From: Euzebya rosea
GTDB taxonomy: Bacteria > Actinomycetota > Nitriliruptoria > Euzebyales > Euzebyaceae
Assembly (NCBI RefSeq): GCF_003073135.1
Contig: NZ_PGDQ01000003.1
Coordinates: 372,001 to 436,000 of the forward strand
Length of the DNA: 64,000 bases
Direction of reading: 5' to 3'
In this document: in pieces, positions 1 through 64,000 of the stretch
How the letters are laid out: every line of letters begins with the position of its first letter
Numbering within the stretch: the first letter of the stretch is position 1
The notes under the pieces: model-generated
The model's database searches: none
Seen by the model: only the letters and a program-made list of their open reading frames with translations
Told to the model about the DNA's origin: nothing
Made by a program: the position numbers and the translations under genes

Positions 1-11
1 ACCTGGAGGCC

Positions 12-722
12 ATGCGGCAGCGTGGGGTGCCCGATCACGTGGGCGTGATCATGGACGGCAACGGTCGCTGGGCCAAGCAGCGAGACCTGCCCCGCACCGA
101 CGGGCACACCCGCGGCGAGGAGGCGCTGTTCGACGCCGTGGAGGGTGCCCTGGAGGTCGGGCTGGAGTGGATGACGGTCTACGCCTTCTCCACCGAGAAC
201 TGGAAGCGGCCCCCGAGCGAGGTCGCATTCATCATGTGGTTCAACCGCGACCTGCTGCTGCGACGGGCCGACGAGCTCGACGCCCGCCAGGTCCGGGTGC
301 GCTTCATCGGCCGCCAGAAGCGACCGATCCCCAGGTCCCTGCTGAAGATCATGGACGAGACCGAACGGCGCACCGCCCACCACCGCCGCCTGACCCTGCA
401 GATCGCGTTCAACTACGGCGGCCGGGCCGAGCTGGTCGACGCCGCCCGCGCCCTGGCCGAGGACGTGAAGGCCGGCCGCCTGCAGCCGGGACGGGTGAAC
501 GAGAAGTCCATCAGCAGCCGGCTGTACAGCCCCGACGCGCCCGACGTCGACCTGCTTGTCCGCACCTCCGGCGAACGACGCCTGTCCAACTTCATGTTGT
601 GGGAGGCCGCGTACGCCGAGCTGGTCTTCGACGACGTGCTGTGGCCCGACTTCCGACGCACCCACCTCTTCGACGCGATCGAGGAGTTCCAGAAGCGGAC
701 CCGACGGTTCGGGGCCGTCTGA
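12..722 (+). CDS. uppS: Isoprenyl (undecaprenyl) diphosphate synthase, cis-prenyltransferase
   Basis: Condenses isopentenyl diphosphate onto an allylic primer with cis geometry to make the polyprenyl carrier lipid for peptidoglycan and other wall polymers; cytosolic, membrane-associated. The family block HVGVIMDGNGRWA lies at residues 9-21, with the metal/diphosphate-binding Asp at residue 15. The C-terminal signature RTSGERRLSNF followed by WEAAYAELVF is intact. Counted from this ATG the protein has 236 residues, slightly short for the family. The frame stays open to the window edge, and the GGAGG at 5-9 is only 2 nt from the ATG, so the true start is probably upstream of the window. In actinobacteria uppS usually lies near recO and glyS; here glyS lies 13.8 kb downstream. 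Function is secure; the start is not. Confidence 0.93.
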   Translation: MRQRGVPDHVGVIMDGNGRWAKQRDLPRTDGHTRGEEALFDAVEGALEVGLEWMTVYAFSTENWKRPPSEVAFIMWFNRDLLLRRADELDARQVRVRFIGRQKRPIPRSLLKIMDETERRTAHHRRLTLQIAFNYGGRAELVDAARALAEDVKAGRLQPGRVNEKSISSRLYSPDAPDVDLLVRTSGERRLSNFMLWEAAYAELVFDDVLWPDFRRTHLFDAIEEFQKRTRRFGAV

Positions 723-788
723 CCCTCCGTGGCCTATGGTTGCCCCGCCCGCCGAGGGGGCGGTGCTGAGGAGCCAAGGAGCAGTCAG

Positions 789-2828
789 GTGAATCCATCG
801 GTCCCGAAGGTGTCGGTCATCGGCATCGTCGTCATGTCGTTCCTGCTGGTGGCGCTCGCGGCGCCACCGGTCCACGCCCAACCCGACGGCACCTGCGCCG
901 CCACCTCGACGACCGACGACGCCGAGGGCGGTGAGCTCGACATCGTGACCTACGGCGCCGCACACCTCTGCGGCAGCGACGCGTTCGCCTTCACCTTCCT
1001 CACCCGCGACGACTGGGCCGACAGCCGGTTCTCCGAGCTCTACGTCCGGATCGACACCGACGGCAACCCCGCCAACGGCTGCAGCGAGGGGGACTACCTG
1101 CTGTACGGCGTCAACCGTGCCGACGACGGCTCCGAGGACGTGCTCGCCGGCGTGTTCGTGTCGCCGTCGTGCGAGCAGGGCGACCTCGAGGCGGTCGGGC
1201 TGGCCACCGTCACCCGGCCCGGCCCCAACGCCATGACGGTGACGATCGACGCCGCGACCATCGGCTCGCCGGCCGTCATCGGGCACTACGGCTCGCTGTC
1301 CAACCCCGGCGAGAACAACTCCACGGCCGACTACGCCCCCGACACGGGTCGGGTCGTGCTGGACACCGGGGCGCTGGCCGACGCCGAGAGCGTGCCCCTG
1401 TGCGTGACCGACCCGACCGGCGACGTCGTCGCTCGCGCGGCCAACGGCACCGAGACCCCGATCGACCGGCCCGCGGCGGACCTCACCGAGGCCTGCGTGG
1501 AGTACGGCGAGGGGTTGGAGCTGTCGGTCAGGTTGCCAGCCATGGACTTCGCGTCCCTCGGGCCGGGCGCCGGACCGGCGGCGCTGCTGGACCTCGACGG
1601 TGACCGCTCGGCGGACCGCATCCTGCGGGCGATCTGGGACGGCGTGGGCTTCGGGGTCCACGTGACCGACCCCGACGGCACGGTCGTCTGCTCGGGGCGC
1701 GCGGTGATCGCCGGCCCGGTGCTGCGTGCCGGGGACCTCGACCCCGCGTGCGTCGACGACGCCGACGGGTTCGGTGTCGGGATCGGCATGGGGGCGCTGG
1801 GCGAGGCCTCCACCGCCATCGTCGACCGGGCCGGGGACGCCGCCTTCGTCGACATCGCCCGTGCGGCGCCGGTCGACGAGGCACGGACCGGCACCCCTCC
1901 CGAGGACATCGACGTCCCCGATCCGGCGGCACGACCGCAGGACGCCGGGCTGCAGCGACTCGCCGGCCCCGCACGCATCGAGACGAGCATCGCCGTCGCC
2001 CAGCAGGCCTGGCCCGACGGGGCCGCGGCCGCGGTGCTGGCACGACAGGACGTCGAGGCCGACGCGCTGGCCGGTGCCGCGCTGGCCGCGGCCGTCGACG
2101 GACCGCTGCTGCTGACGCCGAGGACGGGCCTGACGTCGGCCGTCGCGACCGAGCTGCGTCGCCTGCTGCCGGAGGGTGGGCGCGTCTACGTCCTCGGTGG
2201 TGTCGCGGCCCTCGCCGAGGACGTCGTCGCCGACGTCCAGCAGCTCGGCTTCGGGACCGTGCGCCTGGCCGGTGCGTCACGGATCGAGACGGCCCTGGCG
2301 ATCTCCAGGGAGGCCGCGGCACGGCTCGGCGAGGTCAGCCACGTGCTCGTGGCCGACGCGTTCGACTTCCCCTGGGCGCTGATGGCCGGCGCGGCCGCAG
2401 GCGCCAGCGACGGCGTGGTCATCACGACCAGCGCCTCCGGGCTGTCCGACGCCGCCCGGGTGTTCCTCGCCGAACACCCCGACGCCACCGTCACCGCGGT
2501 CGGACCGGCTGCCTCGACCGCCCTCCCGGAGGCCCGCTCGATCGATGGGACCGACGCCTACGACACCTCCGTGCTGCTTGCGCGCGAGTTCTTCCCCGAC
2601 GCCACCCGCGTCGGCGTGGCCAGCGGCGAACGTTTCCCCGACGGACTGGGTGGCGGCGCGTTCAGCGCGTCGCTGGACATGCCGTTGCTGCTGACGCCCG
2701 GGGACACCCTGGCCACCGCCGTGTCGAGCCACCTCGGCAACGGCACCTGGAACGAGATATGGATGATGGGCGGCGAGGCAGCCCTGGCCGCCGACGTGGA
2801 GGCATCGCTCGACGCGTTCGTGGACTGA
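789..2828 (+). CDS. Secreted protein with C-terminal cell-wall-binding repeat 2 (CWB2) domain
   Basis: Predicted exported surface protein of 679 residues. I chose the GTG at 789 because AAGGAG lies at 776-781, 7 nt upstream, and the product then opens with a Sec signal peptide ending near the sequence VHAQP. Residues about 30-390 form an Asp-rich region that I do not recognise. It has short stretches such as DTDGNPANGC and DLDGDRSADRI that resemble calcium-binding loops. The last 290 residues contain three CWB2 units, each opening with a pattern like RLAGPARIETS and carrying motifs such as YVLGG and MMGGEAAL. CWB2 repeats attach clostridial and actinobacterial surface proteins non-covalently to wall polymers. 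The start is 66 nt after uppS. The role of the N-terminal domain is unknown. Confidence 0.85.
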   Translation: MNPSVPKVSVIGIVVMSFLLVALAAPPVHAQPDGTCAATSTTDDAEGGELDIVTYGAAHLCGSDAFAFTFLTRDDWADSRFSELYVRIDTDGNPANGCSEGDYLLYGVNRADDGSEDVLAGVFVSPSCEQGDLEAVGLATVTRPGPNAMTVTIDAATIGSPAVIGHYGSLSNPGENNSTADYAPDTGRVVLDTGALADAESVPLCVTDPTGDVVARAANGTETPIDRPAADLTEACVEYGEGLELSVRLPAMDFASLGPGAGPAALLDLDGDRSADRILRAIWDGVGFGVHVTDPDGTVVCSGRAVIAGPVLRAGDLDPACVDDADGFGVGIGMGALGEASTAIVDRAGDAAFVDIARAAPVDEARTGTPPEDIDVPDPAARPQDAGLQRLAGPARIETSIAVAQQAWPDGAAAAVLARQDVEADALAGAALAAAVDGPLLLTPRTGLTSAVATELRRLLPEGGRVYVLGGVAALAEDVVADVQQLGFGTVRLAGASRIETALAISREAAARLGEVSHVLVADAFDFPWALMAGAAAGASDGVVITTSASGLSDAARVFLAEHPDATVTAVGPAASTALPEARSIDGTDAYDTSVLLAREFFPDATRVGVASGERFPDGLGGGAFSASLDMPLLLTPGDTLATAVSSHLGNGTWNEIWMMGGEAALAADVEASLDAFVD

Positions 2829-2862
2829 CGCCGGTCGTCCCGGCGCCAACGCCGGTTCACCC

Positions 2863-4338
2863 TCAGGTCAGCGGCGTCATCAGCTGGTCGACCGGGGCGT
2901 ACTCGTCGCTCAGCACCATGCCGTCGCCGACGAACTCGTCCACGTCGGCACCGGTGATGACGATGTCGTCGTCATCGGTGTCCAGCGCATGCCGGGCGAC
3001 CGCGTCGACGTCGATGGGCACGTCGGCGGCGACCATGATGAAGTTGCCGCCCTCGCGGGTGGCGATCCGCTCGGGCGGGGCGATCACCGCGACGTGCGCG
3101 AAGACCGCCTGCAGCGTCGCGGCCTCGGACCGGGCGAAGCCCAGGTTGCCGTAGTCGATCAGGTTGATCGCGTAGACCCCGTCGGGGCGCAGGACGCGCT
3201 GCACGTCCTCCAGCAGCTCCACGGTGGTCAGGTGCCACGGGACCGCCTGGCCGCCGAACGCATCGCCGATGACCAGGTCGTAGGCGCCGTCGGGCTCGGC
3301 CTGCAGGTTGATGCGGGCGTCGCCGGTGACGGCCTGCAGGTCCTCGCTGAGGTCCAGGCCGAGCTCCTCCTGCGCCAGGGCGACCATCGCGTCGTCCAGC
3401 TCCAGCACCCGCGAGAACGTCCCCGGACGAGTGACCTCCAGGTACTGGGGCAACGAGAACCCGCCGCCGCCGATGTGCAGCACGTCCAGCGGCTCGCCGG
3501 GCGGGCGGAAGGTCTCCAGCACGTGGGCCATGCCCTGGGCGTAGCTGAACTCCAGGTGGGTCGGATCCTCGAGGTCGACGTAGGAGTGGCGCAGCTGGTC
3601 GAGCACGAGCAGCCGGCCGGTCGGACGGTCGGGGTCGACGCTGACCGACGCGCAGAAGTAGGCGCTCTCCAGCTGACAGGGGGAGCCGATCAGCTGGCTG
3701 AGCGCCCCCGACCCCAACGCCAGGACCACGGCCGCAGCGATCAACGTGGGGTTGTTGCTCTCCTTGTGGAGGTAGGGCCACAGGACCAGCCCGGAGAGGA
3801 TCAGCGCACCGCCCACCCCGTAGATGATCGGTGGGGTCGGGGCGGTCGCCACGAGCAGGAAACCCGTCACGAACGTGCCGAACAACCCGCCGATCGTGCC
3901 GAGCGCCGACAGCCAGCCGACGACGGCGCCGGTTTCCTCCAGGCTGCTCAGCTGCAGCTTCACCACGGTCGGGGATACCGCCGACAGGATCGCGGAGGGC
4001 AGGAAGAACCCGACGGTGGCCAGCAGCACGATCGCGACGGGCCCCGACCCCAGGCCGGCGTTGCCGAACACCCGGACGAGGGGGAGGGACGCGACGCCGA
4101 AGGCGCCACCGACGATCAGCATCGGGGCCAGCGTGGTCCGGGGATCGACGCGGTCGGCCAGACGGCCGCCGTACCAGGTGCCGAAGGCGATCCCGGCCAG
4201 GACGACGCCGATGATGCCGGTGAACGTCTCGAGCGTGACCCCCACGTAGGGGGCCAGGAGACGACCGGCGAGGATTTCCAGGACGAGGACGGCGGCGCTC
4301 GTGAAGAAGACGAGGGCACCTGCGAGCAGAGAAGGCAT
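2863..4338 (-). CDS. Fused membrane / spermidine synthase-like protein
   Basis: This 491-residue protein has two parts. The N-terminal half (about residues 1-230) has hydrophobic segments and a major-facilitator-like loop, GGRLADRVDPRTTL. The C-terminal half (about 250-480) has the spermidine synthase/methyltransferase fold: the glycine-rich HIGGGGFSLPQYL, the acidic LELDD strand end and VIGDAFGG. The usual catalytic acidic motif of genuine spermidine synthases is not obvious, so polyamine synthesis should not be assumed. Such membrane-anchored SpeE-like fusions are common in bacteria and poorly characterised. The start is the ATG at 4338; only 27 nt separate it from the divergent DUF2332 gene, so their promoters must overlap. 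The stop is 34 nt from the end of the convergent CWB2 gene. Confidence 0.8.
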   Translation of the reverse strand: MPSLLAGALVFFTSAAVLVLEILAGRLLAPYVGVTLETFTGIIGVVLAGIAFGTWYGGRLADRVDPRTTLAPMLIVGGAFGVASLPLVRVFGNAGLGSGPVAIVLLATVGFFLPSAILSAVSPTVVKLQLSSLEETGAVVGWLSALGTIGGLFGTFVTGFLLVATAPTPPIIYGVGGALILSGLVLWPYLHKESNNPTLIAAAVVLALGSGALSQLIGSPCQLESAYFCASVSVDPDRPTGRLLVLDQLRHSYVDLEDPTHLEFSYAQGMAHVLETFRPPGEPLDVLHIGGGGFSLPQYLEVTRPGTFSRVLELDDAMVALAQEELGLDLSEDLQAVTGDARINLQAEPDGAYDLVIGDAFGGQAVPWHLTTVELLEDVQRVLRPDGVYAINLIDYGNLGFARSEAATLQAVFAHVAVIAPPERIATREGGNFIMVAADVPIDVDAVARHALDTDDDDIVITGADVDEFVGDGMVLSDEYAPVDQLMTPLT

Positions 4339-4365
4339 GCGGTCGCGGATAGTACGTTGACGACG

Positions 4366-5490
4366 ATGACCCTCCCACCGCCGGTCGGTCGGCCGGCCAC
4401 CGAGGCAGATCGGGGACGACTGGTCGCCCGCCTGCGCAACCAGGCGGCGTCCGCCGCCGACCTCGGATCGCCCATGTACGCCACGCTGCTGCGGGGCGCT
4501 GCCACCGACGTCGACCTGGGTGGGCCCTGCTGGCGGGTGATGTCGGCCTACGCCGACCAGCCCGACAGCCAGGCGCTGCCGCTGCGGTTCATGGCCGGGG
4601 TGCATCGCCTGGTGCTCAGGCGGCAGGCGCCAGCGCTCGCCACGTACTACCCGTCGGTCGGCGGCACGGCCGGGGTCGACGGGCTCTGGTCCACCTTCCT
4701 GTCCACCGTCGCCACCCACGCCGACGAGCTGGTCGAGCTGACCGGCCTGGCCTGCCAGACCAACGAGGTCGGCCGTTCCGCCGCCCTCGGCCCGGGCCTG
4801 GCGTGGCTGGCCGCCCAGCACGACCTGCCGCTGCACCACCGCGAGATCGGCACCTCGGCGGGCCTGAACCTGCGCTGGGACGCCTTCCGGTACGGCACCG
4901 CCGACGAGTCGCACACCTGGGGGCCGGCGGACTCGCCGGTGGACCTGGTCGGCCACTGGGCAGATCCCCCGACGGACCTGCCGACGACGGTCGAGGTGGC
5001 CAGCAGGGCGGGCTGTGACCCGAACCTGCTGGATCCCGCGTCACAGGCGGACCGCGAGACGCTCACCGCCGCCGTGTGGGCCGACATGCCCCAGCGACAC
5101 CAACGGCTCAAGGGCGCCCTGGCCCTGGCCGAGGCCATCCCCGCGACCACGACGCGTGCAGGGGCAGGGGAGTGGCTGGCCGACGTGCTGCCCGACCGCC
5201 CCGACGGGTTGACGGTGGTGTCGCACTCCGTCGTCTGGCGCTACCTGCCACCCGCCGAGCAGGACACCGTCGTCGCCCTGCTCGCCGACGTCGGCGCGTC
5301 GGCCACCGCCACGAATCCGCTGGCCTGGCTGCGGCTGGAACCCCGCCCACCCGCGATGGTCTACGACGGCACGCCCTACCCCCTCCTGGCCACGACCTGG
5401 CCGGGCGGTGCCACCGTGGAGCTGGGCCTCGCCCAGGCACACGGCCAGGACCTCCGCTGGGGCCCCCGACCGTTCGTCGTCGACAGCTAG
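4366..5490 (+). CDS. DUF2332 family protein
   Basis: A 374-residue cytosolic protein matching the DUF2332 family of actinobacteria and proteobacteria, which has no established biochemical role. Recognisable features are the central EIGTSAGLNLRWD block (about residues 161-173), the DPAS/DR region and the C-terminal LAWLRLEP stretch. EIGTSAGLNL resembles the nucleotide-binding loop of class I methyltransferases, but that is inference. No signal peptide or membrane segment is visible. The start is the ATG at 4366, divergent from the spermidine-synthase-like gene; a TTG at 4357 is an in-frame alternative. The stop is 12 nt before deoC, so it may be the first gene of the deoC run. Confidence 0.75.
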   Translation: MTLPPPVGRPATEADRGRLVARLRNQAASAADLGSPMYATLLRGAATDVDLGGPCWRVMSAYADQPDSQALPLRFMAGVHRLVLRRQAPALATYYPSVGGTAGVDGLWSTFLSTVATHADELVELTGLACQTNEVGRSAALGPGLAWLAAQHDLPLHHREIGTSAGLNLRWDAFRYGTADESHTWGPADSPVDLVGHWADPPTDLPTTVEVASRAGCDPNLLDPASQADRETLTAAVWADMPQRHQRLKGALALAEAIPATTTRAGAGEWLADVLPDRPDGLTVVSHSVVWRYLPPAEQDTVVALLADVGASATATNPLAWLRLEPRPPAMVYDGTPYPLLATTWPGGATVELGLAQAHGQDLRWGPRPFVVDS

Positions 5491-5502
5491 CATCGAGCAG
5501 CG

Positions 5503-6474
5503 ATGACGACCCTCCTTCCCCCAGGCCTGGAGAGCGTTCCCGAGCCGACCGCCACCGACGCCCAGCTGCGTCGGTTCCTCCACGGCCTCCCCGGCGTCGA
5601 CCAGGTCGGCGCCGAGGCCCGAGTGGCCCAGCTCGCGACGCGCTCGATCAAGAACGAGTCCAAGGACTGGGCGCTCGACCTGATCATCCGCATGATCGAC
5701 CTGACCACGCTGGAGGGTGCCGACACCCCCGGCAAGGTCACCTCGCTCGCGCGGAAGGGCCTGCGCCCCGACCCCGACGACCCGACCTGCCCGCCGGTCG
5801 CGGCCATCTGCGTGTATCCCGACATGGTCGCCGACGTCGCCCGCATCACCGCCGGCAGCTCGGTCAGGGTCGCGGCGGTCGCCACGGCCTTCCCCGCAGG
5901 CCGCGCCGCCATGGACGTGAAGCTGGCCGACACCCGCCAGGCCGTCGCCGACGGGGCCCACGAGATCGACATGGTGATCGATCGTGGCGCCTTCCTGTCC
6001 GGACGCTACGGCAAGGTGCTCGAGGAGATCGTCGCCGTGCGCGAGGCCTGCGGCACCGGCCCCGACCGGGCCCACCTCAAGGTCATCCTGGAGACCGGCG
6101 AGCTGGCGACGCTCGACAACGTCCGGCGGGCGTCGGTCCTGGCCATGATCGGCGGGGCCGACTTCATCAAGACCTCCACGGGCAAGGTAGCGCCCGCCTC
6201 CACGCGACCAGTGACCATGGTGATGTTGCAGGCGGTCGTGGACTTCCGCGCCGCCACCGGCACCCAGGTCGGCGTGAAGTCCGCCGGCGGCATCCGTTCC
6301 TCCAAGGACGCCATCCGCTACCTCGTGCTGGTCAACGAGACCGCCGGGCCGGACTGGCTGACCCCCGACTGGTTCCGCTACGGCGCCTCCAGCCTGCTCA
6401 ACGACGTGCTGCTCCAGCGTCGGCGCCGGACCTCCGGTGTCTACGAGGGCCACGACTACGTCACCCTCGACTAG
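5503..6474 (+). CDS. deoC: Deoxyribose-phosphate aldolase
   Basis: Class I aldolase cleaving 2-deoxyribose 5-phosphate to acetaldehyde and glyceraldehyde 3-phosphate in deoxynucleoside catabolism. The Schiff-base lysine lies in ADFIKTSTGK (Lys near residue 223). The second active-site lysine lies in GVKSAGGI (near 259). The first conserved Asp motif, IDLTTLEG, is also present. At 323 residues it is longer than the E. coli-type enzyme (about 250-260), mainly through about 60 N-terminal residues; this longer form is typical of actinobacteria. Two aldehyde dehydrogenase genes follow, the first only 9 nt away. That context suggests the acetaldehyde released is oxidised further. Confidence 0.95.
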   Translation: MTTLLPPGLESVPEPTATDAQLRRFLHGLPGVDQVGAEARVAQLATRSIKNESKDWALDLIIRMIDLTTLEGADTPGKVTSLARKGLRPDPDDPTCPPVAAICVYPDMVADVARITAGSSVRVAAVATAFPAGRAAMDVKLADTRQAVADGAHEIDMVIDRGAFLSGRYGKVLEEIVAVREACGTGPDRAHLKVILETGELATLDNVRRASVLAMIGGADFIKTSTGKVAPASTRPVTMVMLQAVVDFRAATGTQVGVKSAGGIRSSKDAIRYLVLVNETAGPDWLTPDWFRYGASSLLNDVLLQRRRRTSGVYEGHDYVTLD

Positions 6475-6483
6475 GGGACCCAC

Positions 6484-7953
6484 ATGACCGACACCACCGA
6501 GCCGACCGCACCCAGCGGCGGGTTCGCCTACGCCCCGGCCCCACAGGCCACCGACGTGGTCGACATCCGCTCCTCCTACGGGCTGTTCATCGACGGCGAG
6601 TTCGTCGCCCCCGAGGGCGACGGGTTCCGCAAGACCGTCAACCCCGCCACCGAGGAGGTGCTGGCCGAGGTCGCCGACGCCTCGCCGGCCGACGTCCAGC
6701 GTGCCGTTGCGGCCGCCCGTCGGGCCCAGACCGAGGTGTGGGGCCCGATGCCCGGCAGCGAACGGGCCAAGTACCTGTACCGGATCGCCCGGCTGATCGC
6801 CGAGCGCAGCCGCGAGCTGGCGGTGCTGGAGACCATCGACAACGGCAAGCCGATCCGCGAGTCGCGCGACAGCGACCTGCCGCTGGTCAGCGCCCACTTC
6901 TTCTACTACGCCGGCTGGGCCGACAAGCTCGGGTACGCCGGCTACGGCCCGGACCCCAAGCCGCTCGGCGTGGCCGGCCAGATCATCCCGTGGAACTTCC
7001 CGCTGCTCATGGCCGCGTGGAAGCTGGCCCCGGCGCTGGCGACCGGCAACACCGTGGTGCTCAAGCCTGCCGAGACCACCCCGCTGACCGCGTTGCACCT
7101 CGCGGAGATCATCCAGCAGGCCGACCTGCCGCCGGGTGTGGTCAACATCGTCACCGGCGCGGGCGAGACCGGGCAGGCGCTCGTCGACGCCGACGTCGAC
7201 AAGGTGGCGTTCACCGGCTCGACCGCCGTGGGCAAGGCCATCCAGCGGTCCGTCGCCGGAACGGCCAAGTCGTTGACCCTCGAGCTCGGCGGCAAGGCGG
7301 CCAACATCGTCTTCGACGACGCGCCGCTGGACCAGGCGATCGAGGGCATCGTCAACGGCATCTTCTTCAACCAGGGCCACGTCTGCTGCGCCGGCAGCCG
7401 GCTGCTCGTGCAGGAGTCCATCGCCGAACCCCTCATGGAGCGGTTGCGGACCCGACTGTCCACCCTGCGCCTGGGCGATCCGATGGACAAGAACACCGAC
7501 ATCGGTGCGATCAACTCCGCTGAGCAGCTCGAGCGCATCACCGCGCTGGCCTCGGCAGGGGAGGAGGAGGGGGCCACCCGGTGGTCACCCGCCTGTGACC
7601 TGCCCGACCGCGGCTACTGGTTCCCGCCGACGATCTTCTCCGATGCCAGCCAGTCCATGCGGATCGCCCGCGAGGAGATCTTCGGGCCGGTCCTGACGAC
7701 CATGACCTTCCGCACGCCCGACGAGGCCGTGGCCAAGGCCAACAACACCCCCTACGGCCTGTCCGCCGGGGTGTGGACCGACAAGGGCAGCCGGATCCTG
7801 TGGATGGCCCAGCAGCTCAAGGCCGGCGTCGTCTGGTCCAACACGTTCAACCGGTTCGACCCGACCAGCCCGTTCGGCGGCTACAAGGAGTCGGGCTTCG
7901 GTCGCGAGGGCGGCCGCCAGGGGCTGGCCCCCTACCTCGAGGTGACGATCTGA
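6484..7953 (+). CDS. Aldehyde dehydrogenase, full length
   Basis: NAD(P)-dependent aldehyde dehydrogenase of 489 residues with every catalytic element. Present are the cofactor-binding PWNFPLLMAAWKLAPAL stretch, Lys in VLKPAETTP, the FTGSTAVGK loop, the general-base Glu in LELGGKA (about residue 267) and the nucleophilic Cys in GHVCCAGSR (about 301-302). It follows deoC by 9 nt and is translationally coupled to a shortened paralogue. Oxidation of acetaldehyde from the DeoC reaction is the likely role, inferred from position. The substrate cannot be read from sequence. Confidence 0.92.
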   Translation: MTDTTEPTAPSGGFAYAPAPQATDVVDIRSSYGLFIDGEFVAPEGDGFRKTVNPATEEVLAEVADASPADVQRAVAAARRAQTEVWGPMPGSERAKYLYRIARLIAERSRELAVLETIDNGKPIRESRDSDLPLVSAHFFYYAGWADKLGYAGYGPDPKPLGVAGQIIPWNFPLLMAAWKLAPALATGNTVVLKPAETTPLTALHLAEIIQQADLPPGVVNIVTGAGETGQALVDADVDKVAFTGSTAVGKAIQRSVAGTAKSLTLELGGKAANIVFDDAPLDQAIEGIVNGIFFNQGHVCCAGSRLLVQESIAEPLMERLRTRLSTLRLGDPMDKNTDIGAINSAEQLERITALASAGEEEGATRWSPACDLPDRGYWFPPTIFSDASQSMRIAREEIFGPVLTTMTFRTPDEAVAKANNTPYGLSAGVWTDKGSRILWMAQQLKAGVVWSNTFNRFDPTSPFGGYKESGFGREGGRQGLAPYLEVTI

Positions 7954-8843
7954 TGCCCGACAACACGACGTCGACCGGCCGAGTGTCGGTGGCGAAGACC
8001 CACAAGCTCTACATCGGTGGGGCCTTCCCCCGCTCGGAGTCCGGCCGCACCTACGAGGCGACGACGGCAGACGGCACGTTCCTGGCCAACATCGCCATGG
8101 GCAGCCGAAAGGACGTCCGCGACGCCGTGTCGGCCGCCTGGAAGGCCGTCGACGGCTGGGCCGGACGAACCGCCTACAACCGTGGCCAGATCCTGTACCG
8201 CATCGCGGAGGTCATCGAGGGGCGGCGCGACCAGTTCACCGCCGACGTGGCTGCCGCCGAGGGCCTGTCCCGCGACGCAGCCGCGCGCGAGGTCGACGCG
8301 GCCATCGATCGGTGGGTCTGGTACGCCGGCTGGACCGACAAGATCGCCCAGGTCTTCGGCAACGCCAACCCGGTTGCCGGCCCGTACTTCAACGTGTCGA
8401 CCCCCGAGCCCACCGGGGTCGTCGCGGTGATCGCGCCGCAGGAGTCCAGCCTGCTCGGACTGGTCAGCACCATCGCCCCAGCCCTGGCCGGCGGCAACGT
8501 CGTGGTCGCCGTCGCCAGCCAGCAGCGGCCGATCCCGGCGGTCACGCTGTCGGAGGTCCTGGCCACCAGCGACGTTCCCGCGGGGGTCGTCAACGTGCTG
8601 ACCGGGCACACCGACGAGCTGGCCCCGGTGCTGGCCAGCCACATGGATGTCGGCGCCATCGACCTGACCGGCGCATCGCCGGAGCAGGCCGTCGACCTGC
8701 TGCAGGCGGCCGCGGGGTCGACCACGCGCATCGTCGCGCGACCCTCGACAGTCACTAGTGAGGCATGGCACACTCCGGCGACGACGGCGCGCTTGCGGGG
8801 CGCGCTCGAGGTCAAGACCGTCTGGCATCCGGCCGGCGTCTGA
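7953..8843 (+). CDS. Truncated aldehyde dehydrogenase-like protein (cofactor-domain part only)
   Basis: A 296-residue ALDH-fold protein whose ATG overlaps the TGA of the full-length ALDH (TGATG at 7951-7955), so the two are translationally coupled. It keeps the N-terminal and cofactor-domain blocks: YIGGAFPRSESG, AYNRGQILYRIAEV, PTGVVAVIAPQESSL and PAGVVNVLTG. The place of the base motif LELGG reads AIDLTGASPEQ, and the protein ends after about 40 more residues. The whole catalytic-cysteine domain is therefore absent. The usual proline-tryptophan-asparagine of the cofactor loop is also changed to PQESS. It should not be an active dehydrogenase and may be a structural or regulatory partner. 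The reading frame is clean, so it does not look like a fresh pseudogene. Confidence 0.8.
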   Translation: MPDNTTSTGRVSVAKTHKLYIGGAFPRSESGRTYEATTADGTFLANIAMGSRKDVRDAVSAAWKAVDGWAGRTAYNRGQILYRIAEVIEGRRDQFTADVAAAEGLSRDAAAREVDAAIDRWVWYAGWTDKIAQVFGNANPVAGPYFNVSTPEPTGVVAVIAPQESSLLGLVSTIAPALAGGNVVVAVASQQRPIPAVTLSEVLATSDVPAGVVNVLTGHTDELAPVLASHMDVGAIDLTGASPEQAVDLLQAAAGSTTRIVARPSTVTSEAWHTPATTARLRGALEVKTVWHPAGV

Positions 8844-8849
8844 CCCTGT

Positions 8850-8875
8850 TTCGGTGGTGTTAAGAACCACCCGAA
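8850..8875 (+). terminator. Imperfect hairpin after the deoC-ALDH run
   Basis: A nine-pair stem with one bulged base, arms 8850-8858 and 8866-8875, starts 6 nt after the half-ALDH stop. There is no U tract. It is a plausible 3' end for the deoC operon, but only a weak one. The remaining sequence up to 9028 would hold the aapJ promoter; I see no unambiguous promoter hexamers there. Confidence 0.35.
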
Positions 8876-9028
8876 GCAGACCAATGCCATTGCCAATGAC
8901 CGCAGTAGTAGCTATGGTCCTCGCGGCTGGTCGGACCTGTCCGATCGCACATGTACGCGGGGAGCGAGGCACGAACTGCGACGCTCAACCCACCCCGTAC
9001 CCGCACACCTCACGAAGGAGTCGATGCG

Positions 9029-10186
9029 TTGCGCATCTCAAAGAAGCTACGTCTGATCGCCATGATGCTCGTGGCCATGCTCGTCCTGGCTGCCTGCAGC
9101 TCCGGCGACGACGAAGGGACCGACGAGGAGTCCGAGGGCGCTGACACGTCCGAGGAGACCGCCCCCGAGGGCGAAGACGGTGGCGACGACACCGCCGCCA
9201 CCGAGGACGCGCCGTCCACCGGCTCGACCACCGGCTCTGAGGGCTCGACCCTGCAGGCCACGCTGGACGCCGGCGTCCTGAAGTGCGGCGTCAACGGCCA
9301 GCTCAACGGCTTCTCCCTCGACGAGGGCGGCACCTACAGCGGTCTCGACGTCGACTACTGCAAGGCCATCGCGGCCGCCGTCCTCGGCGACCCCGAGGCC
9401 GTCGAGTACACCAACCTGTCTGCGGAGACCCGTTTCACGGCCCTGCAGTCCGGTGAGGTCGACGTCCTGTCCCGCAACGGCACCTGGACCGCCTCCCGTG
9501 ACGGTGAGCTGGGCCTGCAGTGGACCGCCACCACCTACTACGACGGCCAGGGCATGCTCGTCAACGCTGACGACCCCGCCGAGGCTGTCGAGGACATGGA
9601 CGGCTACCTGATCTGCGTGCAGACCGGTACCACCACCGAGCTGAACCTCGAGACCTACTTCGACAACCTGGGCATCTCCTACGAGCCCGTCAACGTTGCC
9701 GACGAGGCCGCGGTCACGGAGAACTTCTCCACCGGCGCCTGCGACGCCTACACCACGGACCGTTCCGGTCTGGCCTCCTTCGCGGCCACCTACACCGGCG
9801 GCGACGTGAAGATCCTCCCCGACGTGATGTCCAAGGAGCCGCTCGGCCCGGCCGTCCGCCAGGGTGACGACCAGTGGTTCGACATCGTCCAGTGGGTCGT
9901 CTTCGCGACCTTCCAGGCCGAGGAGTTCGGCCTGACCTCCGAGAACATCGGCTCCTTCGACGCCGGCGCCAACGCCGACATCGCCCGTTTCCTGGGCCAG
10001 GAGGACGGTCAGACGACCGGTGCCGGCCTGGGCTTCCCGGACGAGCAGTGGGCCGTTCGCGTGATCGAGGCTGTTGGTAACTACCAGGAGATCTTCGACC
10101 GCAACATCCTCCCCATCGGTCTGGACGAGGGTGTCAACCAGCTGTGGACCGAGGGCGGCCTGCACTACGCGCCGCCGTTCCGCTAG
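9029..10186 (+). CDS. aapJ: General L-amino-acid ABC transporter, substrate-binding lipoprotein
   Basis: Extracytoplasmic solute-binding protein of the AapJ/BztA family, delivering polar amino acids to the permeases encoded downstream. I place the start at the TTG at 9029: AAGGAG at 9015-9020 is 8 nt upstream, and the product then begins with a lipoprotein signal ending VLAAC (lipidated Cys near residue 23). Residues about 24-75 are a long acidic Asp/Glu/Ser/Thr linker. Family blocks include LKCGVNGQLNGFS, GLDVDYCKAIAAAV, ALQSGEVDVLSRN and YYDGQGMLV. The gene uses noticeably more U-ending codons (CGT, GGT, GTT) than its neighbours, as expected for a highly expressed binding protein. Two strong hairpins separate it from the permease genes. 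Confidence 0.9.
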   Translation: MRISKKLRLIAMMLVAMLVLAACSSGDDEGTDEESEGADTSEETAPEGEDGGDDTAATEDAPSTGSTTGSEGSTLQATLDAGVLKCGVNGQLNGFSLDEGGTYSGLDVDYCKAIAAAVLGDPEAVEYTNLSAETRFTALQSGEVDVLSRNGTWTASRDGELGLQWTATTYYDGQGMLVNADDPAEAVEDMDGYLICVQTGTTTELNLETYFDNLGISYEPVNVADEAAVTENFSTGACDAYTTDRSGLASFAATYTGGDVKILPDVMSKEPLGPAVRQGDDQWFDIVQWVVFATFQAEEFGLTSENIGSFDAGANADIARFLGQEDGQTTGAGLGFPDEQWAVRVIEAVGNYQEIFDRNILPIGLDEGVNQLWTEGGLHYAPPFR

Positions 10187-10195
10187 AGCACGGTT

Positions 10196-10221
10196 CCGGC
10201 CGCCGTTGACGCGGCGGCCGG
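10196..10221 (+). terminator. First hairpin downstream of aapJ
   Basis: A perfect nine-base-pair GC stem (10196-10204 pairing with 10213-10221, eight-base loop) starts 10 nt after the aapJ stop. There is no U run. Together with the next hairpin it probably protects the aapJ transcript 3' end and reduces read-through into the permease genes. Confidence 0.6.
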
Positions 10222-10244
10222 GCTGCTCCAGCAGCCAGTTGGTG

Positions 10245-10274
10245 TTCGGGGCGGGCGGAAACGTCCGCCCCGAA
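10245..10274 (+). terminator. Second hairpin downstream of aapJ, GAAA tetraloop
   Basis: A thirteen-base-pair stem (10245-10257 with 10262-10274, one G-U pair) is closed by a GAAA tetraloop. GNRA loops are unusually stable and common in processing or attenuation hairpins. The position between a binding-protein gene and its permease genes fits differential expression within one transcript. Confidence 0.65.
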
Positions 10275-10338
10275 TGCTGTCCAATCTGAAACACTCAACG
10301 GATACACAGACGACAGCGCACGCGCTCGAGGAGGCCAC

Positions 10339-11529
10339 GTGTCAACCACTGCCCCCATTCCGCCGCTGAGAAGCCAGGAGAATCCGCCGTTCTACAGGGA
10401 CGTCAGGGTCATCCGGTGGATCGGACAGATTGCTGTCCTGGCGGTGGTCGTCGCAGTAGCGGCGTACCTCTACAACAACATCAGGACGAACCTGCAGGCG
10501 GCGGGCCTGCCCACCGGGTTCGAGTTCCTGGACGGCAAGTTCGGCTCGGCCATCCCCGGGCTCGACGACGCCGCTGACGAGAGCGTGCTCGGAGCCTTCT
10601 GGCTGGGCTACCTCAACACCGTCAGGGTGATCCTGGTCGGGATCCCCGGCTGCACGATCATCGGCATCCTGATCGGCATCGCGCGGCTGTCCAACAACGT
10701 GGCGGTCCGCACCTTCGGCACCCTGTACGTGGAGACGTTCCGGAACGTGCCGGCGCTGGTGTGGATCTTCATCGCCCACTTCGGCATCACGCTGGGCTCC
10801 CTGCCGCAGATCACCGAGGCGCCCACGCCGCTGGATGCGTTCGTGGTGTCCAACCGCGGCATCGGCATCCCGTGGCTGAACCCCGACGCCAGCGGCCTGA
10901 TGTTCGTGGCGTTCATCGGCCTCGGACTGCTCGCCGCGGTCCTGATGGCCGCCTACCGGGGCAGCGTCAACGCCAGGACAGGCCAGCCCGCCCGCGGAGG
11001 GCTGTACGGCATCGGCGCGTTCCTCGTCGTCGTCGCGATCGGCAACTTCATCGCCGGCAACGCCCTCGCGCTGGACCCGGCCATGATCGACGGCCGGCAG
11101 GTCGGCGGTGGCCTGACCGTCATCCCGAACTACGCCTCGCTCACCGTCGCCCTCACGCTGTACACCGCGTCCCACGTCGCCGAGATCGTGCGTGGCGCCA
11201 TCCAAGCCATCCACAAGGGGCAGACGGAGGCCGCCAACGCCGTCGCGCTGTCGACCTTCCAGCGCTACCGCTTCGTGATCCTGCCGCAGGCCTTCCGGAT
11301 CATGATCCCGCCGTTGGCGAACCAGTACCTCAACATCACCAAGAACTCCTCCCTCGCGGTGGCCGTCGGCTACATCGAGATCACCGCCATCTTCGGCCGT
11401 GCCACCAACAACGCCGCGCCGGCGATCCAGACGGTGGTCGTGCTGATGGGGCTGTACCTGACGTTCTCCTTGGGCATCTCGCTCATCGCGAACTTCTTCA
11501 ACAACCGACTGGCGCTGGAGACCCGATGA
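10339..11529 (+). CDS. aapQ: L-amino-acid ABC transporter permease (AapQ type)
   Basis: Integral membrane permease of 396 residues in the polar amino-acid uptake family. An N-terminal hydrophobic segment (about residues 28-50) precedes a large periplasmic-side insert, as in AapQ/BztB. The binding-protein-dependent transport block is present near the C-terminus: SHVAEIVRGAIQAIHKGQ, then FRIMIPPLANQYLN and KNSSLAVAVGY. The start is GTG at 10339 with GAGGAGG at 10328-10334. Its stop overlaps the ATG of the next permease (ATGA at 11526-11529), so the subunits are coupled. It should heterodimerise with the next gene product. Confidence 0.9.
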   Translation: MSTTAPIPPLRSQENPPFYRDVRVIRWIGQIAVLAVVVAVAAYLYNNIRTNLQAAGLPTGFEFLDGKFGSAIPGLDDAADESVLGAFWLGYLNTVRVILVGIPGCTIIGILIGIARLSNNVAVRTFGTLYVETFRNVPALVWIFIAHFGITLGSLPQITEAPTPLDAFVVSNRGIGIPWLNPDASGLMFVAFIGLGLLAAVLMAAYRGSVNARTGQPARGGLYGIGAFLVVVAIGNFIAGNALALDPAMIDGRQVGGGLTVIPNYASLTVALTLYTASHVAEIVRGAIQAIHKGQTEAANAVALSTFQRYRFVILPQAFRIMIPPLANQYLNITKNSSLAVAVGYIEITAIFGRATNNAAPAIQTVVVLMGLYLTFSLGISLIANFFNNRLALETR

Positions 11530-12815
11530 GCACCATCAAGACCCAGACCCCCGGCCCGGAGGACAACCCGGTCGCACCGGACGCGCCGTTGCCCACCGGC
11601 CTCGACCACGGGCTCCGCGGCCTGATCCGCGAGAACCTGTTCAAGGACACCAAGAACTCGATCCTGACGATCGTCTTCGGGCTGATCCTCGGGTACGTGC
11701 TCTACCGCGCGTCGATCTTCGTGTTCTTCAACGAGAAGGTCACTCCCGACGGTGGCATGCGGAACTCCTGGGACATCATCAGCTCCCAGCTGATCCGCTA
11801 CATGGTCGGCACCCAGTTCGACGGCACCGACATCGGCTACCCGATGCTGTGGGCCGCGATCTACACGATCGCCTTCACCCTGGGCTTCGCGTCGGGCCGC
11901 ATGCCGGGCGACACCTCGCCACCGATGACGACCCGCACGAAGCTCGGCATCGTCGCCCCGCCCGTGCTGGCGATGGCGGTGATCCTCAGCTTCACCGAGA
12001 CGATCACCCCGACGCTGCTGGTCATCGGGCTCGCGGTGCCGTTCTTCGTCGGCCAGCGCATCCCGGCGCTGCTGCCGGAGTCGGTGCTGCACCGGCGGAC
12101 GCTCATCCTGGCCGGCCTCGTCCTCCTGGCCTTCCTGCTCGAGACCGGGTTCAACCCGGGCAACGTCGACAACTTCGGTGGCCTGCTGCTGACCGTCAAC
12201 GTCGCCTTCATCTCCATCGCGGCCTGCTTCCCGCTGGGTGTGGTCCTCGCCCTGACCCGCCGGTCGAGCTTCCCGCTCCTGCGGCCGGTCGCGGTGCTCT
12301 ACATCGAGCTGATCCGGGGTGTGCCGCTGATCACGCTGCTGTTCATGGGTGAGTTCGCCCTGCGGTTCTTCTTCCCCTCCAGCTTCGAACCGCCGGCGTC
12401 GGTGATCCGCGCGATCATCATGTTCACCCTGTTCAGCGCCGCCTACGTGGCCGAGATCGTCCGTGGTGGCCTCCAGTCGGTCCCCGGCGGGCAGACCGAG
12501 GCCGGGCAGGCCGTCGGCCTCTCGCCGGTCACGATCACCCGGAAGATCGTCCTCCCGCAGGCGCTGCGGAACTCGATCCCGGCGCTGGTCGGACAGTTCA
12601 TCGCCCTGCTGAAGGACACGACGCTGCTGATCATCATCAGCCAGTTCGACCTGCTGGGCGTGTCCGACCCGATCCTCGCCAGCCCCGAGTTCCAGAACCA
12701 GGGCTACGCGCCGGAGGTCTACGCCTTCGTCGCCTTCATCTTCTGGGTCATGTGTTTCTCCATGTCCCGTGCATCACAGCGTCTCGAAACCAAGCTTGGA
12801 GTTGGTACCCGATGA
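11526..12815 (+). CDS. aapM: L-amino-acid ABC transporter permease (AapM type)
   Basis: Second membrane permease of the system, 429 residues. There are several hydrophobic segments (about residues 50-70, 130-200) before the transport core [19 protein letters not shown] and [16 protein letters not shown]. These form the EAA loop that contacts the ATPase. It starts within the aapQ stop codon (ATGA) and itself ends overlapping the ATPase start (ATGA at 12812-12815). The organisation therefore supports a stoichiometric AapQ-AapM-AapP complex. Confidence 0.9.
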
Positions 12816-13594
12816 GCAACCTCGACGATCTCCGTTCCGCCGCACTGAAGCCCGGCGGGACGGGCGAGCCGATCATCACGATCAGCGACATGGACAAGTT
12901 CTACGGGGACTTCCAGGCCCTGAAGAACATCAACCTCGTCGTCGGTGCCCAGGAGGTCGTGGTGGTCATCGGACCGTCCGGCTCGGGCAAGTCCACGATG
13001 ATCCGCTGCGTGAACCACCTCGAGGAGCACACCCGGGGTCGGATCGTGGTGGACGGTGTGGAGCTGTCCAACGACGTGCGGAACATCCAGGAGATCCGCC
13101 GCGAGTGCGGCATGGTCTTCCAGAGCTTCAACCTGTTCCCGCACATGACCATCATGGAGAACATCACCCTCGGCCCGCGGCAGGTCCGCAAGCAGCCGAA
13201 GGCCGAGGCCGAGGCCGAGGCCATGCGGCTGCTCGAGATGGTGAAGATCCCCGAGCAGGCCCACAAGCAGCCGGGTCAGCTGTCGGGTGGCCAGCAGCAG
13301 CGCGTGGCGATCGCCCGTGCGCTGGCCATGAAGCCCAAGGTCATGCTGTTCGACGAACCGACCTCGGCGCTCGACCCGGAGATGGTCAAGGAGGTCCTCG
13401 ATGCCATGCAGGAGCTGGCGGCCTCCGGCATGACGATGATCGTGGTCACCCACGAGATGGGCTTCGCCCGGGCCGTCGCCGACCGGGTGGTGTTCATGGC
13501 CGACGGCGAGATCGTCGAGGTCGGGACCCCGGAGCACTTCTTCGACAACCCCCAGGAGGAGCGCACCAAGCTGTTCCTCTCCCAGATCCTCTAG
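12812..13594 (+). CDS. aapP: Amino-acid ABC transporter ATP-binding protein
   Basis: ATPase subunit of 260 residues, peripheral on the cytoplasmic face. Walker A is GPSGSGKST, the Q-loop region is [15 protein letters not shown], the ABC signature is [15 protein letters not shown], Walker B is [12 protein letters not shown] and the switch histidine is in VTHEMGFA. It belongs to the GlnQ/HisP branch that energises amino-acid import. The start ATG overlaps the aapM stop. A strong hairpin at 13625-13660 closes the operon. Confidence 0.95.
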
Positions 13595-13624
13595 GGAGGC
13601 GATCCTCCGGCCCGCCGGACACGG

Positions 13625-13660
13625 ACGAGGCGCCGCCCCCTTCGGGGTGCGGCGCCTCGT
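13625..13660. terminator. Bidirectional hairpin between aapP and the TetR gene
   Basis: A perfect twelve-base-pair stem (13625-13636 with 13649-13660) extends through a C/G run to a TTCG loop. It lies between the convergent ends of aapP and the TetR gene and could end transcription from both sides. There is no U tract, as often in high-GC actinobacteria. Confidence 0.75.
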
Positions 13661-13684
13661 GTCGTTCGGTGGAGGAGGGGCGTG

Positions 13685-14260
13685 TCAGACCCGAGGGCGC
13701 AGACCGCCCGACAGGACCTCCAGCAGCTCGTCAGCGACCTTCTCGGCGGACTGACCGTCGTTGCCCTCGTTGCTCAGGGCACGCAGCCACAACGAGCCGT
13801 GGATGGCGCTGACGGCACCGTCGACGTCGAGGTCCTTGCGCAGGACCCCTTCGTCGACACCGCGCTGGAGCGCCGCCGCGAGGTCCTGCTGGCCACGCTC
13901 GAGCAGCAGCTCGCGGATGGCCCCGGCCTCCTCGTCGCCACGCAGCACGGCGCCGAGCAGATCGCGGGTCAGCGCGCTGGTGTCGCCGACCACGAGCTCG
14001 GCCAGGTCGACGACGAGGGCGCGCAGGTCAGCCCAGGGGTCATCGGTCTGCTGCGGGGACGCGGGTTCGCCGCGCACCTCCACGAGCGCGTCCAGCACGA
14101 CAGCCGTTCGGCTGTTCCACCACCTGTACACCGTCGCCTTGCCGACGCCCGCTCGCGCCACGATGGCGTTGATGGATGCGTCGGCATCCGCTGTGGTGAT
14201 CAGATCGTGGGTCGCCTTGAGGATTCGGTCACGGGCCTCGAGATCACGAGGTCGGCCCAT
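13685..14260 (-). CDS. TetR-family transcriptional regulator
   Basis: A 191-residue repressor-type regulator. The N-terminal helix-turn-helix is clear: residues 8-50 include RDRILKATHDLI, then INAIVARAGVGKATVYRWW. The C-terminal ligand-binding half is family-variable, so the ligand is unknown. I chose the ATG at 14260 (MGRPRDLEARDRI), because the upstream in-frame ATG would add 17 unconserved residues. It reads away from glyS; the 235-bp divergent region at 14261-14495 may hold its operator. No partner gene is adjacent, so its targets cannot be inferred. Confidence 0.88.
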   Translation of the reverse strand: MGRPRDLEARDRILKATHDLITTADADASINAIVARAGVGKATVYRWWNSRTAVVLDALVEVRGEPASPQQTDDPWADLRALVVDLAELVVGDTSALTRDLLGAVLRGDEEAGAIRELLLERGQQDLAAALQRGVDEGVLRKDLDVDGAVSAIHGSLWLRALSNEGNDGQSAEKVADELLEVLSGGLRPRV

Positions 14261-14495
14261 CAGGCATTCTCCATCATCGGTGGGACAAGAAAGCCCACCC
14301 CCTTCGTCCACAATGAAACACGGTCAGCGGACAAATAGCAACACTGGTCCACCAACGGTTCTCGTAATCGGTTCCGCACCTGCACCACGGGGTGGCCGGC
14401 ACGTTGACTGCGCCCCGTATGATCGTTCGTCCACCCGATCACCCCCCATCCGTCCCGACGACCGGGCGATGCCGCGCACGCCCCTGGAGCCCTCT

Positions 14496-15941
14496 GTGAC
14501 CGACGACCCGCACCTGCCGCCCCCGTTCGACGCCGACTACGAGACCGTCGACCCGCTGGCCGACGACACCGTGACCGAGCACCACACCTCGATGGAGACC
14601 ATCGTCGAGCTGTGCAAGCGCCGAGGCATCATCTTCCAGTCCTCGGAGATCTACGGCGGCCTGCGCGGGGCGTGGGACTACGGCCCGCTCGGCGTGGCGC
14701 TGAAGGACAACGTCCGCAACGCGTGGCGCAAGGCGATGTTCCAGCTGCGCGACGACGTCGTGCCGCTGGAGGCCTCCATCCTGATGAACCCGCAGGTGTG
14801 GGAGGCGTCCGGCCACGTCGGTGGCTTCACCGACCCGCTGGTGGAGTGCAGCAACTGCAACACCCGCCATCGCGAGGACCAGCTGGAGACCAACAAGAAG
14901 GGCGAGGTCTTCTGCCCCTCCTGCGGGCAGGTGGGCACCTTCGGGGAGTCCAAGGCCTTCAACCTGATGTTCCGCACGTTCGTCGGCCCGACGGAGGACA
15001 CCGCAGCGCAGGTGTGGCTGCGACCCGAGACCGCGCAGGGCATGTTCGTGGACTTCGCCCACGTGCAGCTGACCGCTCGAAAGAAGATCCCCTTCGGCAT
15101 CGGCCAGATCGGTCGGTCGTTCCGCAACGAGATCACCCCCCGCAACTTCATCTTCCGCGTCCGCGAGTTCGAGCAGATGGAGATGGAGTTCTTCTGCAAG
15201 CCCGGCACCGACGAGGAGTGGCACGCCTACTGGATCCGCCAGCGCTACGACTGGTACCGCAACCTGGGCCTGCGCACCGAGAACATCCGTATCCGTCCCC
15301 ACGCCGATGACGAGCTGTCGCACTACTCCAAGGGCACCGTCGACATCGAGTACCGGTTCCCGATGGGCTGGGGTGAGGTGGAGGGCATCGCCAACCGGGG
15401 CAACTTCGACCTGACCCAGCACGCCGAGCACTCGGGCAAGGACCTGTCGTACTTCGACCAGGCTGCCGACGAGCGCTACATCCCCTACGTCATCGAGCCG
15501 GCGGCCGGCGTGGACCGGATCGCCCTGACGTTCCTCGTCGACGCCTACCGGCAGGAGGAGGCGCCGACGGCCAAGGGCGGCACCGAAACCCGGACCGTCC
15601 TCAAGCTGCACCCCGAGATCGCGCCGGTGAAGGTCGCGGTCCTGCCGCTGTCGAAGAAGGACACGCTGACCCCGACGGCGCGAGAGGTCAACGACCTGCT
15701 CAAGCCGCACTTCGCCAACGTGGACTACGACGAGGCCGGCCAGATCGGCCGCCGCTACCGCCGGCAGGACGAGGTCGGTACGCCCTTCTGCGTCACCGTG
15801 GACTTCGAGACCGTCGAGGACGACCGGGCGGTCACCGTCCGCGACCGCGACACCATGACCCAGGAGCGCATCCCGATCGAGAAGCTGGTCGGCTACCTCC
15901 AGGAGCGCTTCGCCCAGCCGTGGAGTCCCGACACGGCCTGA
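14496..15941 (+). CDS. glyS: Glycyl-tRNA synthetase, dimeric (eukaryote-like) type
   Basis: Class II synthetase charging tRNA-Gly. The N-terminal core has ETIVELCKRRGIIFQSSEI and GGLRGAWDYGPLG. A probable zinc site is CSNCNTRH paired with CPSCGQ. Motif 2 is FRNEITPRNFIFRVREFEQ, motif 3 is PAAGVDRIALTF, and the C-terminal anticodon-binding domain includes PVKVAVLPLSKKD. GTG at 14496 has GGAG 7 nt upstream and gives 481 residues. Alternatives are ATG at 14469 (490 residues) and ATG at 14592 (450 residues, closer to the conserved start). Identity is certain; the start is uncertain. Confidence 0.95.
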   Translation: MTDDPHLPPPFDADYETVDPLADDTVTEHHTSMETIVELCKRRGIIFQSSEIYGGLRGAWDYGPLGVALKDNVRNAWRKAMFQLRDDVVPLEASILMNPQVWEASGHVGGFTDPLVECSNCNTRHREDQLETNKKGEVFCPSCGQVGTFGESKAFNLMFRTFVGPTEDTAAQVWLRPETAQGMFVDFAHVQLTARKKIPFGIGQIGRSFRNEITPRNFIFRVREFEQMEMEFFCKPGTDEEWHAYWIRQRYDWYRNLGLRTENIRIRPHADDELSHYSKGTVDIEYRFPMGWGEVEGIANRGNFDLTQHAEHSGKDLSYFDQAADERYIPYVIEPAAGVDRIALTFLVDAYRQEEAPTAKGGTETRTVLKLHPEIAPVKVAVLPLSKKDTLTPTAREVNDLLKPHFANVDYDEAGQIGRRYRRQDEVGTPFCVTVDFETVEDDRAVTVRDRDTMTQERIPIEKLVGYLQERFAQPWSPDTA

Positions 15942-15959
15942 GCCACCGTCGGAACGGGG

Positions 15960-16274
15960 TCAGCGCAGGTCGCGCCGGGCCCAGGGGTCGTGCGGCTCGG
16001 CGTCGGCAACCGCATCGCGGACCAGCCGGGCCGCATCGGACTCGATGCGCTCGGTGCGCTGCATGATCTGCGCGACCCCGCGGGCCATCCACGCCGCCAG
16101 CCGCAGGACCGTCCCCGCGATGAACGTCACGACCCAGGCGATGATCGCGAACGGCAGGTTGCCGTCCCTGAACAGCAGGGCGCCCGCGACGACGCCGGCC
16201 ATGCCGGCGACGTAGACCAGGCCGTCGGCCACACGGGCAGCGACCACGAGCTCGTTCGGCTTCACGGGTTCCAT
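15960..16274 (-). CDS. Small membrane protein of unknown function
   Basis: A 104-residue protein with two hydrophobic segments, about residues 18-36 (VADGLVYVAGMAGVVAGALL region) and 41-62, followed by a charged helical tail (RTERIESDAARLVRD). I recognise no family. It is transcribed against glyS, ending 18 nt from the glyS stop, and its ATG at 16274 is only 10 nt from the divergent dGTPase-like gene. The TM pattern, charged tail and ordinary codon use suggest a real gene; function is unknown. Confidence 0.65.
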   Translation of the reverse strand: MEPVKPNELVVAARVADGLVYVAGMAGVVAGALLFRDGNLPFAIIAWVVTFIAGTVLRLAAWMARGVAQIMQRTERIESDAARLVRDAVADAEPHDPWARRDLR

Positions 16275-16284
16275 CGCGACGCCG

Positions 16285-17319
16285 ATGCTAGCCTCGTGGT
16301 CGGTGGCAACGTCACGAACCCCCCGTGATCGAACCGAGGAACTGGAGCGTGCCAGCCTCTCGGGATGGGCGACGTTGTCCGCAGAGACCAAGGGGCGCGA
16401 ACAACACGAGCCGGCCGATCCGCTCCGCTCGACCTTCCAGGTCGACGTGCACCGCATCCTCGCCTCGACCGCGTTCGGACGGCTGAAGGACAAGAGCCAC
16501 GTGCTGCTGGCCCCCGGCGGGGACGGGTACCGCTCGCGCATCGACCACACGCTGTTCGGGTCACGGATCGCCCGGACCATCAGCCGGGCCCTGCGGCTGA
16601 ACGAGGACCTGACCGAGGCCATCGCCCTGGGCCGTGACCTCGGTGCTGCGGCGTTCGCGCGGGCCGGGGACGAGGCGTTCGGACTGTTCACCGAGGAGCC
16701 CTTCCGCCACAACCACCAGTCGGTCAGGGTGGTCGAGCTCATCGAGCAGGACGGCCAGGGCCTGAACCTGTGCTGGGAGGTCCGCGACGGCATCGCGACC
16801 CACACCGTGGCCGCGGAGATGCCCGCCACCCGAGAGGGCGAGGTCGTCCGCCTGGCCGATCGGATCGCCGGCGTCATCGGCGAGCTCCGCGACGCCCTGT
16901 CCGTTGGGGTCATCGTGTCGGAGGACCTTCCCGAACGGGCCACGAGCATCCTCGGCCCGACCCCGGAGGACTGGATCACCGCACTGTGCGCGGACGCGGT
17001 GCAGGCGTCGGCCGACACCCCGGAGATCCGCCTGTCCAGCCCCGCCGCGACCGCCCTCGACGCCATGGAGGACGTCGCGACGACCCGGGTCAGCGGTCGC
17101 CACGGGGTCCTCGCCGAACGGGCACGTGGCGCGCACTGCCTGTCCAGCCTCGTCGTCTTCTACGTCGACAACCCCGGCCGGCTGCCCAGCCAGTTCCGCA
17201 ACGGCGGTGATCCCGAGCTGCAGCGCGTCATCGACTTCGTCACGTCGCTGACCGACGGCCAGGCCCTGCGCCTGTTCAACCAGCTGCTGCTGCCCCGGCG
17301 GTCACCGCACCGGCTCTGA
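16285..17319 (+). CDS. dgt: dGTPase-like HD-domain protein with altered catalytic motif
   Basis: Related to deoxyguanosinetriphosphate triphosphohydrolases, 344 residues. Family landmarks are recognisable: LSGWATLSAETKGRE, FGRLKDKSHVLLAP, ARTISRALRLNEDLTEAIAL, GLNLCWEVRDGI and ADRIAG. The metal-binding His of the first motif is kept (His 88) and so is the last Asp (Asp 192). The central HD pair, however, reads RD (Arg 117, Asp 118), and the normally following LGHPPFGHAGE-like segment reads LGAAAFARAGD. A canonical H...HD...D metal site therefore cannot form. It may be inactive, regulatory or altered in chemistry. Placement directly before dnaG and sigA matches the actinobacterial dgt-dnaG pairing. 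The N-terminus (ATG at 16285) is only a best guess. Confidence 0.82.
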   Translation: MLASWSVATSRTPRDRTEELERASLSGWATLSAETKGREQHEPADPLRSTFQVDVHRILASTAFGRLKDKSHVLLAPGGDGYRSRIDHTLFGSRIARTISRALRLNEDLTEAIALGRDLGAAAFARAGDEAFGLFTEEPFRHNHQSVRVVELIEQDGQGLNLCWEVRDGIATHTVAAEMPATREGEVVRLADRIAGVIGELRDALSVGVIVSEDLPERATSILGPTPEDWITALCADAVQASADTPEIRLSSPAATALDAMEDVATTRVSGRHGVLAERARGAHCLSSLVVFYVDNPGRLPSQFRNGGDPELQRVIDFVTSLTDGQALRLFNQLLLPRRSPHRL

Positions 17320-17381
17320 GCCGACGCCGAGTGCCCGTGGGTCCCGACGACGTCGCAACCCGACACTAGACTCGGACGGAC

Positions 17382-19208
17382 GTGGCTGGGCGCATCAACG
17401 ATGACGACATCCGGACCCTCAAGGACCGGATGGACATCAGCGCGGTGATCGCGCCCTACACCACGCTGAAGGGCAGCGGCACCAGCCTCATGGGGCGCTG
17501 CCCGTTCCACGAGGAGCGCAGCGCATCGTTCTCCGTCAACCCGGTCAAGGGCGTGTACTACTGCTTCGGTTGCAACGCCCACGGCGACGCCATCGGGTTC
17601 GTGATGGAGATCGAGGGCCTGTCCTTCGCCGACGCCGTGGAGAAGCTGGCCCGGCAGTTCGGCGTGGACCTGCGCTACCAGGAGCTGCGGCCCGGGCAGA
17701 AGGCCGCGCTCGGCAAGCGCACGCGGATGCTGGAGATCATCGGCGAGGCCGCCGCGTTCTACCGGTCGCGACTCAAGGCCGACGACGGGGCCGCTGCCCG
17801 CAGCTACCTGCTGGACCGGCAGGTCCCCGCCGGCGCCTGGGAGGTCTTCGGGATCGGATGGGCCCCGGACGCCTGGGACGAGCTGTCGACCCACATGCAG
17901 CGCAAGGGGGCGGCCGCCAAGGACCTCATCGAGGCCGGCCTGTCCACCCAGGGCAAGCACGGGCTCATCGACCGGTTCCGTGCCCGGGTGCTGTTCCCCA
18001 TCCACGACCAGCGGGGCAACGACGTGGTCGCCTTCGGCGGGCGGATCCTGCCCGACGGGCCGGTGGTCACCAGGATCGACGGCACCGCCCCCAAGTACAT
18101 CAACTCGCCGAAGACCGAGGTCTACGACAAGTCCACCACCCTCTACGGCCTGCACCTCGCGCGGCGGGAGATCGTCAAGCGCCGCGAGGTCCTCGTCGTC
18201 GAGGGGTACATGGACGTCATCGCCCTGCACCTGGCGGGCACGACCCAGGCCGTCGCCCCGTGCGGCACCGCCCTCACCGAGCAGCACTTCGCGATGATCG
18301 AGCGGATGGACGCGAGGGTCACGCTCTGCCTCGACGCCGACAACGCCGGGTTCGAGGCTGCCGAGCGTGCTCGGGAGCGGGCCGAAGCGGCGAACGTCAC
18401 CGACCTCGGCGTCCTCGTCCTGCCCGAGGGCAAGGACCCGGCCGACCTGGTGGCCGAGGGCGGCGCAGCGGCGGTCGAGCAGGTCATGGCGGGCCGCAAG
18501 ACCGCGGTGGAGTTCCAGATCGAGCACAAGCTGCGCACCGCGGACCTGTCGACTCCCGAGCTGCAGACGGCGGCGTACCAGTCGACCTTCGAGCTGCTGG
18601 GCCGCATCGACAACCCCTCGTTGCGGTACAAGTACGTCTTCGACGTGGTCGCCCCCGCGGTGGGGCTGCCGGCGCAACGGATCGAGGACGAGCTGAACCG
18701 GACGTACCCACCCGGGGGACGGGGCCGGACGACGACGGCGGCCCCGCCGGATCGCACCGTCCTGCCCGGAAGCCGCGATCCGCAGATGCAGCTCGAACGG
18801 CAGGTGCTGCAGGTCGCCCTGCAGCGGCCCGAGCTGCTGCCCGACGGGTGGCAGCTACTGGACGAGCAGGTCTTCACCGCCGAACCGTCGCGCCAGCTGT
18901 TCCGGGCGATCTGCAAGGCCGGTGACGACTTCGAGGCCGTGCTCGACGCGATGCCCGACGACGACATGCGTCGCCGGGTCCGGGGACTTGCGGTCGCCGA
19001 GCTGACCACCGTGCCCGAGCAGACCGCGATCGCCGGGCTGCTCGAGGCCCTGCGGGGCCGGGACGCCAAACGTCGATGGCAGGCGGCCCGCAACCGGCTG
19101 TCGGACAGCCGCGAACGGCTGGCACCGGAGGAACGCGGCGAGCTGATGCGGGAGATCGGCGAGCTCGAACGGGTCTGGCGGGCCCACGAGGGAAGGGGGG
19201 CGCTGTGA
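17382..19208 (+). CDS. dnaG: DNA primase
   Basis: Synthesises RNA primers at the replication fork; 608 residues. The N-terminal zinc-binding domain has the CHC2 pattern CPFHEERS then [11 protein letters not shown] (about residues 42-70). The TOPRIM catalytic core has [14 protein letters not shown] and [14 protein letters not shown]-terminal helicase-interacting region follows about residue 470. The start is GTG at 17382 ([11 protein letters not shown]), a usual DnaG beginning. Its stop overlaps the GTG of the sigma factor gene (GTGA at 19205-19208), giving a macromolecular-synthesis type dnaG-sigA operon. Confidence 0.97.
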
Positions 19209-20461
19209 GCAGCGCACAACGGATACCGCAGGAGGGGACGGCCGATGCCCCGCCTGCGGCGGCGAAGGCGACGACCGGACGGGACGCCGCCGAGGTCGAG
19301 GCGGCCCTGCTGGACGCCCATGCGGTCACCGACCTGCTGCACGTCGGCCGTCAGCGGGGGTACGTGACCCCGCAGGAGGTCGACGACGCGCTGGCGGGCG
19401 CACGGGTGGGGGAGGGGGCCGACACGGCGCTCACCAGCCTGCTGTCGGCCGAGGGCATCACCACCCGCAAGCCACCCCCACCACCGCCGAAGGCCGCGCC
19501 CCGCCGTCGTGACCCCCCGTCGGATGTCGTGGTGCCGGCGTCCACAGGGGATCCGGTGCGGCTGTACCTCCGGGAGATCGGGCGCGTCGAGCTGCTCAGC
19601 GCCGAGGAGGAGGTCGACCTGGCCAAGCGCGTCGAGGCGGGGCTGGCCGCTGGCGTGTTCCTCGCCTCCCTCGACGTCGACGACGACGACGCGATCGTCC
19701 GACGTCGCCAGCTGACCCGGGTGGAGCGCGGCGGGCACATCGCCAAGCGGCGGCTGGTCGAGGCCAACCTGCGGCTGGTCGTGTCGATCGCCAAGCGGTA
19801 CGTGGGTCGGGGCATGGTGCTCCTGGACCTGATCCAGGAGGGCAACCTCGGGCTGATCCGAGCGGTGGAGAAGTTCGACTACCGCAAGGGCTACAAGTTC
19901 TCCACCTACGCCACCTGGTGGATCCGGCAGGCCATCACGAGGGCCATCGCCGACCAGGCCCGGACCATCCGCATCCCCGTCCACATGGTGGAGACGATCA
20001 ACAAGGTCGTCCGCACCCAGCGACGGTTGCACCAGATGCTCGGCCGTGACCCGACCTCGGCGGAGATCGGGGCAGAGCTCGACATCGACGAGGAGAAGAT
20101 CGAGGACATCCTCAAGATCTCCCAGGAGACGGTCAGCCTCGAGACGCCCGTCGGTGGCGAGGACGACGCCTCGCTGGGCGACTTCATCGAGGACGAGGCC
20201 GCCGTGGTACCGCTCGACGCCGCCAGCTTCCACCTGATGCAGGACCAGATCCGCGGGGTGCTCCACACCCTCAACGACCGGGAGCAGCGGGTCATCGCGC
20301 TGCGCTTCGGGCTCGACGGGGGGCAGGCCCGGACGCTGGAGGAGGTCGGCGACGAGTTCGGCGTCACCCGTGAGCGGATCCGCCAGATCGAGGCCAAGAC
20401 GCTGGCAAAGCTGCGCCACCCCTCACGATCCGATCAGCTGCGGGACTACCTGCGCGACTAG
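19205..20461 (+). CDS. sigA: Principal RNA polymerase sigma factor (RpoD/SigA type)
   Basis: Primary sigma-70 factor, 418 residues. An N-terminal variable part (about residues 1-115, with the proline run KPPPPPPK) precedes region 1.2 ([16 protein letters not shown]). Region 2 ([17 protein letters not shown], then [16 protein letters not shown] and the [15 protein letters not shown] core/-10 element) is complete. Region 3 ([15 protein letters not shown]) and the region 4 helix-turn-helix ([20 protein letters not shown]) bind the -35 element. The start GTG overlaps the dnaG stop. The next gene is convergent, with 25 nt between the stops. Confidence 0.96.
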
Positions 20462-20486
20462 GCCCGTCGGTCGGCCCCGCCCTGGG

Positions 20487-20741
20487 TCAGCCCTGCCCGT
20501 CGAGGCGGTCGTGCAGGTCCAGGACACGTCCCATCTGCTCGCCGGCCTGACCGACGGCGGGGAACTCCTCCTTGGCCGACGACCAGGCCTCGCGCAGCCC
20601 GTCCTCCAGGTGACGGGCGGTGCGGGATCCCATGAACACATCTGCGGTCTGCCGGATGGTCTCGTAGCGTTCCCGGCCTGCCTTGGCGCCGAGCACGTAG
20701 CCGACCGCGAAGCCGGTGACGACCCCGAACCTGAATCCCAT
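20487..20741 (-). CDS. Small YtxH-like protein
   Basis: An 84-residue protein beginning MGFRFGVVTGFAVGYVLG, a single short hydrophobic, glycine-rich segment. It is followed by AKAGRERYETIRQTADVFM and an amphipathic helix. This pattern is typical of YtxH-like/gas-vesicle-associated small stress proteins in actinobacteria. I chose the ATG at 20741 because the upstream in-frame extension is not conserved-looking. It is convergent with sigA. The function of the family is not established. Confidence 0.75.
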   Translation of the reverse strand: MGFRFGVVTGFAVGYVLGAKAGRERYETIRQTADVFMGSRTARHLEDGLREAWSSAKEEFPAVGQAGEQMGRVLDLHDRLDGQG

Positions 20742-20890
20742 CGCTGCTGTCCTTCCCGCGTCCCGTGCACTGTGCTGACCGACACCGTACCGAGGGTGGG
20801 GACGGGTCGGGGAGATCAGCAGGTGTTCATGGTCCAGCAACGGCCGGGAAACACCTGCGGCCTAGCCTGCGCGCCGGAGGTGAGGCACCG

Positions 20891-21097
20891 ATGGATGACA
20901 TCCGAGAGACGCTGCTCCAGCGCGCCTGGCTGTACGCCGACGCCGAGTCGTTCCGCGCCGGGGTCGACGCTGCGCTGGCGGCCCTTCGCGCCGAGGACCC
21001 GGGGGATCGCACCGGAGGCGCGGTGGGAAATGTGGCTCCGAGGGTGGGACTTGAACCCACAACCTATCGATTAACAGTCGATTGCTCTGCCGATTGA
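20891..21097 (+). CDS. Possible small protein overlapping tRNA-Asn antisense
   Basis: A 68-residue frame starting at ATG 20891 with GGAGG 10 nt upstream. Residues 1-48 (MDDIRETLLQRAWLYADAES and on) are Ala-rich, helical and look like real small-protein sequence. Residues after about 48 come from reading antisense through tRNA-Asn (VGLEPTTYRL is the usual artefact). The gene may be genuine with a fortuitous tail, or it may be spurious. No family is recognised. Confidence 0.3.
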   Translation: MDDIRETLLQRAWLYADAESFRAGVDAALAALRAEDPGDRTGGAVGNVAPRVGLEPTTYRLTVDCSAD

Positions 21098-21108
21098 GCT
21101 ACCTCGGA
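21033..21108 (-). tRNA. tRNA-Asn (GTT)
   Basis: Cloverleaf on the minus strand with the 5' end at 21108. The acceptor arm (21102-21108 with 21037-21043) pairs perfectly, the D arm reads AGCTCAATCGGCAGAGC, the anticodon loop contains GTT, and the T arm has GGTTCAAGTCC. The discriminator is G, and CCA is encoded at 21033-21035, giving 76 nt. It closely matches known bacterial tRNA-Asn. Confidence 0.96.
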
Positions 21109-21207
21109 AGGTGCCGGCCGTGGCCGGCGGTCACGCATGGGTTCGGAGGACTCCGTGTCCCGTGCGGAGCGACAAGTGTGCCACGCCGGTCGCCCGCTGA
21201 CCAAGGT

Positions 21208-21245
21208 CCGCCCCCGTCCGGTCCCAGCCGGCCGGACAGGGGCGG
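21208..21245 (-). terminator. Terminator hairpin downstream of choice-of-anchor-B copy A
   Basis: Arms 21208-21221 and 21232-21245 pair at 13 of 14 positions around a ten-base loop. It starts 11 nt beyond the stop of the gene at 21257-22696 (minus strand). No U run follows. Confidence 0.65.
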
Positions 21246-21256
21246 TCCGCGTCGGC

Positions 21257-22696
21257 CTAGCGGTCGGCCAGGTCGTGGTCGGGACGGGCGGTGACGATGT
21301 CGTCGAACACCTCGTCCTGGACCTTCACGAGCCACAGGCCGTCGTAGCCGCTGATGACCACGGTGCCCGAGTCGAAGTAGGGGTAGTTGGACCAGGTTCC
21401 CGAGAAGGACGTGCCGTCGTTGTCGGGGAAGACGTCGAAGAAGGCGACCTCCTCCAGCTCGTTGCCGTTGGCGTGGTCGTGGTCGACGTCGTCGATGTCG
21501 TAGAGGTCGACGACCCGCAGCCCGGAGGCGTAGTTGGACTGGTACACCAGCCCGTCGCGGATGTACATGTTGTGGTCGATCGACTGCGAGTGCCCGTAGT
21601 GGGTGCCCTGCCACGACGGGTTGTCGAGGTCCTCGACATCGAAGACGAGCGTGCGGGTGGGCAGCCCGGCGTTGGCGTCCTCGTCCAGCTCGTCTCCGAG
21701 CAGGAAGTGGCGACCGTCGTCGGTCAGCCAGCCCTGGTGGGCGTACTCGGTCAGGTCGTACTCGATCGACGCGATGTGGCTGGGGGCCAGCTTGTCGGTG
21801 ACGTCGACGATCGCGACGTGGGTCTCGGAGCTGTTGAAGCAGATCTCGTGCTCCTGGTAGTCCACGTCGGGGCCGCGGTACACCACGCACTCGGTGTCGT
21901 GCACGTAGCGCGACAGGGCACCCAGCGGGCCGACCAGCGATCCGACGACGCCGACGCCGCCCTCCTCGACGTAGCAGCCGGCGAAGGTGGGCACGGGCGT
22001 CTTGAGGTCGACGATGTGCAGGCCGGCGCGGCACTGGTCCTCGGCAGCCAGGCCAGCGTTGCCGCCGACGATGTAGGCGAAGCCGGTCTCCTCGTTGATC
22101 GCCAGGTTGTGGGCCGCGACGTTGAGGGGATAGAAGCTGTCCATCACCCAGTCCTGGGGCTCGGTGACGCCGTCGAGCCGGAACAGGTCGAAGACCTGCA
22201 TCCCGTGGGGGTTGGACTCGCTGACGGCGTAGGCCTTGTTGTCGTAGACCTTGATGTCCTGCCAGACCAGCTGGGCGGCCGCGGTGTTGAGCATCGTGCC
22301 CAGGTACTCCGGCGCCGTCGGGTCGGTGACCCGGAAGAACGCCACGCCGTTGGTCTTGCCGAAGAGCACGTACTCATCACCCGTCTCGGGCGACGTCCAG
22401 CCCCACACGTCGGACCCTCGGACCGAGCTGTACAGCACCGGGGCGTAGGTCGGCAGCCCCGCGAACTCGCTGATCGGGGTGAACGACAGCAGGTCGATGC
22501 CGTCACAGGGGAACGGGCCGGCCATGCCGTCCACGCACGGCGTCGCGCCCAGCGACTCGTTCGGGACGGCCTGCGAGACCTCCGGGATCTTGTGGACGTG
22601 GGTTCGCATCTCGGCCAGCAGGGCCAGCGGGTCGGCTGCGGCGATGCCGAGCAACGCCACGATTGCGATCAGTGCGGAAGCGGTCCTGTTGCGCAT
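21257..22696 (-). CDS. Secreted choice-of-anchor-B / LVIVD-repeat protein, copy A
   Basis: A 479-residue exported protein with a Sec signal (MRNRTASALIAIVALLGIAA). The body has repeated LVIVD-like blades: YNKAYAVSESNPHGMQVFDL-like strands, HIVDLKTPVPTFAGCY, VAIVDVTDK and LRVVDLYDIDD. LVIVD proteins are thought to form beta-propellers. Shared family blocks with copies B and C include DVWGWTSPETGDE, EYAHQGWLTDDGRHFLLGDE, YQSNYASGLRV and TWSNYPYFDSG. Paired Cys residues (TPCVDG, FPCDG, AGCY, EICF) suggest disulfides. No LPXTG or lipobox is visible, so it is probably released or anchored by an unrecognised route. The biochemical role is unknown. Its leader carries the inverted repeat shared with B and C. 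Confidence 0.85.
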   Translation of the reverse strand: MRNRTASALIAIVALLGIAAADPLALLAEMRTHVHKIPEVSQAVPNESLGATPCVDGMAGPFPCDGIDLLSFTPISEFAGLPTYAPVLYSSVRGSDVWGWTSPETGDEYVLFGKTNGVAFFRVTDPTAPEYLGTMLNTAAAQLVWQDIKVYDNKAYAVSESNPHGMQVFDLFRLDGVTEPQDWVMDSFYPLNVAAHNLAINEETGFAYIVGGNAGLAAEDQCRAGLHIVDLKTPVPTFAGCYVEEGGVGVVGSLVGPLGALSRYVHDTECVVYRGPDVDYQEHEICFNSSETHVAIVDVTDKLAPSHIASIEYDLTEYAHQGWLTDDGRHFLLGDELDEDANAGLPTRTLVFDVEDLDNPSWQGTHYGHSQSIDHNMYIRDGLVYQSNYASGLRVVDLYDIDDVDHDHANGNELEEVAFFDVFPDNDGTSFSGTWSNYPYFDSGTVVISGYDGLWLVKVQDEVFDDIVTARPDHDLADR

Positions 22697-22722
22697 GCCC
22701 CCCGGTTCGCGACGGACCCGCC

Positions 22723-22748
22723 GAGTTCCTGCCGACGGACGGAACTTC
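22723..22748 (-). promoter_or_regulatory. Shared inverted-repeat leader element, copy A
   Basis: Reading the minus strand: GAAGTTCC (22748-22741), then GGCAGGAAC (22733-22725). The TTCC and GGAA half-sites are separated by exactly 11 nt, and the second half-site ends 28 nt before the ATG. A second block (GTCCGTCG then AACCGG, 22717-22704) follows. Both recur upstream of copies B and C, so this is probably a common regulator site or promoter element. Confidence 0.55.
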
Positions 22749-22818
22749 CTGTGTCTCCGGGGCGACGCGGCCGCCATCGGTTGGTTTCCGACCGCGGATC
22801 CGACGCATCATCGGGGTC

Positions 22819-23421
22819 ATGACACACCACGCCGACGGGGCCCCGACCGATCGCACGCTGTCGGAGGAGGAACAGTGGCGTGCCGCGACGGCCAACGGGT
22901 CGCTCGAGGCGTTGCTGGGCGAGGTCGTCGAGGCCGCCAGCCGGTCCGCCGGGTCGCTGGCGCTGGAGGGCTTCAGGGTCGCGCGACGAGCCGCCCGGGC
23001 GACGCGCCAGGCCCTCGATCCGCTGCTGGCGGCCATCCGCACCGGCACCTCGCTGCGGGAGGACCTCCTGCGCATGGTGTCGCGCCTGCTCGACGACCCG
23101 CCGGTCGGGAACACGACATGGACCGAGCCGGTGCCGGCGTCCTCCGACGGGGATCCTTCGGGGGCACCCACACCCGAGGACCTGCCGCCGGAGATGGCCG
23201 AGCTGCACGACGCGATCGTGCAGGGCGTCCGCAGGGCCGCAGCCGCAGGCCAGGTCGACACGCCCGAGGGTGCGGAGGCCATCGCCTGGGCGCTGACCAG
23301 CCTGCTGATGACCCTCGCCGTGCGATCCCGCGAGGGCGAGGACACCGCCCCGCTGATCGCCGCCGCGACCGCCGCGATGGAGGACCTGCTGGGATCAGCG
23401 GATCCCTCGGCCGCTCGGTAG
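22819..23421 (+). CDS. Hypothetical protein
   Basis: A 200-residue Ala/Arg/Glu-rich, mainly helical cytosolic protein starting at ATG 22819; the gene diverges from copy A. Segments such as [20 protein letters not shown] and a C-terminal [16 protein letters not shown] helix are seen. The C-terminal helices loosely resemble the ligand-binding half of TetR regulators, but there is no helix-turn-helix. Residues about 95-125 form a Pro/Ser/Thr-rich linker. I do not recognise a family. Only 46 nt separate it from icd. Confidence 0.6.
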
Positions 23422-23467
23422 CATCCGCTCGAATCTCGCCGACCGCACACAGAGACGAAAGAGTCCC

Positions 23468-25693
<2,226 letters not shown>

Positions 25694-25706
25694 GGGAGCG
25701 GGGTGC

Positions 25707-25734
25707 GCCGGGCGGCCCCTGACGGTCGCCCGGC
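25707..25734. terminator. Bidirectional hairpin between icd and the DUF1905 gene
   Basis: A perfect eight-base-pair stem, 25707-25714 with 25727-25734, and a twelve-base loop. It occupies nearly the whole 41-nt gap between two convergent genes and abuts the DUF1905 stop. Confidence 0.6.
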
Positions 25735-26037
25735 CTACAGGTCGACGAGCCGGACGGTGACGGTGACCACGTCGCCGTCACCGACGCCGTTGGCGGTCCG
25801 CACCGCCTTCTTCATCGGGAGGACGTAACAGCCGCGTCCCTTGTCGGGGAACAGCGACGTCAGCCAGGTCGAGCGGCCCATGCGGACCTCGACACGGACC
25901 GAGCCGAAGCCCCGCCGAGCGGCGCCGCCGGTGATCTCCCGGATGTGGTCGCTGTCCTCCTCGGGCAACGTCACGAAGTGCCATGACGCGTCGCCATCGT
26001 GTTCCCACACGGGCGTGGTGAAGGTGAAGTCGTGCAT
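25735..26037 (-). CDS. DUF1905 domain protein
   Basis: A 100-residue single-domain protein with the DUF1905 pattern: F-x-T-P-V-W near the start, WHFVTLPEEDSDHI, GFGSVRVEVRMG, WLTSLFPDKG and YVLPMKKAVR, then GDGDVVTVTVRL. The fold is a small beta-barrel of unknown function. I chose the ATG at 26037 (MHDFTFTTPVW), which places the start at the conserved first strand. It is divergent from the serine protease gene. Confidence 0.85.
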   Translation of the reverse strand: MHDFTFTTPVWEHDGDASWHFVTLPEEDSDHIREITGGAARRGFGSVRVEVRMGRSTWLTSLFPDKGRGCYVLPMKKAVRTANGVGDGDVVTVTVRLVDL

Positions 26038-26245
26038 GTGGGAACCCAGTCTTGCCGACCGTGGTCGGGCGTCGGGGCCGGGCCGTGCAGCTGTGCTCAC
26101 CGTGGTGTCAGTGGTGGACGGTCGACGGGTCGTCGCCCGCCGGGATCAGCCTCCTGGGTGCCATTGTCCGCAGCGGAGGAAGGGATCCGGTCCGTCGACG
26201 GCGAACAGTGGGAGGACCCCTGGAGATCCAGACCGGAGACCACAC

Positions 26246-27136
26246 GTGTCCCTCACCCGTCCCGTCCGTGCCATGCTCCTGGCCCTCGGCCTGGCGTTGC
26301 TGGCCAGCCTCGCCGTGACCCCGACCGCCGCCGAGGCGCAGGTCACCTTCCCCAGGTGGGACGGGTGGGCGTGGGCAGATGCCGACACCGCGAGCATCCA
26401 CCCGGGTGTGCAGACCCGGGTCGAGGGTGGCCAGTGCACCTCCAACTTCGTCTTCGTGCAGGTCGAGGCCATCGACGGGGTCGAGTACCTGACCGACGTG
26501 CTGCTCGGCTACGCCGGCCACTGTGCCGCCGAGACGGGCAACGCCGACGAGTGCACCGACATCGCCTATCCGGTCGGCCATCCGGTGGAGGTCCAGGGGG
26601 CGACCACAACCGCCAGCGTCGCCTACAACGCGTCGTTGACGATGCGACGGATCGGCGAGACCGACACGGCCACGTGCATGAACAACGACTTCGGGTTGGT
26701 CCGCATCGCCCGAGCCGACTGGACGAACGTGAACCCCTCCGTGCCGGTGTTCGGCGGCCCCGTCGCGCTGGCACGTGGCGGCACCGCCGTCGCTGAGCCC
26801 GTCTACTCGTGGGGCAACTCCTCCCTGCGGTTCGGCATCGAGCAGACCAGCCCCAAGCGCGGGCTGTCGCTCGGGACCGACAACGAGGGCTGGAACCACA
26901 ACGTCTTCACGGTCACCCCGGGCATCCCCGGTGACTCCGGGTCGGGGTACCTCGACGCCGACGGCAACGCCCTGGCGGTCGTGTCCACCGTCGAGGCCGC
27001 CCCGTTCCCGGCGTCCAACAACGTCACCGACCTGGCGCTGTCCATGGACTACGTCATCGCCAACGAGCCAGGCCTGGCCAACCTCCGCCTGGTCCCGGGG
27101 ACCGAACCCTTCGACGATGGCGCCATCCTGCGCTAG
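26246..27136 (+). CDS. Secreted chymotrypsin-like serine protease
   Basis: A 296-residue exported hydrolase. GTG at 26246 has GGAG 7 nt upstream and gives a signal peptide ending around TAAEAQ. The trypsin-fold triad is visible: His 92 in GYAGHCA, Asp 148 in NNDFGLVRI and Ser 231 in PGIPGDSGSGY. Cys residues flanking the His (GQCTS, GHCAA, ECTD, TCMN) suggest disulfides. No pro-domain of the alpha-lytic type is obvious. The stop overlaps the stop of the convergent SDR gene at CTAG (27133-27136). Substrate is unknown. Confidence 0.82.
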   Translation: MSLTRPVRAMLLALGLALLASLAVTPTAAEAQVTFPRWDGWAWADADTASIHPGVQTRVEGGQCTSNFVFVQVEAIDGVEYLTDVLLGYAGHCAAETGNADECTDIAYPVGHPVEVQGATTTASVAYNASLTMRRIGETDTATCMNNDFGLVRIARADWTNVNPSVPVFGGPVALARGGTAVAEPVYSWGNSSLRFGIEQTSPKRGLSLGTDNEGWNHNVFTVTPGIPGDSGSGYLDADGNALAVVSTVEAAPFPASNNVTDLALSMDYVIANEPGLANLRLVPGTEPFDDGAILR

Positions 27137-28104
27137 GCCTCGGCCAGCCATCCCTCGCTGAGGGCCCACAGCCGCTCGGCGGCGTCGGGGTCGCAGGCCC
27201 ACGGCCGGACGTGCTGGTGGGGTGGGCTGACCGAGCCGGCCAGCTGGGCGACGTCGACGTCCTCGCAGTACAGCCCACCCAGGCCCGCCAGCTTCGGTGC
27301 CGTGGCCGCCCAGATCGTCGTCGCCGCGCCCTCCTCCGGCGTCTTGAAGCCCCGCTTGACCGCGTCGGGGATGGTGCCGTCGGCGTTCTTCCAGCCGAGC
27401 GCGACCATCTCCTCGAGGGGAAGGTGGCGCTGGAGGGGGGTGAAGATGCCGCCCGGGTGCACCGAGAACGCCCGGATGCCGCGGTCGGCGCCGCGGGCGT
27501 CGACGGCCATGGCGAACAGCGCGTTGGCCGTCTTGGCCTGCCCGTAGGCCCGCCACTTGTCGTAGGTGGTCGTGGTGAAGTGCGGGTCGTCCCACTGGAT
27601 CCCACCGATGCGATGGCCGATGGAGGACAGCGCGACCACGCGGGCGCCCTCGGCGGTGAGCAGCGCCGGTTCGAGGCCGAGGTAGAGGGCCATGTGGCCC
27701 AGGTGGTTGACGCCCAGCTGCATCTCCCAGCCGGGGCCCACCCGCCCCTCGGGGCACGCCATGATCCCCGCGTTGGCGATCAGGAGGTGCAGGGGGCGGT
27801 CGGGGGTCGTCCAGTCCTCGGTGAACCGTCGCACGCTGGCGAGGTCGGCCAGGTCCATGGCCACCACGTCGACGTCGTCACCGAACGCCTCCAGCGCGTC
27901 ACGGGCGACGTCGGGTCGGCGGGCAGGGACGGTCACGTGGGCGCCGGCGCCGACGAGGGCCCGCACGGTCTCCAGGCCGATACCGGAGTAGCCGCCCGTG
28001 ACCACGGCCTCGTGGCCGGAGAGGTCGATGCCCGCGATCACCTCGGCCGCCGTGGACTTGGCGCGGAAGCCCGATCCGATCGGGTGCTGGTCCAGTGGCC
28101 CCAT
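27133..28104 (-). CDS. Short-chain dehydrogenase/reductase
   Basis: A 323-residue NAD(P)-dependent oxidoreductase of the retinol-dehydrogenase/WW-oxidoreductase-like SDR branch. It has the cofactor motif TGGYSGIG (residues 36-43), the Asp in VAMDLADLASV, NAGIM, the catalytic Ser in VALSSIGHR and Tyr/Lys in AYGQAK. The PHFTTTTYDKWRAYGQAK spacing is typical of this branch. The start is ATG 28104. The substrate cannot be assigned, and neighbours do not help. The stop overlaps that of the serine protease by 3 nt (CTAG). Confidence 0.88.
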   Translation of the reverse strand: MGPLDQHPIGSGFRAKSTAAEVIAGIDLSGHEAVVTGGYSGIGLETVRALVGAGAHVTVPARRPDVARDALEAFGDDVDVVAMDLADLASVRRFTEDWTTPDRPLHLLIANAGIMACPEGRVGPGWEMQLGVNHLGHMALYLGLEPALLTAEGARVVALSSIGHRIGGIQWDDPHFTTTTYDKWRAYGQAKTANALFAMAVDARGADRGIRAFSVHPGGIFTPLQRHLPLEEMVALGWKNADGTIPDAVKRGFKTPEEGAATTIWAATAPKLAGLGGLYCEDVDVAQLAGSVSPPHQHVRPWACDPDAAERLWALSEGWLAEA

Positions 28105-28199
28105 GGTCTGCCTCTCGTGGTCGCCTGCGAGGGCAGGCGGATCGGGCCCCTCACCCTACCGGTCGGGCCCATCGGGCAGGGCCGGTAGGGCGGCGAGCG

Positions 28200-28562
28200 T
28201 CATTCGGTGACGACGAGGGTGCCGGTCATCGACGGGTGGATGCTGCACACGAACGCGTACTCGCCGGGCACGTCGACCGTGGTCGAGAACTCCCCGCCAG
28301 CATCGATCCGGCCCGAGTCGAACGTGCCGTCGGCTGCGGTCCACGTGTGGGTCGCGTCGTCGCCGTTGACCACCCGGACCGTGCTGCCGGCGGGCACGGG
28401 GCCCACGTCACCGAAGGCGAAGTCGACGATCGACAGGGTCACCTCCCCCTCCCCGGCGGCCGCCGGGTCGTCACCGCCAGCAGGGCTGGGCTCGTCGGCC
28501 CCATCGGAGGAGCCACACGCGACGACCAGCAGGAGGAGGAACACCACGAACATCCGACGCAT
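28200..28562 (-). CDS. Cupredoxin (plastocyanin-like) lipoprotein
   Basis: A 120-residue membrane-anchored blue-copper protein. The N-terminus MRRMFVVFLLLLVVACGSS is a lipoprotein signal with the lipidated Cys at residue 16. A Ser/Pro/Gly-rich linker follows. The type I copper ligands appear as His in ATHTW and the terminal Cys, His and Met of FVCSIHPSMTG. It probably carries electrons at the outer membrane face, near but not in the caa3 oxidase cluster, which has its own cupredoxin at 54948-55577. I chose the ATG at 28562. The upstream sequence holds a decanucleotide tandem repeat. Confidence 0.85.
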   Translation of the reverse strand: MRRMFVVFLLLLVVACGSSDGADEPSPAGGDDPAAAGEGEVTLSIVDFAFGDVGPVPAGSTVRVVNGDDATHTWTAADGTFDSGRIDAGGEFSTTVDVPGEYAFVCSIHPSMTGTLVVTE

Positions 28563-28631
28563 GACATGCCCTTCGACTCGAACGGACGACCTGCCCCCAC
28601 TACGACACGCCCGACCCCAGAACACAACCCC

Positions 28632-28687
28632 CACACCCGAACACACCCGAACACACCCGAACACACCCGAACACACCCGAACACACC
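28632..28687. repeat. Ten-base tandem repeat, about 5.6 copies
   Basis: The unit ACACACCCGA is repeated head to tail: an imperfect first copy (28632-28640), four exact copies (28641-28680) and a partial copy to 28687. It lies about 70 nt upstream of the cupredoxin gene start. Ten bases is close to one helical turn, and slipped-strand copy-number variation is plausible. Confidence 0.9.
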
Positions 28688-28751
28688 AGGGACTGTCGAG
28701 TCAGGGCTTGGCCTCCGTGGCCCGAACGGTCCGAGCGAAGCGGGTGACGGC

Positions 28752-28788
28752 TGGGCGAAGCCCACGCGGACGTCCGTGGCGAAGCCAC
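28752..28788. other. Twin mini-hairpins with GAA loops
   Basis: Two five-base-pair hairpins, both with the loop GAA, lie in a row: TGGGC/GCCCA (28752-28764) and GTGGC/GCCAC (28776-28788). They sit between the tandem repeat and the CAT tRNA gene, in a segment rich in GCGAAGC variants. Function is unknown. Confidence 0.5.
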
Positions 28789-28822
28789 AGGACACCTCGC
28801 GAGCGCCAGCGAGCGGTCCGCG

Positions 28823-28895
28823 TGGGCCGGGCGGGGCTCGAACCCGCAACCAATCGATTATGAGTCGACTGCTCTGACCATTGAGCTACCGGCCC
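28823..28895 (-). tRNA. tRNA with CAT anticodon (Ile2 or elongator Met)
   Basis: A 73-nt cloverleaf on the minus strand. The seven-pair acceptor stem (28889-28895 with 28824-28830) is perfect, the anticodon loop is CTCATAA and the T arm has GGTTCGAGC. The discriminator is A, and CCA is not encoded. The D arm and variable region (TTGGTT) resemble bacterial tRNA-Ile2, whose CAU is modified to lysidine; elongator tRNA-Met is the alternative. It is not an initiator, because the three consecutive G-C pairs in the anticodon stem are missing. Confidence 0.88.
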
Positions 28896-29054
28896 GCAAG
28901 GCGGCCGATCGTAGCCCCCCGGTCCCGCTGGACGCGACCCGATGGCCACGCCCGGGCCGGTGACCGAGCGATTACCGTGTGGGACCGACCGGGCCCATCC
29001 GTCGTATGGTGCTCGGACGCAATGCACCAGCCCCCACCCCGAAAGGTCCTTGCC

Positions 29055-29381
29055 ATGCGCTTGATCACGATGGCCATCGCCCTGGCCATGTTTGCCGTCG
29101 CGTGCGGCGGCAGCGGCACGAGCGGAGGCGATGCGGCCCGCTTCTGCGAGATCATGGAAGAGTTCGTCACCCTCGCCAACGACGCCATCGCCGGCGCCGC
29201 AGAAGGCGAGACCGACGACATCGAGACCCTGACCGCCCGCGTGGAGGAGCTGGTCACCGAGGCCGAGGCAGCCGCCCCGGACGAGATCTCCGACATCATC
29301 AACTCCACCGACGAGGCCGACCAGGACGAGATCACGGCCTACGTCTCCGAGGAGTGCGGCGTCGAGCTGCCGTCCTTCTAG
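29055..29381 (+). CDS. Small acidic lipoprotein
   Basis: A 108-residue exported protein with a lipoprotein signal ending FAVAC (Cys 17). The mature part is Glu/Asp/Ala-rich and helical, with two Cys (FCEIMEEF and EECGVEL) that could pair. AAAGG at 29042-29046 lies 8 nt before the ATG at 29055. Similar small Cys-paired actinobacterial lipoproteins are common and uncharacterised. A strong hairpin follows at 29409-29437. Confidence 0.75.
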   Translation: MRLITMAIALAMFAVACGGSGTSGGDAARFCEIMEEFVTLANDAIAGAAEGETDDIETLTARVEELVTEAEAAAPDEISDIINSTDEADQDEITAYVSEECGVELPSF

Positions 29382-29408
29382 GACACCTCGAGCAGTCAGC
29401 CAACGTCG

Positions 29409-29437
29409 ACGGCGGTCACCCACTGGGTGGCCGCCGT
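29409..29437. terminator. Bidirectional hairpin
   Basis: A thirteen-base-pair stem (29409-29421 with 29425-29437, one G-U pair) and a three-base loop lie between the convergent small lipoprotein and methyltransferase genes. Likely terminates both. Confidence 0.75.
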
Positions 29438-29465
29438 TCGTCGTGTGCGGACCCGGACGGCCCGT

Positions 29466-30185
29466 CTACGGGCGAGCGGCGACGAACGCGGGCCAGTGTT
29501 CGCCGAACTCGATCGCACAGCTGCCGTACCGCTCCACCGGCCGGACCGCGACGAACCCTGCACGGGCGAGGCCGGTGCGCACGTCCTGGGCCGGGTACAG
29601 CCGCAGTTCGTGGGTCTCGTCGTGCCGTCGGTAGCTGCCGCCGCGACCGTTCCGCGTGAACAGGGTGATCCGTCGGGTGGTGCGGAACCGCTCCGACGTC
29701 GTCCGCACCGACAGGAACACGGTGCCGCCGTCCTGGACCAGCGTGGACTCCTCGTCCTCGCCGTGCCGGCCGGGACCGGGCACGTCCAGCAGCACCACCC
29801 CGCCGGGCCGCAGCGCCGCGTGGAAGGCCTCCAGTACCTCGTCCAGGTCGATGGTCAGGTCGTAGGCCAGGGCCTCTCCCAGCGCCACGATGCCGACCAG
29901 CCGGTCGGGCAGCTCGACCGACGCCATGGTCGCCTCGACCGTCGTCGCCTCCGGCACCCGGTCACGGGTCATGGCCAGCATGGCGGCTGAGGGGTCGACG
30001 GCCACCACGTCGAAGCCGGCGTCGACCAGCACGCGCGCCGCGATGCCGCCGCCGCACCCGAGGTCGGCGACCGTGCCCCTCGTCCACCCGGCGGCCCGCA
30101 GGTGGCCGACCATGGTCAACGCCCCCTCGCGGGCCAGCTCGCCGGCGTGGGCGTCGTGGAACTCGGCGAGGTCGCGGTCGTACAT
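29466..30185 (-). CDS. SAM-dependent class I methyltransferase
   Basis: A 239-residue soluble enzyme. SAM motif I is VADLGCGGGIAARVLVDAG, followed by the acidic strand end VVAVDPSAAML, then VALGEALAYD and LRPGGVVLLDVPGPG. The start is the ATG at 30185 (MYDRDLAEFHD). It belongs to the UbiE/methyltransferase type 11/25 group; the substrate is not deducible. The gene is divergent from a small membrane protein gene, with 64 nt between the starts. Confidence 0.83.
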   Translation of the reverse strand: MYDRDLAEFHDAHAGELAREGALTMVGHLRAAGWTRGTVADLGCGGGIAARVLVDAGFDVVAVDPSAAMLAMTRDRVPEATTVEATMASVELPDRLVGIVALGEALAYDLTIDLDEVLEAFHAALRPGGVVLLDVPGPGRHGEDEESTLVQDGGTVFLSVRTTSERFRTTRRITLFTRNGRGGSYRRHDETHELRLYPAQDVRTGLARAGFVAVRPVERYGSCAIEFGEHWPAFVAARP

Positions 30186-30249
30186 CTGCGGATCGTGCCC
30201 CGCGCCGGGCCGGCGCAGCAAACGGGATGGGTCGGTAGGGTCGGAGGCG

Positions 30250-30507
30250 ATGGACACCTCCACCGCGCTGCTGACCGCCGGGTACGTGGCGGCCGTGCCG
30301 ACGACCGCTGGCCTGCTGCGGATCGCCTGGCGTCGCAACCTTCCGCTGTTCCTCCTCCTCGAGGCAGGGGTGGTGGCGATCGTGGCCGGCTGGGCCATCA
30401 AGGGTCAGCGCATGCCAGCCTGGATGAACGCCGGGTTCGGCCTCGGGTTCCTGGCGACGTGGGTCGCGGTCGGTCGTGTACGCCGTCGACGGGAGGCTGC
30501 TGGCTGA
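30250..30507 (+). CDS. Small two-helix membrane protein
   Basis: An 85-residue protein with hydrophobic segments at about residues 8-24, 29-48 and 60-75, and a basic tail (RVRRRREAAG), the tail presumably cytoplasmic. No family is recognised. GGAGG lies only 2 nt before the ATG at 30250, an unusually short spacing, so translation may be inefficient or start elsewhere. It stands alone before tRNA-Cys. Confidence 0.55.
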   Translation: MDTSTALLTAGYVAAVPTTAGLLRIAWRRNLPLFLLLEAGVVAIVAGWAIKGQRMPAWMNAGFGLGFLATWVAVGRVRRRREAAG

Positions 30508-30567
30508 TCGGACGTCATGGGTGTTTGAAGCGCACCCGGCGTCGTGTCACACTTCCCCGTCCATCAC

Positions 30568-30641
30568 GGCCCGATGGCCAAGTGGTAAGGCATGCGACTG
30601 CAACTCGCTTATCGCCGGTTCGATTCCGGCTCGGGCCTCCA
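30568..30641 (+). tRNA. tRNA-Cys (GCA)
   Basis: A 74-nt gene including encoded CCA (30639-30641). The acceptor stem 30568-30574 pairs with 30631-30637, the anticodon loop carries GCA, and the discriminator is U, the identity base for tRNA-Cys. The small D loop (AAGTGGTAAGGC) is also typical. A perfect terminator hairpin begins 2 nt downstream. Confidence 0.96.
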
Positions 30642-30642
30642 T

Positions 30643-30670
30643 CGAAACCCCCGCCCCGGCGGGGGTTTCG
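30643..30670 (+). terminator. Terminator of tRNA-Cys
   Basis: A perfect twelve-base-pair stem (30643-30654 with 30659-30670) with a four-base loop. The outer part of the descending arm includes GGGGGTTTCG. It immediately follows the tRNA CCA. Confidence 0.85.
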
Positions 30671-30831
30671 CCGTTCCGGCCCCGTCGACCCGTGTCGGGG
30701 GATCGCGACGGGCGGCCCTGAATCCGACACGCGTCACTGCCTCGCGCCGGCGCCGGAGACGGCTCAGCCATGGCGACGGCCACGACGTCGGCCCCGGCGA
30801 CCGGCACGACCGGACTGCCGGGCACCAGGGG

Positions 30832-31245
30832 TCAGTCGTCGACGCGGACGGGGACCTCGTCGATGTCGACGTAGAGGTCGCCGTGGCCGAGGGCATCGCG
30901 CACGGCACGGAGGCGCTCGAGGTCGTCGTCGTGGGCGATCACGATCCAGTCCTCACCGACGATCCACGGGCCGCCCGGCCCGCGTGTCGTCCGCAGGGCC
31001 GCCGCCGGGTCGTCGGTCAGGCCCACGGTCAGGTCAGCCCCCCGCGGTGGTTGGCCGGGCGAACCGTCCACCGCGCAGGTCACGATCCGCGGGCCCACCT
31101 CCACCCTGTTCGTGCACGTCACCGCCCCACGGGCCTCCAGGTCGTCGAGGAGGGCGTCCGGGGACTCGGGTGACCACGGGCCCCCGCACGCCACCACGAG
31201 GCCCACACACGCGACGACGACGGCCCGTCGGGCCGTCGTCGTCAT
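30832..31245 (-). CDS. Putative lipoprotein
   Basis: A 137-residue exported protein. The signal MTTTARRAVVVACVGLVVAC has its lipobox at LVVAC (Cys 20). The mature part has two further Cys (AVTCTNRVEV and IVTCAVDGS), a WIVGEDWIVIAHDD stretch and an acidic end. No family is recognised. It lies 29 nt after the LPXTG protein gene on the same strand (31275 to 31245), so they may be cotranscribed. Confidence 0.7.
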   Translation of the reverse strand: MTTTARRAVVVACVGLVVACGGPWSPESPDALLDDLEARGAVTCTNRVEVGPRIVTCAVDGSPGQPPRGADLTVGLTDDPAAALRTTRGPGGPWIVGEDWIVIAHDDDLERLRAVRDALGHGDLYVDIDEVPVRVDD

Positions 31246-31274
31246 CGTTTCGCGGTGTGGCGTCGCTGGCGCGG

Positions 31275-32819
31275 TCAGCCCCGTCGGCGACGGAGGCCGA
31301 ACAGCGCGGTGCCACCGATGCCCATGAGCATCAGGGCCGGCACGAGGAAGCTGGTGCCACCGCCCGTGGAGGGCAGTCCGGTCTGCGGGGTCGGGGTGGG
31401 GGTGGGGGTCGGCGGGGTCACCTGGGTGAACCCGGCAGCCGCACCGGCCTCGGAACGGGCCAGCGAGACCTCGACCTGGCCCTGCCCGTCAGCGCGGAGC
31501 AGGGAGATGTCGGCACCGGCGGCCAGAACGCCGACACCGAGGTTGTCCTCGCTGAAGGTCTGGCTGGTGCCGCCCAGGGTGATGCAGGTCTCGAGGGGAG
31601 TGTCCTCGAGGATGCAGGTGGTCTCCGTGCCGGTCTCCAGGTTGATCACGAAGCCGCCGGAGTCCTCGTCGGCCTGCATGTACATCGACCGGGGGAGGAT
31701 GTCGTCGATCGGCGTACCCGTCGGACCGCCCTCCTCGGAGGTGGTGGCCGTCGGGGTCGCGGTGGGCTCCTCGGAGCCGCCGCCGCCCAGCAGGCCGGTG
31801 ATGGGCTCGGGCAGAAGGTCGGTGATCTCCTCCGGCAGGAGGTCCAGGAGGTCCTCCAGCGGCAGGCCCTCGGCCTCGCCCGGGTCGATGTCCGGCAGCG
31901 CGTCGAGGATGCCGGGCAGCAGGGTGATCTTGGCGATCGACGCCGATGCGTCGGCGGTCGCCGGGTTGGTCCCGTCAGCCGATGCGGTGGCCGTGGAGCG
32001 ACCGACCTCGATGACCGCGAGGCCCTCGGGCAGCAGCGGGGTGGACTCCGGCGTCGGCAGGAGGACGATGATCGCACCCTCGGTGGCCGCGGTGGAGCTG
32101 ACCGTGCCGTCGTCGAAGGTCGAGTTGGAGGTCGACTGCCCGCCCTGTATGCGCAGCAGCGGGCCGGCCGCCAGGTCGTCCAGCAGCGTGGTCAGCTGGT
32201 CGGTGACGCCGCCGATGATGCCGGTCGGGTCGCCGTCGGCGAGGGGCTGCAGGGCGTCGGCGATCTGGCCGAGGCCGTCGTTGAGGCCCCCGGTCAGCTC
32301 GGCCGGGAGCTGGCTGACCACGGACTGGGTCAGGGTGACGTCGACGGTCAGGCCGTTGGCGGTGCCGTCGGCCGTCGGACCGCTGGTGGTCGTGGCCGTG
32401 GCCGCACCGATCACGCCGTCCAGGGCGCCGGCGAAGGCGTCGAGGTTGGCGATCTCCACCGACGCGGTGGGCTCGCCACCGGGGGTGGTCGACGTTGCGG
32501 TCTCACCGAAGGGCTCCGCTGCACCGGCAGCGGTGGCGCAGGCCAGCCCGGTGCAGGTGTCGGTGGTGTCGGACGCCACGTTGGTGGTCGTCACGCCCGC
32601 GCGCAGGCCCTGCCCGGCGATGGTCACGGCGAGGCCGCGGGTCGAGGTGCGACCGGCGTAGATCTGCTGGGGCGTCGTGGAGGTCGTGGCCGCGGTCGTT
32701 GCCGTTGGTGTCGGCGTCGGGGTGGGGGTCGGGGTCGACCCGACCGGAAGCTGGGCTCCGCCTGGAACGGCGGGGACCAGCAGCGCCACTGCCAGCGCTG
32801 TGAACAAGAACTTCTTCAT
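31275..32819 (-). CDS. LPXTG-anchored surface protein
   Basis: A 514-residue sortase-substrate protein. The signal peptide is MKKFLFTALAVALLVPAVPG. A Thr-Pro spacer (near residues 28-40) and a second TP spacer before the anchor flank an Ala/Thr/Leu-rich middle region with low-complexity TP/TAT segments. The cell-wall sorting signal is complete: LPSTG at about 482-486, a hydrophobic stretch (FLVPALMLMGIGGTALFG) and the tail LRRRRG. Sortase would link the Thr to peptidoglycan. The central region (repeated leucine-rich LPEEITDLLPEPITGLL-type runs) matches no domain I know. No sortase gene is in this window. Confidence 0.85.
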   Translation of the reverse strand: MKKFLFTALAVALLVPAVPGGAQLPVGSTPTPTPTPTPTATTAATTSTTPQQIYAGRTSTRGLAVTIAGQGLRAGVTTTNVASDTTDTCTGLACATAAGAAEPFGETATSTTPGGEPTASVEIANLDAFAGALDGVIGAATATTTSGPTADGTANGLTVDVTLTQSVVSQLPAELTGGLNDGLGQIADALQPLADGDPTGIIGGVTDQLTTLLDDLAAGPLLRIQGGQSTSNSTFDDGTVSSTAATEGAIIVLLPTPESTPLLPEGLAVIEVGRSTATASADGTNPATADASASIAKITLLPGILDALPDIDPGEAEGLPLEDLLDLLPEEITDLLPEPITGLLGGGGSEEPTATPTATTSEEGGPTGTPIDDILPRSMYMQADEDSGGFVINLETGTETTCILEDTPLETCITLGGTSQTFSEDNLGVGVLAAGADISLLRADGQGQVEVSLARSEAGAAAGFTQVTPPTPTPTPTPQTGLPSTGGGTSFLVPALMLMGIGGTALFGLRRRRG

Positions 32820-33012
32820 CGAATCGGCGGACCTTCCGGGGCTCGTCGGAGTCGCATTGTGTGCAGCCTGCGGAGGGGAACTCAACACCGCAAGAGGGCG
32901 TGCGACCCCTGATCGGCCTGAGGATACCCTGCGCCGACCCGGAATCGTGCGTGTTCTCGTGGGCGAGTCGGACACCCCTCACGCCGAAAATCGCCCTCGA
33001 GGTGGGCAGGAA

Positions 33013-34413
33013 TCATGCGAGGTACGGCGACGCGTCGATGAACGGCCGTTCCTCCTCGCCCATCGGTGTCGCCGGCGGCGCGCCGAACCAGAACTCCTCG
33101 GAGATCGATCGCCACCGGTTCCTCGCCCCCAGCATGGCCAGGATGGAGTTCACGCCCCACTGGATCCGGTTGAGCACCAGGTAGTCCGGCGGCAGGTTCA
33201 GCTTGCGGATCATGTCGAGGTACCCGCCGCGGGGGTCCGACGTCGCGGTGATGACCTCTCGGGCGAACTCGGCGGTGTAGGTGAACGGGTCGTGGTCGAT
33301 GATCGGGCGGTTGAACAGGCGGAACCACTCCATCAGCCGTTCGGGGTCCGGCCGGCTGCCGGGGAAGAAGCCGGCCTCGTCGAAGACGTCCATCAGCGCG
33401 GCGGGGTCCTGCTCCCACAGCGGCGCGAGCTGACGGCGGATCAACGAACGGGTCTCGGAGCTGAACGCCTTGACCGCTCCGAAGTCCACGAACACCACCG
33501 TGCCGTCACCCGGGAACAGGTAGTTGCCCGGGTGGGGGTCGCCGTTGAACAGGCGGAAGCGGTGCAGCGACCCGAAGGAGAACCGGTAGATGGCCTCGGC
33601 GTAGCGCTGCCTGTCCTCCTCGGTCGCGGTCTGGAGCATCGTCTCGAACGACGCGCCGCGGACGTAGTCGGCGACGAGGACGCGGGGGCGGCACCAGTCG
33701 GCGTGCACCGCGGGGATGCGGACGAACGGATGGCCGTCGTATCGCTGGGCGAACGCGTGCTGGTACTGGGCCTCCCGCTGGTAGTCCAGCTCGTCGCGCA
33801 TCCGGTCGCGCAGCTCCGTCATCAACGGCTTGACCTGCAGGTTGGGGCTGACGACCTTGACGAGGGGGGCCAGCACCTCGGCGTTGTCCAGGTCGTGCTC
33901 GATGGCCTCGGCGATCCCCGGGTACTGGACCTTGGTGATCACCTCGGTGCCGTCGGGCAGGGTCGCCCGGTGGACCTGGCCGATGGACGCGCTGGCGATC
34001 GGCTCGGGGGCCCAGCTGGCGAAGACCGCCTCCGGCGGGGCGCCGTACTGCTCCTCGATGACCTCCGCGATCACGGCCGTGTCCATGGCGGGGGCGGCCG
34101 CCTGGAGCGCAGCGAGCTGGTCGCGGTAGGTGTCGCGCACCTCCTCGGGCAGGTCGACGTCGACGAAGGAGGCGATCTGCCCCATCTTCATGGCCAGCCC
34201 CTTCATCGAGCCGAGCAGCTCGGCGGCCTGCTGGGCGGTGCGGCCGTGGAAAGCGTCGGCAGCATCGTCGTTGCCGGCCATCTGTCGCAGGCGCGCGGCC
34301 ACCATGCCGACGCCGGCGTTGGCGGAGAACTTCGCCAGGTCTCCCGCACGGCTTGCCCGGCTGCCAAGGGCAGGGGAGGGGGCCTTCGGGTCGTCGTCGG
34401 GGGAACGTGCCAT
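33013..34413 (-). CDS. AarF/ABC1/UbiB family atypical protein kinase-like protein
   Basis: A 466-residue protein with the UbiB/ADCK fold. The family KxGQ motif appears in [11 protein letters not shown] (about residue 75). The nucleotide-binding A-loop is [10 protein letters not shown], the catalytic loop [11 protein letters not shown] and the metal-binding DFG motif VDFGAVK. The family supports isoprenoid quinone/lipid biology and has ATPase-like activity. There is no C-terminal membrane anchor of the UbiB type. Quinone homeostasis is a reasonable inference in this aerobic bacterium, but no quinone gene is adjacent. Confidence 0.88.
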
Positions 34414-34467
34414 GTCGCGAGTCTGCCCCGCTCGGCCCCGTCCACCCGAACCGAGCCGAGGGCGTCG

Positions 34468-34896
34468 TCAGCGAAGCTGCCGTTCGGGTCGCAGGATCCC
34501 GCCGTCGCCGAGCAGCACGTCCACGAGCTCCTGCCCGACCCCCAGCCACCACGCCGCTGCGAGGCCGACGAGGATCACGATGCCGACCACCAGGCGGGGC
34601 CCGCTGACGAGGTCGACGCGGCTGCCGCGCGACCCGCCGAGGAGCGGCCAGACGAGCCAGCCCGGCGACGTGGCCCCGATCCCGACCATGCCGGCGCTCC
34701 ACGCCACCCCGAGCGACAGCTGGCCGAGCACCACGAGCCCGGCGGCCAGCTGCCCCACGACGATCACCCCTCGGGCGAGCTGGCCGATGGCCACGACCCC
34801 CGTGGCGACCTGCCCGATCGCGATGACGCCGACGGCATGCTGGCCGATGGCGACGAACCCCTCTGCCTCGACGCCGACGTCCAGCCACTTGATCAT
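34468..34896 (-). CDS. Membrane protein with decapeptide G-x-x-x-x-G-Q repeats
   Basis: A 142-residue protein. Residues about 13-62 consist of five nearly perfect ten-residue units of the form G-[FVIL]-[VI]-[AV]-[IVL]-G-Q-x-[AS]-x, for example GVIAIGQVAT and GVVAIGQLAR. A sixth, degenerate unit follows. Later segments include a short hydrophobic run and a final transmembrane helix at about residues 98-121 (VVGIVILVGLAAAWWLGVGQ). The repeat could form a stacked beta-solenoid or packed glycine-zipper helices. Comparable GxxAIGQ repeats occur in uncharacterised bacterial membrane proteins. Divergent from the PP2C gene with 46 nt between the starts. Confidence 0.7.
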   Translation of the reverse strand: MIKWLDVGVEAEGFVAIGQHAVGVIAIGQVATGVVAIGQLARGVIVVGQLAAGLVVLGQLSLGVAWSAGMVGIGATSPGWLVWPLLGGSRGSRVDLVSGPRLVVGIVILVGLAAAWWLGVGQELVDVLLGDGGILRPERQLR

Positions 34897-34942
34897 GGCG
34901 GCATTCTTCCACCTCTCGCGGCGGCAACTACCCTTCGGGGCC

Positions 34943-35698
34943 ATGGACGCCATCCTGCTGGGCCGCGACCACACCGATGTCGGTGTGGTGGAGGTCCTGA
35001 CGCCGGCCGACGACGTGGCGATCGGGATCACCCGCGGTCCCCACCCCAAGCGCTACGAGTACGTCGACCCCAACGAGGACGTGGTGGCCATGGTGCGCGA
35101 CGCCGGGGTGACGGCGTTCGTCGTCGCCGACGGCCACAACGGCCACGAGGGCAGCCATGCGCTCGTGGACGGGCTGCTCCGCGCGCTGCCCGACCCGCTG
35201 CCCCCACGCCTGGACAGGCGTCCTGCGGTCATGGCGTTCCACGCAGCCAACGAACACATGCGGGCCGTCCGACGCCAGCTGACCGGTGCCAACCGCGGCA
35301 CACGGTCCACGATGGTGCTGGCGCTGATCGCCGCCGGGGACGACGGCGCTGCGACGGTGGAGGCCACCGGGGTCGGGGACTCCGCCGTCATCGTCGTCCG
35401 GGACGGCGTGGCCACCCAGGTCACACGCGACCGCCACCGCTTCCTCGGCGACCGGCTGAGCGCCCCGGAGGTCGCGGGCTCCGTCGACCACTCCGTCACC
35501 GAGCTCGTCGACGGCGACCTCGTCGTCGTGGCGAGCGACGGCCTGACCAACTTCGCCACGCTCGACGCCATCGGCCCGACGGTGGCCGGCCTCGCACCCG
35601 AGGCGGCCGTGCGTGCGCTCGTCGACCTTGCGGGGGAGGGGGGTGCGGGGGACAACATCGCGCTCGCCGTCCTCGCCCACACCGCTCGAGGACACTGA
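34943..35698 (+). CDS. PP2C-type (PPM) serine/threonine phosphatase-like protein
   Basis: A 251-residue soluble metallophosphatase. Metal-binding motifs are FVVADGHNGHEGS (Asp 63, Gly, His), GVGDSAVIVV, VVVASDGLTNF and AGDNIALAVL (Asp 237). These are the expected family acidic residues in order. The N-terminus is short for the family: no separate sensor domain or membrane segment is present. The cysQ gene begins 4 nt after its last base, so the two are almost certainly cotranscribed. It may dephosphorylate Ser/Thr-kinase targets, but no kinase gene is in the window. Confidence 0.82.
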   Translation: MDAILLGRDHTDVGVVEVLTPADDVAIGITRGPHPKRYEYVDPNEDVVAMVRDAGVTAFVVADGHNGHEGSHALVDGLLRALPDPLPPRLDRRPAVMAFHAANEHMRAVRRQLTGANRGTRSTMVLALIAAGDDGAATVEATGVGDSAVIVVRDGVATQVTRDRHRFLGDRLSAPEVAGSVDHSVTELVDGDLVVVASDGLTNFATLDAIGPTVAGLAPEAAVRALVDLAGEGGAGDNIALAVLAHTARGH

Positions 35699-35701
35699 CC
35701 G

Positions 35702-36457
35702 ATGGCCACCCCGACCGACCACGCCCAGGCGCGGCGCATCGCCACCGACGCCGGCGAGCTGCTGGTGCGCATGCGCGACGCCCATCCCGACCCGGTGTCG
35801 CGACGACAGGCCCTGAAGGACGCCGGTGACGCCGGATCGCAGGCCTTCATCGCGGCCCAGCTGCGCGACTGCTTCCCCGACGACGCCGTGCTGAGCGAGG
35901 AGGCCGTCGACACCGACGTCCGGCTGTCGGCGGACCGGGTGTGGATCATCGATCCCGTCGACGGCACGCGTGAGTTCGGCGAACCACCGCGCGACGACTG
36001 GGCGGTGCACGTCGCGCTCTGGGAACGCGGACAGGAGCTGACCGCCGGTGCGGTCGCCCTGCCCGCCATGGGGCTGACCCTCGGCACGGACGATCCGCCG
36101 GTGCTGCCCGCGGCGGTGGACGGCCCGCCGCGCATCGTGGTCAGCCGCACCCGCCCGCCCGTGCAGGCCGAGCAGGTCCGCGCTGCGCTCGAGGGCGAGC
36201 TGCTGCCGATGGGCAGCGCCGGGGCCAAGGCGATGGCCGTCGTCCGCGGCGTCGCCGACGCCTACGTGCACGCCGGCGGGCAGTACGAGTGGGACAGCGC
36301 CGCGCCGGCCGTCGTGGCCCTGGCGGCCGGATTGCACGTCTCGCGCCTCGACGGCAGCCCGATGGCCTACAACCGGGCCGATCCCTACCTTCCCGACCTG
36401 ATCATCTGCCGCCCGGAGCTGGCCCAGCGGGCGCTGGACGCGCTCGCCGGCTCGTGA
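35702..36457 (+). CDS. cysQ: 3'(2'),5'-bisphosphate nucleotidase / inositol-phosphatase family (CysQ-like)
   Basis: A Mg-dependent, lithium-sensitive phosphatase-fold protein of 251 residues. The two signature motifs are WIIDPVDGTREFGE (metal Asp 84 region) and GGQYEWDSAAPAVVA. The upstream LSEEAVDTD supplies the conserved Glu. The EWDSAAP form of motif 2 and the REF after DGT point to the CysQ subgroup, which recycles PAP/PAPS in sulfate assimilation, rather than to inositol monophosphatase. No other sulfur gene is adjacent, so the substrate remains inferred. It starts 3 nt after the PP2C stop. Confidence 0.85.
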   Translation: MATPTDHAQARRIATDAGELLVRMRDAHPDPVSRRQALKDAGDAGSQAFIAAQLRDCFPDDAVLSEEAVDTDVRLSADRVWIIDPVDGTREFGEPPRDDWAVHVALWERGQELTAGAVALPAMGLTLGTDDPPVLPAAVDGPPRIVVSRTRPPVQAEQVRAALEGELLPMGSAGAKAMAVVRGVADAYVHAGGQYEWDSAAPAVVALAAGLHVSRLDGSPMAYNRADPYLPDLIICRPELAQRALDALAGS

Positions 36458-36479
36458 CCCCCCGACTGGAGCCACAGCC

Positions 36480-36965
36480 GTGCGCGAGGTGAGCAGGAAC
36501 GGGCACGTCGACGCGACCCCCGAGGCCATCTGGCCCGACCTCGTCGACGGCCAGCGGTTCGCGGAGTGGTACGCCTTCTGTGACGAGGTGGAGGAGCCCG
36601 CACCCGGTACCCGGGTCCTGCTGGGATCCTGGGGGTCCCAGCGGTCGGCGGTGACCACCGAGATCGTGGCGGCCGAGCAGCCGACCAGGTTCGCGTGGCG
36701 CCACGTCGCGGAGGAGCTCGACGGGCGTCCGGCACCGTCCGTGGCCATCGAGACCACCGTCGAGGTCGTCCTCGAGCCGTCGGCCGACGGCGGGACCGAC
36801 GTCACCATCACCTCGCGGCAGCGACCGAGGGGGGCGGTGCAGGCCATCGCGCTGAAGCTGCTGGCCCGCCGACAGCTCGGCGGGATGCTCGACCAGTCCC
36901 TCGACATGCTGGCGGCCCGCCACGACGGACGGGCCACCCCCTCCGACGGGGACGCCGAGGGCTAG
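36480..36965 (+). CDS. SRPBCC (START-like) family protein
   Basis: A 161-residue protein with the polyketide cyclase/START helix-grip pattern: VSRNGHVDATPEAIWPDLVD at the start, FAEWYAFCDEVE, AVTTEIVAAEQPTRFAWRH in the strands and a C-terminal amphipathic helix (LGGMLDQSLDMLAA). The start is GTG at 36480, 22 nt after cysQ. Ligand and function are unknown; many such proteins bind hydrophobic molecules. The stop overlaps that of the convergent DUF1269 gene at CTAG (36962-36965). Confidence 0.78.
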   Translation: MREVSRNGHVDATPEAIWPDLVDGQRFAEWYAFCDEVEEPAPGTRVLLGSWGSQRSAVTTEIVAAEQPTRFAWRHVAEELDGRPAPSVAIETTVEVVLEPSADGGTDVTITSRQRPRGAVQAIALKLLARRQLGGMLDQSLDMLAARHDGRATPSDGDAEG

Positions 36966-37651
36966 AAGCCCTCGTCCACGATCCCCGACGCAAGGGACTC
37001 GGTCACCGACGCACGGTCCGCCGCACCCAGCGTGGAGTAGAACAGCGTCGCCGGGAAGCGTCGCAGCTCGGCCAGCGCGTGGTAGCGGTGGGCGTCGTCG
37101 ACCAGCATGAACAGGGCGACCTCGCCCTCCGGCAGCTCGTCGCCGAGCTCCTTCATCCGCTTGTCGGAGATGCCGATGTCGCGCAGCTTGGCCCACAGGC
37201 CACCGACGGCTGCCCCGAGGGCACCGCCGATCAGCACACCACCGGGCACGAACAGGCCAGCCAGCACGCCGAGCCACAGGCCGCTGGAGGCACCCTGGAT
37301 CGTGTCCAGGTCCTTGGTCTGCTGGATGCGGACCCTGCCGCCGAACTCCTTGGCGACGATGGCGGCGTCCTGCAGGCCGAGCCGTCCCTTGGTGCGCAGC
37401 CGGATGGCGGCCAGCAGGGCCTCTTGCGCCATCAGCGGGTCGCGGAACCGGAGGGCGACCACGCAGCCGTTGCCGGAGGCGATGTCGTCGGCGCGGTTCT
37501 CGTCGACCTCGGCGGGGGACAGGGTCGCCGGGCCGTCGGCCAGTCCGGCCGACGGCGTGGCCGCGGTGGGGGAGCCGTCGGGGTCGACGGTGGCAGGGGC
37601 GCTGCCACCGGCAGCGCCCGCGGGGATGTTCTCGGTGGGGTCGTAGCTCAT
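36962..37651 (-). CDS. DUF1269-type membrane protein
   Basis: A 229-residue protein. The N-terminal 55 residues are a Pro/Ala/Thr-rich, disordered-looking tail. A domain follows with FRDPLMAQEALLAA, RLGLQDAAIVAK and the glycine-zipper hydrophobic core LAGLFVPGGVLIGGALGAAVG. Then come GISDKRMKELGDELPEGEVALFMLV (split by charge) and RFPATLFYSTL. This is the DUF1269 pattern found in small bacterial membrane-associated proteins of unknown role. It lies 31 nt after copy B on the same strand and may be cotranscribed. Confidence 0.8.
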   Translation of the reverse strand: MSYDPTENIPAGAAGGSAPATVDPDGSPTAATPSAGLADGPATLSPAEVDENRADDIASGNGCVVALRFRDPLMAQEALLAAIRLRTKGRLGLQDAAIVAKEFGGRVRIQQTKDLDTIQGASSGLWLGVLAGLFVPGGVLIGGALGAAVGGLWAKLRDIGISDKRMKELGDELPEGEVALFMLVDDAHRYHALAELRRFPATLFYSTLGAADRASVTESLASGIVDEGF

Positions 37652-37682
37652 CGCTGCGGACCCTACCCCTGCCCAGGTGTGG

Positions 37683-39098
37683 CTACTCGATGGTGGAGGT
37701 CACGGCATCGTCAAGCTTCAGGAAGAAGATCCCCTCGCCGATGCCGGAGACGACGATGACGCCGGAGTCGAAGTACGGGTAGTTGGACCACGTGCCGTTG
37801 AACGTGGCGGTGTCGGAGGCCGGGTAGGTGTCGAAGAACGCGACCTCGTCCCACACGGGGGTGGCGGCGTCCAGCCCGCCCATGTCGATCACCCGCAGGC
37901 CGGCGGTGTAGTTGGACTGGAAGGCCAGGCCCTCGTGGGTGTAGTTGTTGTGGTCGATGGCCGGGGTCGCGGGGTTGCCGTCGGTGCCGTCGCGCATCGC
38001 CGTGTGGTGCAGGACGGGGTCGTCGAGGTCCGTGGCGTCGATGACGAGGGTGCGGGTGTGGGTGACGGCGCCCGCGCGCATCTCGTCGAGCTCGTCGTTC
38101 ATCAGGACGTAGCGGAAGTCCTCGGTGAACCACCCCTGGTGGGTGTACTGGGTGTCGTCGTAGCGCAGCCGCCCGATCGGGTGCGGGTTGGCCTTGTCGG
38201 TCACGTCGACGAAGGACATGTACTCCTCGGAGAACGTCGCGCAGATCTCGTGGCCGGTCCAGGCGGTGTCGGGGCCGGCGTAGGTGACGCATTGGGCGTC
38301 GTGGATGTACTCGTCGCCCTCGTAGCACCCGGCGTCGACGGGGTTCAGGGGGTCGGCCATGTCGAGCATGAACAGGCCGCCGTCGCACTCCGAGCGGATG
38401 CCGAGGCTGCCGATCGGGGTCCGCAGCTTCAGCCCGCCGCCGACGATGTAGGCGAAGTCGGTGTCGTCGTTGGTGACGACGTTGTGCTGGCTGCCGGAGC
38501 CGGTGAAGATCGCGTCGGGCAGCAGGGGGGTGCCGGCCGGGACGGCGGGGGCATCGACCAGCGCGGTCAGGTCGACGACCTGCATGCCGTGGTTGGGCGC
38601 GGACTCCGAGACGATCAGCGCGTGGTCGTTGACGGTCTTGATGTCGTGCCAGATCGCGTGCTGGGCGGCGGTGTTGGCGACGCTGCCGAGGTACTCGGCG
38701 TCGGTCCCGTCGTTGACGCGGAAGAACGCCGTGCCGTTCGCGTGCCCGATCATGGCGATCTCGGTCCCGGTCTCGGCGTCGGTCCAGCCCCACACGTCGG
38801 AGTTGCCGGAGAACACCTGACCGGAGGGGTCCATGGACAGGACGCCACCGAAGTCCGCCGACGGCCAGAACGCCAGCAGGTCGACGTTGTCGCACGCGAA
38901 GGCGTCAGCGGTGCCGCCGTCACAGGGCACGTCGGTCGTGACCTCCGTGGGGATCTCGGCGGTCGCGGCGTAGGCAGGCTTGTGGACGTGGGCGCGTTGT
39001 TCGGCCAGCAGCTGGTCGAGCAGGGCCAGGGGGTTCGCGGCGGCGATCCCGAGGATGGCGACGAGGGCGATCAGGACGGATGACGTTCGACGGGTCAT
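37683..39098 (-). CDS. Secreted choice-of-anchor-B / LVIVD-repeat protein, copy B
   Basis: A 471-residue exported protein, paralogous to copies A (21257-22696) and C (39214-40650). The signal peptide is MTRRTSSVLIALVAILGIAA. Shared blocks are SDVWGWTDAETGTE, AIWHDIKTVNDHALIVSES, GMQVVDLTALV, EYIHDAQCVTYAGPD, QYTHQGWFTEDFRYVLMNDE, HEGLAFQSNYTAGLRVID, TWSNYPYFDSG and a C-terminal GIGEGIFFLKL. Copies B and C share the C-terminal GIGEGIFFLKL, which is not in A, so they are a recent tandem duplication. A propeller-like secreted binding protein is likely; ligand and anchor are unknown. Confidence 0.87.
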   Translation of the reverse strand: MTRRTSSVLIALVAILGIAAANPLALLDQLLAEQRAHVHKPAYAATAEIPTEVTTDVPCDGGTADAFACDNVDLLAFWPSADFGGVLSMDPSGQVFSGNSDVWGWTDAETGTEIAMIGHANGTAFFRVNDGTDAEYLGSVANTAAQHAIWHDIKTVNDHALIVSESAPNHGMQVVDLTALVDAPAVPAGTPLLPDAIFTGSGSQHNVVTNDDTDFAYIVGGGLKLRTPIGSLGIRSECDGGLFMLDMADPLNPVDAGCYEGDEYIHDAQCVTYAGPDTAWTGHEICATFSEEYMSFVDVTDKANPHPIGRLRYDDTQYTHQGWFTEDFRYVLMNDELDEMRAGAVTHTRTLVIDATDLDDPVLHHTAMRDGTDGNPATPAIDHNNYTHEGLAFQSNYTAGLRVIDMGGLDAATPVWDEVAFFDTYPASDTATFNGTWSNYPYFDSGVIVVSGIGEGIFFLKLDDAVTSTIE

Positions 39099-39126
39099 GT
39101 CCGGCCGGTTCGACGGACGACTGCAG

Positions 39127-39151
39127 GATTCCTGCCCGGCGCGGGAACTTC
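39127..39151 (-). promoter_or_regulatory. Shared inverted-repeat leader element, copy B
   Basis: Minus strand: GAAGTTCC (39151-39144), 11 nt, then GGAATCC with its GGAA at 39132-39129. The spacing equals that of copy A, and the second half-site ends 30 nt before the ATG. The second shared block (GTCCGTCGAACCGG) lies at 39120-39107. Confidence 0.55.
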
Positions 39152-39163
39152 TGGTCCGGACAC

Positions 39164-39197
39164 GACGACGCCCCCGCCTGGCGCCGGGGGCGTCGTC
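39164..39197 (-). terminator. Terminator hairpin between copies C and B
   Basis: A perfect thirteen-base-pair stem, 39164-39176 with 39185-39197, and an eight-base loop. It starts 16 nt after the copy C stop and just before the leader element of copy B. The two tandem copies are therefore probably separate transcription units, each with its own promoter region. Confidence 0.75.
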
Positions 39198-39213
39198 TGG
39201 ATCGCTGGGTGCG

Positions 39214-40650
39214 CTACTGGCCGGAGGCCACGCCGTCCTGCAGCTTCAGGAAGAAGATGCCCTCGCCGATGCCCGACACCACGATCGTGCCGGACTCGAA
39301 GTAGGGGTAGTTGGACCAGGTGCCGTTGAACTCCGTACCGGGGTTGGCGTCGTCGGCCGGGTAGGTGTCGAAGAAGGCAACCTCGTTCCAGTCGGGCTTG
39401 CCGTCGTCGTTGGCGTCCTCGTCCAGGCCAGCGGTGTCGATGACCCGCAGGCCGGACTCGTAGTTGGACTGGTAGACGAGGCCCTCGTGGGTATAGAGGT
39501 TGTGGTCGATGGAGACCGTGGCCGGGTTGCCGTCGGACCCGTCGCGCTGGAACTCGGTGACGACCTGGATGTTGTCGAGGTCGGCGGTGTCGACCAGGAG
39601 GGTGCGCGTGTGGGTGACGGACGCGAGCTCCTGCTCGTCGAGCTCGTCGTTGGCGAGGATGTAGCGGAAGTCCTCGGTGAACCAGCCCTGGTGGGTGTAG
39701 GCGTCGTTGTACTCGGCGTCGGACAGCTTGATCGGGTTGGCCGGGTCGGTCACGTCGACGATGGAGATGATGTCCTCGGCGAAGTTGGCGCAGATGTGCT
39801 TGCCGCCGTGCTCATCGGAGTCGGGTGCGCCGGTCTCGGGGTAGGTCAGGCACTGCGCGTCGTGGATGTAGGCGTCACCGGCGTAGCACCCGGCGGGCAG
39901 CGGCAGGAGGGGGTTGGAGAAGTCGACCATGTTCAGGCCGGAGCTGCACTCGTCGCCCACGACGATGCCGGTGTTGCCGCCGACGATGTAGGCCATCTTG
40001 GCGTCCTCGTTGACCACGATGTTGTGCTGGGCGTTGCTCAGCGCGTAGAAGCTGGTCAGCGGCAGCGGCGAGGGGGCAACGATCGCGTCGGGGATGTCAC
40101 GCAGCATGGTCATGTCGAAGACCTGGATGCCGTGCGGGTTGGACTCCGAGACGATCAGTGCGTAGTTGTCGATGACCTTGATGTCGTGCCAGATCAGCTG
40201 GGCCGCGGCGGTGTTGGGCACCGAGCCGAGGTACACCGGGTCGAGGGGGTCGGTCACGCGGATGAAGGCGGTGCCCTGGGTGTGGCCGATGATGGCGATC
40301 TCGTCGCCGGTCTCGGGATCGGTCCAACCCCACACGTCGGAGTTGCCGGAGATCAGCCCGAGCACGTCGGCGCTGGCCACGGCGTCACCGATGACCCCGC
40401 CGAACTCGCTGGAGGGCATGAACGACAGCAGGTCGATGCCGTCGCAGGCGAACTCGCCGGCCATCCCGTTCACACACGGGATGTCACTCACCGTCTCGGT
40501 GGGGATCTCCGCGGAGGCGGCGTAGCCCAGCTTGTGGCCGTGGGCGCGCGCCTCGGCGGTCCAGGCATCGATGTACTGCAGCGGGTTGATGGCGGCGATG
40601 CTCAGCAACGCGACGAGCGCGAGCAGGGCAGTGGACGTGCGACGGGTCAT
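39214..40650 (-). CDS. Secreted choice-of-anchor-B / LVIVD-repeat protein, copy C
   Basis: A 478-residue exported paralogue of A and B. The signal peptide is MTRRTSTALLALVALLSIAA, nearly the same as in B. Blocks: SDVWGWTDPETGDE, LIWHDIKVIDNYALIVSESN, AYIHDAQCLTYPETG, AYTHQGWFTEDFRYILANDE, EGLVYQSNYESGLRVID, TWSNYPYFESG and GIGEGIFFLKL. The insert ETGAPDSDEHGGKHICANF differs from B. Asp/Asn-rich loops such as DEDANDDGKPDWNE may bind calcium. The 148-nt leader contains the shared inverted repeat, farther from the start than in A and B. Confidence 0.87.
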   Translation of the reverse strand: MTRRTSTALLALVALLSIAAINPLQYIDAWTAEARAHGHKLGYAASAEIPTETVSDIPCVNGMAGEFACDGIDLLSFMPSSEFGGVIGDAVASADVLGLISGNSDVWGWTDPETGDEIAIIGHTQGTAFIRVTDPLDPVYLGSVPNTAAAQLIWHDIKVIDNYALIVSESNPHGIQVFDMTMLRDIPDAIVAPSPLPLTSFYALSNAQHNIVVNEDAKMAYIVGGNTGIVVGDECSSGLNMVDFSNPLLPLPAGCYAGDAYIHDAQCLTYPETGAPDSDEHGGKHICANFAEDIISIVDVTDPANPIKLSDAEYNDAYTHQGWFTEDFRYILANDELDEQELASVTHTRTLLVDTADLDNIQVVTEFQRDGSDGNPATVSIDHNLYTHEGLVYQSNYESGLRVIDTAGLDEDANDDGKPDWNEVAFFDTYPADDANPGTEFNGTWSNYPYFESGTIVVSGIGEGIFFLKLQDGVASGQ

Positions 40651-40740
40651 GATGCGAGAAGCTCCTCGAGTACGGCGGCTCGGACGGACGGGCGCTGGAC
40701 AACAGGCCCTTCCTGTCCAAGTTCTGGACTCGACGCCGGA

Positions 40741-40764
40741 TTCCTTCCCGAATACCGGAACTTC
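40741..40764 (-). promoter_or_regulatory. Shared inverted-repeat leader element, copy C
   Basis: Minus strand: GAAGTTCC (40764-40757), 12 nt, then GGAA (40744-40741). It is followed by the weaker second block (GTCCGTCCGAGCC, 40689-40677). About 50 extra bases between the blocks put the inverted repeat 90 nt before the ATG, against about 30 nt in A and B. Confidence 0.5.
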
Positions 40765-40798
40765 TCCCGTTCGTCCGACGACGCGGCCGGACGCGACG

Positions 40799-42754
40799 TC
40801 AGTCGAAGAGGTGCCGGAAGGCCTCGAGTGCCTCCGGGTTGGCCATCGCGTCGGTGTTGTCGACCCGGTCGCCCTCGATGACCCGTCGCACCGCCTTCTC
40901 CACCTTCTTGCCGCTGATCGTGTACGGGATGTCGGGCACGGCGAAGACGTGGGCGGGGACGTGCCGTGGGGTCGCCGTGGTGCGGATCGTCCGTCGGATG
41001 CGGCCGATCAGCTCCTCGTCCAGCGTCACCCCGTCGGCAAGGACGACGCACAGGATGACCTCGACGTCCCCGTCGTGGGTCCGGCCGACGACGATGGCGT
41101 CGACGACCTCGCCCATCGGGTCGATCGCCCGGTAGATCTCCGCGGTTCCGATCCGCACGCCACCGGGGTTCAGCGTCGTGTCGGACCGGCCGTGGATGAC
41201 CACGCCACCCTCGGGACGCAGCTCGATGAAGTCGCCGTGGGTCCACACCCCCGGATGTTCGGCGAAGTAGGCCTCGCGGTAACGGGTGCCGTCGGGGTCG
41301 TTCCAGAAGCCGACCGGCATCGACGGGAACGGCAGCGTGCAGACGAGCTCCCCCTTCTCTCCCGGTGGCAGCGGCCTGCCATGATCGTCCCAGGCCTCGA
41401 CCTTCATGCCCAGGGCCAGGCCCTGCAGCTCCCCGCGGCGCACCGGCTTGGTCGGGACGCCGCCGGCGAAGCAGCCGATGATGTCGGTGCCGCCGCTGAC
41501 GGACGCGAGCGTCACGTCGTCGGACACGTTGGCGTAGACCCAGTCGAACTGCTCGGGGTTCAGCGGGGCACCTGTCGACAGGACCGCCTGGAGGGCCGAC
41601 AGGTCGGCCTGCTGCCCGGGGACCAGGCCCAGGCTCGCGTTGGCCGCCAGGAACTTCGGACTGGTCCCGAAATGGGTGACGCCCTCCTCCGCGGCAAGCC
41701 GCCACAGCATGCCGGCATCGGGGTGGGTGGGGCTGCCGTCGTACAGCACGATCGTGGCCTCGCTCGCCAGGGCGGAGACCAGCCAGTTCCACATCATCCA
41801 CCCACACGTGGTGAACCACATCAGCGTGTCACCGGGGTGCAGGTCGGTGGCCAGCTGGTGCTCGACGAGGTGCTTCACGAGGGTCCCGCCGTGGCCGTGC
41901 ACGATCGACTTGGGAATCCCGGTGGTGCCGGAGGAGTACATGACGAACAGCGGATGGTCGGCCGGGACCTGCGCGAACTCCGGCTCGTCGGGGCCGTCGG
42001 CGAGCAGGTCGTCCCAGCCGTGCACCGCCGGGCCGTCGACGGCCAGCCCGACGCCGGCGAAGTCGATGACGACGAGGTGGGCCAGACCGGGCAGGGCCGC
42101 CACGACGTCGGCGACCTTGTCCTGGAGGCCGTGGGTGCGCCCGCCGTAGCGGTACCCATCGGCGACGACGAGCACGGACGGCTCGACCTGCGCGAACCGG
42201 TCGACGACCCCCTGCGCGCCGAAGTCCGGGGACGTCGAGGACCAGATGGCCCCCAGCGCCGTCGTGGCCAGCATGGCCACGAGCGACTCCACGGTGTTCG
42301 GCACGAAGCCGCAGACCCGGTCGCCACTGCCGACGCCCATCGCCACCAGCGACGCCTGCACCCGGGCGACGTCGCGCCGGAGATCGCCGACGGTGAACCG
42401 GCGGGTCTCGCGACCCTCGGCAGCCGACACGACGGCCAGCCGGTCGGGGTCGCCGCGCAGCAGGTTCTCGGCGTAGTTCAGCCGCGCACCCTCGAACCAG
42501 GTCGTGCCCGGCATCGCCGGGTCGCCCATGATCGTCGTCGGCTGCTCGCTGGCGATCACCCCGCACCAGCGCCACACGTGCGCCCAGAAGCCGGGCAGGT
42601 CATCGACCGACCAGCGCCACAGGGCCTGGTCGTCGACGGTGCCGTTGGCCCCCCGTGGCAGGTCCACGGGCGCGTCGTCGGCGAAGGCGGTCAGGTTGGC
42701 GCGGTCGATCCGGTCGGTCGACGGCGTCCACAGGACGTCGGGGGAGTGGCTCAT
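40799..42754 (-). CDS. Acetoacetyl-CoA synthetase (acetoacetate-CoA ligase)
   Basis: ATP-dependent activation of acetoacetate to acetoacetyl-CoA, 651 residues, ANL superfamily. The AMP-binding P-loop is VMYSSGTTGIPKSIVHGHGG. The A5/A8 motifs include GGTDIIGCF and HGRSDTTLNPGGVRIGTAEI. The C-terminal adenylation lysine lies in YTISGKKVEKAVRR. The N-terminus (VLWTPSTDRID, FWAHVWRWCGV, LNYAENLLRG) distinguishes this family from acetyl-CoA synthetase. Likely role: use of ketone bodies or polyhydroxybutyrate products. The neighbouring genes do not belong to that pathway. Confidence 0.93.
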   Translation of the reverse strand: MSHSPDVLWTPSTDRIDRANLTAFADDAPVDLPRGANGTVDDQALWRWSVDDLPGFWAHVWRWCGVIASEQPTTIMGDPAMPGTTWFEGARLNYAENLLRGDPDRLAVVSAAEGRETRRFTVGDLRRDVARVQASLVAMGVGSGDRVCGFVPNTVESLVAMLATTALGAIWSSTSPDFGAQGVVDRFAQVEPSVLVVADGYRYGGRTHGLQDKVADVVAALPGLAHLVVIDFAGVGLAVDGPAVHGWDDLLADGPDEPEFAQVPADHPLFVMYSSGTTGIPKSIVHGHGGTLVKHLVEHQLATDLHPGDTLMWFTTCGWMMWNWLVSALASEATIVLYDGSPTHPDAGMLWRLAAEEGVTHFGTSPKFLAANASLGLVPGQQADLSALQAVLSTGAPLNPEQFDWVYANVSDDVTLASVSGGTDIIGCFAGGVPTKPVRRGELQGLALGMKVEAWDDHGRPLPPGEKGELVCTLPFPSMPVGFWNDPDGTRYREAYFAEHPGVWTHGDFIELRPEGGVVIHGRSDTTLNPGGVRIGTAEIYRAIDPMGEVVDAIVVGRTHDGDVEVILCVVLADGVTLDEELIGRIRRTIRTTATPRHVPAHVFAVPDIPYTISGKKVEKAVRRVIEGDRVDNTDAMANPEALEAFRHLFD

Positions 42755-42791
42755 CGAGCGATGAGCCTAACGGCCCGCCGCTGGTCGGGCC

Positions 42792-44249
42792 CTACCCGTA
42801 GGAGAGGACCTCGACGCGCACGGGGACGACGCCGTCGTCCATCATCTGCAGCTCCTGCGCCGCACCGTAGGAGACGTCCAGGACACGGTCGTCGGCGTAG
42901 GGTCCACGGTCGTTGATCCGCAGGTCGACCTGGTGGCCGTTGTTGAGGTTCGTGACACGGATGATCGTGTCGAACGGCAGCGTCCGGTGCGCGGCGGTCA
43001 TGCCGTACATGTCGAACGTCTCGCCGTTGGCGGTCGGGTTGCCGTTCAGCCCGGGGCCGTAGTAGGACGCGTCACCCTCGAAGGTGTCGGGGTCGTCCTG
43101 CTCCTGGTCCTGGTCGCGGGCCGGGGCAGGAGCCGGAGCCGGTGCGGGCTGCTCGGCAGGCGGCGCAGAGGCGGGCTCGGCCTCGGGCTCGTCGCTGCCG
43201 GGCTGCGTGGGGGAGGGCTGGCCCTGCAGCGCGGCGTCGAGCTGGGCGAGGACGTACTCGTCAGCAGCCGCGGGGCCACCGACGACGACACCCATGGAGA
43301 ACCGGTCGGCGTGGTCGCGGAGGAACCGCTCGCTGGTGCCGGGCAGCTTCTCGGTCGGCGGGACCAGCAGCAGGGGGGCGCCCAGGCTGGCGGCCAGCGA
43401 CCCGGCCGACAGGGCGTCGGGGAACGCCCGACCGGAGGCGAAGACCGCCGGCTGCTCGGTGGAGTCGAAGCGGGCCAGCGCGTCGCTGGCCAGGGCAACG
43501 GAGGTCTCGTAGCGGTTGTCACCCGTCACGCGGCGGGTCGCGTAGCCCAGCATGTTGAGGTGCGACTCGACGCCGTCATCGATGACGCTGTCGTCGCCGA
43601 GGATGATCACGTCGGTGGCGCCGATGATCCGCAGCGCGTCCTCGGTTTCCTCCGGGAGTGCATCGGGGCGAGTGAGCACCGTCGGGATCCGGTCGGGCGT
43701 GGCGGCCAGCGCGCCCGAGGCGACGGCGTCGGGCCAGGCCCGGTCGGGGTCGTCGTGCTCACCGAGGGCCAGCACGACCTCGCCGGTGGCGGAGGCCCCG
43801 GCAGCACGGACGATCTCGCGGGCGGTGCCGTAGCGGCTCGTGCCGGCCAGGCGGCGGGTTCGCAGGCCCATGTCGGTGAGGGTCTGCTCGACCTCGGCGG
43901 AGATCGCGCCCTCACCGCCCAGGATCCACACGGTCGTGACCCCGAGGCGCGCCAGCTCGTCGGCGACGATGGCCGGCAGCTCGTCACGACCCGTCAGCAG
44001 GACGGGTGCGTCCATGCGATGGGCCAGGGCGCCAGCGGTGAGGGCGTCGGGAAAGGCGAAGGCGGTTGCCAGGAGCGCATCGTTGGCGGAAACCCGGAAG
44101 TTCTCGCTGGCCTCGACGGCCGTGGAGATGCGGTCGGGCCCGAAGGAGCGCCTGACGACGCTGTCGGCGTGGGCGGGAAGCGCCAGCACGGACAGCAGCA
44201 ACGTGGCTGCGAGCGAGGCGCGCAGGAACGTCGTGAAGTGACGAAGCAT
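42792..44249 (-). CDS. CWB2 cell-wall-binding repeats fused to an RlpA-like lytic domain
   Basis: A 485-residue exported protein with three parts. A signal peptide ends near LALPAHAD. Three CWB2 repeats (about 33-335) include RISTAVEASENF, VWILGGEGAIS, RRLAGTSRYGTARE, RRVTGDNRYETSVAL and GVVVGGPAA. A Pro/Ala/Glu linker (about 340-390) contains runs like PAPAPAPAP. The C-terminal double-psi beta-barrel (392-485) is of the RlpA type: GDASYYGPGLNGNPTANGE, TAAHRTLPFDT and DLRINDRGPY, with the Asp of NDRGP as the likely catalytic acid. RlpA cleaves naked glycan strands. This looks like a wall-anchored septal or cell-separation hydrolase. Confidence 0.88.
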   Translation of the reverse strand: MLRHFTTFLRASLAATLLLSVLALPAHADSVVRRSFGPDRISTAVEASENFRVSANDALLATAFAFPDALTAGALAHRMDAPVLLTGRDELPAIVADELARLGVTTVWILGGEGAISAEVEQTLTDMGLRTRRLAGTSRYGTAREIVRAAGASATGEVVLALGEHDDPDRAWPDAVASGALAATPDRIPTVLTRPDALPEETEDALRIIGATDVIILGDDSVIDDGVESHLNMLGYATRRVTGDNRYETSVALASDALARFDSTEQPAVFASGRAFPDALSAGSLAASLGAPLLLVPPTEKLPGTSERFLRDHADRFSMGVVVGGPAAADEYVLAQLDAALQGQPSPTQPGSDEPEAEPASAPPAEQPAPAPAPAPARDQDQEQDDPDTFEGDASYYGPGLNGNPTANGETFDMYGMTAAHRTLPFDTIIRVTNLNNGHQVDLRINDRGPYADDRVLDVSYGAAQELQMMDDGVVPVRVEVLSYG

Positions 44250-44531
44250 GTGTGGGGGGTGGGGGTCGGGGCGCCACCGACTTGGGGGGAAGTACGGCGA
44301 CGGGTTCCGGCTCGGTGGCCGGGGCCCGTGGGGCCAGACCGCATGGCGTGCGGCCCTCCACGGGACAGGAGACCCGAGGATGCCGGTCCCCGTGCGGTCG
44401 AACCAGCCGCCCCACCCGCCCCGATGGTCGGTGTACTCATGGCCAGTGCGGAACCCTTGACCCGGCCCCTCCAGCCGCCCACTTCCGGCTCACGCGTCCG
44501 CAGCTCCCGCGGCCGCGGCCATCATGTCCCG
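44250..44531 (-). other. Long GC-rich leader of the CWB2-RlpA gene
   Basis: Part of a 332-nt gap without a convincing gene. It holds the promoter and 5' leader of the CWB2-RlpA gene and several short self-complementary segments, for example CCGCACGCCATGCGG (minus strand, 44355-44341). RlpA and Rpf genes in actinobacteria often carry c-di-AMP (ydaO-yuaA) riboswitches. I looked for that core and found only a faint similarity (GAACCCGTCGCC), so I do not call one. Confidence 0.35.
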
Positions 44532-44560
44532 CCTGTCGGGGCCCCAAACGTCCCGACAGG
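44532..44560 (-). terminator. Terminator hairpin after the universal stress protein gene
   Basis: A perfect nine-base-pair stem (44532-44540 with 44552-44560) and an eleven-base loop, 21 nt past the stop of the minus-strand gene at 44582. Confidence 0.6.
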
Positions 44561-44581
44561 CAGGTGCGTCGATCGGCGCGG

Positions 44582-44974
44582 TCAGGGCTTGACGGCCAGC
44601 ACCGGGCAGTCGGCGCCCAGCAGGATGTCCTGGGCGTTGGATCCGAGGACCAGCTTGCCCACGGGCGAGCGGCGGCGGATGCCGATGACGATCAGGTCCA
44701 CGTGTTCGTCGGTGGCGAACTTGAGCAGGTCGTCGCCGGGTGAGTTGCCCCGCACGAGCTCGCGGATCTCGAACGCCACACCTTCGCCACGGAGCCGGGT
44801 CTCGACCTCGTGGAGGGCCCGGGTGTACTCCGGCAGGAGGTCCTCGTCCCTGCCGCCACCGTGCAGGGAGTGCACCACGACCAACGTCGCCGACCGCAGC
44901 TTGGCCTCGGCGATCGCTGCCTCCAGGGCCGCCTCACCTTCTGGCGTGGTGATGAATCCGACGAGAACCTTCAT
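44582..44974 (-). CDS. Universal stress protein (UspA family)
   Basis: A 130-residue single-domain USP. The N-terminal strand is MKVLVGFITTPEGEAALEAA, and VDLIVIGIRRRSPVGKLVLG begins the ATP-binding loop, which ends GSNAQDILLGADCPVLAV. The G-2x-G-9x-G-S pattern is approximately present, so nucleotide binding is likely. GGAGG upstream supports the ATG at 44974. It is divergent from the ACT-domain gene. The family responds to starvation and redox stress; the exact role is not inferable. Confidence 0.9.
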   Translation of the reverse strand: MKVLVGFITTPEGEAALEAAIAEAKLRSATLVVVHSLHGGGRDEDLLPEYTRALHEVETRLRGEGVAFEIRELVRGNSPGDDLLKFATDEHVDLIVIGIRRRSPVGKLVLGSNAQDILLGADCPVLAVKP

Positions 44975-45168
44975 GGGTGCAGCTCCTCCAGCGTTGGCTG
45001 ATCCGGGTGATCGAGGCCGCTGACGGTATCGCGGCGTCGCCCCGCGCACCCGGCTGTTCGGCTGATCGGGCGTGGATCGTGCCGCCGTCGACGACGTCGC
45101 TGTGCCAGACTCGGGCCGCGCACGAGTCGCGGCCGAATCAGCGGTCGGGTGCGCACAGGAGGCAACCG

Positions 45169-45549
45169 ATGCACAAGGACTTCGTTCTCATTCCCGATGA
45201 CCAACCGGGTGTGCTGGCCCGCCTCGGCGAAGCCTGTGGGGCGGCGGACATCAGCATCGAGGGCATCAGCGCGTTCACGGGGCAGGGCAAGGGGGTCGTG
45301 CACGTGCTCGTCCCGGACGCCGAGCACGCGCTCAGGGTCCTCCAGGACGCCGGTCTCGACGTGCGGGCCGCCCGTGACGTCGTCGTCGTCGACATCGCCG
45401 ACCGTCCCGGGGCGATGGGCGAGATCTGTCGCACGATCGCCGACGCCGGGATCAACATCGAGCAGGCCTACCTGGCCACCGGCGGGCGCATGGTGATGGT
45501 CGTCGACAAGGTCGTCGAGGCCCGCGAGCTGGTCGGCGGCACGGACTAG
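45169..45549 (+). CDS. Tandem ACT-domain protein
   Basis: A 126-residue protein made of two ACT-like halves. The first spans about residues 1-60 (FVLIPDDQPGVLARLGEACG, ISIEGISAFTG). The second spans about 65-126 (VVVVDIADRPGAMGEICRTI, AGINIEQAYLATGG). ACT domains bind amino acids and regulate metabolism. No catalytic domain is present, so it may be a free-standing sensor. AGGAGG 6 nt before ATG 45169 fixes the start. The NAD-glutamate dehydrogenase gene follows 91 nt downstream, so a regulatory link to amino-acid catabolism is plausible but unproved. Confidence 0.85.
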   Translation: MHKDFVLIPDDQPGVLARLGEACGAADISIEGISAFTGQGKGVVHVLVPDAEHALRVLQDAGLDVRAARDVVVVDIADRPGAMGEICRTIADAGINIEQAYLATGGRMVMVVDKVVEARELVGGTD

Positions 45550-45640
45550 CAGCACGGCAACACCCCGCGTCGCCAACGACGTCGACGCGGGCCACCGCAC
45601 ACCCTGCACGGCCGAGGTGGCGGCCACTTGGAGGATCGCT

Positions 45641-48600
45641 GTGTCCGACGGACTCGATCGCCTCTACGAACGTCTTCGCAACGCGCTGCCGGAGGACCGG
45701 GCCGACCATGCCGTCGAGCTCGCCAACGCGGCCTACCGCCGGCTCCCCGCCGCCGAACGGGCTGCGCTGGACCTCGACCGCGCCGAGTCGCTGATCCTCG
45801 ACGCCCTCGCGGCGTTCGAGGCCGGCGACGGCTCGTCGCCGCAGATCCGGCTGGAACCCGACGGGGCGACCACGATCGTGCACGTCCACGCCGTCGACGG
45901 CCCCTTCGTGGTGTCGACGGTCACCGAGGAGCTGCACCGGCTGGGGCTGGCGCCCATCGACCTGCTCCACCCCGTGGTCGGCGTCGCCCGTGACGGGGAC
46001 GGCAACCTCAAGTCGCTCGGGCCGGCGCGGACTGCGCCGCGACGCGAGACCTACCTGGCGATGGACCTTCACCAGGCGCTCAACGAGGCGTCCCGCGAGA
46101 CGGTCGCCCAGTACCTCCGGGACGTGCTCGACGACGCCCTGCACGCCATGCGGGACTTCCTGCCGATCAAGCAGCGCATCGCAGGCATCGCCATGGAGGT
46201 CGAGGTGACCGCCGGGTCGCGCTACGACGCCGCCGAGGTGACCGAGGTCGCCACGTTCCTGCGCTGGCTGCTCGACGACTACTTCGTCTTCCTCGGCTAC
46301 CGCGGCTACGACATCAACGGGAGTGGAGATGACGCGACCGCCGTCGTGACCCCCGGCAGCGGCCTGGGGATCCTCCACAGCGAGGAACGGTCCCGCTACG
46401 CCGAGCCCGTCCCGCTGTCGTCGCTGTCGGAAGCGCTCCTGCACCAGGCCACCGAGGGGCCCCTGCTGCGGATCAGCCGGACCAACCGGCTGTCGACGGT
46501 CCACCGGCAGGTCCGGATGATCGACGTGTCCATCCAGAAGGTCGACCCGTCGGGACGCCTCGTCGGGGAACACCGCATCCTCGGGTTGCTCGCCCAGAAG
46601 GCGTTCGTCGAACCCGCGTCGACCATCCCGGTGCTGCGTCGCAAGCTGCGCTTGGTCCTCGAGGCCGAGGACGTCGTCGACCACAGCCACGACGAACGCG
46701 CGCTGCGGACCCTGTTCGACGCCTTCCCCAAGCAGGAGCTGTTCGAGAGCGACGTCGACGAGCTGCGCCAGACGATGGTGAAGCTGCTGGAGGTCTCCCG
46801 CCGGCAGGAGGTCCGCCTGCTGGTCCGCCAGGAGCCCGTGCGGCGGTCGGTGTCGGCGCTGGTGACGGTGCCGCGGGACCGCTTCTCCGCCGAGCTGCGC
46901 AGCCAGGTGCAGGAGCTGCTCCAGGAGCGCTCGGGCGCCACGACCGTCGACTACCAGCTGTCGATGACCGAACGCGACCAGCCGCTGCTGCACTTCACGC
47001 TGCACCTGCCCGAGGGCGTCACGTCACCCCTCGACGTCGACGCGGTCGAGCAGGAGATCCAGCGGCTGACCCGGACGTTCTCCGACGCGCTCACCGAAGC
47101 GCTCGCCGGCCGTCGGGGGATGGCGGACGCCCGGATCGCCGCCGAGCAGTGGTGCAGGGTGCTGCCGGTGGCCTACACCGAGAGCACGGCGGTGGCCACC
47201 GCGGTCACCGACATCGAGGAGCTCGAGGCGCTCGACGGCCCCGACGCCGTCCGCATGCGCCTGATCCGGCCGCCGTCGCCCAACGGGACGTCGTCTCGCG
47301 AGCGACTGCTGCGGTTCCGCCTGTACAAGGCGGGCGAGGGCGTGGAGCTCTCCGGGTTCCTCCCGCTCCTGGAGTCCCTGGGCCTGATCGTGGTGGAGGA
47401 GCAGCCCTACCGGATGGACACCTCACCGGTCTGGGGTGCCCTGCAGATGCACGACTACGGGGTCCGGACCGAGGGGCTGCCCATCGACGTCCGGTCCGAC
47501 GGGCCACGCCTTGCCGATGCAGCGGTCGCCATGTGGGAGGGGCGCGCGTCCGTCGACTCGTTGAACCGGCTCGTGCTCGGGGCCGACATGTCCATCGAGC
47601 AGGTCACCGTGTTGCGTGCCTATCGCCGCTACCTGCGCCAGATCGGGACGACCTACACCGAGGCGACGACCAACGACGCCCTGATCGAGTACCCGGCCGT
47701 CGCCCGGGCCCTCATCGCCTACTTCGACGCCCGGTTCGACCCGGCGATCGAGGACGAGGAGGCGCGGCTGGTGGCCGCCGACTCGGCCCGCCACGACGTC
47801 CTCAGCGCGCTGGAGGCGGTCGAGCGGCTCGACCAGGACCGGATCCTCCGGTCGTTCCTCGGTGTCATGGACGCGACCCTGCGGACCAACCGCTGGCGTC
47901 GTCGTCCGTGGTTGTCGCTCAAGATCGACTCATCCCGGGTTCCCGGTGTGCCCAAGCCCGTGCCGTACCGCGAGATCTTCGTGTACTCCACGGAGATGGA
48001 GGGCGTGCACCTTCGCGGCGGCCCCGTCGCCCGCGGCGGGTTGCGCTGGTCCGACCGGCTGGACGACTTCCGCACCGAGGTGCTCGGCCTGATGAAGGCC
48101 CAGGTCACCAAGAACGCGGTGATCGTGCCGACGGGGTCCAAGGGCGGCTTCGTGCTGAAGCACCGGCCGGTGGACGGCGCGGAGCTGCGCGCGGAGGTCG
48201 AGGCGCAGTACCGCGTCTTCATCCGCGGCCTGCTCGACGTGACCGACAACATCGTCGACGGCGACGTCGTCCCGCCCGAGCACGTCGTCCGGGCCGACGG
48301 TGACGATCCCTACCTGGTCGTCGCGGCCGACCGTGGCACCGCCACGTTCTCCGACATCGCCAACGGCATCTCCGCGGAGTACGGCTTCTGGCTGGACGAT
48401 GCCTTCGCCTCCGGCGGGTCGCAGGGCTACGACCACAAGGCCATGGGCATCACGGCCCGAGGCGCGTGGGTCGCGGTGCAGCGACACTTCCGCGAGCTGT
48501 CCATCGACGTGCAGACCGACCCGATCACCGTCGTCGGGGTCGGGGACATGTCCGGTGACGTGTTCGGCAACGGCATGCTGCGGTCCCGCGCGATCCGACT

Positions 48601-50416
48601 GGTCGCGGCCTTCGACCACCGCGACATCTTCATCGACCCGACGCCCGACGAGGAGACGTCGTTCGAGGAGCGTCGCCGGTTGTTCGAGCTGCCCCGTTCG
48701 TCGTGGCAGGACTACGACCAGTCGTTGTTGTCCGCCGGTGGCGGCGTCTTCTCCAGGACCGTGAAGTCCGTGCGGCTGTCGCCGGAGGCCCGGGAGGCCC
48801 TGCGCATCGACGCCGAGGAGCTGTCACCGCCCGAGCTGATCAACGCCATCCTGAAGGCACCGGTGGACCTGCTGTGGTTCGGCGGCATCGGGACCTACGT
48901 CAAGTCGCGCGAGGAGAGCAACGGCGAGGTCGGGGACCGTGCCAACGACGCCGTCCGCGTCAACGCCGACCAGGTCGGCGCCCGCGTGGTCGGGGAGGGT
49001 GGCAACCTGGCCATGACCCAGCTGGGCCGCATCGGCTACGCCCGACGTGGTGGACGCTGCAACACCGACGCCACCGACAACGCTGCGGGCGTCAACACCT
49101 CCGACCGCGAGGTCAACCTCAAGATCCTGCTGTCGCTGGCCATCAACGCCGGTGAGCTGGAGCCGGACAACCGCAACGACCTGCTGGCTCGCCTGACCGA
49201 GGACGTCGCCGACCAGGTCCTCCGCGACCAGTACCTGCAGACGTGGGCGATCAGTCAGGAGATCGGCTCGGCGCCGGGCGGCATGGGCGCCTACGAGCAG
49301 ATGATGCAGTCGCTGGAGTCCCGCGGACGGCTCGACCGAGCGGTCGAGCTGCTGCCCGACACCGCCGAGGTCGAGGAGCGTCGCACGCAGGGGGCGGGGT
49401 TCACCCGTCCGGAGCTGGCGGTGCTGCTGGCCTACGCCAAGATCGACGTGACCGACCAGCTGCTGGCCGACGGCGTGGTCGACCAGCCGGCGTTCGAGCC
49501 GGTGCGGGCCAGCTACTTCCCGGGCGAGGCAGCGACACGGTTCGCCGACCTGGCACAGGAGCACCGGCTGCGTCGCGACCTGGTCGCCACCATCGTGGCC
49601 GGGGACCTCTGCAACCGGATGGGGATCACCTGGGCGACGCGCACGTCGACCGACCTCGGTGTGGACGTCTCCACCGTGGCGGGGGCCTACTGGATCGCCC
49701 GCGAGGTCATCGACGCCGACGCGTTGTGGCGAGAGGTGGAGGCGCAGGACGATCGGATCGACCCGACGCTGCAGCTGGAGCTGAAGGCGCAGGTCGACCA
49801 GCTGGTCGACGCGTTCGCCAGGTCGTTCGTGCGGCAGGGGAGGACCGGGGACATCGCCGGCGCCATCGCCGCCGACCGGCCGGCCTTCCTCGAGCTGTTC
49901 GACCTGGTCGGCACCACCCGCGCCAGCGAGCAGCACGTGGCCATCCAGCGGACGGCCACACGGTGGGTGGACCTCGGCATCGACGACGACCTGGCCGACC
50001 GGCTGGCCCGACTGTCGGCGCTGACCCTGGTGCCGGGGGTGGCGGCGACGGCCCGCACGACCGACCGCCGCCTGACCGACATCGGGGTGGTGTACCAGCT
50101 GGTGGCCGAACGGCTGCCGCTGGAGCAGATGACCCGCAGCCTGAAGGCCTACGAGCCGCACGGTCGCTGGGAACGCTGGCAGCACCGCGGGCTGGTCGAC
50201 GACGTTCGCCGCCTGCACCACGCCGCCGCCCGCGAGGCGCTGGCCATGGCGGACCTCGAGACCGAACCGGCCGAGGTCGTGGACGGGTTCCTGACCTCCC
50301 GCGCCGGCACGGTCGAACGTGCCGTGGGCCTGGCCCGCCAGGTTCAGGGCCAGCCCGAGGTCGACCTCGACGCCCTGGCCGTCGCCGTCCGAGCCCTCAG
50401 CGAGATCGCCGGATGA
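45641..50416 (+). CDS. gdh: NAD-specific glutamate dehydrogenase, large (180 kDa) type
   Basis: A giant enzyme of 1591 residues catalysing NAD-dependent oxidative deamination of glutamate to 2-oxoglutarate. It belongs to the L_180 class known from Streptomyces clavuligerus, Pseudomonas and mycobacteria. The N-terminal 700 residues comprise ACT-like regulatory domains. The catalytic core starts near residue 790: GGLRWSDRLDDFRTEVLGLM, KNAVIVPTGSKGGFVLK (active-site Lys near 829) and VVGVGDMSGDVFGNGML, with NAD-domain and helical C-terminal segments to the end. GTG 45641 has GGAGG 6 nt upstream; GTG at 45617 is a weaker alternative. Terminated by the hairpin at 50585. Confidence 0.95.
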   Translation: MSDGLDRLYERLRNALPEDRADHAVELANAAYRRLPAAERAALDLDRAESLILDALAAFEAGDGSSPQIRLEPDGATTIVHVHAVDGPFVVSTVTEELHRLGLAPIDLLHPVVGVARDGDGNLKSLGPARTAPRRETYLAMDLHQALNEASRETVAQYLRDVLDDALHAMRDFLPIKQRIAGIAMEVEVTAGSRYDAAEVTEVATFLRWLLDDYFVFLGYRGYDINGSGDDATAVVTPGSGLGILHSEERSRYAEPVPLSSLSEALLHQATEGPLLRISRTNRLSTVHRQVRMIDVSIQKVDPSGRLVGEHRILGLLAQKAFVEPASTIPVLRRKLRLVLEAEDVVDHSHDERALRTLFDAFPKQELFESDVDELRQTMVKLLEVSRRQEVRLLVRQEPVRRSVSALVTVPRDRFSAELRSQVQELLQERSGATTVDYQLSMTERDQPLLHFTLHLPEGVTSPLDVDAVEQEIQRLTRTFSDALTEALAGRRGMADARIAAEQWCRVLPVAYTESTAVATAVTDIEELEALDGPDAVRMRLIRPPSPNGTSSRERLLRFRLYKAGEGVELSGFLPLLESLGLIVVEEQPYRMDTSPVWGALQMHDYGVRTEGLPIDVRSDGPRLADAAVAMWEGRASVDSLNRLVLGADMSIEQVTVLRAYRRYLRQIGTTYTEATTNDALIEYPAVARALIAYFDARFDPAIEDEEARLVAADSARHDVLSALEAVERLDQDRILRSFLGVMDATLRTNRWRRRPWLSLKIDSSRVPGVPKPVPYREIFVYSTEMEGVHLRGGPVARGGLRWSDRLDDFRTEVLGLMKAQVTKNAVIVPTGSKGGFVLKHRPVDGAELRAEVEAQYRVFIRGLLDVTDNIVDGDVVPPEHVVRADGDDPYLVVAADRGTATFSDIANGISAEYGFWLDDAFASGGSQGYDHKAMGITARGAWVAVQRHFRELSIDVQTDPITVVGVGDMSGDVFGNGMLRSRAIRLVAAFDHRDIFIDPTPDEETSFEERRRLFELPRSSWQDYDQSLLSAGGGVFSRTVKSVRLSPEAREALRIDAEELSPPELINAILKAPVDLLWFGGIGTYVKSREESNGEVGDRANDAVRVNADQVGARVVGEGGNLAMTQLGRIGYARRGGRCNTDATDNAAGVNTSDREVNLKILLSLAINAGELEPDNRNDLLARLTEDVADQVLRDQYLQTWAISQEIGSAPGGMGAYEQMMQSLESRGRLDRAVELLPDTAEVEERRTQGAGFTRPELAVLLAYAKIDVTDQLLADGVVDQPAFEPVRASYFPGEAATRFADLAQEHRLRRDLVATIVAGDLCNRMGITWATRTSTDLGVDVSTVAGAYWIAREVIDADALWREVEAQDDRIDPTLQLELKAQVDQLVDAFARSFVRQGRTGDIAGAIAADRPAFLELFDLVGTTRASEQHVAIQRTATRWVDLGIDDDLADRLARLSALTLVPGVAATARTTDRRLTDIGVVYQLVAERLPLEQMTRSLKAYEPHGRWERWQHRGLVDDVRRLHHAAAREALAMADLETEPAEVVDGFLTSRAGTVERAVGLARQVQGQPEVDLDALAVAVRALSEIAG

Positions 50417-50436
50417 GGACACCACTGGACCGCAAT

Positions 50437-50486
50437 CCGGCGATTCGGGGGGTACGGGGGGTGTCCCCCCGGGCTGGTATCGCCGG
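50437..50486 (+). terminator. Nested hairpin after gdh
   Basis: An outer eight-base-pair stem (50437-50444 with 50479-50486) encloses a six-G/six-C hairpin (50456-50461 with 50465-50470) with loop TGT. It begins 21 nt after the gdh stop. Confidence 0.6.
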
Positions 50487-50512
50487 CTGAGCACACGGCT
50501 GACTCTGGGCAG

Positions 50513-50781
50513 TCCTGCGTCCACCGTCGCAGGCGCCCGAGGGTCACGGAGCCGAGGAATCCGAGCGCAGCGAGGATCATGCAGAACGCCCCGCCGGTGG
50601 GCGGGGCGTTCCTGTTTCCGTCAACCGATCTGGATCATCCTGCGTGCACCGCCGCAGGCGCACCCCGTCTGGACTGAGGAGACTCGCAGGCCCGATGCGG
50701 AGCGAGGGGCGAGAATCGACGAGGGAAGACGGGAGTCACGGCGCCGAGGACCATCCGAGCGCAGCGAGGATCATGTGGAAC
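50513..50781. repeat. Composite direct repeat, two diverged copies
   Basis: Segment 1 is 24 nt at 50513-50536 and 50638-50661 with two mismatches. Each copy contains the inverted repeat CCTGCG...CGCAGG. Segment 2 is 47-49 nt at 50541-50586 and 50733-50781; it shares GAGCGCAGCGAGGATCAT exactly and has a two-base insertion. Each copy of segment 2 runs straight into a strong hairpin. Confidence 0.75.
50585..50610 (+). terminator. Terminator hairpin for gdh
   Basis: A perfect eleven-base-pair stem (50585-50595 with 50600-50610) and a four-base loop, followed by CCTGTTT. The best terminator candidate in this gap. Confidence 0.8.
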
Positions 50782-50814
50782 AGATCGGGGACCGCGTCAG
50801 CGGTCCTCGATCTG
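50781..50814 (-). terminator. Hairpin overlapping the gltA stop codon
   Basis: A fifteen-base-pair stem (50781-50795 with 50800-50814, one G-U pair). The four-base loop GTCA at 50796-50799 contains the gltA stop codon (50797-50799, minus strand). The ascending arm encodes the last residues of citrate synthase. Confidence 0.75.
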
Positions 50815-52083
50815 GACGTACTCGCGGGTGGCGGCGCCGGTGTAGATCTGCCGGGGGCGGCCGATGCGGGTGTCGGGGTCGCTCATCATTTCCTTCCACT
50901 GGGCGATCCAGCCCGGCAGGCGGCCGATGGCGAACATGACGGTGAACATCTCCACCGGCAGGCCCATGGCCCGGTAGATCAGGCCCGAGTAGAAGTCGAC
51001 GTTGGGGTACAGCTTCTTCTCGATGAAGTAGTCGTCGTTGAGGGCGACTTCCTCCAGCTCCTTGGCGATCTCGAACAGCGGGTCGTTGGGCGCCAGCTTC
51101 TGCAGGACCTTGTCCGCGGTCTCCTTGATGATGGTGGCCCGCGGGTCGAAGTTCTTGTAGACGCGGTGCCCGAAGCCCATCAGGCGGAACGGGTCGTTCT
51201 TGTCCTTGGCCCGGTTGACGAACGAGGCGGTGTCACCGTCGGCGTCGCGGATCTCCGCCAGCATCTCCAGGACGGCCTGGTTGGCGCCGCCGTGCAGCGG
51301 GCCCCACAGCGCGTTGATGCCCGACGCGATGGCGGCGAACATGTTCACCTGCGTCGAGCCGACCAGGCGCACGGCCGTGGTGGAGGCGTTCTGCTCGTGG
51401 TCGGCGTGCAGGATGTACAGCAGGTCCAGCGCCTTGGCGATCTCGGGGTCGACCTCGTAGGGCTCGGCCTTCACGCCGAACATCATGTGGAGGAAGTTCG
51501 CCGGGTAGCTCAGCTTGTTCCACGGGTAGATGAACGCCTGCCCGATGGACTTCTTGTACGACCACGCCGCGATCGTCGGCATCTTGGCCATGAGGCGGTA
51601 GATCGACACCTCGACGTCCCGCTCGTCCTTGGGGTCGTAGTGGTCCTGGTAGAACGTCGACAGGCCAGCCGTGGCCGCGGAGAGGATCGCCATCGGGTGC
51701 GCGCTCTTGGGGAACGCGTCGAAGAACTGGCGCATGTCCTCGTGGAGCAGCGTGTGGATGGTGATCTGCTGCTCGAAGTAGTCCAGCTCCGACTGGGTGG
51801 GCAGCTCGCCGAAGATCAGCAGGTAGGAGACCTCCAGGAAGTTGGAGGACTGCGCAAGCTGCTCGATCGGGTAGCCGCGGTAGCGCAGGATGCCCGCCTC
51901 ACCGTTGAGGTAGGTGATGTCGCTTCGGCACGAGGAGGTGGAGGCGAAGCCGGGGTCGTAGGTGGTCAGCCCGGTGGCCCCACGCAGGCCGGAGGAGTGG
52001 ATGCCGCGATCACCTTCGGTTCCCTGGACCACCGGTGCTTCGAAGTGATCGCCTTCCAGCTCGATGCGTGCGTGGTCAGTCAT
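50797..52083 (-). CDS. gltA: Citrate synthase
   Basis: Condenses acetyl-CoA and oxaloacetate at the entry of the TCA cycle, 428 residues, type II hexameric-like form. The N-terminus (LRGATGLTTYDPGFASTSSC, ITYLNGEAGILRYRGYPIEQ) is typical. Active-site residues are His in LHADHEQNAST, His in GPLHGGANQ and GFGHRVYKNFDPRA, and the catalytic Asp in NVDFYSGLIYRAMG. Its last codons form one arm of a hairpin. The start ATG 52083 diverges from the GH13 gene. Confidence 0.96.
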   Translation of the reverse strand: MTDHARIELEGDHFEAPVVQGTEGDRGIHSSGLRGATGLTTYDPGFASTSSCRSDITYLNGEAGILRYRGYPIEQLAQSSNFLEVSYLLIFGELPTQSELDYFEQQITIHTLLHEDMRQFFDAFPKSAHPMAILSAATAGLSTFYQDHYDPKDERDVEVSIYRLMAKMPTIAAWSYKKSIGQAFIYPWNKLSYPANFLHMMFGVKAEPYEVDPEIAKALDLLYILHADHEQNASTTAVRLVGSTQVNMFAAIASGINALWGPLHGGANQAVLEMLAEIRDADGDTASFVNRAKDKNDPFRLMGFGHRVYKNFDPRATIIKETADKVLQKLAPNDPLFEIAKELEEVALNDDYFIEKKLYPNVDFYSGLIYRAMGLPVEMFTVMFAIGRLPGWIAQWKEMMSDPDTRIGRPRQIYTGAATREYVQIEDR

Positions 52084-52179
52084 GGGAGATGCCTTTGGGT
52101 CGGGGCGTAACGCGGTATTCGGGTGGCGGTCGGATCACACGTCCGCCGGTGGCGAATGTAGCCGACGACCGGGTGGTTC

Positions 52180-53910
52180 GTGCAGCCGAGGCTGGGTCCG
52201 CGGACCGATCGGTGGCAGGCTGTGGAAGTGCTCGACTCCGCCCTGCGCACACACCTTTCCGCCCTGTATCCGCCCGATGTCGCAGAGGTGACGCTGCCAC
52301 GCCTGATGGCGCTCGCCGAACGCCATCGGCGCCCCCGGGAGGTCCGTCCGCTGGACCAGCACGACGTGTGGCTGATCGCCTACGCCGACCATGTCGGCGA
52401 CGGCCGCCGACCACCGCTGCAGGTCATGGACGAGCTGCTGTCGGGACCGCTGGCCGACGTCGTCAACGGCGTCCACCTGCTGCCGTTCTACCCGTGGACG
52501 TCCGACGACGGCTTCGCGGTCGTGGACTTCCGGGCGGTCGATCCCGCGGTCGGGGACTGGGACGACGTCGTCGCGGTCGGGCGTGGACGACGCCTGATGG
52601 TCGACGCCGTCGTCAACCACATGTCGGCGTCCTCCACCCATGTGCGCGACTGGACAGGACACGTCCTGAGCCCGCACGAGTCGTTCGACACCTCCGAGGT
52701 CGTCCGCCCCCGCACCAGCCCGCTGCTGACGCCATTCGAGGCACCGAACGGGCTGGTGCGCCACGCGTGGACCACGTTCTCGCCCGACCAGGTGGACCTC
52801 GACTACGGCAACCCCGACGTGCTCGTGGACATGACCGACGTCCTGCTCGGCTACGTCGAGCGCGGCGCGTCGGTCATCCGCCTCGACGCCGTCGCCTTCC
52901 TGTGGAAGGAGAGCGGCACCCCCTGCATCCACCTGCCGCAGACCCACGAGGTCATCCGGCTGTGGCGGACCATGCTGGACTGGTGTGCCCCCGGCAGCAT
53001 GCTGATCACCGAGACGAACGTCCCCCACGAGGAGAACATCAGCTACTTCGGTGACGGCAGCGACGAAGCACATCTCGTCTACCAGTTCGCACTCGCACCC
53101 CTGGTCCTCGCCTCGTTCATGTGGGGCAACGCCCAGGACCTGACCCGCTGGGCCGCATCGCTGGAGCCACCGCCCGGCCAGGGGACGTTCTTCAACTTCC
53201 TCGCCTCCCACGACGGCATCGGGCTCCGACCCGCCGAGGGGCTGGTGTCGTCCACCCAGGTCGACGGGCTGTGCGCGCTGGCTCGCGCCGCCGGGGGAGG
53301 GGTGTCCTACCGCTCCGGCCCGAACGGGCGCCAGCTGCCCTACGAGCTGAACACGACGGTCCTCGACGCCCTCGACGCGGTGGCCGACGACGGGGGCACG
53401 ATCCAGCGGATCGTCGCCGCCCATGCGATCCTCCTCGCCCTCCAGGGCGTCCCCGGGATGTGGGCCGGTTCACTCCTCGGGGTGCGCAACTGGACCGACG
53501 GCGTCCAGCAGACCGGCCGGCTGCGGACGGTCAACCGACGTCGGCTGCTGCTCGACGAGCTGATGGCCGACCTGCAGCGCGACGGGTCCTTCGTGTCGGC
53601 GGTCTTCCACGGCCTGGCCGAGCTCGTGGCCCTGCGCACCAGCAGCCCCGCGTTCGACCCGCACAGCCCCCAGCGGGTGCTGGCCGGACCGTCGTGGCTG
53701 TTCGGGGTCCAGCGGGGTGAGGGACCGGACCGGCACGTGGTGCTGGTCAGCGTTTCGGACCGTGACAGGGCCGTTCGGCTGGGTGACCTCGGGGTCGGGG
53801 GTCGGTGGCGCGACCGCTTGGGCTCGCCCGGGACGACGCCCTACGGTCCCGACGACGTCCTCGTGCTGCCCCCGTGGGGCGTGGCCTGGCTGGCCCTGGA
53901 CGAGGACTGA
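52180..53910 (+). CDS. GH13_18 sugar phosphorylase (candidate glucosylglycerate phosphorylase)
   Basis: A 576-residue alpha-amylase-superfamily enzyme resembling sucrose phosphorylase. The catalytic elements are DAVVNHMSASS, the nucleophile Asp in VIRLDAVAFLWKE (about 236), the acid/base Glu in ITETNVPHEENISYF (about 278) and the transition-state Asp in FLASHDGIGLRP (about 345). Hydrolysing amylases lack the NHMSASS/WKESGTPC features. GH13_18 includes phosphorylases of sucrose, glucosylglycerate and others. The convergent gpgS gene favours glucosylglycerate as substrate (inference). The start is uncertain: GTG at 52180, or GTG at 52222 or 52228, which would remove 14-16 residues. Confidence 0.82.
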   Translation: MQPRLGPRTDRWQAVEVLDSALRTHLSALYPPDVAEVTLPRLMALAERHRRPREVRPLDQHDVWLIAYADHVGDGRRPPLQVMDELLSGPLADVVNGVHLLPFYPWTSDDGFAVVDFRAVDPAVGDWDDVVAVGRGRRLMVDAVVNHMSASSTHVRDWTGHVLSPHESFDTSEVVRPRTSPLLTPFEAPNGLVRHAWTTFSPDQVDLDYGNPDVLVDMTDVLLGYVERGASVIRLDAVAFLWKESGTPCIHLPQTHEVIRLWRTMLDWCAPGSMLITETNVPHEENISYFGDGSDEAHLVYQFALAPLVLASFMWGNAQDLTRWAASLEPPPGQGTFFNFLASHDGIGLRPAEGLVSSTQVDGLCALARAAGGGVSYRSGPNGRQLPYELNTTVLDALDAVADDGGTIQRIVAAHAILLALQGVPGMWAGSLLGVRNWTDGVQQTGRLRTVNRRRLLLDELMADLQRDGSFVSAVFHGLAELVALRTSSPAFDPHSPQRVLAGPSWLFGVQRGEGPDRHVVLVSVSDRDRAVRLGDLGVGGRWRDRLGSPGTTPYGPDDVLVLPPWGVAWLALDED

Positions 53911-53934
53911 CCCCTGTCCGGTGGAGCGGGATCC

Positions 53935-54894
53935 TCAGCGGCGGGAGCCCATCGGCGGCCGCTCGACGATGGCGATCGACTGTGCCTCCGACATCCCGAC
54001 GGTGCCGTCGTCGCCGCGGACGAACTGGCGGTAGGCCGTGGGCAGGTCGCCGAGCTGGGCCCGGTCGGCGTCGGGAAGGCGTCGAAGCGCCGCCTGGGCA
54101 ACGCCGAACGCCATGCGGCTGAGCGCCTCGAGGGACTGGTTGCGGTGGATGCGCTGCTGCACGTCGACCTGCGCGATCGCGCCGGCACCCCGCAGGCGCA
54201 ACGTGTCGATCAGCATGCCGACCTCCACGCCGTAGCCGGTCAGGAACGGGATCGACTCCAGCAGGGTGCGCCGGCCGGCGTACTCCCCGGACAGGGGCTG
54301 GACGAGCCCGGCGAGCTCCGGCCAGAACAGGTTGAGCAACGGCCGGGCCAGCAATTCGGTGACGCGTCCGCCGCCGGAGGCGTGCATGACCCCGTCGAGC
54401 TCCACCGGCCGGTCGTAGAAGGCCTTGACCAGCTCGACGTCGGGGTCGGTCAGCAGCGGGCCGAGCAAGCCGGAGACGAACCGCGGGTCGGGGTTGCGGA
54501 TGTCGGTGTCGATGAAGGCGACGATGTCACCGCTGGTGACCGCGAGGCTGCGCCACAGCGCGTCGCCCTTGCCCAGCCCGGGACCGAGGTCGGGGAAGAC
54601 CCCTATGTCGGTGTGCACCCGTGCGCCGTGGTCGGCCGCGACGCGCTGGGTGTCGTCGCTGGACCCCCCGTCGAGCACGACGATCTCGTCGACCAGCTCG
54701 CCGGCCAGCGACATGACCGAGTCGATCACCCCCCCGACCGTGGCCGACTCGTTGCGGGTCGGCAGGACCACGCTGACCGTCACGTCCTGCTCCGCCTTGC
54801 GGGCGGCGAGGTCGGTGGGGTCGAACTGTCCTGCGGTGAAGGTCCGCTCGGCGAACCAGGTCTCGATGTCGAAGGGGGTGGGGGAGGGCTGCAC
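53935..54894 (-). CDS. gpgS: Glucosyl-3-phosphoglycerate synthase
   Basis: Transfers glucose from a nucleotide sugar to 3-phosphoglycerate, the first step of glucosylglycerate and of methylglucose lipopolysaccharide in mycobacteria. The GT81 pattern is VSVVLPTRNESATVGGVID, EIVVLDGGSSDDTQRVA, GKGDALWRSL, the metal-binding DTD of VAFIDTDIRNPDP, SGEYAGRRTLLESIPF and GYGVEVGMLIDTLR. GTG 54894 gives 319 residues, close to mycobacterial GpgS (324). Any earlier start would extend into the intergenic stretch after the cupredoxin gene. It lies 53 nt after the oxidase-cluster cupredoxin gene and faces the GH13_18 gene. Confidence 0.9.
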   Translation of the reverse strand: MQPSPTPFDIETWFAERTFTAGQFDPTDLAARKAEQDVTVSVVLPTRNESATVGGVIDSVMSLAGELVDEIVVLDGGSSDDTQRVAADHGARVHTDIGVFPDLGPGLGKGDALWRSLAVTSGDIVAFIDTDIRNPDPRFVSGLLGPLLTDPDVELVKAFYDRPVELDGVMHASGGGRVTELLARPLLNLFWPELAGLVQPLSGEYAGRRTLLESIPFLTGYGVEVGMLIDTLRLRGAGAIAQVDVQQRIHRNQSLEALSRMAFGVAQAALRRLPDADRAQLGDLPTAYRQFVRGDDGTVGMSEAQSIAIVERPPMGSRR

Positions 54895-54947
54895 GGGGTG
54901 CGGGGTCTTCTTCCTCGGCTCGAGGGGGTGGACTGGGAGCCCGGGGG

Positions 54948-55577
54948 TCAGGAGAGGGTGATCTCGCCCTCCATCCCGGCGGCACGGTGGCCGGGGATGC
55001 TGCAGTAGTAGGTGTAGGTGCCGGCGTCCAGGCCGAAGGGCGCGACGTCGGCGCCGCCGGCCGAGGCCACGACGGGCTGATCGTTGTTGAGGCCCTCGAA
55101 GACGACGTTGTGCTCGAGCGAGCCAGCATTGTCGATGGCGATGATGTTCTCGCCGGCCGTGCCCTCCGACGGGGCGGAGGTGTAGGCCAGGCCGTTGTCG
55201 GCCCCCCAGACGAGCGCGCCCTCGGGGATGGCGACGGCGCCTTCCTCGGCGACCTCCCCACCCTCCTCTGCGTGCTCCTCGTGGTGCACGTCGCGGATGC
55301 CGACGGAACCGGCCACGATGCCGGCGCCGACGATGCCGGCGATGCCGAGCACCATGCCGACGCCCAGGGCGCGGGAGGAGATGTCGGGGTTGCGCTCGAC
55401 GACGAACGCGGTCGCCATCACGTAGCCGGCCGCAAGGACGGCCACCAGGACGCTGACCTCGGTTTCGACGGCCAGCAGCACCCTGGACAGCGATCCGGAG
55501 AACAGCAGGACGGCGCCGAGGAGGGTGAGGGGCATGACGAGCGGCACGAACACGCGCCGACGGGTGGTCTGGTTCAT
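54948..55577 (-). CDS. Membrane-anchored cupredoxin of the oxidase cluster
   Basis: A 209-residue protein. Three to four hydrophobic segments cover about residues 10-95, including VPLVMPLTLLGAVLLFSGSL. A His/Glu-rich stretch (HHEEHAEEGGEVAEEG) follows, then a C-terminal cupredoxin domain with His in LEHNVVFEGL and Cys, His and Met in YYCSIPGHRAAGM. Type I copper binding is expected. Its ATG overlaps the ctaG stop by four bases. It could be an electron donor to the caa3 oxidase or a copper carrier in its assembly. Confidence 0.83.
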   Translation of the reverse strand: MNQTTRRRVFVPLVMPLTLLGAVLLFSGSLSRVLLAVETEVSVLVAVLAAGYVMATAFVVERNPDISSRALGVGMVLGIAGIVGAGIVAGSVGIRDVHHEEHAEEGGEVAEEGAVAIPEGALVWGADNGLAYTSAPSEGTAGENIIAIDNAGSLEHNVVFEGLNNDQPVVASAGGADVAPFGLDAGTYTYYCSIPGHRAAGMEGEITLS

Positions 55578-56452
55578 CGCTTGACGAGCTCCGGTGTCTG
55601 GTCGGTGCCGGCGAAGTCCCGCCAGTACAGGGCGTCGGGACCGCCGGTTCGGTCCTCGTGGGACCAACGGAAGAACAGGGCGGCGATGACGGACCACAGG
55701 AGCAGCCCGCCACCGATCTTCATGAGCAACCCGGCGATCTGGAGGTCCACCAGGGGGGTGATGAACTCCCAGATGCGGGGTGCGTTCTCGTAGGAGGAGT
55801 ACAGGGGGGTGCTGGCGAACGTCAGGAACGACGCCGGCACGGTCGGCAGGATCGAGTGGCTGAACAGGTAGCCCATCCGACCGAGGTAGCTGTAGTGCGG
55901 TACCTCCGGCAGGGGCGACATGACCGGCCACCACATCAGCAGGCCGACGAACACCCACAGGAAGTGGGTGAACAGGTGGAACAGGCCGTTGGACAGCGTG
56001 GCCTCGACGAACTGCGGCGTGTGCGCCGTCGCGACGAACGCGTTGACCAGCAGCAGGGCGACGAGGGGCTTGGTGATGACCCTCGCGACCGGCAGCACCC
56101 CGGGGCGCACCAGCATGCGCCGCAGCATCCAGGCCGGACTGCCGAGGATCAGCAGGGGTGCCGCCACCAGCTGGAACATCAGGTGCTGCACCATGTGGAA
56201 GCTGTACAGGTAGTTCTCGCCGACGTTGTGGATCGGGGAGCTGGCCCCGATCCCGAAGACGAGGACACCGGTGAAGTACAGGACCTTCTGCTGCCGGGTC
56301 GCCCAGCCCGATCGTGCCAGGTGCTTGGGCGCCGAGGTCGGCCCCCAGGCGCTGAGCAGGTACAGGTACCCACCCCCGAGCAACAGCATCAGCAGCCACG
56401 CGTCGGGGGACGCCTGGGGTCGCAGGGCGATGCTCGGGTCGATGGTGGGCAC
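55574..56452 (-). CDS. ctaG: Cytochrome c oxidase assembly factor CtaG
   Basis: A seven-helix membrane protein of 292 residues (caa3-type CtaG family) needed for copper delivery to the oxidase. Helices are visible throughout (LLMLLLGGGYLYLLSAWG, LVALLLVNAFVATAHTP, HFLWVFVGLLMWWPVM). His residues include SFHMVQHLMFQ and LFHLFTHFLW. It follows ctaF by 27 nt and is coupled to the cupredoxin gene. Confidence 0.9.
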   Translation of the reverse strand: MPTIDPSIALRPQASPDAWLLMLLLGGGYLYLLSAWGPTSAPKHLARSGWATRQQKVLYFTGVLVFGIGASSPIHNVGENYLYSFHMVQHLMFQLVAAPLLILGSPAWMLRRMLVRPGVLPVARVITKPLVALLLVNAFVATAHTPQFVEATLSNGLFHLFTHFLWVFVGLLMWWPVMSPLPEVPHYSYLGRMGYLFSHSILPTVPASFLTFASTPLYSSYENAPRIWEFITPLVDLQIAGLLMKIGGGLLLWSVIAALFFRWSHEDRTGGPDALYWRDFAGTDQTPELVKR

Positions 56453-56479
56453 GGGTGGCTCCGGTGTGGGGGAGGAGGG

Positions 56480-56797
56480 CTAGAAGCCCGGGCCGGTGGC
56501 GGCCAGGAACCAGTCGGCAGCGACGACGGTGAAGACCGCCGCGGCCAGGGCGATGCCCGCGATGAACATGCGTCGCAGGACCTTGTTGTCGAAGCGGAGG
56601 TGCATGAACCACGCGCCGACGAGGACGAACTTGCCGATCGTCAGGATGATCAGGGCAGGCGTCGTGACCTGGCGCCCGAGCTGCTCGCGGAAGACGTACA
56701 GCAGCACCTCGAGGGTGGTCATGACCGCCAGGATCCCGGCGATCTCGAGGTAGGTCGAGCGGGACGGGTGGTCGTGGTGCTCTTCGTTCTCAGCCAT
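56480..56797 (-). CDS. ctaF: Cytochrome c oxidase subunit IV (CtaF, caa3 type)
   Basis: A 105-residue small membrane subunit with three transmembrane helices (about 18-38, 46-66 and 76-98), preceded by a His/Glu-rich N-terminus (MAENEEHHDHPS). The motifs FVLVGAWFMHLRFDNKV and AGIALAAAVF are typical of prokaryotic COX4. It stabilises the oxidase core. Confidence 0.88.
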   Translation of the reverse strand: MAENEEHHDHPSRSTYLEIAGILAVMTTLEVLLYVFREQLGRQVTTPALIILTIGKFVLVGAWFMHLRFDNKVLRRMFIAGIALAAAVFTVVAADWFLAATGPGF

Positions 56798-56812
56798 GGT
56801 GAAGGGTCCCTC

Positions 56813-57421
56813 CTACCCGACAGGGATCAGGTAGATGACGGTGAAGATGACGATCCAGACGATGTCCACGAAGTGCCAGTACAGGCCGACCAGCTCGACG
56901 GTCTCGGACTTCTCCGGACCGAACTTGCCGCCCAGCGACAGCGCCCAGAGGGCCAGCAGCATGAGCACGCCGATGGTGACGTGGATGCCGTGGAAGCCGG
57001 TGAGGACGAAGAAGGACGAGGAGAACGGGCTGGTCTCCAGCTTGAAGCCCTCCTCGACGAAGATCGTGAACTCGTAGATCTGCCCGGCGAGGAAGATGGC
57101 GCCGAGCAACGCCGTGGTCAGCGTCCAGACCCGGAAGCTGCGCAGGTTGTTGCGCTGCAGGGCGTCCAGCGCCAGGACCATGCCCAGCGAGCTCATCAGC
57201 AGGATGAACGTCGACGCCGAGGTGAACGGGATGTCGAAGATGTCCAGCGCGGTCGGACCGTCGTTGGTCCGGTTCAGGTACAGCAGGTACGTGGCGATCA
57301 GCGCGCCGAAGAACAGGCACTCGGACCCGATGAAGGTCCACATGCCCAGCTTCTCGTTGCTGATCCCCAGGCTGGTCGGCGGGTGGTGTCCCGCGTCGGC
57401 GTGGGCGGTGTCAGCGGCCAT
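56813..57421 (-). CDS. ctaE: Cytochrome c oxidase subunit III
   Basis: A 202-residue five-helix subunit of the heme-copper oxidase. Family blocks are KLGMWTFIGSECLFFGALIA, QIYEFTIFVEEG, FVLTGFHGIHVTIGVLML and GLYWHFVDIVWIVIF. The ATG shares its A with the ctaD stop (TGATG), so it is translationally coupled. It has no metal centre; it guides proton uptake and oxygen access. Confidence 0.94.
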   Translation of the reverse strand: MAADTAHADAGHHPPTSLGISNEKLGMWTFIGSECLFFGALIATYLLYLNRTNDGPTALDIFDIPFTSASTFILLMSSLGMVLALDALQRNNLRSFRVWTLTTALLGAIFLAGQIYEFTIFVEEGFKLETSPFSSSFFVLTGFHGIHVTIGVLMLLALWALSLGGKFGPEKSETVELVGLYWHFVDIVWIVIFTVIYLIPVG

Positions 57422-59367
57422 CAGTGGTCTCCCTCTGCGCTGGGCTCCAGGGCCCAGCCGATCATCGAGCCGAAGGTGATGATCCCACCGACCGCCAGCA
57501 GGGCGATCATGGTGGCACCTTCGTAGAACACGCCGTACGCGGCGATGGGCAGGCCGATCGACAGGGTCAGCGGGAACCAGGAGGGATCGGGCATGTGGAT
57601 GCCGAGCTCCTTGGCGGTCTTGCCGCTGACGCGGTCGCCGTAGGGACCACCGGGGTTGTCGGTGGACCCGCCGGCCGGCACGCGGACCGGCTCGGCGTCG
57701 GGGGCCTGGGTGTACTTGCGGTACCACAGCTCGTCGCGGTCGGAGATCGTCGGGATCTCGTCGAAGTTGTGGACGGGCGGCGGCGAGGAGGTCAGCCACT
57801 CCACGGAGCGGGCGTCCCACGGGTCGGCGCCAGCAGCGGGGTTCTTGCGGGACACGAAGACGTTGACCACGAACACGATGAAGGACACCGCGATGATCAG
57901 CGCGCCGACACCGACGATGGCGTTCCAGAAGTTCCAGCCCATGCCGTCGGCGTAGGTGTAGTAGCGCCGCGGCATGCCGTTGAGGCCGAGGAGGTGCATC
58001 GGGGCGAACGTCAGGTTGAAGCCGATCAGCATCAACGCGAAGTGCAGCTTGCCGAGCTTCTCGTTCAGCAGGTGGCCGAACATCTTGGGGAACCAGAAGT
58101 AGATGCCACCGAACAGGCCGAACAGCGCACCACCGAAGAGCACGTAGTGGAAGTGCGCCACGATGTAGTAGGTGTCGTGCTGCTGGGTGTCGTGGGGGAC
58201 CAGGGAGTGGGTGACGCCCGAGAGGCCACCGATGGTGAACATCGACACCAGGCCGATGGAGAACAGCATCGGGGTGGTGAAGCGGATCTGCCCGCCCCAC
58301 ATCGTGCCCAGCCAGTTGAAGATCTTGATGCCGGTGGGGACCGCGATGAACATCGTCGCGATGCCGAAGGAGGCGTCGGCGACGGGGCCCAGGCCCGCGG
58401 TGAACATGTGGTGGGCCCACACGCCCCAGCCCATGAAGCCGATGGCGATACCCGAGAAGACGATCGCGGAGTACCCGAAGAGGGGCTTGCGGCTGAAGAC
58501 CGGCAGGATCTCGGAGATGATGCCGAAGGCCGGGAGGATCATGATGTAGACCTCCGGATGGCCGAACAGCCAGAACATGTGCTGCCAGAGGACCGGGTCG
58601 CCGCCGTTGGTGGGGTCGTAGAACGGTGCGGCGAAGCGGACCTGGAACATCAGCTGCCACAGGGCGATGCCGATGACCGGCATGGCGAACAGCAGCAGGA
58701 AGGCCACCACGAAGGTCATCCAGGTGAAGACCGGCATGCGCATGAGGGTCATGCCCGGCGCGCGCATGTTGAGGACCGTGGTGATGAAGTTGACCGCGGA
58801 GGCCAGCGAGGCGACACCGGCGATCTGCAGGCCCAGGGAGTAGAAGAGCATCCGCGACTGGTGCACGGCGGCGGCTTCGGAGAGGGTCAGCGACGCCGGG
58901 TCGGGACCGATCTGGCCGGCCAGCGGTGAGTAGTTCACCCACGACCCGTTGGGCAGGCCGTCGAAGAGCACCGCGGAGTACAGGAAGACACCCGCGGCCA
59001 GCCACACCCACAGGGAGAGGGCGTTGATGCGGGGGAACGCGACGTCACGAGCACCGAGCTGCAGCGGCAGCAGGTAGTTCATGAAGGCCGCGCCCAGCGG
59101 CATGACGACGAAGAACACCATCGTCAGGCCGTGCATGGTGAAGATCTGGTTGTAGGCGTCGGCCGACAGGATCTCGCCGTTGGGGCCGGCAAGCTGGGCG
59201 CGGATGAGCAGCGCCTCGAGGCCGCCGACGACGAAGAAGAACAGCGCGGCGACGCCGTACATGATGCCGATGCGCTTGTGGTCGACGGTGGTCAACCACG
59301 ACACGATGCCGGTCGTCTTGGTGGGGCGAGGGAAGATCCCTCGGCGGGTGGTTGCGATGGCACTCAC
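57421..59367 (-). CDS. ctaD: Cytochrome c oxidase subunit I
   Basis: The catalytic subunit, 648 residues, with twelve core helices plus extensions. Ligands of heme a are His in FTMHGLTMVFF and in HYVLFGGALFG. CuB and cross-linked tyrosine lie in FWLFGHPEVYIMILPAFG, and further His in HDTYYIVAHFHY. The K and D proton paths appear conserved. The long C-terminal extension after about residue 560 (FDEIPTISDRDELWYRK and on) is seen in actinobacterial enzymes. It starts 4 nt after ctaC. Confidence 0.97.
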   Translation of the reverse strand: MSAIATTRRGIFPRPTKTTGIVSWLTTVDHKRIGIMYGVAALFFFVVGGLEALLIRAQLAGPNGEILSADAYNQIFTMHGLTMVFFVVMPLGAAFMNYLLPLQLGARDVAFPRINALSLWVWLAAGVFLYSAVLFDGLPNGSWVNYSPLAGQIGPDPASLTLSEAAAVHQSRMLFYSLGLQIAGVASLASAVNFITTVLNMRAPGMTLMRMPVFTWMTFVVAFLLLFAMPVIGIALWQLMFQVRFAAPFYDPTNGGDPVLWQHMFWLFGHPEVYIMILPAFGIISEILPVFSRKPLFGYSAIVFSGIAIGFMGWGVWAHHMFTAGLGPVADASFGIATMFIAVPTGIKIFNWLGTMWGGQIRFTTPMLFSIGLVSMFTIGGLSGVTHSLVPHDTQQHDTYYIVAHFHYVLFGGALFGLFGGIYFWFPKMFGHLLNEKLGKLHFALMLIGFNLTFAPMHLLGLNGMPRRYYTYADGMGWNFWNAIVGVGALIIAVSFIVFVVNVFVSRKNPAAGADPWDARSVEWLTSSPPPVHNFDEIPTISDRDELWYRKYTQAPDAEPVRVPAGGSTDNPGGPYGDRVSGKTAKELGIHMPDPSWFPLTLSIGLPIAAYGVFYEGATMIALLAVGGIITFGSMIGWALEPSAEGDH

Positions 59368-59371
59368 TGGG

Positions 59372-60589
59372 TTACTCCAGGGTTCCGAGGTAGGCGATCA
59401 CGGCGTCGATCTGCTCATCGGTCAGGGCGTCGCCACCGCTGCCGAAGCCGGGCATCTGTGCGCCGGGCTTCAGCGACTGGGGGTCGCGGATCCACTGCTC
59501 CATGCGCTCCATGGCCAGCTCGGGGTCCTCGACCTCGTCGCCGAACGGCGAGTCGAAGATGTAGCCGGCGAAGGCCTCGCGTGCGGCGAAGTGGGTCAGG
59601 TTGGGCCCGAAGCGGGAGTCGGCGTTGCCCTCCAGCCCGGTGAACGTGTGGCACCCGATGCAGACGCTGCCGGCGATCTCCGCACCCTGGGCGACGAGCT
59701 CGTCCTCGGGTTCGGCGACGGGCTGCTGCATCCGGTCGACCCAGGCCTCGTAGTCGGCTTCCTCGTGGGCGATCACGGTGAAGCGCATGTTGGCGTGCGA
59801 CAGGCCGCAGAACTCCGCGCACAGGCCGGGGTAGACACCCGGCTCGTCGGCTTCGATCCGCAGCTGGCGCTGGCCGCCCGGCACGTAGTCACGCTTGCCG
59901 GCGAGGCTCGGCACCCAGAAGGAGTGGATGACGTCGGCACCGTCGGCGGTGCCGTCGAGCTCGATGAAGACCTCGCGGCCGACCGGGATGTGCAGCTCGG
60001 AGGCGGTGTAGAAGTCCTCCTCGGTGTACTGGAACTCCCACCAGTACTGCTTGCCGACCGCGGTCACGAGGACCGCGTCCTCGGCGGGCGGTTCGGCCAG
60101 CTCGAAGATCTTCTGCACCGTCGGCACGGCGATCACGGCGAGGATGACGGCCGGGATCAGCGTCCAGGCGATCTCCAGCCGGGTGTTGCCGTGCACCTGC
60201 TTGGGCAGCTCGGTCTGTCCCTTGTCGCGGAAGCGGACGACGATGAACGCCAGGCCACCGAAGACCAGCAGGAAGACCGCGATCGTGATGGGGTAGGCGA
60301 TGTCCCACAGCTCGTCCTGCGATCGCGCCACCGGACCCAGGGGGTTCAGGGCGTCGGCCGGCAGCGGACGGTTGGGGTTGGGACCGGGGATCTGGGCAGT
60401 GTCGGAGCCATCCAGGTCCACCGAGCAGCCCGTGGCCAGCATCGCCAGGCCGCCCAGCGCGAGGTACGCACGCCGATGCAGGCGTGGCAGGGATTCGCGA
60501 AGACGGTCAGTGGTGCTGGTCACCCGGCCGCTGGCCCCGGGCGGGGCGGCGGTGGTGGTGGTTGGGGCGTCTGCGGGTCGGCGACCCAT
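59372..60589 (-). CDS. ctaC: Cytochrome c oxidase subunit II with C-terminal cytochrome c (caa3)
   Basis: A 405-residue lipoprotein-type subunit. The ATG at 60589 has GGAGG 4 nt upstream. A twin-arginine-like LHRRAYLALGGLAMLATGCS ends in a lipobox Cys (about 55). Two transmembrane helices follow, then the CuA domain with CAEFCGLSHANM plus the His in DVIHSFWVPSL. The C-terminal heme c domain has CIGCHTF and the axial Met in PGAQMPGFG. The fused cytochrome makes it a caa3 oxidase that can accept electrons from a small cytochrome or cupredoxin. The operon is ctaC-D-E-F-G. Confidence 0.96.
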   Translation of the reverse strand: MGRRPADAPTTTTAAPPGASGRVTSTTDRLRESLPRLHRRAYLALGGLAMLATGCSVDLDGSDTAQIPGPNPNRPLPADALNPLGPVARSQDELWDIAYPITIAVFLLVFGGLAFIVVRFRDKGQTELPKQVHGNTRLEIAWTLIPAVILAVIAVPTVQKIFELAEPPAEDAVLVTAVGKQYWWEFQYTEEDFYTASELHIPVGREVFIELDGTADGADVIHSFWVPSLAGKRDYVPGGQRQLRIEADEPGVYPGLCAEFCGLSHANMRFTVIAHEEADYEAWVDRMQQPVAEPEDELVAQGAEIAGSVCIGCHTFTGLEGNADSRFGPNLTHFAAREAFAGYIFDSPFGDEVEDPELAMERMEQWIRDPQSLKPGAQMPGFGSGGDALTDEQIDAVIAYLGTLE

Positions 60590-60860
60590 GCATCCTCCAT
60601 GGTTCTGGTGGCCCGGTGTGGGCCCGAGCTCGTGAGGGGGAATCCTGCCAGCTCATCGAAGTCCGGCATCGACTACCGGCGTGCGGGGTGCGCACCGTGT
60701 CGTGAATGGCGGGCCCGTAACACGCTGCCGTGTGGGCAGCTGGGGCCCTGCTGACGTTCAGGGCCGCCGATTGTGACATATCCGATGCGCGGGAGCCCAA
60801 CGGCACGACCGCGGGGTGCGCAGAGGATGCAGAAGCCCGCCGATCGTGGCGTCTGCCCGC

Positions 60861-62129
60861 ATGATGGAGACCGTGAACTCCGGTGTCGACGCGGCGCTCG
60901 GGCGCGTGGCCGTGGTCCTGCGCCTGATCGGCGCGGTCTGGATCGTGCTGCTGGTCGCGACGACCTGGGCGGCCGGCCAGCTGGTCGCCCCGGTGGCCTC
61001 CTGGGCGGTGACGGCCTTCGCGGTCGCCTGGGCCGTCCTGGCGTGGCGCACCGGCCTGATCGAGCGGGGGTCGGCCGCTGGGTCGTTCGCCGCATGGGTC
61101 GACGTGGCCGTGACCGTGGTCGTGATCCTCGGGCCCGGGTTCTTCGGTGAGACGACGGGGTTCGCCGGCGGGTACCCGTTCGCGTCGCTGGTCGTCGCGC
61201 TGGCGGTTGCCGACCGGACCGGCGTCGGCGTCGCCGCGGCGGTCCTCAGCGCGGCGACGTTGCTGAACCTCTTCTCGGTGGGCACGCCCTCCCTGCCGTC
61301 GGCGACCTCCAACGTCCTGTTCTACGGGTTGGGCGCGTCGGCGCTGTGGCTGGGCGTGCAGGTCCTGCGCCGGCAGGAGGAACGGACCCGGCTGGCGGAG
61401 TCCGAGCTCGCCGTCGCGCGCGAGCGGGCCACGACGGCCACCCACCTGCACGACTCGGTGCTGCAGACCCTCGCCCTGGTCCAGCGACGCGCCGACGACG
61501 CAGGCGCCGTCCGCTCGCTGGCCCGCCGCCAGGAACGCGAGCTCCGCGAATGGCTGTTCCCGCCGGAGACCGGCCCGGTGGTCGTCGCGGCGTCGTCATC
61601 GGGGCCGTCAACGGGGTCGTCATTGGGGTCGTCCGCGCCCCGGTCGGCGCGATCGGGGCCTGCGTCGGCGGGGGACGATGATGGGCACGATCCCGACGTC
61701 CCGAAGCCCCTCGGCCGCCTCGGCCCGACCCTCGAGGCCCACGCCGAGGACATGGAGGAGCGCTACGGCGTCTCCGTCCGGGTGGTCAGCGTCGGCGGCG
61801 CGGCCGACCTGCCCGTCCCACCGGTCGACGAGGGCGTCGGGGCGCTGGCCCGTGCCGCCAGGGAAGCCATGGCCAACGCGGCCGTGCATGCCGGCGTGGA
61901 CACCGTCGACGTGTTCGCCGAGCGGGACGGGGCGACCGTGGCCGTGTGGATCCGGGACCGGGGGATCGGCTTCGACCCCGACGACCTGCCGGCGGACCGA
62001 CACGGGGTCACCGGGTCGATCCGTGGCCGGATGCACCGAGCCGGCGGATCGGCGACCATCAGCAGCGGGCCGAGCCGCGGCACGGAGGTGGCACTCCGGA
62101 TCGCCGTCGACGGACAGGAGCAGCCATGA
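60861..62129 (+). CDS. Sensor histidine kinase (HisKA_3 / NarX-type)
   Basis: A 422-residue membrane sensor with about five or six hydrophobic segments in residues 10-150 and no separate extracellular domain. The phosphorylation box is ATHLHDSVLQTLALVQRRAD, with His 197. The N-box is REAMANAAVHAG and the G1 box IRDRGIGFDPDDLP. An unusual linker of about 55 residues rich in Ser/Gly/Pro then Asp (GSSLGSSAPRSARSGPASAG and on) separates the dimerisation and ATPase domains. The start is ambiguous between ATG 60861 and ATG 60864; neither has a good Shine-Dalgarno. It is divergent from the oxidase operon and coupled to its regulator. Confidence 0.88.
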   Translation: MMETVNSGVDAALGRVAVVLRLIGAVWIVLLVATTWAAGQLVAPVASWAVTAFAVAWAVLAWRTGLIERGSAAGSFAAWVDVAVTVVVILGPGFFGETTGFAGGYPFASLVVALAVADRTGVGVAAAVLSAATLLNLFSVGTPSLPSATSNVLFYGLGASALWLGVQVLRRQEERTRLAESELAVARERATTATHLHDSVLQTLALVQRRADDAGAVRSLARRQERELREWLFPPETGPVVVAASSSGPSTGSSLGSSAPRSARSGPASAGDDDGHDPDVPKPLGRLGPTLEAHAEDMEERYGVSVRVVSVGGAADLPVPPVDEGVGALARAAREAMANAAVHAGVDTVDVFAERDGATVAVWIRDRGIGFDPDDLPADRHGVTGSIRGRMHRAGGSATISSGPSRGTEVALRIAVDGQEQP

Positions 62130-62770
62130 ACGAACGCCTCAAGGTCTACGTCGTCGACGACCACCGGATCTTCCGGTCCGGCCTGCGCGCCGAGATCGCC
62201 CAGTCGCTGTGGATCGCCGGTGAGGCCGGCACCGTCGCCGAGGCCATCGAGGGGATCGTGGACGCCCGACCGGCGGTCGTGCTGCTCGACGTGCACCTGC
62301 CCGACGGGGGCGGCGCCGCGGTCATCGAGGGAGTCCGTCGGGCCGGCGTGGACGACGTGGAGTTCCTCGCCCTGTCGGCGTCGGACTCCGCCGACGACGT
62401 CGTGGCGATCATCCGGGCCGGTGCCCGTGGATACGTGACCAAGACCGTCGCCTCCGACGAGCTCGTCACGGCCGTGCGCCGCATCGCCGCCGGGGACGCC
62501 TACTTCTCCCCGCAGCTGGCCGGCTACGTCCTCGACGCGTTCGCGGCCATCCCGGTGGTCCAGGTCGACGCCGAGCTCGGGCAGCTCACCCCTCGCGAAC
62601 GGGAGGTCCTGCAGCACCTCGCCCGCGGCTACACCTACGCCGAGATCGGCGAGGCGCTGGTCATCGCCGTCAAGACCGTGGAGACCCACGCCTCCAACGT
62701 CCTTCGCAAGCTGCAGCTCTCCAACCGCCACGAGCTGTCCCGCTGGGCCGCCGAGCGCAACATCACCTGA
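62126..62770 (+). CDS. NarL/FixJ-family response regulator
   Basis: A 214-residue two-domain regulator. Receiver: VYVVDDHRIFRSGLRAE, phospho-acceptor Asp 55 in VVLLDVHLPDGGG, Lys in GARGYVTKTVAS. LuxR helix-turn-helix: LTPREREVLQHLARGYTYAE, ALVIAVKTVETHASNVLRKL. The ATG overlaps the kinase stop (ATGA at 62126-62129), so the pair is coupled. Being divergent from ctaC, it could regulate the oxidase operon, but that is inference. Confidence 0.92.
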   Translation: MNERLKVYVVDDHRIFRSGLRAEIAQSLWIAGEAGTVAEAIEGIVDARPAVVLLDVHLPDGGGAAVIEGVRRAGVDDVEFLALSASDSADDVVAIIRAGARGYVTKTVASDELVTAVRRIAAGDAYFSPQLAGYVLDAFAAIPVVQVDAELGQLTPREREVLQHLARGYTYAEIGEALVIAVKTVETHASNVLRKLQLSNRHELSRWAAERNIT

Positions 62771-62829
62771 CCCAGAGGCTCCGGGCGCCGGGTGGGGCGA
62801 CACACAGGGGGAGGGGCAGACTGGCCGGC

Positions 62830-63678
62830 ATGCCCGAAGGCCACACGATCCATCGCCATGCCCGCCTGCAGCGTCGCCACCTGAAGGGGAAGCGGGTGGC
62901 CGCGTGGTCGCCGCAGGGGCGGTTCGACGACGGGGCGGCCCGCCTGGACGGGGGCACCGTCCGCGACATCCGGGCGGTCGGCAAGCACCTCTTCTACGAG
63001 TGGGGCACGCCCGACGGGACGGCCACGGGCGAGCTGCTGCACGTCCACCTCGGGTTGTTCGGCAAGTTCCGCACCTTCGTCGACGAGCCGCCGGCCCCGA
63101 CTGACGGCACCCGGCTGGCGCTGCGGACCATCGAGGGCGAGGCGGCGGCGGCCGGCACGACGATCTACCTGGCGGGCGCGACGGTGGTGGACATCATCAG
63201 CCCGTCGGAGGAGGAGGGGATCCGCGGCCGGCTGGGGCCCGACCCGCTGGACCGCAGGGCCGACCCGGCCCGGTTCGTGGCCGCCATGCGACGAAGGAGG
63301 CTGCCGATCGGTGAGGCGCTGCTGGACCAGAAGGCCATCTCCGGCATCGGCAACGTCTACCGGGCGGAGATGTTGTTCCGCGCCGGCATCGACCCCGACA
63401 TCCCCGCGTCCGACCTCACCGACGAGCAGGTCATGGCGCTGTGGGACGACGCCGTCGCCCTGCTGAAGGAGGGGGAGAAGTCGGGGCGCATCGTCACCGT
63501 CGACCCCGCGGACGTGGGACGTCGCAGCCGGGCGAGGCTGCCGCGTGACGAGCAGCGCTACGTCTACAAGCGCCACGACCGGCCGTGCCACCGCTGCGGC
63601 ACGCCGATCGTGATGTGGACGCCCCGGTCCCGGACCATCTGGGGCTGCCCGACCTGTCAGGACCTCTCCCGGGCCTGA
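62830..63678 (+). CDS. nei: Formamidopyrimidine-DNA glycosylase / endonuclease VIII family (Nei-type)
   Basis: A base-excision repair DNA glycosylase of 282 residues. The N-terminal catalytic MPEGHTIHR gives Pro 2 and Glu 3, with a conserved Lys in VGKHLFYEW. The helix-two-turn-helix region is QKAISGIGNVYRAEMLFRAG. A C-terminal zinc finger has CHRC and CPTC pairs (about 253-276) with the DNA-reading Arg in TPRSRTIWGCP. The MPEGHTIH start is of the actinobacterial Nei type rather than MutM (MPELPE). Excises oxidised pyrimidines. Confidence 0.93.
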   Translation: MPEGHTIHRHARLQRRHLKGKRVAAWSPQGRFDDGAARLDGGTVRDIRAVGKHLFYEWGTPDGTATGELLHVHLGLFGKFRTFVDEPPAPTDGTRLALRTIEGEAAAAGTTIYLAGATVVDIISPSEEEGIRGRLGPDPLDRRADPARFVAAMRRRRLPIGEALLDQKAISGIGNVYRAEMLFRAGIDPDIPASDLTDEQVMALWDDAVALLKEGEKSGRIVTVDPADVGRRSRARLPRDEQRYVYKRHDRPCHRCGTPIVMWTPRSRTIWGCPTCQDLSRA

Positions 63679-63691
63679 CCCGACGACCCGC

Positions 63692-64000
63692 TCAACCGTC
63701 GGTGCGGAACAGCCGAGCCCGCTCGCGGATCGCGTTCCGCTCGCTGCGGGAGAACCGGTCGAGGTTGCCCAGGATCGGGGCCATCCGATGGTTGGCCGAC
63801 AGCGTCGTCCGATGCCGCGACAGGAAGTCCCAGTACAACGCGTTGAACGGGCACGAGTCGTCCTCGGTGCGGGTGCGGTGGTCGAACGCGCACCCGTCGC
63901 AGTGGGTCGTCATCCTGTTGACGTAGCGGGCGGTCGAGGCGTACGGCTTGGTGGCCATCACCCCTCCGTCGGCCCACTGCGACATGCCGATGACGTTGGG
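63692..64000 (-). CDS. C-terminal part of an iron-sulfur bacterial cryptochrome/photolyase (FeS-BCP, PhrB-like), partial
   Basis: The last 102 residues of a gene that continues past the window edge; its start is outside. The conserved NVIGMSQWADGGVMATKPYA-type helix region, YVNRMTTHCDGCAFDHRTR, then DDSCPFNALYWDFLSRHR and LSANHRM match the C-terminus of PhrB-type (6-4) photolyases. The Cys residues in CDGC and SCPF are three of the usual four cluster ligands; the fourth would be upstream. Convergent with nei, 13 nt apart. Repairs UV lesions or senses light. Confidence 0.87.
   Translation of the reverse strand, partial: PNVIGMSQWADGGVMATKPYASTARYVNRMTTHCDGCAFDHRTRTEDDSCPFNALYWDFLSRHRTTLSANHRMAPILGNLDRFSRSERNAIRERARLFRTDG

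Follow-up and report, generated by a model that had tools for sequence, protein, structure and literature searches.

Two convergent genes of the window, by which we mean the whole 64,000-nucleotide stretch of Euzebya rosea DNA analysed here, very probably form a glucosylglycerate (GG) turnover pair, with one gene serving synthesis and the other recycling of this small sugar-acid, which shields cells against stress. The facing open reading frames at 52180-54894 run towards each other, as the initial annotation had described, with 24 bp between their stop codons (53911-53934), and their predicted products are a glucosylglycerate phosphorylase (GGaP) and a glucosyl-3-phosphoglycerate synthase (GpgS) (Table 1). 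Observed in support of this reading were the protein families of the two products, the signature residues, an adjacency that is conserved in its convergent orientation, and a glycerate kinase gene. The GGaP signatures, the clade of the phosphorylase and the conserved adjacency likewise support the possible loop of synthesis and recycling suggested in that annotation. The pairing of GGaP with GpgS is right but as a kind already in print, because such adjacency is known (PMC7178133, PMC11009771), and GGaP specificity itself is described as deduced from genes for glycerate kinase, GpgS or a phosphatase nearby (PMC7178133; PMC11009771). Added here to the known pairing are a block of some 15 kb conserved across the order and the near confinement of GGaP within Actinomycetota to the window's order.

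In the proposed cycle, GpgS would transfer glucose to 3-phosphoglycerate from a nucleotide donor (UDP-glucose for the related mycobacterial enzymes), giving glucosyl-3-phosphoglycerate. A phosphatase encoded elsewhere would then remove the phosphate to yield GG, an anionic compatible solute, and GGaP, working in the cell in the phosphorolytic direction, would use inorganic phosphate to cleave GG, releasing D-glycerate and glucose 1-phosphate. The latter could re-enter metabolism or be turned into nucleotide sugar at the cost of one nucleotide, and a glycerate kinase would rephosphorylate glycerate for entry into glycolysis. On balance the cell would gain a store of osmolyte and carbon that it can adjust, and drawing on this store, presumably upon a physiological trigger, would save part of the energy needed for sugar activation.

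Table 1. Features of the predicted GG turnover pair and of the conserved block around it (window coordinates)
Feature	Position	Strand	Evidence
Large NAD-glutamate dehydrogenase, 1599 aa, left part of block	45617..50416	+	PF05088, 807.7 bits; synteny
Citrate synthase, divergent from GGaP	50797..52083	-	PF00285, 472.5 bits; synteny
Predicted GGaP, GH13_18	52180..53910	+	41% identity to YcjM; TETN and loop-A Glu; YcjM-side clade; below TIGR03852 cut-off
TETN motif, residues 277-280, E278 at acid/base position	53008..53019	+	alignment; motif definition from PMC7178133
E389, loop-A Glu replacing Gln of other GH13_18 clades	53344..53346	+	alignment; PMC7178133
Gap between convergent stop codons	53911..53934	.	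24 bp; terminator-like pattern sought, none found
Predicted GpgS, GT81 type	53935..54894	-	PRK13915, 389 bits; PDB GpgS/MpgS structures
Cupredoxin-domain protein, directly upstream of GpgS at 53 bp	54948..55577	-	PF00127, 34 bits; synteny
CtaG-type cytochrome oxidase assembly protein	55574..56452	-	PF09678, 158.9 bits
Cytochrome oxidase subunit IV	56480..56797	-	PF03626, 41.3 bits
Cytochrome oxidase subunit III	56813..57415	-	PF00510, 74.8 bits
Cytochrome oxidase subunit I	57421..59367	-	PF00115, 519.5 bits; synteny
Probable cytochrome oxidase subunit II, c-type heme motif, right block end	59372..60589	-	open reading frame named by eye; synteny

The minus-strand frame of the pair encodes 319 aa and begins with a GTG codon inside a longer open frame. 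Its product scored well above the cut-off of the NCBIfam GpgS equivalog PRK13915 (389 versus 262 bits), which is beyond chance, and matched GpgS/MpgS structures of the PDB at E values of 1e-71 to 1e-82, in agreement with the GpgS identity first proposed for it. Use of a mannosyl donor is thinkable, because the best single PDB match was the R. xylanophilus enzyme 3f1y (279 bits), termed MpgS/GpgS (PMC2581804), ahead of mycobacterial GpgS at 243-259 bits; were the synthase mainly to make mannosylglycerate, the pair would not close a cycle. In the GpgS tree 3f1y was also placed beside two members of the window's order (G010 and G021), on a long branch of unsure position. We nevertheless regard this reading as unlikely: the synthase passed the GpgS equivalog cut-off, its neighbour is a phosphorylase of the glucosyl-specific type, and its donor pocket reads Leu-Ser-Gly-Glu-Tyr as in M. 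tuberculosis GpgS, where Leu209/Ser210 are situated at the pocket (PMC2581804), and not Leu-Ala-Gly-Glu-Phe as in 3f1y. With the actinobacterial GpgS enzymes of M. tuberculosis and M. hassiacum (GT81) the window protein shares, besides PRK13915 membership and the donor-pocket Leu-Ser, Tyr and Glu, the GGGRVTEL sequence and a DxD motif, but the closest single sequence of known structure is that of the R. xylanophilus MpgS/GpgS. Since PRK13915 was passed and the Leu-Ser pocket is present, we named the gene as GpgS with a predicted glucosyl donor, and the best match to 3f1y left mannosyl use as a minor rival. Mycobacterial GpgS is a key enzyme of the methylglucose lipopolysaccharide pathway (PMC2581804), and the window protein might likewise supply that pathway instead of a free GG pool; we judge this quite improbable, as the adjoining gene codes for a type of phosphorylase that breaks down free GG.

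The plus-strand frame encodes 576 aa from a GTG codon, which aligned with the ATG start of an 87% identical relative (from genome G022). The GH13 catalytic domain was the sole Pfam match of the product (Alpha-amylase, 59.5 bits against a cut-off of 22, beyond chance), and its PDB matches were GH13_18 phosphorylases with E values down to 6e-41, which agrees with the phosphorylase type originally assigned. It was identical in 222 of 535 positions (41%) to E. coli YcjM, annotated in RefSeq as glucosylglycerate phosphorylase, and E. coli is among the listed sources of characterised GGaPs (PMC11009771; PMC7178133). GGaPs are described as being told apart from sucrose phosphorylases by (T/S)ETN at strand 5 and a loop-A Glu, and substitution of N275 or E383 as harmful to the activity of M. 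silvanus GGaP (PMC7178133). The window protein carries T277, E278, T279 and N280 at strand 5, and E389 within RQLPYELN aligned to the Gln of SNLDLYQVN; N280 and E389 are spaced by 109 residues, N275 and E383 of the M. silvanus enzyme by 108 (PMC7178133). Both signatures were found in all 21 GGaP-type proteins of the class and all 34 named relatives that were aligned, and were absent from all 13 aligned sucrose or glucosylglycerol phosphorylases. D236, E278 and D345, which we take to be the retaining GH13 catalytic residues (Asp/Glu/Asp), aligned with the corresponding sucrose phosphorylase positions. A regular-expression count in the named loci was positive in 73 of 80; in L164, L167 and L189 the expression landed on the wrong place and both signatures were correct in the alignment, and L154, L160, L169 and L171 gave no match with an expression that misplaces in some other loci. 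The active-site comparison thus favours GGaP over the sucrose and glucosylglycerol phosphorylases.

A quick maximum-likelihood tree of 65 rows, whose references comprised one characterised GGaP (YcjM) and no sucrose-phosphate phosphorylase, divided 52 GGaP-type rows including YcjM from 13 sucrose or glucosylglycerol phosphorylase rows on a single branch with an SH-aLRT value of 100; the named relatives had been drawn with GGaP-derived patterns, and 34 of the 80 were used in alignment and tree. Clustering with sucrose phosphorylases, which would have spoken against the proposed loop, was therefore not seen. We conclude that this gene encodes a GH13_18 enzyme of the GGaP kind, for which phosphorolysis of 2-O-glucosylglycerate is predicted. 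It shares TETN, the loop-A Glu, the catalytic Asp/Glu/Asp, the clade and the GpgS neighbourhood with known GGaP (EC 2.4.1.352; M. silvanus, S. thermophila, E. coli YcjM), but is just 41% identical to YcjM and belongs to an actinobacterial order. A review of 2020 describes the exact metabolic function of GGaP as being without experimental confirmation and places GGaP genes also in organisms not thought to accumulate GG (PMC7178133).

A sucrose, sucrose-6-phosphate or glucosylglycerol phosphorylase with an unrelated GpgS neighbour might be proposed instead, considering that the top PDB matches of the GH13 protein were sucrose and glucosylglycerol phosphorylases and that no molecule named GGaP was among the best 60 PDB matches listed. 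However, the protein reached 148.3 bits with the sucrose phosphorylase model TIGR03852, against a cut-off of 334.4 that was passed at 351-386 bits by three proteins of the class that fall in the sucrose phosphorylase clade; YcjM also remained below it (221 bits). The loop-A motifs N(L/V)D(I/L/V)YQ of sucrose phosphorylases and VGAIYQ of glucosylglycerol phosphorylases (PMC7178133) are both missing, and the protein falls outside the clade of these enzymes with an SH-aLRT value of 100, in a tree that holds no sucrose-phosphate phosphorylase reference. Sucrose phosphorylase identity was thus rejected by score, motif and tree, and the alternative as a whole is highly improbable. Hardly more credible is a bifunctional enzyme that is active on sucrose and makes GG from it rather than breaking GG down, for although such an actinobacterial phosphorylase has been reported (Xylanimonas XpGP; PMC11009771) and phosphorolysis is reversible, the window protein bears the strict-GGaP signatures, as judged against the aligned sucrose and glucosylglycerol phosphorylases.

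Among the other enzymes of the predicted GG cycle, a glycerate kinase is encoded in the genome at C4:195543-196514 (PF02595, 341 bits). That the phosphatase would be encoded elsewhere, as initially supposed, is consistent with the data: no phosphatase gene adjoins the pair and ten PF00300 histidine-phosphatase matches are located elsewhere, and none of the five examined further could be named as the phosphatase GpgP. The protein at C2:121624 aligned with MtGpgP at 46 bits and was not named GpgP because other phosphatases match it better, the histidine phosphatase on contig C17 gave no GpgP match, and a search of the genome for a HAD-type MPGP phosphatase gave no match over the cut-off. Mycobacteria recycle GG through the GH63 hydrolase GgH, which consumes the same solute by hydrolysis, whereas the window system would do so by phosphorolysis. 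A search of the genome with PF22422, presumably the family of GgH, gave no match; GGaP may therefore be the only GG sink.

Conservation was followed in 66 genomes of the class, 30 of which (G000-G029) belong to the window's order. Of the 66, 21 had a GGaP-type match (46-100% identity) and 51 a match to GpgS with E <= 1e-15, the weak ones (37-38% identity) possibly being other glycosyltransferases. In the order, 19 genomes had both genes, four GpgS only (G002, G010, G014, G021), none GGaP only and seven neither, several of these seven being incomplete assemblies; co-occurrence gave a Fisher p of 1.6e-4 in a test that ignores kinship and genome incompleteness. Of the 30 genomes, 18 (all but one of the 19 with both) have the two genes as convergent neighbours, with 20-705 bp between the matched coding ends, and the loss of adjacency that would have weakened the initial proposal was accordingly not observed. 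The remaining genome with both, G015, has them on separate contigs, with citrate synthase next to GpgS. Among the 36 class genomes outside the order, GGaP occurred only in G047 and G060 (the group labelled f5), in neither case beside GpgS, and the G047 match lies near a contig end.

Named relatives of GGaP also came from Chloroflexota, Bacillota, Deinococcota, Spirochaetota and Pseudomonadota. Flanks of up to 8 kb, often ended by a contig edge, were covered for the 80 named loci; a GpgS relative lay near GGaP in 18 of these, two of which (L114 and L161) are apparently the same contigs as in G018 and G012 of the order, and six loci had a glycerate-kinase relative. The window pair is convergent, in contrast to 14 of these 18 GpgS neighbours, which are on the same strand; two of the four exceptions belong to the window's order. 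Among 296 genomes sampled from the phylum, GpgS was detected in 145 at E <= 1e-50 and GGaP in 12 at E <= 1e-70, ten of the 12 belonging to the window's order. Within the Actinomycetota sampled, GGaP is thus nearly confined to this order while GpgS is common, and the pair for GG synthesis and phosphorolysis is now placed in an actinobacterial order in which, within the sample, the phosphorylase is concentrated. Most GpgS-bearing Actinomycetota sampled are without GGaP at the cut-offs used, which makes the order a natural setting in which to test what GGaP contributes to an organism that produces GG. No paper linking glucosylglycerate with a Nitriliruptoria genus was found among the literature matches listed.

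The conserved block of some 15 kb encloses the pair. In G003, G001, G011, G029 and G013, which lie beyond the genus, synteny with the window was mostly confined to about 45.5-60.6 kb, a region comprising the large NAD-glutamate dehydrogenase, citrate synthase, GGaP, GpgS, cupredoxin, CtaG-type, and oxidase subunit IV, III, I and probably II genes. GpgS stays in the block where GGaP is missing; five order genomes (G002, G010, G014, G021, G015) keep it there without an adjoining GGaP, which is therefore dispensable in that place. Because the block is conserved as a whole, adjacency may in part have been inherited along with the surroundings and not been selected for, and its value as sole proof of a functional pair is weakened by the whole-block synteny. 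The window GpgS ends a run of cytochrome oxidase genes, an arrangement unlike that of GpgS outside the order: oxidase, citrate synthase or GGaP genes adjoined GpgS in none of 24 such loci (flanks of about 1.5 kb or less), and four longer flanks (L096-L099) contained no oxidase genes either, so that GpgS beside oxidase genes is rejected as a general rule.

A tentative idea, to which we assign a low probability, is that the GG pair is a working part of this metabolic block and that co-expression of GpgS with the oxidase genes couples the pool of osmolyte with respiration and nitrogen status. The glutamate dehydrogenase would degrade glutamate, which is among the main anions of the cell; carbon and electrons would be handled by citrate synthase and the oxidase; and GpgS and GGaP would reversibly exchange the lost anion for nitrogen-free glucosylglycerate. 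The idea was drawn from the observation that low-nitrogen media seem to favour GG (PMC11009771); our literature search found nothing joining glucosylglycerate, cytochrome c oxidase and glutamate dehydrogenase, and no such regulatory coupling described. The link to glutamate dehydrogenase and oxidase gives a testable idea of when the GG pool would be used, and an order-wide metabolic block holding the pair is a moderately interesting lead. Outside the block, synteny recurred patchily at 33.0-34.5, 40.8-45.5 and 61.7-62.8 kb.

A conserved block that surrounds the predicted glucosylglycerate phosphorylase gene (GGaP) and the glucosyl-3-phosphoglycerate synthase gene (GpgS) was recognised across the order by synteny comparison of its genomes. 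Conservation mostly stops at the block edges, and the flanking genes of the window are mostly not kept across the order. Among the flanking ORFs, the one with ACT-domain matches, which may be a regulator, also occurs in the order genomes G022, G024, G003, G013 and G023, and an ORF in the stretch at 60816-62770 is retained in G024 and G001.

Table. Coordinates of the conserved block and of neighbouring or replacing ORFs
Feature	Position	Context	Basis
Large NAD-glutamate dehydrogenase, citrate synthase, GGaP, GpgS and cytochrome oxidase genes	window 45617-60589	conserved block	synteny
ORF with two ACT-domain matches	window 44956-45546	directly precedes glutamate dehydrogenase gene	domain scan
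Histidine-kinase-like ORF, then LuxR-type response-regulator-like ORF	window 60816-62770	adjoin oxidase genes	named by eye
Polysaccharide-deacetylase-like ORF and putative glycosidase-like ORF	L091:5081-7904 (G002)		named by eye

In G002, which lacks GGaP, the deacetylase-like and glycosidase-like ORFs occupy the interval between citrate synthase and GpgS. The GpgS sequences of two further order members without GGaP, G010 (locus L060) and G021 (L057), were placed in the GpgS tree beside the Rubrobacter MpgS/GpgS, on a long branch with support of 86-87, a placement that might point to another product in these two genomes. In G015, GGaP and GpgS are carried on separate contigs (L085, L095). Its GGaP clusters with that of G047, a genome of another family (SH-aLRT 98 in the GGaP tree), a grouping that may reflect transfer or contamination.
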